From: Desulfobacterales bacterium
GTDB lineage: Bacteria; Desulfobacterota; Desulfobacteria; Desulfobacterales; JAHEIW01
Reading direction: 5' to 3'
Length of the DNA: 17,806 bases
NCBI GenBank assembly: GCA_030145015.1
Contig: JAQYWI010000112.1
Coordinates: 1-17,806 of the forward strand
The position numbers were made by a program, and so were the translations under genes. A model generated the notes under the pieces. The model was given only the letters and a program-made list of their open reading frames with translations, was not told the DNA's origin and ran no database searches. Below, piece by piece: positions 1 through 17,806 of the stretch (position 1 is the stretch's first letter; each line of letters opens with the position of its first letter).

Positions 1-1
1 C

Positions 2-583
2 CCCCAGCCGGGCCAGGATGTGCAGTTCTATGTGCGTGTTCGCAATGGCGGCAATGCCGGGACCGGGGCTGACGTGGGTGTGGGTTATTTTGTCGACGGC
101 CGGTACGTGGGCTGGGGCATCCGTGGACCGATGGGCGCAAGCACGACCAGCAGCGAATTCGGGATGGCCCAGCGCTGGACGGCTGCCGGCGGCACACATC
201 AGATCACCGCTGTAGTGGACGACATCGACCGCTTCACGGAGTCCGATGAGAACAACAACAGCCACGCTGAAAACATCAATGTCAGCGGTGGCTCCACGAC
301 GATCGACCTGCTTCCCTACCTCGTTCCGCAGAACTCGAATTTCCGGGTCTATAGCCGGCTGAAGAAACCGGATGGCGGCACCGCCGATGAGGAATTCGCC
401 TATCGGGACGGGAGCTGGTCCAACGGACTGCGGCGCTGGTTTTTCGTAAAAAACGCCAGCGGCGAGAACTGGGAAGAGTTTGCTTACGACAGCACCTACA
501 TTTACCGCAACCGCGACACTTCCTGGGCCAATACCTGCCAGGACGGCGCTGCGGCCTACTATCAGGTAACGGATCAGGATTGA
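2..583 (+). CDS. Exported CARDB-domain protein, 5' partial, ends at in-frame TGA
   Basis: The reading frame is open from the first bases of the window, so the true start and any signal peptide lie upstream. Residues from about position 2 to 295 look like a CARDB (cell-adhesion-related) beta-sandwich: a V-x-F-x-V-x-V-x-N-G-G opening, a VDG turn, an AVVD strand and the ending ESDENNNS, close to the NE-x-NN ending usual in that family. After a linker come tryptophan/tyrosine-rich strands (positions 340-575) I do not recognise. The frame stops at TGA 581-583, but the same frame continues without another stop to 1807, and the downstream part has no ribosome binding site of its own. I therefore read 2-1807 as one gene broken by a nonsense codon, or read through. 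Probably surface-exposed or secreted and involved in adhesion or ligand binding; no enzyme motif is seen. Confidence 0.7.
   Translation, partial: PQPGQDVQFYVRVRNGGNAGTGADVGVGYFVDGRYVGWGIRGPMGASTTSSEFGMAQRWTAAGGTHQITAVVDDIDRFTESDENNNSHAENINVSGGSTTIDLLPYLVPQNSNFRVYSRLKKPDGGTADEEFAYRDGSWSNGLRRWFFVKNASGENWEEFAYDSTYIYRNRDTSWANTCQDGAAAYYQVTDQD
581..583 (+). other. In-frame TGA interrupting the CARDB/lectin-repeat gene
   Basis: The codons before (VTDQD) and after (AAFARWVKRY, then Met at 614) are in one frame, and the sequence after the stop looks like ordinary protein rather than untranslated leader. No Shine-Dalgarno sequence precedes the ATG at 614 (the ten bases before it are taaagcgcta plus c). 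TGG (Trp) or CGA (Arg) would be restored by one base change. A short GAGCG/CGCTC hairpin lies at 582-596, but it starts inside the stop codon itself and so is too close to be a convincing SECIS. Nonsense mutation or sequencing error is the simplest reading. Confidence 0.7.
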
Positions 584-613
584 GCGGCTTTCGCTCGCTG
601 GGTAAAGCGCTAC

Positions 614-1807
614 ATGAAGGTCGGCGAAATTTGGCACAGCCCGGTGTCCCATTATGTGGATGCGGGCTACAAGCGAAGCAACGGCTGTCGCACCGACACC
701 TGCAATTCCCCGTATGAGGGGTGGGTGCAGAACAAACACAAACTGGTCGCCCGCCACAGCACTTACACGACTATCTGGGGCTATGCGGTCGACGATGTGA
801 TCGAACTGGTCAACCCTGACAATGCCAACGCGGACCACTTCTTCTATGCCCGGGGCTACGGCCTGGTAGGCTTTGAAGGCCCGGCCGGCAACAATGAGGG
901 ACGGTGGAGATCCGGCGCTTACAACATCAACCCCAATGCCGGGGGGCCGCCGGCTTTCCAGGACCTGTGCGGTCTGATGGGCCTAGCGGCTCGTGTTCTC
1001 TCTTACGGCGAGGTGGGCCGGGTGACGAAGGATCAGCCGGATCTCGATACCTGGCATGTGGTCTCGCTGCAGAACGCGTATGTAAACCCGGTGGTAATCA
1101 TGCAGCCGCCGTCGTTTAACGGAAGTCAAGCGGTGACCATTCGGCTGCGCAACGTCACGGGCACGAGCTTTGAATTTCAACTCGATGAGTGGGACTATCT
1201 GGACGGTGCCCACGCCACCGAGACCATGAGCTATATGGTGCTCGAGACCGGTCAATACACGTTGTCCGGTGGTGCCATGGTGGAAGTCGGGACGATTGAA
1301 GCCCAAGACGCGTTTGAGACGGTGACCTTCGTTCAGAGTTTCAGTCAGGCACCCGTGATCCTGTCGCAGAGTCAGACCCGCAATGGAGGACAGCCCGTTG
1401 TCACCCGCCAGCGAAACGCAACCCCTTCCGGATTTGAAGTCCGGCTGCAGGAAGAGGATGGCAACGACGGTTCGCATGCGGTCGAGACCATCGGCTATAT
1501 TGCGATCGAGACCGGTACGAAGTTTGGCGACCTGCCCTTTTCGGCGCAGCGGACCCCGGATGCGGTGACGCACGCCTGGCACCCGATTGAATTCGAGGTG
1601 ACCTACTTGGATCCGGTGTTTCTGGCAGGCATGCAGACGATGGACGGTGGGGATCCGGCCGGAATGCGTTATACGAACCTCACTGCGGGGAGTTCCCAGA
1701 TCAAGGTAGAGGAAGAACAATCCGGGGACGCAGAGACGGATCACACGACGGAAGTCGTCGGCTATGTGGTGTTCGACCGGCCGGGATTCCTTATCGTCGA
1801 GCCTTAG
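614..1807 (+). CDS. Downstream part of the same gene: three lectin-like repeats
   Basis: 397 residues if begun at the ATG at 614, but that ATG lacks a ribosome binding site and the frame is continuous with the gene ending at 583; it is most likely the C-terminal part of that gene. Residues 1-145 hold four cysteines' worth of disulfide-prone sequence (NGCRTDTCNSP, DLCGL) and aromatic strands. From residue 147 there are three tandem beta-type repeats (about 147-217, 221-300, 306-390). Each follows the pattern: aromatic-P-V-I strand, an NG or DGG turn, R-x-x-N-x-T, an acidic E-rich strand, DG-x-H-A-x-E, and Y-x-x-x-E-x-G. The pattern resembles H-type lectin (discoidin II-like) modules, a tentative family call from memory. 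No catalytic motif. An exported glycan-binding role is inferred. Confidence 0.65.
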   Translation: MKVGEIWHSPVSHYVDAGYKRSNGCRTDTCNSPYEGWVQNKHKLVARHSTYTTIWGYAVDDVIELVNPDNANADHFFYARGYGLVGFEGPAGNNEGRWRSGAYNINPNAGGPPAFQDLCGLMGLAARVLSYGEVGRVTKDQPDLDTWHVVSLQNAYVNPVVIMQPPSFNGSQAVTIRLRNVTGTSFEFQLDEWDYLDGAHATETMSYMVLETGQYTLSGGAMVEVGTIEAQDAFETVTFVQSFSQAPVILSQSQTRNGGQPVVTRQRNATPSGFEVRLQEEDGNDGSHAVETIGYIAIETGTKFGDLPFSAQRTPDAVTHAWHPIEFEVTYLDPVFLAGMQTMDGGDPAGMRYTNLTAGSSQIKVEEEQSGDAETDHTTEVVGYVVFDRPGFLIVEP

Positions 1808-1817
1808 GATTTTGAGA

Positions 1818-1848
1818 CATCGGGGGCGGTTAGCGTTCGCCCCCGATG
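1818..1848 (+). terminator. Strong GC-rich hairpin after the lectin-repeat gene
   Basis: A perfect 11-bp stem (CATCGGGGGCG paired with CGCCCCCGATG) around a 9-base loop begins 10 bases after the TAA stop. No T-run follows, so it is not a textbook intrinsic terminator, but position and stability suggest a transcript 3' end or RNA-protecting hairpin. The rest of 1849-2010 shows nothing else I can name. Confidence 0.55.
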
Positions 1849-2010
1849 CAGCATATGTTACCGATGTGACCGACTGTGTCTGACCGCCTTTTCGAATAGG
1901 CCAGCCGGTGAGCATGAATAGCAGGTGCATAGGCTTCGGTTAACGACGTCTACAACCCTCACTACAGGTGAACAAGCCTGATGAAACGCAAAAGGCTGGA
2001 GAGGTGTTCT

Positions 2011-5000
2011 ATGGGAAAGAACTATTTTTTTAGACTCTATTCTGTTGGGCGTATGAGTTGTCGGACAACTCATAGCAGATCATTGAATGCAATTATCATG
2101 TTGGTGTTGCTTTGTTTCACGGTCGTTGCATCGGGCACACTAAAGCCGGCAGAGGCTCAGGAGGCGCGGCATTCGAGCCCCCCTTTGATCGTTCTCCACC
2201 ATGGGATCGGGAATTTCTTTGTTTTGGCCAGTGATATTCCCTTTAAGGTGCGTCAGGCAGAGCCGAAGGTGCCTTGGATGGAGGTTGAGGTGATCGAAGG
2301 TGATCAGACCGCTCATCGCACTGTTTCCATAAAAAGCCACCCTGAAAACCTCTCCCGGGCCACCTACTACAGCGCGATCCGCGTGGATCTGTCGACGTCG
2401 AAAGGCGCAGACTACCTTCTTATTCCTGTGGCCCTGAGGGTGGGGAAGGAATTTGAGCGCAAATTTAGACGGGATGCGCTTTTAGAGGCTGATATACCCG
2501 ACGCCAACATCCGTCTGCAACCGGACGATCCCAGCATAGATGTTCGGTTCGTAATGACTCCCGGAGGCCATTATATTTTGGAGATTATTGACCGGGACAA
2601 AGAAAACACCAAACGCCAGCAACTGCCCCAATCCGCTCAATCTAAACCGACACAGATGCTCTCTGCGCCTACGATTGAACCCGGCGCACCTGATGCCCTC
2701 AGCCAAACCTATGAAATTGTATTGCCCTGGATGTGTCTGGAGTATCCCTGTGGTCGAACTATGGCAGACGACATTGCTGACGTGGAACCAAATCTTGATG
2801 CAGTCAATAGTGTGTCCTATGAGCGCTATACCTTGAGTGGCGGCTGGTGGGGCATATATGATGTCGGCGATCCGGGGCTGTGGGCCGATCAGGCGGCCTT
2901 GAAAACCTGGCCGATGGTCACCGGCGGTTACAATCCATCGGCCTCAGATATCCAGGCCATGTGGGACAATCGTGTGACCATCGCCAACCACATGATCGCC
3001 GAAGCCCTTGAAAACGGCTACCAGGGATACTGCATCGACGTGGAAGGCCACGCGGATGCCGCCACAAAAAATATCTTCATCAATCTCATGGACTATTATG
3101 CCGGCGAACTCCATGCGCACGGATACCAGCTTATGGTGGTCCACGCGACCTGGTCCACCATCGCGCCCATCGCAGATCTGGCCGAAACAGCGGTGGATTA
3201 TGTCGCCACCATGGATCCGTACACCTCCCTCTGGTACGACTACATCCCCGTCGACTACCATGCGATTGAGCACGATCGATTGATCTGGGGATTCACCTGG
3301 GACGGGGTATCGGCCGATACCCAACAGGAAATGTGGCAATGGATGCAGCAAGGCGGGTATAATGCGGGTGTGGCAGGGGCTGCTGCCTGGCGCACGCCAT
3401 TGATGCCGCCGCATCCGGGCAATGACGTCGACTATTATCAGGGGTTTCGCAACTATTACCCGCCGGCCGATTTCGAGGAAGAACGGCCGGACGGTGACAA
3501 TGTGGCGCGGGCTGCAATTGGTTGGGAAGCCAGCAGTTCTTTTAGCGCCGATTATGGCGGTGACAAAGCCTACGACGGGGTCATTTCCGCAGCCAGCAAA
3601 TGGACCAGTGACGGATCAGGCGCCGAATCGTGGCTGGCCCTTGATTTAGGAAAGGATTATGATGTCACAGGGTTTATCGTACGCCATTCCGGGGCTGCGG
3701 ACGAGTGGCGTTCTTTTAATCTCGCTGCCTATCGGCTGGAGTCCGGCAGTTCCCTATCCGGGCCCTGGACCGTCCTGACGGCAGTGGACAATTCGGCCCA
3801 GCAAGACAGCACCACCACGGTTTTGGAAAGCAATGCGAGGACCCGCTATGTCCGACTCTTTATAACGGATGCCGGGGTGGACAATTACGCCCGCATTCCG
3901 GAATTTGAGATCTACGGAACCGCGCCACCCGACGAGGGGGTTCCCTCCATCACCGGGGGTGAGCCCAAAGGGCCTTTCGGCTCGGGCGAACAGAGCGACG
4001 AGGAGACCGAGCCTGGAACCTGGCGCTGGTCGGAGCGATTCTACGGTCACCAGGGGATCGATCAGATCACCTGGCAGGCAGACGGCTGCGGCGTGCAACA
4101 TAACTACGTCATTGGCCTGGATCAGAACGACCTGATCGAGTACGCCATGAAATTTGGGGGAGATTACAGTCGTCTGATCCTGCGGGGCCTTGCCGACCGC
4201 CCCGGACCGGTGGAGCTTGAGATTTACATTGATGGGAACTACGCGGCCACTGCGGTGTGGGATAACGATAACGACTGCAATCAGGATGTCGCTGTGGAGA
4301 TCCCGGGCCTCCCTTACGGCACCCATGCCATAGCCGTCAAGTTTGTCAACGACTTCTATGATCCCGCTAACGGGGTGGACCGAAACTTTTATCTGGACGG
4401 CCTGCTGGTTGCCGAATCGGAATCAGCGGAGATTCCCTCCATCACCGGAGGTGAGCCCAAGGGGCCTTTCGGCTCGGGCGAACAGAGCGACGAGGAGACC
4501 GAGGCCGAAACCTGGCGCTGGTCGGAGCGATTCTACGGCCACCAGGGGATCGATCAGATCACCTGGCAGGCAGACGGCTGCGGAGTGCAACACAACTATG
4601 CCATCGGCTGGCACCAGAACGACCTGATCGAGTACCTCATGAAATTTGGGGGGCAATACCCATGGCTGATTCTGAGGGGAATCGCCGACCGTCCGGGGCC
4701 CGTGGAGTTCGATGTCTACATAGACGGCCAGTACGCGGCCAGCGAGGCGTGGGATAGAAGCAGCGACTGCAATCAGGAGGTGGGAGTGGAGATCCCGGGC
4801 ATCCCTTACGGGACCCATGCCATCGCGGTGCAGTTTACAAACGACTACCACAATCCCGCAACCTGGGAAGATCGAAACTTCTACCTGGACGCTTTGAAGG
4901 CAGCGTCAGAATGGAATGAGCCGGCCCCTACCTGGGCCTATCCTGTGGGCGCTGCCGAGACCGGAGCTGGATGGCATGTGACCAATCCCCTTGGAAACAG

Positions 5001-5511
5001 CTGGTACTCATCAACGGCGGGCCGCTGGTACCGTGGGCACCTGGGAGAGGACTGGTTCAAGCTGGGGGAAAGTAGCTACGGCCAGCCGGTGTATGCGGCC
5101 GCCGCCGGGAAAGTGGTTACCGTGCTGAACAACTGTGGGAACTATGTGGATGTGGTGATCATTGAGCATTCGATCGCAGGGTTTGAGGAACCCATTTACA
5201 GCTTCTATGGCCACCTCGAGGCCAATGGCTACGTGAGTGCCGGGGATTCGGTCGAAAAGCGGCAGCAGATCGGAGTCCTGGGTGATCCGGTTACCTTCAA
5301 TCCCCATCTTCATTTTGAGATCAAGAACCGCACGGCCCTGGTGAATCCCCCATTTTCAACCTGTTCGGACATTCCAAACGAGACTTACATCGGTGCGGGC
5401 TACTCAGGCATATCAGACGACTACGATGCGGGCGATTACTACGACCCCTCTGACGGCATTTTCGGAAATCGGCACTATCACCCGACCCGATTCATCGAAA
5501 ACCGCAAATAA
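2011..5511 (+). CDS. Exported multidomain hydrolase: TIM-barrel-like region, F5/8C, two CBM60-like modules, M23 peptidase
   Basis: Start taken at ATG 2011 because GGAGAGG (1998-2004) lies six bases upstream; the in-frame ATG at 1981 has no such site. The protein is 1166 residues. A long basic n-region leads to a hydrophobic core (AIIMLVLLCFTVVASG) and a likely AEA|QEA cleavage, so it is exported. Domains: unassigned N-terminal strands (50-230); a TIM-barrel-like glycoside-hydrolase region (235-485) with YCIDVEG at 341-346, like the acidic strand-4 end of GH18-type barrels; an F5/8C discoidin domain (499-636); two duplicated modules (644-801, 808-965) ending in the calcium-dependent CBM60-like signature GTHAIAV-x-F-x-ND...DRNFYLD; and an M23 endopeptidase (971-1150). 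The M23 metal ligands are present: HxxxD at H1010/D1014 and HxH at H1099/H1101. A secreted, sugar-anchored cell-wall or polysaccharide-degrading enzyme is inferred. The glycosidase call is the least certain part. Confidence 0.85.
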   Translation: MGKNYFFRLYSVGRMSCRTTHSRSLNAIIMLVLLCFTVVASGTLKPAEAQEARHSSPPLIVLHHGIGNFFVLASDIPFKVRQAEPKVPWMEVEVIEGDQTAHRTVSIKSHPENLSRATYYSAIRVDLSTSKGADYLLIPVALRVGKEFERKFRRDALLEADIPDANIRLQPDDPSIDVRFVMTPGGHYILEIIDRDKENTKRQQLPQSAQSKPTQMLSAPTIEPGAPDALSQTYEIVLPWMCLEYPCGRTMADDIADVEPNLDAVNSVSYERYTLSGGWWGIYDVGDPGLWADQAALKTWPMVTGGYNPSASDIQAMWDNRVTIANHMIAEALENGYQGYCIDVEGHADAATKNIFINLMDYYAGELHAHGYQLMVVHATWSTIAPIADLAETAVDYVATMDPYTSLWYDYIPVDYHAIEHDRLIWGFTWDGVSADTQQEMWQWMQQGGYNAGVAGAAAWRTPLMPPHPGNDVDYYQGFRNYYPPADFEEERPDGDNVARAAIGWEASSSFSADYGGDKAYDGVISAASKWTSDGSGAESWLALDLGKDYDVTGFIVRHSGAADEWRSFNLAAYRLESGSSLSGPWTVLTAVDNSAQQDSTTTVLESNARTRYVRLFITDAGVDNYARIPEFEIYGTAPPDEGVPSITGGEPKGPFGSGEQSDEETEPGTWRWSERFYGHQGIDQITWQADGCGVQHNYVIGLDQNDLIEYAMKFGGDYSRLILRGLADRPGPVELEIYIDGNYAATAVWDNDNDCNQDVAVEIPGLPYGTHAIAVKFVNDFYDPANGVDRNFYLDGLLVAESESAEIPSITGGEPKGPFGSGEQSDEETEAETWRWSERFYGHQGIDQITWQADGCGVQHNYAIGWHQNDLIEYLMKFGGQYPWLILRGIADRPGPVEFDVYIDGQYAASEAWDRSSDCNQEVGVEIPGIPYGTHAIAVQFTNDYHNPATWEDRNFYLDALKAASEWNEPAPTWAYPVGAAETGAGWHVTNPLGNSWYSSTAGRWYRGHLGEDWFKLGESSYGQPVYAAAAGKVVTVLNNCGNYVDVVIIEHSIAGFEEPIYSFYGHLEANGYVSAGDSVEKRQQIGVLGDPVTFNPHLHFEIKNRTALVNPPFSTCSDIPNETYIGAGYSGISDDYDAGDYYDPSDGIFGNRHYHPTRFIENRK
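2052..2074. repeat. Perfect 23-bp palindrome inside the signal-peptide region
   Basis: TATGAGTTGTC, one central G, then GACAACTCATA: 11-bp arms with a one-base centre. It lies 41 bases inside the gene starting at 2011. It could be a protein-binding site, or could mark a later translation start (ATG 2053 or 2098). With so short a centre, a tight mRNA hairpin is less likely than a DNA-level site. Confidence 0.6.
3941..4412 (+). repeat. CBM60-like module, copy 1 of an in-frame tandem duplication
   Basis: Copy 1 and copy 2 (4433-4904) are offset by exactly 492 bases (164 codons). The first 160 bases of each differ at only about seven positions by eye, while the second halves are much more diverged at both DNA and protein level. 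Confidence 0.85.
4433..4904 (+). repeat. CBM60-like module, copy 2 of an in-frame tandem duplication
   Basis: Second copy; it begins with the same ITGGEPKGPFGSGEQSDEE segment as copy 1 and ends in DRNFYLDAL, which leads directly into the M23 peptidase domain. The conserved cysteine pair (WQADGCGVQ and DCNQ) is kept in both copies. Confidence 0.85.
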
Positions 5512-5614
5512 AGGGAGGGCTCGGGGATCAAAGCGGGTGAATTCACCTGAAATTCGAAGAGGCGCAAAATATTTTGGATGGGCAAATGAAATATGATTTT
5601 TTTTGAAATGTGTA

Positions 5615-6439
5615 TCACAGAGAAGATACGGCCTCTGGGAACCCGTGTCTTAACGCCAGCTTTGCGAACATCTGAGCGAGCCCCGCTCCCAGTGTAAAGA
5701 CGGAACCGATGTCAAGATTTTCACCTGCGGTTTCATCGAAGAAAACATTGAGGCTGGATTCAAGGCCGTCTTCGGGCAGCCAGTAGCATATCATGATGGG
5801 GACTTTGGGCAGAGGCTGCAGAACGACGGAGATATCGGATTCAAATTGCTCTTCGACCTGCTTTCCGCTGAAAATGTGAACCAAATCGTCAAAGAGGTTG
5901 GTATAGATGTCAGCCACCCGTTTCATGGGCTCTTCGCAGCGTTTCTGAAAAAGCGGATAGCGTTCCTGGCCGTCTTTCAGCTCCCGGAACGAAAGCCAGC
6001 TTCCCGCGACCGGCAACCCTTTACCATAAAGAATGTAGCTTAAAAACGGAACGACCACCCACGGATTGACGTGGATATCCGCGTAAAGATGCCCCTCTGT
6101 ATCGACACTGAAGTCTTTGCCGAGGACCTTGAGTGTCAGCTTGTTGCCCGAAAACCTCGCCCCTACCCTGTTCGCTGCCGCTGCCAGGTCATGGCCGGCG
6201 ATCTCGCGCTTGAGCTGTTTCAGATATTCATCCCGGGTTTGTTCGGCCCTATTCTGATCTGCGGCTTCCCCGGAAAAGCGCTCGATTGTTTCGCGATCCA
6301 GTTTGGGGCACTCCGCCAGCTTTTTTTGACCCTGGAAGACGGCCCCCGCAAATGCCAGGCACGTCTTTTCGCCGCATTCGCGGCAATTTGACATGTCGAG
6401 CAGCTGAAAGATTTCCATGGCGTTTTTAGGCGGCGGCAT
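5615..6439 (-). CDS. Fe-S cluster protein with DUF3786 domain
   Basis: 274 residues, starting at an ATG preceded by AGAAGGA. Residues 8-45 form a 4Fe-4S domain of the type found in the large corrinoid/CODH-associated proteins, with the spacing C19-x2-C22-x4-C27-x16-C44 (NCRECGEKTC, then AECPKL). The rest (about 85-274) matches what I know as DUF3786, a domain of unknown function common in anaerobic Desulfobacterota and methanogens, containing WVVVPFLSYILYGKG and IMICYWLPEDG. No signal peptide or membrane span, so cytoplasmic. A redox or corrinoid-linked role is plausible but not shown. It ends convergently with the exported hydrolase (about 100 bases between stops) and lies 105 bases after the cysteine hydrolase gene, so it may have its own promoter. 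Confidence 0.85.
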   Translation of the reverse strand: MPPPKNAMEIFQLLDMSNCRECGEKTCLAFAGAVFQGQKKLAECPKLDRETIERFSGEAADQNRAEQTRDEYLKQLKREIAGHDLAAAANRVGARFSGNKLTLKVLGKDFSVDTEGHLYADIHVNPWVVVPFLSYILYGKGLPVAGSWLSFRELKDGQERYPLFQKRCEEPMKRVADIYTNLFDDLVHIFSGKQVEEQFESDISVVLQPLPKVPIMICYWLPEDGLESSLNVFFDETAGENLDIGSVFTLGAGLAQMFAKLALRHGFPEAVSSL

Positions 6440-6544
6440 ACAGGTTCCTTCTGTTTATCTACGCTTCAAAAGCCGTATATCATAAAAATGCGTGTGCCCA
6501 GAAACATATATGTTCGATCTTGATTTTCCATTACACAATCTTAT

Positions 6545-7168
6545 TCAACCCGAAACTTTTTCCAGTGTCGCGATGAGTGTTTCCGAGGTAGTGACGGTAC
6601 CGAAAAACTTACCGATATTATTAAGTGTCGCGGCATGCTCGGCGTTATCATAGGCACCGCAGCAATCCTCGATCAAAATAACGTTGTAATCGCGATGATA
6701 CCCATCCCTGGCGGTTGATTCCACGCAAACATTTGTGGCCACCCCGGTGACAAGGATGTTTTTTATCCCTTTGCTTCCCAGAATAAGAGCTAGGTCTGTA
6801 CCAATAAAGGCGCTGTAACGGTGTTTTGTTACGATGCAGTCGCCTTCCATTGGCGCCACATTGTAAAAATTGCTGCCCCAGCTGTCGGGCGGACAAATAC
6901 GCATCTTTTCACCCGCCCCTTCCATTCTCTTAAGCCAGGACGGCGAATTCGTCCAGTCACTGTGAATCGTCCTGATGAAAATGATCGGCAGATTAGACTC
7001 CCTGCATTTCTCGATCAGGGCGGAAAGATTCGATACGGCTTGCTCAACATGGTCGAGCGTGGCTGATTTGTATTTTGAAAAAACGCCTTGATTGTGACAA
7101 AAGTCATTTTGGACATCGACCACGAGCAAGGCGGTGTTTGCGCTACTGAGCTGAAAAGATTCTAACAT
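6545..7168 (-). CDS. Cysteine hydrolase of the isochorismatase-like superfamily
   Basis: 207 residues, usual for the family. The catalytic triad of the isochorismatase/nicotinamidase fold is visible: D18 in LLVVDVQNDF, K115 in VTKHRYSAF and C147 in TGVATNVCVESTARDGY. The cis-peptide segment GVAT precedes the nucleophile. The TNVCVESTARD wording is closest to amide-type members such as ureidoacrylate or N-carbamoyl amide hydrolases, but true substrate assignment from sequence is unreliable in this family. Start: ATG 7168 with AGAGGTG seven bases upstream. It follows dctM by 77 bases in the same direction, so it is probably the last gene of the TRAP operon. This suggests the imported compound, or a product from it, carries an amide, ureido or similar bond. 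Confidence 0.88.
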   Translation of the reverse strand: MLESFQLSSANTALLVVDVQNDFCHNQGVFSKYKSATLDHVEQAVSNLSALIEKCRESNLPIIFIRTIHSDWTNSPSWLKRMEGAGEKMRICPPDSWGSNFYNVAPMEGDCIVTKHRYSAFIGTDLALILGSKGIKNILVTGVATNVCVESTARDGYHRDYNVILIEDCCGAYDNAEHAATLNNIGKFFGTVTTSETLIATLEKVSG

Positions 7169-7245
7169 TGGTGCACCTCTGGCAGGAAGGATAATCGGCG
7201 TTTCGATACACTTTGATTCTACTTACCGATCGCCTCTAAATACTT

Positions 7246-8550
7246 TTAGAATTTCATGGTATCGGGCAAGAAAAGTGCAATTTCAGGAAAAATCGTAAGA
7301 ATAACCAGACAAACCAGCATGGCGATCCAAAAAGGCCATATCCCCCGAAAGATGGTGTACATGGGTACATCCTTGGCCACTCCTTTAATTACGAAAACAT
7401 TCACGCCAACCGGAGGGGTGATCAAAGACATCTCCATCATGATGACGATCATAACACCGAACCATATGGGGTCAAAGCCCAAACTCACCATCAGCGGATG
7501 AATAATGGGGACAGTCAGAACCAGTATGGAAAATCCTTCAAGAAACATCCCTAAGATGGTATAGAGAAACACCACGGCAGCAAGGATAACATACTTGGAG
7601 ACGGCCAACTCCAGCATGAAGTCGGCAAGCTCGGATGGGATCCGGGTTACGGCCAGGAAATAACCGAAAATATGGGCGCTGATCACAATGATAAATATCC
7701 AGGCCGTCGTTTGCGCTGTCATCCGCAAGGCGCCGACAAAATTTTTGCGGGTAATTTTTCTTTTGCCCACGGAAAAAATAAAAGCACCGAAAGCCCCGAT
7801 CCCGGCCGCTTCGGTGGGAGTGAATATCCCCGTATAAATCCCGCCCATCACCACCAGAAAAAGAACCAGCATGCTCCAGACACCCTTGAGCGCAATCAGC
7901 TTTTCCTTTAAGACAACCTGCTGACCCCGCGGGGCCACCTCCGGTTTAATCCTCACCTGCAGATAGATCGTCAACATAAACAGCAGCGCCAGAACGATCC
8001 CCGGCAAAATACCGGCTATAAAAAGTTTGCCCACAGACTGCTCGGTCAGAATTGCATAAAAAACAAAAGTTGCACTCGGCGGGATCAAAATCCCCAGAGT
8101 CCCGCCGGCAGCAACCGTACCGGTGGCAAGGGATTGACCGTATTTATATTTTTTCATCTCGGGCAACGCAACCGTGCCCATTGTTGCTGCGGTGGCCACA
8201 CTGGAACCGGAAATGGCAGCAAAGCCTGCACAGGCCCCGATGGTTGCCATGGCAAGACCGCCCCTGCGATGACCCAGCCAGCGCTCTACGGCGTAATAGA
8301 TCTCCCGGCTCATTCCCGATTGGGCTGCGAATTGCCCCATGAGGACAAACAGCGGGATGACACTCAAGGTATAGGAGGCGCCCCCGGCAAAAAATGTCAG
8401 GCCTAAAATGTGGAACCCGGCATCCAGGCTCCCTAAATAGACGTAACCCAGCCAGCCGACAAGGGCCATAACAAAACCGATGGGCATACCGCTGGCGAAT
8501 AGTAGAAAAAGAAGTACGATACCGATGATGCCTGCTACAAAAGGACTCAT
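7246..8550 (-). CDS. dctM: TRAP transporter large permease subunit DctM
   Basis: 434 residues of almost continuous hydrophobic segments, consistent with the usual 12-helix DctM membrane subunit. The signature stretch is present at about residues 115-190: SGSSVATAATMG, LPEMKKYKYGQSLATG, GTLGILIPPSA and LFIAGILPG. C-terminal TPPVGVNVFVIKG is also typical. It forms the transport channel of a sodium-driven tripartite ATP-independent periplasmic importer together with DctQ. Its ATG overlaps the TGA of dctQ by four bases (8547-8550), so the two are translationally coupled. Substrates of the family are mostly carboxylates. Confidence 0.95.
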   Translation of the reverse strand: MSPFVAGIIGIVLLFLLFASGMPIGFVMALVGWLGYVYLGSLDAGFHILGLTFFAGGASYTLSVIPLFVLMGQFAAQSGMSREIYYAVERWLGHRRGGLAMATIGACAGFAAISGSSVATAATMGTVALPEMKKYKYGQSLATGTVAAGGTLGILIPPSATFVFYAILTEQSVGKLFIAGILPGIVLALLFMLTIYLQVRIKPEVAPRGQQVVLKEKLIALKGVWSMLVLFLVVMGGIYTGIFTPTEAAGIGAFGAFIFSVGKRKITRKNFVGALRMTAQTTAWIFIIVISAHIFGYFLAVTRIPSELADFMLELAVSKYVILAAVVFLYTILGMFLEGFSILVLTVPIIHPLMVSLGFDPIWFGVMIVIMMEMSLITPPVGVNVFVIKGVAKDVPMYTIFRGIWPFWIAMLVCLVILTIFPEIALFLPDTMKF

Positions 8551-9062
8551 TTTTTTAATGCCCGCGCTAAAGATTGAAAAAATTGAACCAGAAGAACCAG
8601 GGAAAGCACCGCGAGGCCGAGCGCAACAAACAGCACAAAGGGGCTCACCGGTATAAACAGTTCGGCCGAAACATCATTTCTTTCCCAGGTGGTCCCGGCA
8701 TGCAGCACATTGCGCCAGGCAGCTAAAGCAAAAAGACCGAATGCGAGCAAACAGGTGATGGCCTCCAGGAGTGCCCGCACCCGGTCCGGAAGTTTCGTGA
8801 CTACCAGATCCACACTGACGTGGTCTTTGACGCTCATCGTAAAGCCCACCGAGGCAAAGACCAATACGGCCATCATCAGCTCGGTGACCTCGTAGCTACC
8901 GGTAATGGGGTTGTTGAAAATATAGCGCAGGCAGACGTCGGCTACCGTCAACATGACCATCAAGACAATAACGACCTGTGCAAACCGGTGGAGAAAGCGG
9001 CTTATCGGATAGATCGCCTTTTCTAAAATGTCACCAACACGGCTCAGCCAAGCATTCATCAT
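8547..9062 (-). CDS. dctQ: TRAP transporter small permease subunit DctQ
   Basis: About 171 residues with four membrane spans (about 22-45, 55-85, 92-115, 130-160) and the family signature ADVCLRYIFNNPITGSYEVTE. It partners DctM in the inner membrane. Three start codons stand in a row (TTG 9065, ATG 9062, ATG 9059) behind AAGGAATAGGGG; I chose the first ATG, but 9059 has better spacing from the GGGG. dctP ends only 19 bases upstream, and dctM overlaps the stop codon. Confidence 0.93.
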   Translation of the reverse strand: MMNAWLSRVGDILEKAIYPISRFLHRFAQVVIVLMVMLTVADVCLRYIFNNPITGSYEVTELMMAVLVFASVGFTMSVKDHVSVDLVVTKLPDRVRALLEAITCLLAFGLFALAAWRNVLHAGTTWERNDVSAELFIPVSPFVLFVALGLAVLSLVLLVQFFQSLARALKK

Positions 9063-9081
9063 CAACCCCTATTCCTTGCGA

Positions 9082-10119
9082 TTACTTACCCTGGAGCTGG
9101 CGGACCGCATCCAGCATTTCTTGGCCGGGTAGTCCCTTTGAGTTCATATCTTTGACCCAGTTATCGTAAATCGGTGCAAAGGTCTGCTCCCATTTCTTCT
9201 GCTCGGCGGCTGAAAGCGCATAGATCTCTTTGCCCAGGGATTTCCCCTTTTCGATCGCCTTGACACGATCTTTGTCATATTCCCGGGCGCTTTCAAAAAT
9301 ATATCTTTCGTTTATTCTTTCCATTATCGCCTGGATATCCTTCGGCAGGGAATCCCACTTTTTCTGGTTCATGGCGACGGCCATCGGCGTCGCCGTAAGT
9401 CCGGCATTGATGGAATATTTGCTGACATCGTAAATTCTGAAGGAGACCATCGCGGTAAAAGCGGTCACGACCCCGTCGAGCACCCCTTTTTCCATAGAAG
9501 TATAGACCTCGGTAATTGGCATGGTCACCGGACTGCCGCCCAAGGCTTTTACGGTCGCGGATTGAACCGCTCCCGAGCTTCTGATCTTGAGACCTTGCAT
9601 GTCGGCCATGCTGGTGACTTTCTTTTTGGAGGTGTGCAGCGTAAATGGCTCGCAGACAAAAAAGAACATCATTTTGGCGTCTTTGTAATCCGGCATGATA
9701 TATTTCTCGTAAACGCCGCTGCCAATGGCCGTATTGACCTCGGCCGAGCCACCCAGGAGCAACGGTAGATCGAAGACTGTCGAACGCGGGAAGCGTCCGG
9801 CCGTATAACCCGGCATAAAAAATGTAAGATCGGTAATGCCGCCGAGGGCCATATCCCATTGTTGCGGGGGTTTACCCAGCGCGCCACCCGGATAGAGCGT
9901 AATCTTTACCCGACCGCCGGTGAGTGACTCCACCTCTTTGGCATAGCCCTCGAATACGCGATGCAGCGTATGTTTGGTCGGCATCCAGTAGGCGAATTTC
10001 AATTCGATCGGTTTATCGGCCGCTGAAACAGTTTCCGGCAGGACAGCGGCGGAAACCATGAGAATGAAAAACACTGCGGTAAACCAAAAAGCCAAATTCG
10101 TAAGTCTTTTATTAGTCAT
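9082..10119 (-). CDS. dctP: TRAP transporter substrate-binding protein DctP
   Basis: 345 residues with a clear signal peptide (basic n-region, FWFTAVFFILMVSAAV core, cleavage near VSA|AD at 33), so periplasmic. Family features: KFAYWMPTKH start, PGGALG near 77-82, and the ligand-carboxylate-binding arginine in LKIRSSG (R180), followed by GGSPVTMPITEVYTSMEKGVLDG. It captures a carboxylate-bearing solute and delivers it to DctQM. Start is ATG 10119 behind an excellent GGGAGGTAATC. It is the first gene of the dctPQM-hydrolase operon; a promoter candidate (10286-10312) and an operator-like inverted repeat (10161-10179) lie upstream. The actual ligand cannot be told from sequence. Confidence 0.95.
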   Translation of the reverse strand: MTNKRLTNLAFWFTAVFFILMVSAAVLPETVSAADKPIELKFAYWMPTKHTLHRVFEGYAKEVESLTGGRVKITLYPGGALGKPPQQWDMALGGITDLTFFMPGYTAGRFPRSTVFDLPLLLGGSAEVNTAIGSGVYEKYIMPDYKDAKMMFFFVCEPFTLHTSKKKVTSMADMQGLKIRSSGAVQSATVKALGGSPVTMPITEVYTSMEKGVLDGVVTAFTAMVSFRIYDVSKYSINAGLTATPMAVAMNQKKWDSLPKDIQAIMERINERYIFESAREYDKDRVKAIEKGKSLGKEIYALSAAEQKKWEQTFAPIYDNWVKDMNSKGLPGQEMLDAVRQLQGK

Positions 10120-10160
10120 GATTACCTCCCTTCCGTGTGTTAACGATTAACGTTAGTTTG

Positions 10161-10179
10161 CTTACTAATTTTTGGTAAG
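10161..10179. promoter_or_regulatory. Operator-like inverted repeat before dctP
   Basis: CTTACTAA-TTT-TTGGTAAG: 8-bp half-sites matching at 7 of 8 positions around a 3-base spacer, 42 bases upstream of the dctP start. Size and symmetry fit a dimeric repressor such as a GntR/FadR protein. The TTGGT half resembles some FadR-type sites, but I see no second copy near the FadR gene. Confidence 0.4.
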
Positions 10180-10285
10180 AACTCGCTTTGGGAAGCGGAT
10201 TGATGAATCTTTTGAGTAGTGGAACGGATTCAGCCGCAGCCCGGCAACTGGAGAGATCAAGTCAGTAAATGCGACATCGGATTTA

Positions 10286-10312
10286 ATTATCGAAGTCGGG
10301 CTTGGCTGTCAA
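10286..10312 (-). promoter_or_regulatory. Candidate promoter of the dctPQM operon
   Basis: On the minus strand TTGACA (10312-10307), 15-base spacer, GATAAT (10291-10286). The -35 is perfect and the -10 matches 5 of 6, but the spacer is two bases short of ideal. It would give a leader of about 160 bases containing the inverted repeat at 10161-10179. The rest of 10120-10399 shows nothing else. Confidence 0.4.
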
Positions 10313-10399
10313 GGCCGTTTGTTCTTTAAGGTTTCAAATGATTCGCCAATTTGTTTAACCACCAAACTTTTGGCCCGGTTTCGTTGGGGCGATTCGCCG

Positions 10400-10582
10400 T
10401 CACGCGTCCAGCTCAGTCAGATCCGAAATATTTAGTTCCAGCATTTTAACACTGGCCAGAATCCGGACGGTATTACGGGCAATCGCCGGAAAATCCTGAC
10501 ATTGCTGATTTAGCTCTTCCGCGTTTTTTTTCAGGACCTGAATTTTGGTATCGATCTTTGTTATGTCCATTTGCGATCCCAT
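10400..10582 (-). CDS. Small conserved-looking protein, 60 residues, unknown function
   Basis: ATG 10582 has AAGGAG five bases upstream, which is strong support for a real small gene. The 60-residue product has no signal peptide or membrane span. It looks almost wholly helical with heptad-like hydrophobics (IDTKIQVLKKNAEELNQ, then VRILASVKMLELNISDL), one Cys at residue 23 and an acidic C-terminus. It lies 338 bases after the CoA-ligase stop (a repeat-rich gap) and 280 bases before dctP, same strand, so it is probably transcribed separately. I do not recognise the family. A helical-hairpin adaptor or antitoxin-like protein would fit the shape, but nothing in the sequence decides. Confidence 0.7.
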   Translation of the reverse strand: MGSQMDITKIDTKIQVLKKNAEELNQQCQDFPAIARNTVRILASVKMLELNISDLTELDA

Positions 10583-10608
10583 GAAATCTCCTTATCTTAT
10601 TTTTTTGG

Positions 10609-10635
10609 ACAGGATTAACAGGATATTCAGGATTA
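10609..10635. repeat. Three 9-bp ACAGGATTA-type units
   Basis: Units acaggatta, acaggatat and tcaggatta run head to tail just upstream of the 60-residue gene. Such ACAGGATTAACAGGATT strings recur in intergenic DNA of many Desulfobacterota as I recall, so this is likely a dispersed genomic repeat. Confidence 0.6.
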
Positions 10636-10646
10636 CTTTTTATTCT

Positions 10647-10673
10647 TTCTCACTTCCCGGATGGAAGTGAGAA
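10647..10673. repeat. Perfect 11-bp stem hairpin in the 10583-10919 gap
   Basis: TTCTCACTTCC, loop CGGAT, GGAAGTGAGAA. Neither strand has a following T-run, so it is not an obvious intrinsic terminator. It may be a small palindromic repeat. A further small CCGCC/GGCGG hairpin lies at 10682-10694. Confidence 0.55.
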
Positions 10674-10798
10674 AACTTAATCCGCCTCCGGCGGTTGTTC
10701 CATCCTCGCACATGAATTTTGTGCCGCAACTTTTAGCTTTATATTTATTCTTCAGTGTTCTTTTTTTTGCTAATTTATCAAATTAAAAATGAAGCCTG

Positions 10799-10923
10799 TT
10801 AAAATCTTAGTTTTTGTTCGAGGGCAAGGCGCGATTCGTTTCAAAAGCGGAGCGTACACGTAAGTACGTGAGCATTTTGAAACGGATCGTAACGCAGCCA
10901 TCGGGCAAAAAATGAGATTTTAA
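10799..10923. repeat. 125-bp imperfect palindrome overlapping the ligase stop codon
   Basis: Outer ends TTAAAATCT and GAGATTTTAA pair (one mismatch). Then come a GTTCGAGGGC / GCCCGATGGC pair, a CGATTCGTTTCAAAA / TTTTGAAACGGATCG pair, and a core CACGTA-AG-TACGTG. The whole can fold into one long hairpin with a few bulges. Its right end contains the TAA stop (10920-10922) of the CoA ligase. It may act as the 3' terminator or transcript cap of that gene, and has the form of a miniature inverted-repeat element. Confidence 0.7.
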
Positions 10924-12254
10924 CCTTTCTTGCGCAAGTCTTTAAAGCGTTTGGCCTTGACTTCATACCTCGGCAGCGTCTCGCAACCGCAAATCTCGAT
11001 ATCATATCGCAGATTGGTCTTGAGTCGGAGCTGATCGGCCAGTTTGTCCTCGATCAGCTGGCATTGATCCTCGGCTTCCGGTAGTACTTCCACCCTGAGT
11101 TTAATGCGATCGGTATCTCCGTCTTTTTCGACAATGACCTCATACTCATCCCCCAGGCCATCCAGGTCGCGAACGACCTCTTCGATGGCCGAAGGGGCCA
11201 AAAGCACACCTTTTACTTTGGTAATATCATCGGCGCGGCCAACAACGCCGCCTTTGATCAACCGGCTGGTTCGGTCGCATGGGCAGGGCTCGTCCGCCCA
11301 TTCAATCACATCTTTGGAATCAAAACGAACACAGGGCTGGGCCTGACGATCAAGCGCGGTGATAATCATTTTGCCCCGGTGTCCGGGTTCTTCGATGATC
11401 TCACCGCTCTCCACATCCTCGATTTCCACCAGAAACATGCCTTCATTGACATGCATGCCGCCGGGCTGCTCGTTACATTCAAACGACCAGGCCCCGATTT
11501 CCGTGGCTCCGGCATGATCGTAAACCTTTGCGCCCCAGGCCTGTTCCATTCTTCGTTTGGTGCTGGGGATGCTGGCGCCGGGTTCACCTGCACAGGTGAT
11601 CTTTTCGATGGTCAGCTGGGAGGGATCCAGATCCATTTTTGATTTCGCCGTTTCGGCCATTCCGAGAACATAGGTGGGTGTTGCCATCATGGCGGTGGCC
11701 TGCAGTTCCTGGATTTTTAAAATCCGGGCCTTGGTATCCAGCACCCCGCCCGGTACAACTTCACAGCCGAGCTTTTCGGCCGCATAATGCCCGGCCCAGA
11801 AGGCCACAAAAATATTATAGCCAAAGGGAATAAACACCCGGTCTCGAGGCCGGTACCCCTGAGCCCAGAGAATATAAGACCAGCATTCGGCCCACCACTC
11901 CCAGTCCTGCCAGGTATCGGGCTGATAGACCGGTTGTCCGGTGGTCCCGCTGGTCTGGCGGAATACGGCCACATCTTCAAGCGGCACGCACAGCGCATCG
12001 CCGTAAGGAAACGGATCTTTGCGCTGAATATCACGCATCATGGCTTTTTCCACCTTTGGGACCTGTTTGACATCCTCAAAAGACCGGATATCTTCAGGCT
12101 TTATGCCTGCTTGATCATATAGTTGCCGGTGGAATTTGGAGTGATCGTAGGTCCATTTAAAAATCCGTTTGAACTTGTTCAGTTGCAGTTGACGAATTTT
12201 TTCATGCGGCAGGGTTTCCAGAACCGGATTCCAATATTTTTGTTTGACGTCCAT
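10920..12254 (-). CDS. PaaK-family CoA ligase (phenylacetate-CoA ligase-like)
   Basis: 444 residues from ATG 12254, chosen over the in-frame TTG at 12260 because AAAAAGGG sits seven bases before the ATG. AMP-forming acid-CoA ligase of the short PaaK type: ATP-binding loop QTSGTTGQPV (100-109), YDHAGATEIG at 245-254 in place of the usual YGxTE, and later GRADDITKVKGVLLAPSAIEEV, the hinge and C-domain entry of PaaK proteins. The basic tail KAKRFKDLRKK may carry the catalytic lysine. Cytoplasmic. It would activate a carboxylic acid, probably aromatic, to its CoA thioester with ATP. Context: downstream of a membrane-anchored RdhA-like gene with a 197-base gap that holds a TATAAT box and a palindrome, so likely its own promoter. 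Two CPC-type cysteines (EPCPCDRT) are kept, as in other anaerobic PaaK homologues. The acid itself is unknown. Confidence 0.9.
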   Translation of the reverse strand: MDVKQKYWNPVLETLPHEKIRQLQLNKFKRIFKWTYDHSKFHRQLYDQAGIKPEDIRSFEDVKQVPKVEKAMMRDIQRKDPFPYGDALCVPLEDVAVFRQTSGTTGQPVYQPDTWQDWEWWAECWSYILWAQGYRPRDRVFIPFGYNIFVAFWAGHYAAEKLGCEVVPGGVLDTKARILKIQELQATAMMATPTYVLGMAETAKSKMDLDPSQLTIEKITCAGEPGASIPSTKRRMEQAWGAKVYDHAGATEIGAWSFECNEQPGGMHVNEGMFLVEIEDVESGEIIEEPGHRGKMIITALDRQAQPCVRFDSKDVIEWADEPCPCDRTSRLIKGGVVGRADDITKVKGVLLAPSAIEEVVRDLDGLGDEYEVIVEKDGDTDRIKLRVEVLPEAEDQCQLIEDKLADQLRLKTNLRYDIEICGCETLPRYEVKAKRFKDLRKKG

Positions 12255-12288
12255 AAGCAAGCCCTTTTTGCGGGTGTGATTAAATTAG

Positions 12289-12294
12289 ATTATA
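12289..12294 (-). promoter_or_regulatory. Consensus -10 box upstream of the CoA-ligase gene
   Basis: TATAAT on the minus strand, 34 bases before the ATG at 12254. The expected -35 region (ccaaaa) is poor, the usual look of an activator-dependent promoter. The palindrome at 12320-12341 stands just upstream. Confidence 0.45.
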
Positions 12295-12319
12295 GGGTTA
12301 CACTTGTCTCATTTTGGGC

Positions 12320-12341
12320 CGGATATATAAAGCTATATCCG
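12320..12341. promoter_or_regulatory. 22-bp palindrome at activator position before the CoA-ligase gene
   Basis: CGGATATA, six-base centre TAAAGC, TATATCCG: perfect 8-bp arms, centred about 39 bases upstream of the TATAAT box, that is near -48 from the expected transcription start. No T-run follows on the minus strand, so a terminator for the upstream rdhA-like gene is less likely than a regulator site. Confidence 0.45.
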
Positions 12342-12451
12342 AAAAATATCATTAAGGACCTATTACCTGAATCTTGCATGAAATTAATGAGAAGTTGGGG
12401 TTAAGTTTAATGGATGAACATCATTTTATCTTATTACCTTTCATGCAATAT

Positions 12452-13900
12452 TTAGGAATGAAACGCTTTAAACTGTGCCCATTTAGGGGCCGGTCTGGCC
12501 TTGGGGCGTTTGCCGTAAAAAATATCATCCATGACCGCAAAGAGGTGTCTTGAAATGATGTTACGACTTACCATCCATTTTATCAACTGATGGGGCATTG
12601 TGTTTGCGTGGCTCCAGGGGCACACCTTCATGCAGACATTGCAGTCGGTGCCGACTTTACCCCAGTAGTCAAAGCAGGTTTCAGCATTTAATTTCCAGCG
12701 CAGCGTCCCGTTGACCTCCTTTTGGTCATCCAGCGGGATGGAGTTTGAAGGACAACAGACTGCACATTTTTTACAGATTTTGCAAAAATGTTCAACACCA
12801 ATATCGACCGGCTTGTCAGGGACCAGGGGCAGATCGGTTGTGACAGCGCTCAGTCTCACGCGTGGGCCATATTTCCGGGTCAATAAATACCCGAGGCGAC
12901 CCGCCTCGCCCAGGCCAGCATCCACCGCCAGGGGGACCAGCAACTCTTCATAGTAGCGCAGTTGATCGGCCGTTGCCGAATAACCCATATTGACAACGAA
13001 GTTGGCCAATTGAGCGGCAATAAATGCGCCTTTGGCATAAGCACTCATGCTTTCCATGACTGTCGGTGTATGCGGGGCCGAGCCGATCATTTCAAAATCC
13101 ATTTCCTCGGCAAACACGATGGCATATTTATGCTTGGTTTCAAGGGGGCGGCCCCAGTCCTCCCAATTTTCGTGGAAAATCTCGCCTTTTTTCGAAAATA
13201 CCCAAAGGGGATTGATCTCAGTCACTCCCACCAATACGGCCCCCCTATTTTTGGCGAAACCTTTGACCCGCACGGTGGCTTCTTCAGGGCTCATTTCGAC
13301 CTTTTTGCCTTTACACTCCGGATGGGCCACGGGCTTAACCTTATCCAGGGATGAAAGCCACAGACAGAGGGACAGCGATGCAAGGGTGCCCGCCACATTG
13401 GGGCCATCATGGGGTCGGTCTACCCTCCCCGGATGACCCATGGGCCCGCCTTTTTCTCTTCTGGCGGCATCACCGGCTTCAAGTTCCGGATTTTCCTTGT
13501 AAAAGGCATTGTACTGATCCGATCCCGGTTTAAGGGTCCGGTTTCTGGCAAAAACGTGCTTGCGCTCATCAAATCTTTCGACTTCACCGACAATCAAACC
13601 CCGGGTGCCTTCCAAAGCGCGTTGATTCACCGGTGTCTGTCGCACACAAAAAAAAACAGCGAGAATTCCAATGATAAGAGAACTGATTAAGACAAAAAGG
13701 CCGGTCCCGGATAGAAAAAATCCGCTGGCCTGCCAGTAGATAAAAAGGATCAGGACAGCGAGCATGCCTAAAAATTGAATACCGCCAAATATTGAGGCCC
13801 GTTCTTCCTTTTCCCAGATAGAGGAGATCAAAAATGCAAGCCCGATAAAAGCCTGAACCGTAAGTCCCAGGATGACGATGTAACCTAACAAATTGATCAT
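12452..13900 (-). CDS. Membrane-anchored reductive dehalogenase-like Fe-S protein
   Basis: 482 residues. Instead of a Tat signal the N-terminus has three membrane helices (about 4-26, 37-58, 66-87). Charges (WEKEER between helices 1 and 2, RQTPVNQR after helix 3) put the catalytic part in the cytoplasm by the positive-inside rule. The catalytic part carries the RdhA signatures: Y288 in SMSAYAKG, matching the catalytic tyrosine region of RdhA; NMGYSA; AGLGEAGRLGYL; TTDLPLVPDKPVDIG; a ferredoxin motif C373-x2-C376-x2-C379-x3-C383-P; and a second C-x10-C-x2-C-x3-CPW. RdhA proteins use a corrinoid and two 4Fe-4S clusters to remove halogen from organic substrates. No separate RdhB anchor gene is seen nearby; the fused helices may replace it. 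Start ATG 13900 has a modest GAGG upstream. Substrate, and whether it is truly a dehalogenase, are unknown. Confidence 0.85.
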   Translation of the reverse strand: MINLLGYIVILGLTVQAFIGLAFLISSIWEKEERASIFGGIQFLGMLAVLILFIYWQASGFFLSGTGLFVLISSLIIGILAVFFCVRQTPVNQRALEGTRGLIVGEVERFDERKHVFARNRTLKPGSDQYNAFYKENPELEAGDAARREKGGPMGHPGRVDRPHDGPNVAGTLASLSLCLWLSSLDKVKPVAHPECKGKKVEMSPEEATVRVKGFAKNRGAVLVGVTEINPLWVFSKKGEIFHENWEDWGRPLETKHKYAIVFAEEMDFEMIGSAPHTPTVMESMSAYAKGAFIAAQLANFVVNMGYSATADQLRYYEELLVPLAVDAGLGEAGRLGYLLTRKYGPRVRLSAVTTDLPLVPDKPVDIGVEHFCKICKKCAVCCPSNSIPLDDQKEVNGTLRWKLNAETCFDYWGKVGTDCNVCMKVCPWSHANTMPHQLIKWMVSRNIISRHLFAVMDDIFYGKRPKARPAPKWAQFKAFHS

Positions 13901-13925
13901 TTGCTTACAGCCTCATTGTGTCGTT

Positions 13926-14035
13926 TAAATCTCAAATTTCAAGCACCAAATTCCAAATAAATCTCAAATCTCAATTTTTCAATGATCAAAACGGTTTGAT
14001 ATTTGTGTTTTGGGATTTGGGATTTTCTCAATTAA
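13926..14035. repeat. AT-rich run of CAAAT/CTCAAAT motifs with inverted counterpart
   Basis: The 197-base gap between the regulator and the membrane RdhA-like gene holds repeated tctcaaat, ccaaat and tcaaat units in the left half and ttgggattt, ttgatatttg in the right half, so the halves are loosely inverted copies around 13985. The style matches low-complexity intergenic repeats I associate with Desulfobacterota. No clear promoter could be picked inside it. Confidence 0.5.
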
Positions 14036-14097
14036 AGCACTCAACTGGACTAAAATATGCCACACGACTTTTGTAACATCTTTGTGGGACATGACAT

Positions 14098-14856
14098 TTA
14101 GGTGGTCCCTACCTCGTCAAGCTTGTTGAATTTTTTCAAGGCCTCCATGACATCCATGATATCTTTCCTGATAAGCCTGCCGGTCTCTTCAGGCTGCCGC
14201 CGGTTAATAACATCGAATATGGCTTTATGGACCTTGAAAAATTTTCTTTCCAGTGCAAGATCAAGATAAGTCAGGGTTCTTTCGGCCAGCAATTCAAATA
14301 CGGACTCCAACATCACCGCCAAGACCGGGTTGCCGGAAGCCCGGGCCAGCAACAGGTGGAATTCAAGATTATTTTGTTTAAGACGCACGGGGTCATCAAA
14401 ATGGGAGGCTGAATCTTCAAATAATACACGAAACTTTTCTAAGTCCGCATCACCGGCATGTAAGGCGGCTTGCCCGGCAATGTGCGGTTCGATCAACAGG
14501 CGGGCATCATAGAGATGGTCAACCGTGACTTCGCCGGAGGTAATCAGATTATTAAGCGATCTTTTGATGGGCGCATGATAGACATCGGAGACAAAAATCC
14601 CGCCGGTGGGCCCTTTTTTGATATTGACAAGACCGGATATCTCCAGTATCCGCATGGCTTCCCTGATTACGGAGCGGCTGACCTGAAATTCGTCTGCCAT
14701 CGCTTTTTCCGAAGGCAGGTTGGTGCCGACCTCAAGATTGTCCTCTAAAATTTTTTTCTGGATCAAATCCGCAATCTGATCGGAAAACCGTTTCTTCTTC
14801 AAGGGTCGAAACATGCCTTCCCCGATATATTTTTGCTTGGATGTTTCAGTTTCCAT
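14098..14856 (-). CDS. FadR-subfamily GntR transcriptional regulator
   Basis: 252 residues. The N-terminal winged helix-turn-helix (about 20-95) reads FSDQIADLIQKKIL, NLPSEKAMADEFQVSRSVIREAM, ILEISGLVNIKKGPTGGIFVS, the classic GntR pattern. The C-terminal part (about 105-240) is an all-helical FCD ligand domain: YDARLLIEPHIAGQAA, FHLLLARASGNP, VHKAIFDVINRRQPEE. The Asp and His residues that hold the metal in FCD domains (D in LYDARLL, H in EFHLLL, H in FKVHKAI) are in place. Such proteins bind small carboxylates and usually repress. It starts 53 bases after the soluble rdhA-like stop codon, likely in the same transcript. ATG 14856 has only a weak GGAAA upstream. The natural targets would be the flanking rdhA-like, ligase and TRAP units, but no operator shared by all three was found. 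Confidence 0.92.
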   Translation of the reverse strand: METETSKQKYIGEGMFRPLKKKRFSDQIADLIQKKILEDNLEVGTNLPSEKAMADEFQVSRSVIREAMRILEISGLVNIKKGPTGGIFVSDVYHAPIKRSLNNLITSGEVTVDHLYDARLLIEPHIAGQAALHAGDADLEKFRVLFEDSASHFDDPVRLKQNNLEFHLLLARASGNPVLAVMLESVFELLAERTLTYLDLALERKFFKVHKAIFDVINRRQPEETGRLIRKDIMDVMEALKKFNKLDEVGTT

Positions 14857-14909
14857 TGGCTATTTCCAAAAAATCTCTTTTTAAGTTTTAAAACTTTCAA
14901 TTAAGGTTT

Positions 14910-16097
14910 TTATTTGGGTTCCTTGAAATTACCCCTCGATCCGGCATGGGCCGGAACCACCAGCTCTCCATCCACATCTTCCAGATCCAGCCACCACTTG
15001 TTTTTAAGATTGGGCTTATCGTATCCAAAAAGCTGATCACCCCACACGGCAAAGTTTCGGGCCACGGGGATGTTGCGCATGGACCATTGTATAAATCGAT
15101 GAAACGGCGTGTAGGGTTTATTCCAGGGACAAACGCAAACACATACGCCGCAGCCGGACCCCAGCTTGTTTCCGACACGCTGTTTCGTACATTTTTCCAC
15201 ATCGTTGGGCCATTTTTCATAGCCGTTGTGCATGATTTTATCACCAAAAGGAATCGCCCCGGAAGGACAATAACGCGCACATTGTTTGCATTTCGCACAG
15301 AAATCCTGAACCCCGAAGTCAATGGGCTTATCTATCGCCAGCGGAAGATCTGTGGTAACGACCGCGGCTTTAAATCTCGGCCCCACAAAAGGATTGAGCA
15401 CCACATCTCCGATCCGACACATTTCGCCCAAACCGGCCCAGAGCAAAATCGGCGGAAGCACGATCTGATAATTGCGGGCATGATGCGCACGGGCAGGATA
15501 GCCCAGCCGGCGAATATAGTCGGCCAGGACACAGGCAATAAAACCCGAGGTCGAATAGGCTAAAAAACTCATCGAATTGCTGATCCAATCATTTCCAACG
15601 GTTGCATTTGCGGTTTTAAAATCCTGATCGATTAATATGGCAATGGCATATTTATGATTCAGCTCAACCGGTTCGCCGGTCTCCATACTGTTGCTGTAAA
15701 CCGCATAAGGGGGCAATTTGCAGATTCCGACCTGATCCGCACGCAGAAAATAGGCCGTCTCTTTTATGTGACGCGCCATCTTAACCGGGTCATCTGTTCC
15801 GGGGGCTTTTTGGGCGGCAGCAATACCGTCTACAACTTGACTCAGCGTAAACTGCATATTCACCAGGGCTCCCGATAAGGGGTGTTTGGCCACAAATCGA
15901 TGCCTTTCCTTGGAAAGCTGAGCCCCCCAATCGCCCCGCAAAGCCCGATTAAATCCGCTTTCACGCTCATCAACTCTTTTGATTTCATCGTCCTTGACCC
16001 GTGTCGTGGGACGGTCGACTCTTTTTAATATCTCCATCGGATAAGGATCTAATTTTTTGATTCTAAACGATCGTTGAAGTGTCGCTGCAATACTCAT
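14910..16097 (-). CDS. Soluble reductive dehalogenase-like corrinoid/Fe-S protein
   Basis: 395 residues, start ATG 16097 with GGAGGGG four bases upstream. There is no Tat motif, signal peptide or membrane helix, so it is cytoplasmic, unlike respiratory RdhA. Signatures: AYSTSG with Y181 in the catalytic tyrosine region, RRLGYPA, WAGLGEMCRIGDV, TTDLPLAIDKPIDFG, ferredoxin motif C-x2-C-x2-C-x3-CP (CAKCKQCARYCPSGAIP) and C-x12-C-x2-C-x3-CPW. It shares with the membrane-anchored gene the upstream D-E-R...F-x-R segment, so they are distant paralogues. The wording TTDLPL...DKP...FC separates them from the related epoxyqueuosine reductase QueG. It heads the cluster behind a good promoter. It lacks the fused flavin/ferredoxin reductase module of the known catabolic NpRdhA type, so an external electron donor would be needed. 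Function by family only. Confidence 0.87.
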   Translation of the reverse strand: MSIAATLQRSFRIKKLDPYPMEILKRVDRPTTRVKDDEIKRVDERESGFNRALRGDWGAQLSKERHRFVAKHPLSGALVNMQFTLSQVVDGIAAAQKAPGTDDPVKMARHIKETAYFLRADQVGICKLPPYAVYSNSMETGEPVELNHKYAIAILIDQDFKTANATVGNDWISNSMSFLAYSTSGFIACVLADYIRRLGYPARAHHARNYQIVLPPILLWAGLGEMCRIGDVVLNPFVGPRFKAAVVTTDLPLAIDKPIDFGVQDFCAKCKQCARYCPSGAIPFGDKIMHNGYEKWPNDVEKCTKQRVGNKLGSGCGVCVCVCPWNKPYTPFHRFIQWSMRNIPVARNFAVWGDQLFGYDKPNLKNKWWLDLEDVDGELVVPAHAGSRGNFKEPK

Positions 16098-16138
16098 TTT
16101 ACCCCTCCATCATAGATCAGACTTATTAAAAACATAAT

Positions 16139-16168
16139 CTATTAAGCACTACCTTATTTTCTTGTCAA
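16139..16168 (-). promoter_or_regulatory. Sigma70-type promoter for the rdhA-like/fadR unit
   Basis: TTGACA (16168-16163), 18-base spacer, TAATAG (16144-16139), about 42 bases before the ATG at 16097. The TTGTCAA bases at 16162-16168 also read forward as TTGTCA with TATTGG 17 bases on, a weak divergent promoter for the lipoprotein gene, so the two -35 boxes may coincide. Confidence 0.5.
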
Positions 16169-16260
16169 GCTAAAAAAAATTGCATATTGGTATTTCGTCA
16201 TTAAGTTATCCCAATAGATTAGGGGGGCTCAAAGGAAGCATTATAACAATGGAGGCTAAC

Positions 16261-16818
16261 ATGCGATCTAAAAAAAGAGTTTTACTAACACCCAGGCTAC
16301 TGGTGTTGTTTGTGTTAATAACCATTTGCATTGCCTGTGCGGGGAGTAATCCTTTAAGCCCGGGCGCATGGGTTGCAGAAGAAAATCGGATACCATTAAT
16401 GGATGGCGGACCGCATAAAGGAACCTGGAAAACACGAGACTTATCGATTCATTATGAGTATCAAGAAGCGGCACCAAGCTTGCAAGTTAAAGGTGTTATA
16501 GAATTAGCCAACTATATACCAATGGGTTTCAGCACGCTAGATTATCTCCATCTCTATATTCATTTTCTGGAGAACAACGGGACTGTTCTGGCCACACAAA
16601 GAATTAAAGCTTTTGGTTTTCGCCAGGATCTTCGCCTGCTTGAAAAGATGACCTTTAGCGGTAGCTTTGATTTGACTCAAGATCCCATTGCCATTGCATT
16701 TAGTTATAGCGGTAAAGCCAGTTCTGGAGGTGGAGGCCCTACGCCCAGGGGTTCGGGTAACGGAGGTTCAACAGATTGGGAATTCTGGAAGGTTCCGAGC
16801 CGCAGCCCCCCACAGTAG
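16261..16818 (+). CDS. Small predicted lipoprotein, unknown function
   Basis: Start chosen at ATG 16261 because GGAGG lies five bases upstream; the in-frame ATGs at 16180 and 16249 have nothing comparable. 185 residues. The basic n-region (MRSKKR) and hydrophobic core lead to IACAG with the likely lipidated Cys26; the -3 residue is not the usual Leu, so lipidation is probable, not certain. The mature part has beta-type strands (YHLYIHFLEN-like alternation, FSGSFDLTQDPIAIAFSYSG) and ends in a Gly-rich linker (SSGGGGPTPRGSGNGG) and a Trp-rich tail. I do not recognise the family. It is divergent from the rdhA-like gene, more AT-rich than the left part of the window, and is convergent with the minus-strand gene at 17046. 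Confidence 0.75.
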   Translation: MRSKKRVLLTPRLLVLFVLITICIACAGSNPLSPGAWVAEENRIPLMDGGPHKGTWKTRDLSIHYEYQEAAPSLQVKGVIELANYIPMGFSTLDYLHLYIHFLENNGTVLATQRIKAFGFRQDLRLLEKMTFSGSFDLTQDPIAIAFSYSGKASSGGGGPTPRGSGNGGSTDWEFWKVPSRSPPQ

Positions 16819-16897
16819 GGCCATTCAATCGGGGAATATCTACAAGCTAGGGATTAATATTAAATTTGGCGCTTATCCGGAAAGTCCAAGTTACCAT

Positions 16898-16966
16898 AAA
16901 AAAACCCCTGTGGGAGCGGCTTCCAGCCGCGAAATTAAATGATCGCGGCTGGAAGCCGCTCCCACA
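16898..16966. terminator. Perfect 24-bp inverted repeat with T-tract on minus strand
   Basis: Arms at 16909-16932 and 16943-16966 pair without mismatch (tgtgggagcggcttcc ... ), loop aattaaatga. On the minus strand the stem is followed by GGGG and then seven Ts (16904-16898), so it can terminate the gene ending at 17046; on plus it lies 90 bases after the lipoprotein stop. The sequence resembles the GGAGCGGCTTCCAGCCGCGA family of dispersed palindromes (REP-like) seen in several proteobacterial groups. The rest of 16819-17045 shows nothing else. Confidence 0.75.
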
Positions 16967-17045
16967 AACAATACAACTTGTTCTTTCCAGATAACCGGAT
17001 TAAATTTTAAAGGATCTGCCCGGGAAATTCGGCGGCCTCAGCGGT

Positions 17046-17806
17046 CTATTCGTGTGGCGCGATCTCAACGGCCACGTGAGCCAGGCGATTGACCATGCGC
17101 ATGGACTGGGCCCAATTCAGCGTGACCTCACCGGCAGACGGGACGGACAGTGTTCCGCCGACCAACGAAGACTTCCCGCCGCTGTTTTCCTGCGAGTTGA
17201 ATCGCCGGACGTGACCCTTGCCCCTGGGCCCCAATTTGCTCTTGTGGCCGCCACCCACGATGTCAACCACCCAGGCACCGTCGTTTTTTGTGGTAATCTG
17301 GGTAATTATTTTTCCCTTGTTGTTCTGCTTGCTGGTGACTAAATTCACCGGAGCCGCCTGCGCCGTATTGAAAAGCGAGACAGCCCCTAAATTGGCGCTC
17401 GTTACCGGACCGACAAAAGTGACCGTGATGTTGTGTTTACCGGAAGGTGGATTGAGAAGGTAGTACAGAGACACCTTGAGGAAATATTCTTTACCGCGCC
17501 ACATGGAGGAAAATTGAACCTCGGAGCCCGGTATCAGCGTCAATGTACGATCGCCGCAAGTGAGGCTGGAAATCACCATGTCACCGACGTTCTCCTTGCC
17601 CTCCTCTTCGGCCTGGACCCCCACGATCAGCATTCGGTTTGTGCCGGTGCCCACCTTAAAATTCTTCAAGGTCAGCACTTCCTTCTCCACGGGACTGATT
17701 ACCGGTAAGCTCGCCGAACGGGCAAAATCAAACTGGATTCCACCTGCCGCCGGGACTCCTTTTGTTTCTTCTGCTGTGGGGCTAACGTCCGAATGCGCAC
17801 ACGCCA
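17046..17806 (-). CDS. Exported beta-sandwich-type protein, 5' partial
   Basis: The frame stays open to the right edge: 38 more codons run upstream of the GTG at 17690, ending in ACAHSDVSPTAEE at the boundary. The GTG is therefore probably internal and the gene is 5' truncated. The ACAHS wording right after the edge may be a lipobox cysteine, which would make it a lipoprotein; the signal core lies outside. The visible part resembles a beta-rich module I know from bacterial surface proteins: L-x-x-F-x-V-G-x-G-x-N-R-M-L-I-V-G-V, then SSLTCGDRTLTLI, LYYLLNPPSGKHNITVTFVG and LGAVSLFNTAQ. A basic Gly/Lys-rich loop (GGGHKSKLGPRGKGHVRR) interrupts it. No catalytic motif; function unknown, envelope location likely. 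Confidence 0.75.
   Translation of the reverse strand, partial: ACAHSDVSPTAEETKGVPAAGGIQFDFARSASLPVISPVEKEVLTLKNFKVGTGTNRMLIVGVQAEEEGKENVGDMVISSLTCGDRTLTLIPGSEVQFSSMWRGKEYFLKVSLYYLLNPPSGKHNITVTFVGPVTSANLGAVSLFNTAQAAPVNLVTSKQNNKGKIITQITTKNDGAWVVDIVGGGHKSKLGPRGKGHVRRFNSQENSGGKSSLVGGTLSVPSAGEVTLNWAQSMRMVNRLAHVAVEIAPHE

What the first reader, a model, noticed from the sequence alone, without database searches (positions are those of the whole stretch)
12452..16097. Two Tat-less RdhA-like proteins with a FadR regulator, CoA ligase and TRAP transporter: candidate cytoplasmic halo-acid or reductive-cleavage pathway
The sequence directly shows two distant RdhA paralogues (both ferredoxin motifs, catalytic-tyrosine region, TTDLPL...DKP) flanking an FCD-type regulator, followed in the same direction by a PaaK-family CoA ligase and, after 338 plus 280 bases of spacer, by dctPQM and an amidase-type hydrolase. 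RdhA enzymes of respiring bacteria are Tat-exported; here neither protein is. Together the genes could import an organic acid, make its CoA ester and reductively remove a substituent inside the cell. The pathway and substrate are inference; the families are established.
Basis: partly seen in the sequence, partly recalled or inferred. Interest (0 to 1): 0.75.

Follow-up and report, generated by a model that had tools for sequence, protein, structure and literature searches.

The report
Regulated intracellular dehalogenase pair with transporter
A sediment sulfate-reducer relative carries two B12-type dehalogenase genes, one soluble and one anchored in the membrane, next to a regulator, a CoA ligase and an acid importer, and some related bacteria keep these genes and the same predicted control site together, which suggests a pathway that strips halogens from imported aromatic acids inside the cell.

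Summary
Both proteins are RDH-family members (TIGR02486 above cut-off), not QueG. RdhA1 (16097-14910) is a soluble NpRdhA/BhbA-type catabolic dehalogenase: 45.5% identical to NpRdhA, in a supported clade with it, four phenol-binding/proton-donor residues kept. RdhA2 (13900-12452) has three N-terminal membrane helices and the RdhB-like EXE motif: it is one of the 'hybrid' RDases published in 2019, its catalytic domain predicted to face the cytoplasm. Gene order is conserved in a subset of relatives: RdhA1-FCD-RdhA2 in three other places, FCD with one dehalogenase plus TRAP genes in others. New here: a palindromic operator-like site behind a TTGACA promoter, before RdhA1 in the window and before RdhA1 or FCD at seven related places. 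Most likely an FCD-controlled module that imports a carboxylated ortho-halophenol, removes halogen inside the cell and makes a CoA ester. Dehalogenase type, motif and synteny are shown computationally; substrate, electron donor, repressor action and pathway are inferred. Verdict: new variant of a known kind.

The parts
16163..16168 (-). TTGACA, predicted -35 element of the rdhA1 promoter; the -10 would lie near 16140-16145 (TTAATA)
   Evidence: TTGACA lies 35-40 bases before the operator-like motif at 9 of 9 rdh-cluster sites (window included) and at one contig-end site; the -10 position is read from the sequence
16113..16130 (-). predicted FCD operator TTTAATAAGTCTGATCTA
   Evidence: single match in the window to a pattern derived from this and related promoters, 0 in 200 shuffles; exact 13-base core at 7 further distinct places among 288 loci
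14910..16097 (-). RdhA1, soluble NpRdhA/BhbA-type reductive dehalogenase (395 aa)
   Evidence: TIGR02486 197.8 bits; 45.5% identity to the NpRdhA catalytic part; clade with NpRdhA/BhbA, SH-aLRT 100; S177, Y181, K243, R307 = NpRdhA S422, Y426, K488, R552
14098..14856 (-). GntR/FCD transcription factor (252 aa)
   Evidence: PF00392 and PF07729 above cut-off
12452..13900 (-). RdhA2, membrane-anchored hybrid reductive dehalogenase, three N-terminal helices (482 aa)
10920..12260 (-). PaaK-like AMP-forming CoA ligase (446 aa)
   Evidence: PF00501 and PF14535 above cut-off; below the TIGR02155 cut-off; best PDB match 2-hydroxyisobutyryl-CoA synthetase 219.5 bits, then phenylacetate-CoA ligase 203.5
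9082..10119 (-). DctP, TRAP solute-binding protein
   Evidence: PF03480 172.5 bits
8547..9065 (-). DctQ, TRAP small permease
   Evidence: PF04290
7246..8550 (-). DctM, TRAP large permease
   Evidence: PF06808; 57-62% identical to six rdh-associated DctM, 42-47% to ligase-associated ones; its place in the tree is an unresolved fork outside both groups
6545..7168 (-). isochorismatase-family hydrolase; membership of the module uncertain
   Evidence: PF00857; among the loci mapped only a 24% match (L103/L135)
5615..6439 (-). FeS + DUF3786 protein; syntenic neighbour in the closest relative
   Evidence: PF04060, PF12654; 86% homologue after PaaK in L135

Best explanation
This is an inducible catabolic module for a carboxylated ortho-halogenated phenol (for example a 3-halo-4-hydroxyphenylacetate or -benzoate). 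A TRAP transporter brings the acid in. The FCD regulator, a repressor bound just after the promoter, lets go when the acid or a product binds it. RdhA1 in the cytoplasm removes the ortho halogen by cobalamin chemistry, with Y181 as proton donor and S177/K243/R307 holding the phenol oxygen. RdhA2 does a related dehalogenation at the inner face of the membrane, drawing electrons through its RdhB-like helices, probably from menaquinol. The PaaK-like ligase then makes a CoA ester for ring degradation. Shown by computation: family, clade, catalytic residues, membrane helices, synteny, operator-like motif. Inferred: substrate, electron donors, repressor action, order of steps, division of labour.
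For: Clade with NpRdhA/BhbA. In 121 RdhA1 sequences (window plus the 120 best hits) the counterparts of Y426, K488 and R552 are kept in 121, S422 in 120, and K307, which salt-bridges the substrate carboxylate at the site entrance, is R in 100 (roles from PMC7565698 passages). All characterised catabolic RdhAs act on ortho-halophenols and one supports growth on 3-bromo-4-hydroxyphenylacetate (PMC10463259 passages). RdhA2 keeps Y246/R305 of PceA in 121 of 121 and EXE in 119 of 121; the charge pattern predicts a cytoplasmic C-terminus. FCD plus TRAP genes occur with RdhA1 only (L273; L284 and L287 with DctP only), with RdhA2 only (L149, L150; also L142 and L148, whose contigs end close upstream) or with both (L153, L159). 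CoA ligases beside RdhA2 or RdhA1 in several lineages. Operator-like motif.
Against: No activity has been shown for either subclass in these bacteria. The ligase's nearest solved relative is 2-hydroxyisobutyryl-CoA synthetase. The FCD protein's best named models are hydroxy- and sugar-acid regulators, all below cut-off. GlcD/GlcF-like genes lie near some hybrids. dctPQM is missing between PaaK and DUF3786 in the closest relative and lies 800 bases away, without the motif, in the window. DctP, which sets specificity, is only 35-39% identical to 11 of 13 rdh-linked DctP and lower to the other two. Of 35 distinct hybrids at 55% or more identity, 23 have none of these partners within reach, some on short contigs. 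At up to one mismatch the motif is not enriched over its control. No ferredoxin or reductase gene is among the annotated genes of the cluster.
Confidence: 0.5

Rival explanations
1. The module handles an aliphatic or hydroxy acid instead (halo-hydroxy acid, or another reductive cleavage), not a halophenol.
For: Best solved ligase relative is 2-hydroxyisobutyryl-CoA synthetase. The FCD protein scores best to NanR, LldR and GlcC models, all below cut-off. FAD_binding_4 and CCG-domain genes follow a hybrid in L152 and their cluster mates lie near hybrids in L142 and L148. HpaB-family, AFOR and acyl-CoA-synthetase-type genes lie near other hybrids (L141, L144, L155).
Against: RdhA1 keeps all phenol-oxygen ligands of NpRdhA and clades with ortho-halophenol enzymes.
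Confidence: 0.22
2. RdhA1/RdhA2 serve as electron sink or detoxification; the ligase and transporter are ordinary acid-uptake genes that only share the place.
For: Cofactor re-oxidation and detoxification are proposed roles in print (PMC6129605 passages; PMC6797604). The ligase occurs in 70 of 389 order genomes, RdhA1 in 15 of 389, both at E<=1e-120. dctPQM-hydrolase is an insertion or deletion relative to L135.
Against: Repeated co-location of FCD, TRAP, ligase and either dehalogenase in different lineages, and one shared operator-like motif.
Confidence: 0.2
3. The window is a chimeric contig that joins an rdh region to an unrelated TRAP region at about 10188.
For: The held genome's contig C89 stops at window 10188, and 0 of the 12 same-genus genomes has an RDH match.
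Against: In L135 (CSMAG_771) homologues of genes on both sides (73% right-end protein, RdhA1 to PaaK at 82-91%, DUF3786 at 86%) lie within about 8.4 kb.
Confidence: 0.06

Closest known systems
Catabolic reductive dehalogenases NpRdhA / BhbA / JtRdhA
   Same: RdhA1: fold family, clade, phenol-binding and proton-donor residues, no Tat signal (JtRdhA from passages only, not in my tree)
   Different: Host lineage is of sulfate-reducer type (inferred); no N-terminal extra RdhA-like domain, no reductase domain; FCD regulator, TRAP and PaaK-like ligase beside it; NpRdhA A419 is N in 91 of 121 and M423 is F in 115 of 121
Hybrid putative RDases with N-terminal membrane helices (Atashgahi 2019; Jochum 2018)
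   Same: RdhA2: three helices, EXE, both FeS motifs, no adjacent rdhB; 482 aa like the Aarhus Bay SAG2 protein
   Different: Here in one cluster with a catabolic RdhA, a regulator, a ligase and a TRAP system; the parts and passages I saw give no such gene context
Respiratory RdhAB (PceA2B2)
   Same: RdhA2 = RdhA plus RdhB-like helices in one chain; Y246/R305 pair kept
   Different: No Tat, no adjacent rdhB, catalytic domain predicted on the cytoplasmic side
Asgard RDase neighbourhoods (PMC6737245)
   Same: Proposes dehalogenation of aromatic amino-acid derivatives feeding a phenylacetyl-CoA ligase pathway
   Different: Archaeal, lineage-specific synteny, no gene fusion found; the passages seen mention no FCD/TRAP module

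Membership tests
RDH (TIGR02486) | score above the curated cut-off of 160.35 bits | tested here: met
   197.8 and 184.5 bits
QueG epoxyqueuosine reductase | TIGR00276 cut-off of 200 bits | tested here: not met
   30.4 and 41.4 bits
NpRdhA-type catabolic RdhA (RdhA1) | clade with NpRdhA and BhbA | tested here: met
   SH-aLRT 100, quick tree without bootstrap
NpRdhA-type catabolic RdhA (RdhA1) | S422, Y426, K488, R552 | tested here: met
   S177, Y181, K243, R307; kept in 120, 121, 121, 121 of 121
NpRdhA-type catabolic RdhA (RdhA1) | no Tat signal | tested here: met
   no RRx[FL] in residues 1-60
NpRdhA-type catabolic RdhA (RdhA1) | dehalogenates ortho-halophenols | not testable with these tools
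   needs enzyme assay
Hybrid membrane RDase (RdhA2) | three N-terminal membrane helices | tested here: met
   helices 2-29, 33-59, 65-86, block pLDDT above 90
Hybrid membrane RDase (RdhA2) | EXE motif in the first loop | tested here: met
   E30, E32; 119 of 121 sequences
Hybrid membrane RDase (RdhA2) | separate clade from respiratory RdhA | tested here: met
   94-row clade, SH-aLRT 97
Respiratory RdhAB | Tat signal and adjacent rdhB | tested here: not met
   no Tat motif; gaps after RdhA1, FCD and RdhA2 are 53, 197 and 191 bases, too short for rdhB
PaaK (TIGR02155 equivalog) | curated cut-off of 646.3 bits | tested here: not met
   235.8 bits
FadR/FCD GntR regulators | GntR HTH plus FCD domain | tested here: met
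   62.3 and 74.9 bits
FadR/FCD GntR regulators | operator TNGTNNNACNA | tested here: inconclusive
   core GT-N3-AC fits several relatives' sites, the flanking T/A do not, and the window site reads GT-CTG-AT
TRAP transporter | DctP, DctQ, DctM together | tested here: met
   PF03480, PF04290, PF06808 above cut-off

The most novel reading that the evidence does not exclude
A previously undescribed FCD regulon in Desulfobacterota pairs a soluble NpRdhA-type dehalogenase with a menaquinol-linked hybrid dehalogenase whose catalytic domain faces the cytoplasm; the two act on the same imported halo-aryl acid, the hybrid either as second enzyme or as the route by which membrane electrons reach intracellular dehalogenation.
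Probability: 0.25. Interest if true: 0.75.

Novelty: new variant of a known kind. Interest (0 to 1): 0.55.

Why it matters
The 2019 paper on hybrid RDases lists their function, catabolic use and substrates as open questions, and a 2023 structure paper still says that their function and activity remain to be assessed. A conserved cluster with a catabolic RdhA whose active site points to ortho-halophenolic acids, plus a named operator-like site, gives a concrete substrate class, an inducer test and a binding site to assay. It also ties intracellular dehalogenation to uncultured sediment bacteria and to a worm symbiont. My searches listed no paper describing this gene cluster or operator (open-licence PMC only, mostly seen as listings).

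Tried and rejected
PF13486 as the family test: it hits neither protein and rang in no control genome, so it was dropped. TIGR02486 over G000 gave 0 matches: the rdh half is not in that assembly.

Selenocysteine idea: six relatives were flagged '1 TGA'. In those six, the stops seen (two) were C-terminal and the other four matches held no stop; rejected. Rows flagged TAA or TAG were not looked at.

Cobalamin riboswitch or other RNA: four weak matches, none at or above a gathering score.

FadR-type regex in spacers: one stray hit in the PaaK-dctP gap; the real motif came from aligning promoters, so the pattern is partly derived from the sites it then finds.

Genome-wide regulon search of 9 genomes with up to one mismatch: 17 matches against 23 of the reversed control, so NOT enriched at that stringency. 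Three of the 17 are second readings of a palindrome; the 14 distinct sites are 8 at rdh clusters, 1 at a contig end (G234:C1294) and 5 elsewhere. Of 7 exact sites, 6 are at rdh clusters. Over all loci the 13-base core has 10 distinct sites against 1 for the reversed control, but 3 of the 10 were fetched by the pattern itself, and one of those (L312) has no TTGACA and no match to a window gene near it.

First RdhA2 model (18 sequences) was poor, pLDDT 53.4, and was not used. In VIA-align, the rows confined to about model residues 1-66 were unrelated helical pairs such as seryl-tRNA synthetase. PceB was not listed, which excludes nothing.

Chimera idea: see rivals. Taxon labels such as Myxococcota were not relied on.

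Rows: 203 RDH-like ORFs were reduced to 145 with distinct C-termini, plus 23 others, 168 tree rows. A loose Tat pattern flagged 2 of the RdhA1-type rows and 2 of the membrane clade. Neighbour counts detect only relatives of window proteins at blastp E<=1e-8.
Full report
1. What is there. On the - strand the window reads RdhA1 (16097-14910), FCD regulator (14856-14098), RdhA2 (13900-12452), PaaK-like ligase (12260-10920), an 800-base gap, dctP (10119-9082), dctQ (9065-8547), dctM (8550-7246), an isochorismatase-family hydrolase (7168-6545) and a FeS+DUF3786 protein (6439-5615). Both Rdh proteins pass TIGR02486 and fail TIGR00276/QueG by a wide margin.

2. RdhA1. Its best solved relative is NpRdhA (353 bits over residues 16-383; 45.5% identity over 367 aa). 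In a 168-row tree of catalytic cores it falls with NpRdhA, BhbA and the Nitratireductor OM-1 protein in a 31-row clade (SH-aLRT 100; quick search, no bootstrap). Across 121 sequences (the window and the 120 best of the 4634 hits), NpRdhA Y426, K488 and R552 are kept in 121, S422 in 120, K307 is R in 100, A419 is N in 91, M423 is F in 115 and N452 is A in 117. In NpRdhA, S422/K488/R552 bind the substrate hydroxyl, Y426 is the proposed proton donor, K307 salt-bridges the benzoate in a binding mode at the entrance, and A419 lines the pocket of the second bromine; A419M shifts relative activity toward the mono-brominated substrate (PMC7565698, passages). The conserved set predicts an ortho-halogenated phenol, probably with a carboxylate, with a changed pocket for a second halogen. 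This is inference from residues.

4. Synteny. Closest: CSMAG_771 (L135 = L103) has a 73% homologue of the window's right-end protein, a 50% one of the small ORF at 16180-16818, then RdhA1 90%, FCD 85%, RdhA2 82%, PaaK 91%, DUF3786 86%, with no TRAP match in the stretch. The Olavius symbiont Delta 1 (L153 = L104) has RdhA1 85%, FCD 71%, RdhA2 61%, a second FCD 62%, dctPQM, PaaK 87%. HGW-Deltaproteobacteria-15 (L159) has two RdhA1 (66%, 78%), FCD, RdhA2, dctPQM. L138 has RdhA1 82%, RdhA2, dctP. L142, L148, L149 and L150 have FCD, RdhA2, TRAP (the contigs of L142 and L148 end close upstream). Counting 54 distinct hybrid genes: of 35 at 55% or more identity, RdhA1 is near in 4, FCD in 7, TRAP in 7, PaaK in 5, any in 12 (11 of the 19 with over 1.5 kb on both sides); of 19 below 55%, any in 2. 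So the association is real but belongs to a subset, and L138 and L159 entered through the RdhA2 search.

5. An RdhA1-centred look. A phylum sample found RdhA1 in 17 of 395 genomes; I took 16 stretches from 13 of the 17. RdhA1-FCD-dctPQM stands in L273 (81%/63%), RdhA1-FCD-DctP in L284 and L287 (FCD 41%), RdhA1 next to DctP in L280, PaaK (67%) next to RdhA1 in L277, and PaaK (76%) on the other strand about 2.4 kb from RdhA1 in L281; no RdhA2 match above 33% was seen in the 16 stretches, and the other 10 stretches show none of these partners adjacent to RdhA1. Thus FCD+TRAP takes RdhA1, RdhA2 or both, which suggests that the two enzymes serve the same class of compound (inference). In the order sample, at E<=1e-120, RdhA1 is in 15 of 389 genomes and the ligase in 70 of 389. 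Full-length hybrid matches (starting before residue 25) are in 15 of 195 relatives.

6. Control site. Aligned promoters showed TTGACA, an AT-rich -10 region and then TTTAATA(A/G)GTC(A/T)GA(C/T)(C/T)TA. In the window it occurs once, 15 bases before the RdhA1 start, against 0 in 200 shuffles at up to 2 mismatches (the pattern was made from these promoters). The 13-base core occurs in 11 of 288 loci, which are 7 distinct places: before RdhA1 in L135, L159 and L273, before FCD in L142, L149 and L150 (in L150 inside the mechanical ORF's N-terminal extension, so the true start would be later), and before the second FCD in L153. Among the loci mapped these are all that have an FCD of 60% or more, except L148, whose contig begins inside FCD. 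TTGACA lies 35-40 bases upstream at 9 of 9 rdh-cluster sites (window and L306 included) and at G234:C1294, and at 0 of 5 sites elsewhere. A 16-base search of 9 genomes found 7 exact sites, 6 of them at rdh clusters, including one before a short RdhA1 N-terminal piece with a divergent PaaK-like gene in G767 (L306). With up to one mismatch there is no enrichment over the reversed control (17 against 23). The core GT-N3-AC of several relatives' sites agrees with the FadR-subfamily consensus TNGTNNNACNA (Rigali et al., as quoted in PMC2230225, passage) but the flanks do not, and the window site has GT-N3-AT. That the FCD protein binds it as a repressor is inferred from position. Many deltaproteobacterial RDase clusters instead carry sigma-54 activators (22 genes in 31 clusters; PMC6299228, passages).

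7. Transport and ligase. The window DctM is 57-62% identical to six rdh-associated DctM, 41-48% to four other DctM of rdh loci (L150, L153, the third of L280, second set of L159; two further, fused-length L280 forms are at 24-26%), and 42-47% to ligase-associated ones without rdh at that place; in the tree it sits at an unresolved fork, outside the supported six-row rdh group and outside the group with the ligase-associated rows. DctP is not specifically close (35-39% to 11 of 13 rdh loci's nearest DctP, 31-36% to ligase-linked). The ligase family is ambiguous: 2-hydroxyisobutyryl-CoA synthetase 219.5 bits, phenylacetate-CoA ligase 203.5 bits. Elsewhere other AMP-forming ligases lie within about 1.6 kb of RdhA1-type genes (L125, L126, L128) and near a hybrid (L141).

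8. Provenance. The held genome G000 contains only window 98-10188, and none of the 12 same-genus genomes has an RDH match. Because L135 holds homologues from both sides of 10188 within about 8.4 kb, I do not read the window as chimeric, but the PaaK-dctP junction itself is seen only in the window.

9. Verdict. Known parts in a conserved, apparently co-regulated combination that my searches did not find in print. The nearest published idea seen is for Asgard archaea (PMC6737245, passages). Substrate, electron supply and physiology are untested.

Noticed in passing
window 98-10188 and 10189-17806: The genome given as the window's own (G000) holds only the first part, as contig C89 at 99.98%; the rdh half is absent from it and RDH matches are absent from the 12 same-genus genomes.
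   Followed up: partly
window 1981-5511: 1176-aa ORF with a tandem internal duplication (3941-4399 and 4433-4891, 83% identical DNA, from the self-match); its C-terminus looks like an M23 peptidase (by eye, no call).
   Followed up: no
window 13927-14026 and 16905-16970: Short repeats that recur in many G000 contigs (22 matches in all to window 10500-17500); the second scores to mir-3747 below the gathering score. They hint that the rdh half shares interspersed repeats with G000.
   Followed up: no
L306 476-742 (G767:C21): A short RdhA1 N-terminal piece behind a perfect operator-like site, followed by a different ORF, with a divergent PaaK-like ORF: looks like a decayed copy.
   Followed up: no
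L106-L109, L116, L119, L120: The same PaaK-like ligase family sits near a different TRAP type in genomes without rdh at that place, so the ligase and TRAP pair has a life of its own.
   Followed up: partly
L142, L148, L152: FAD_binding_4 and CCG/Fer4 genes (GlcD/GlcF-like) lie near hybrid RDases; possible hydroxy-acid or electron-transfer link.
   Followed up: partly
L273-L276 (G724): One genome with four RdhA1-type genes, in different neighbourhoods.
   Followed up: no
window 5615-6439: FeS+DUF3786 protein with an N-terminal domain like the acetyl-CoA decarbonylase/synthase gamma subunit (below cut-off), kept after PaaK in L135; possible corrinoid link.
   Followed up: no
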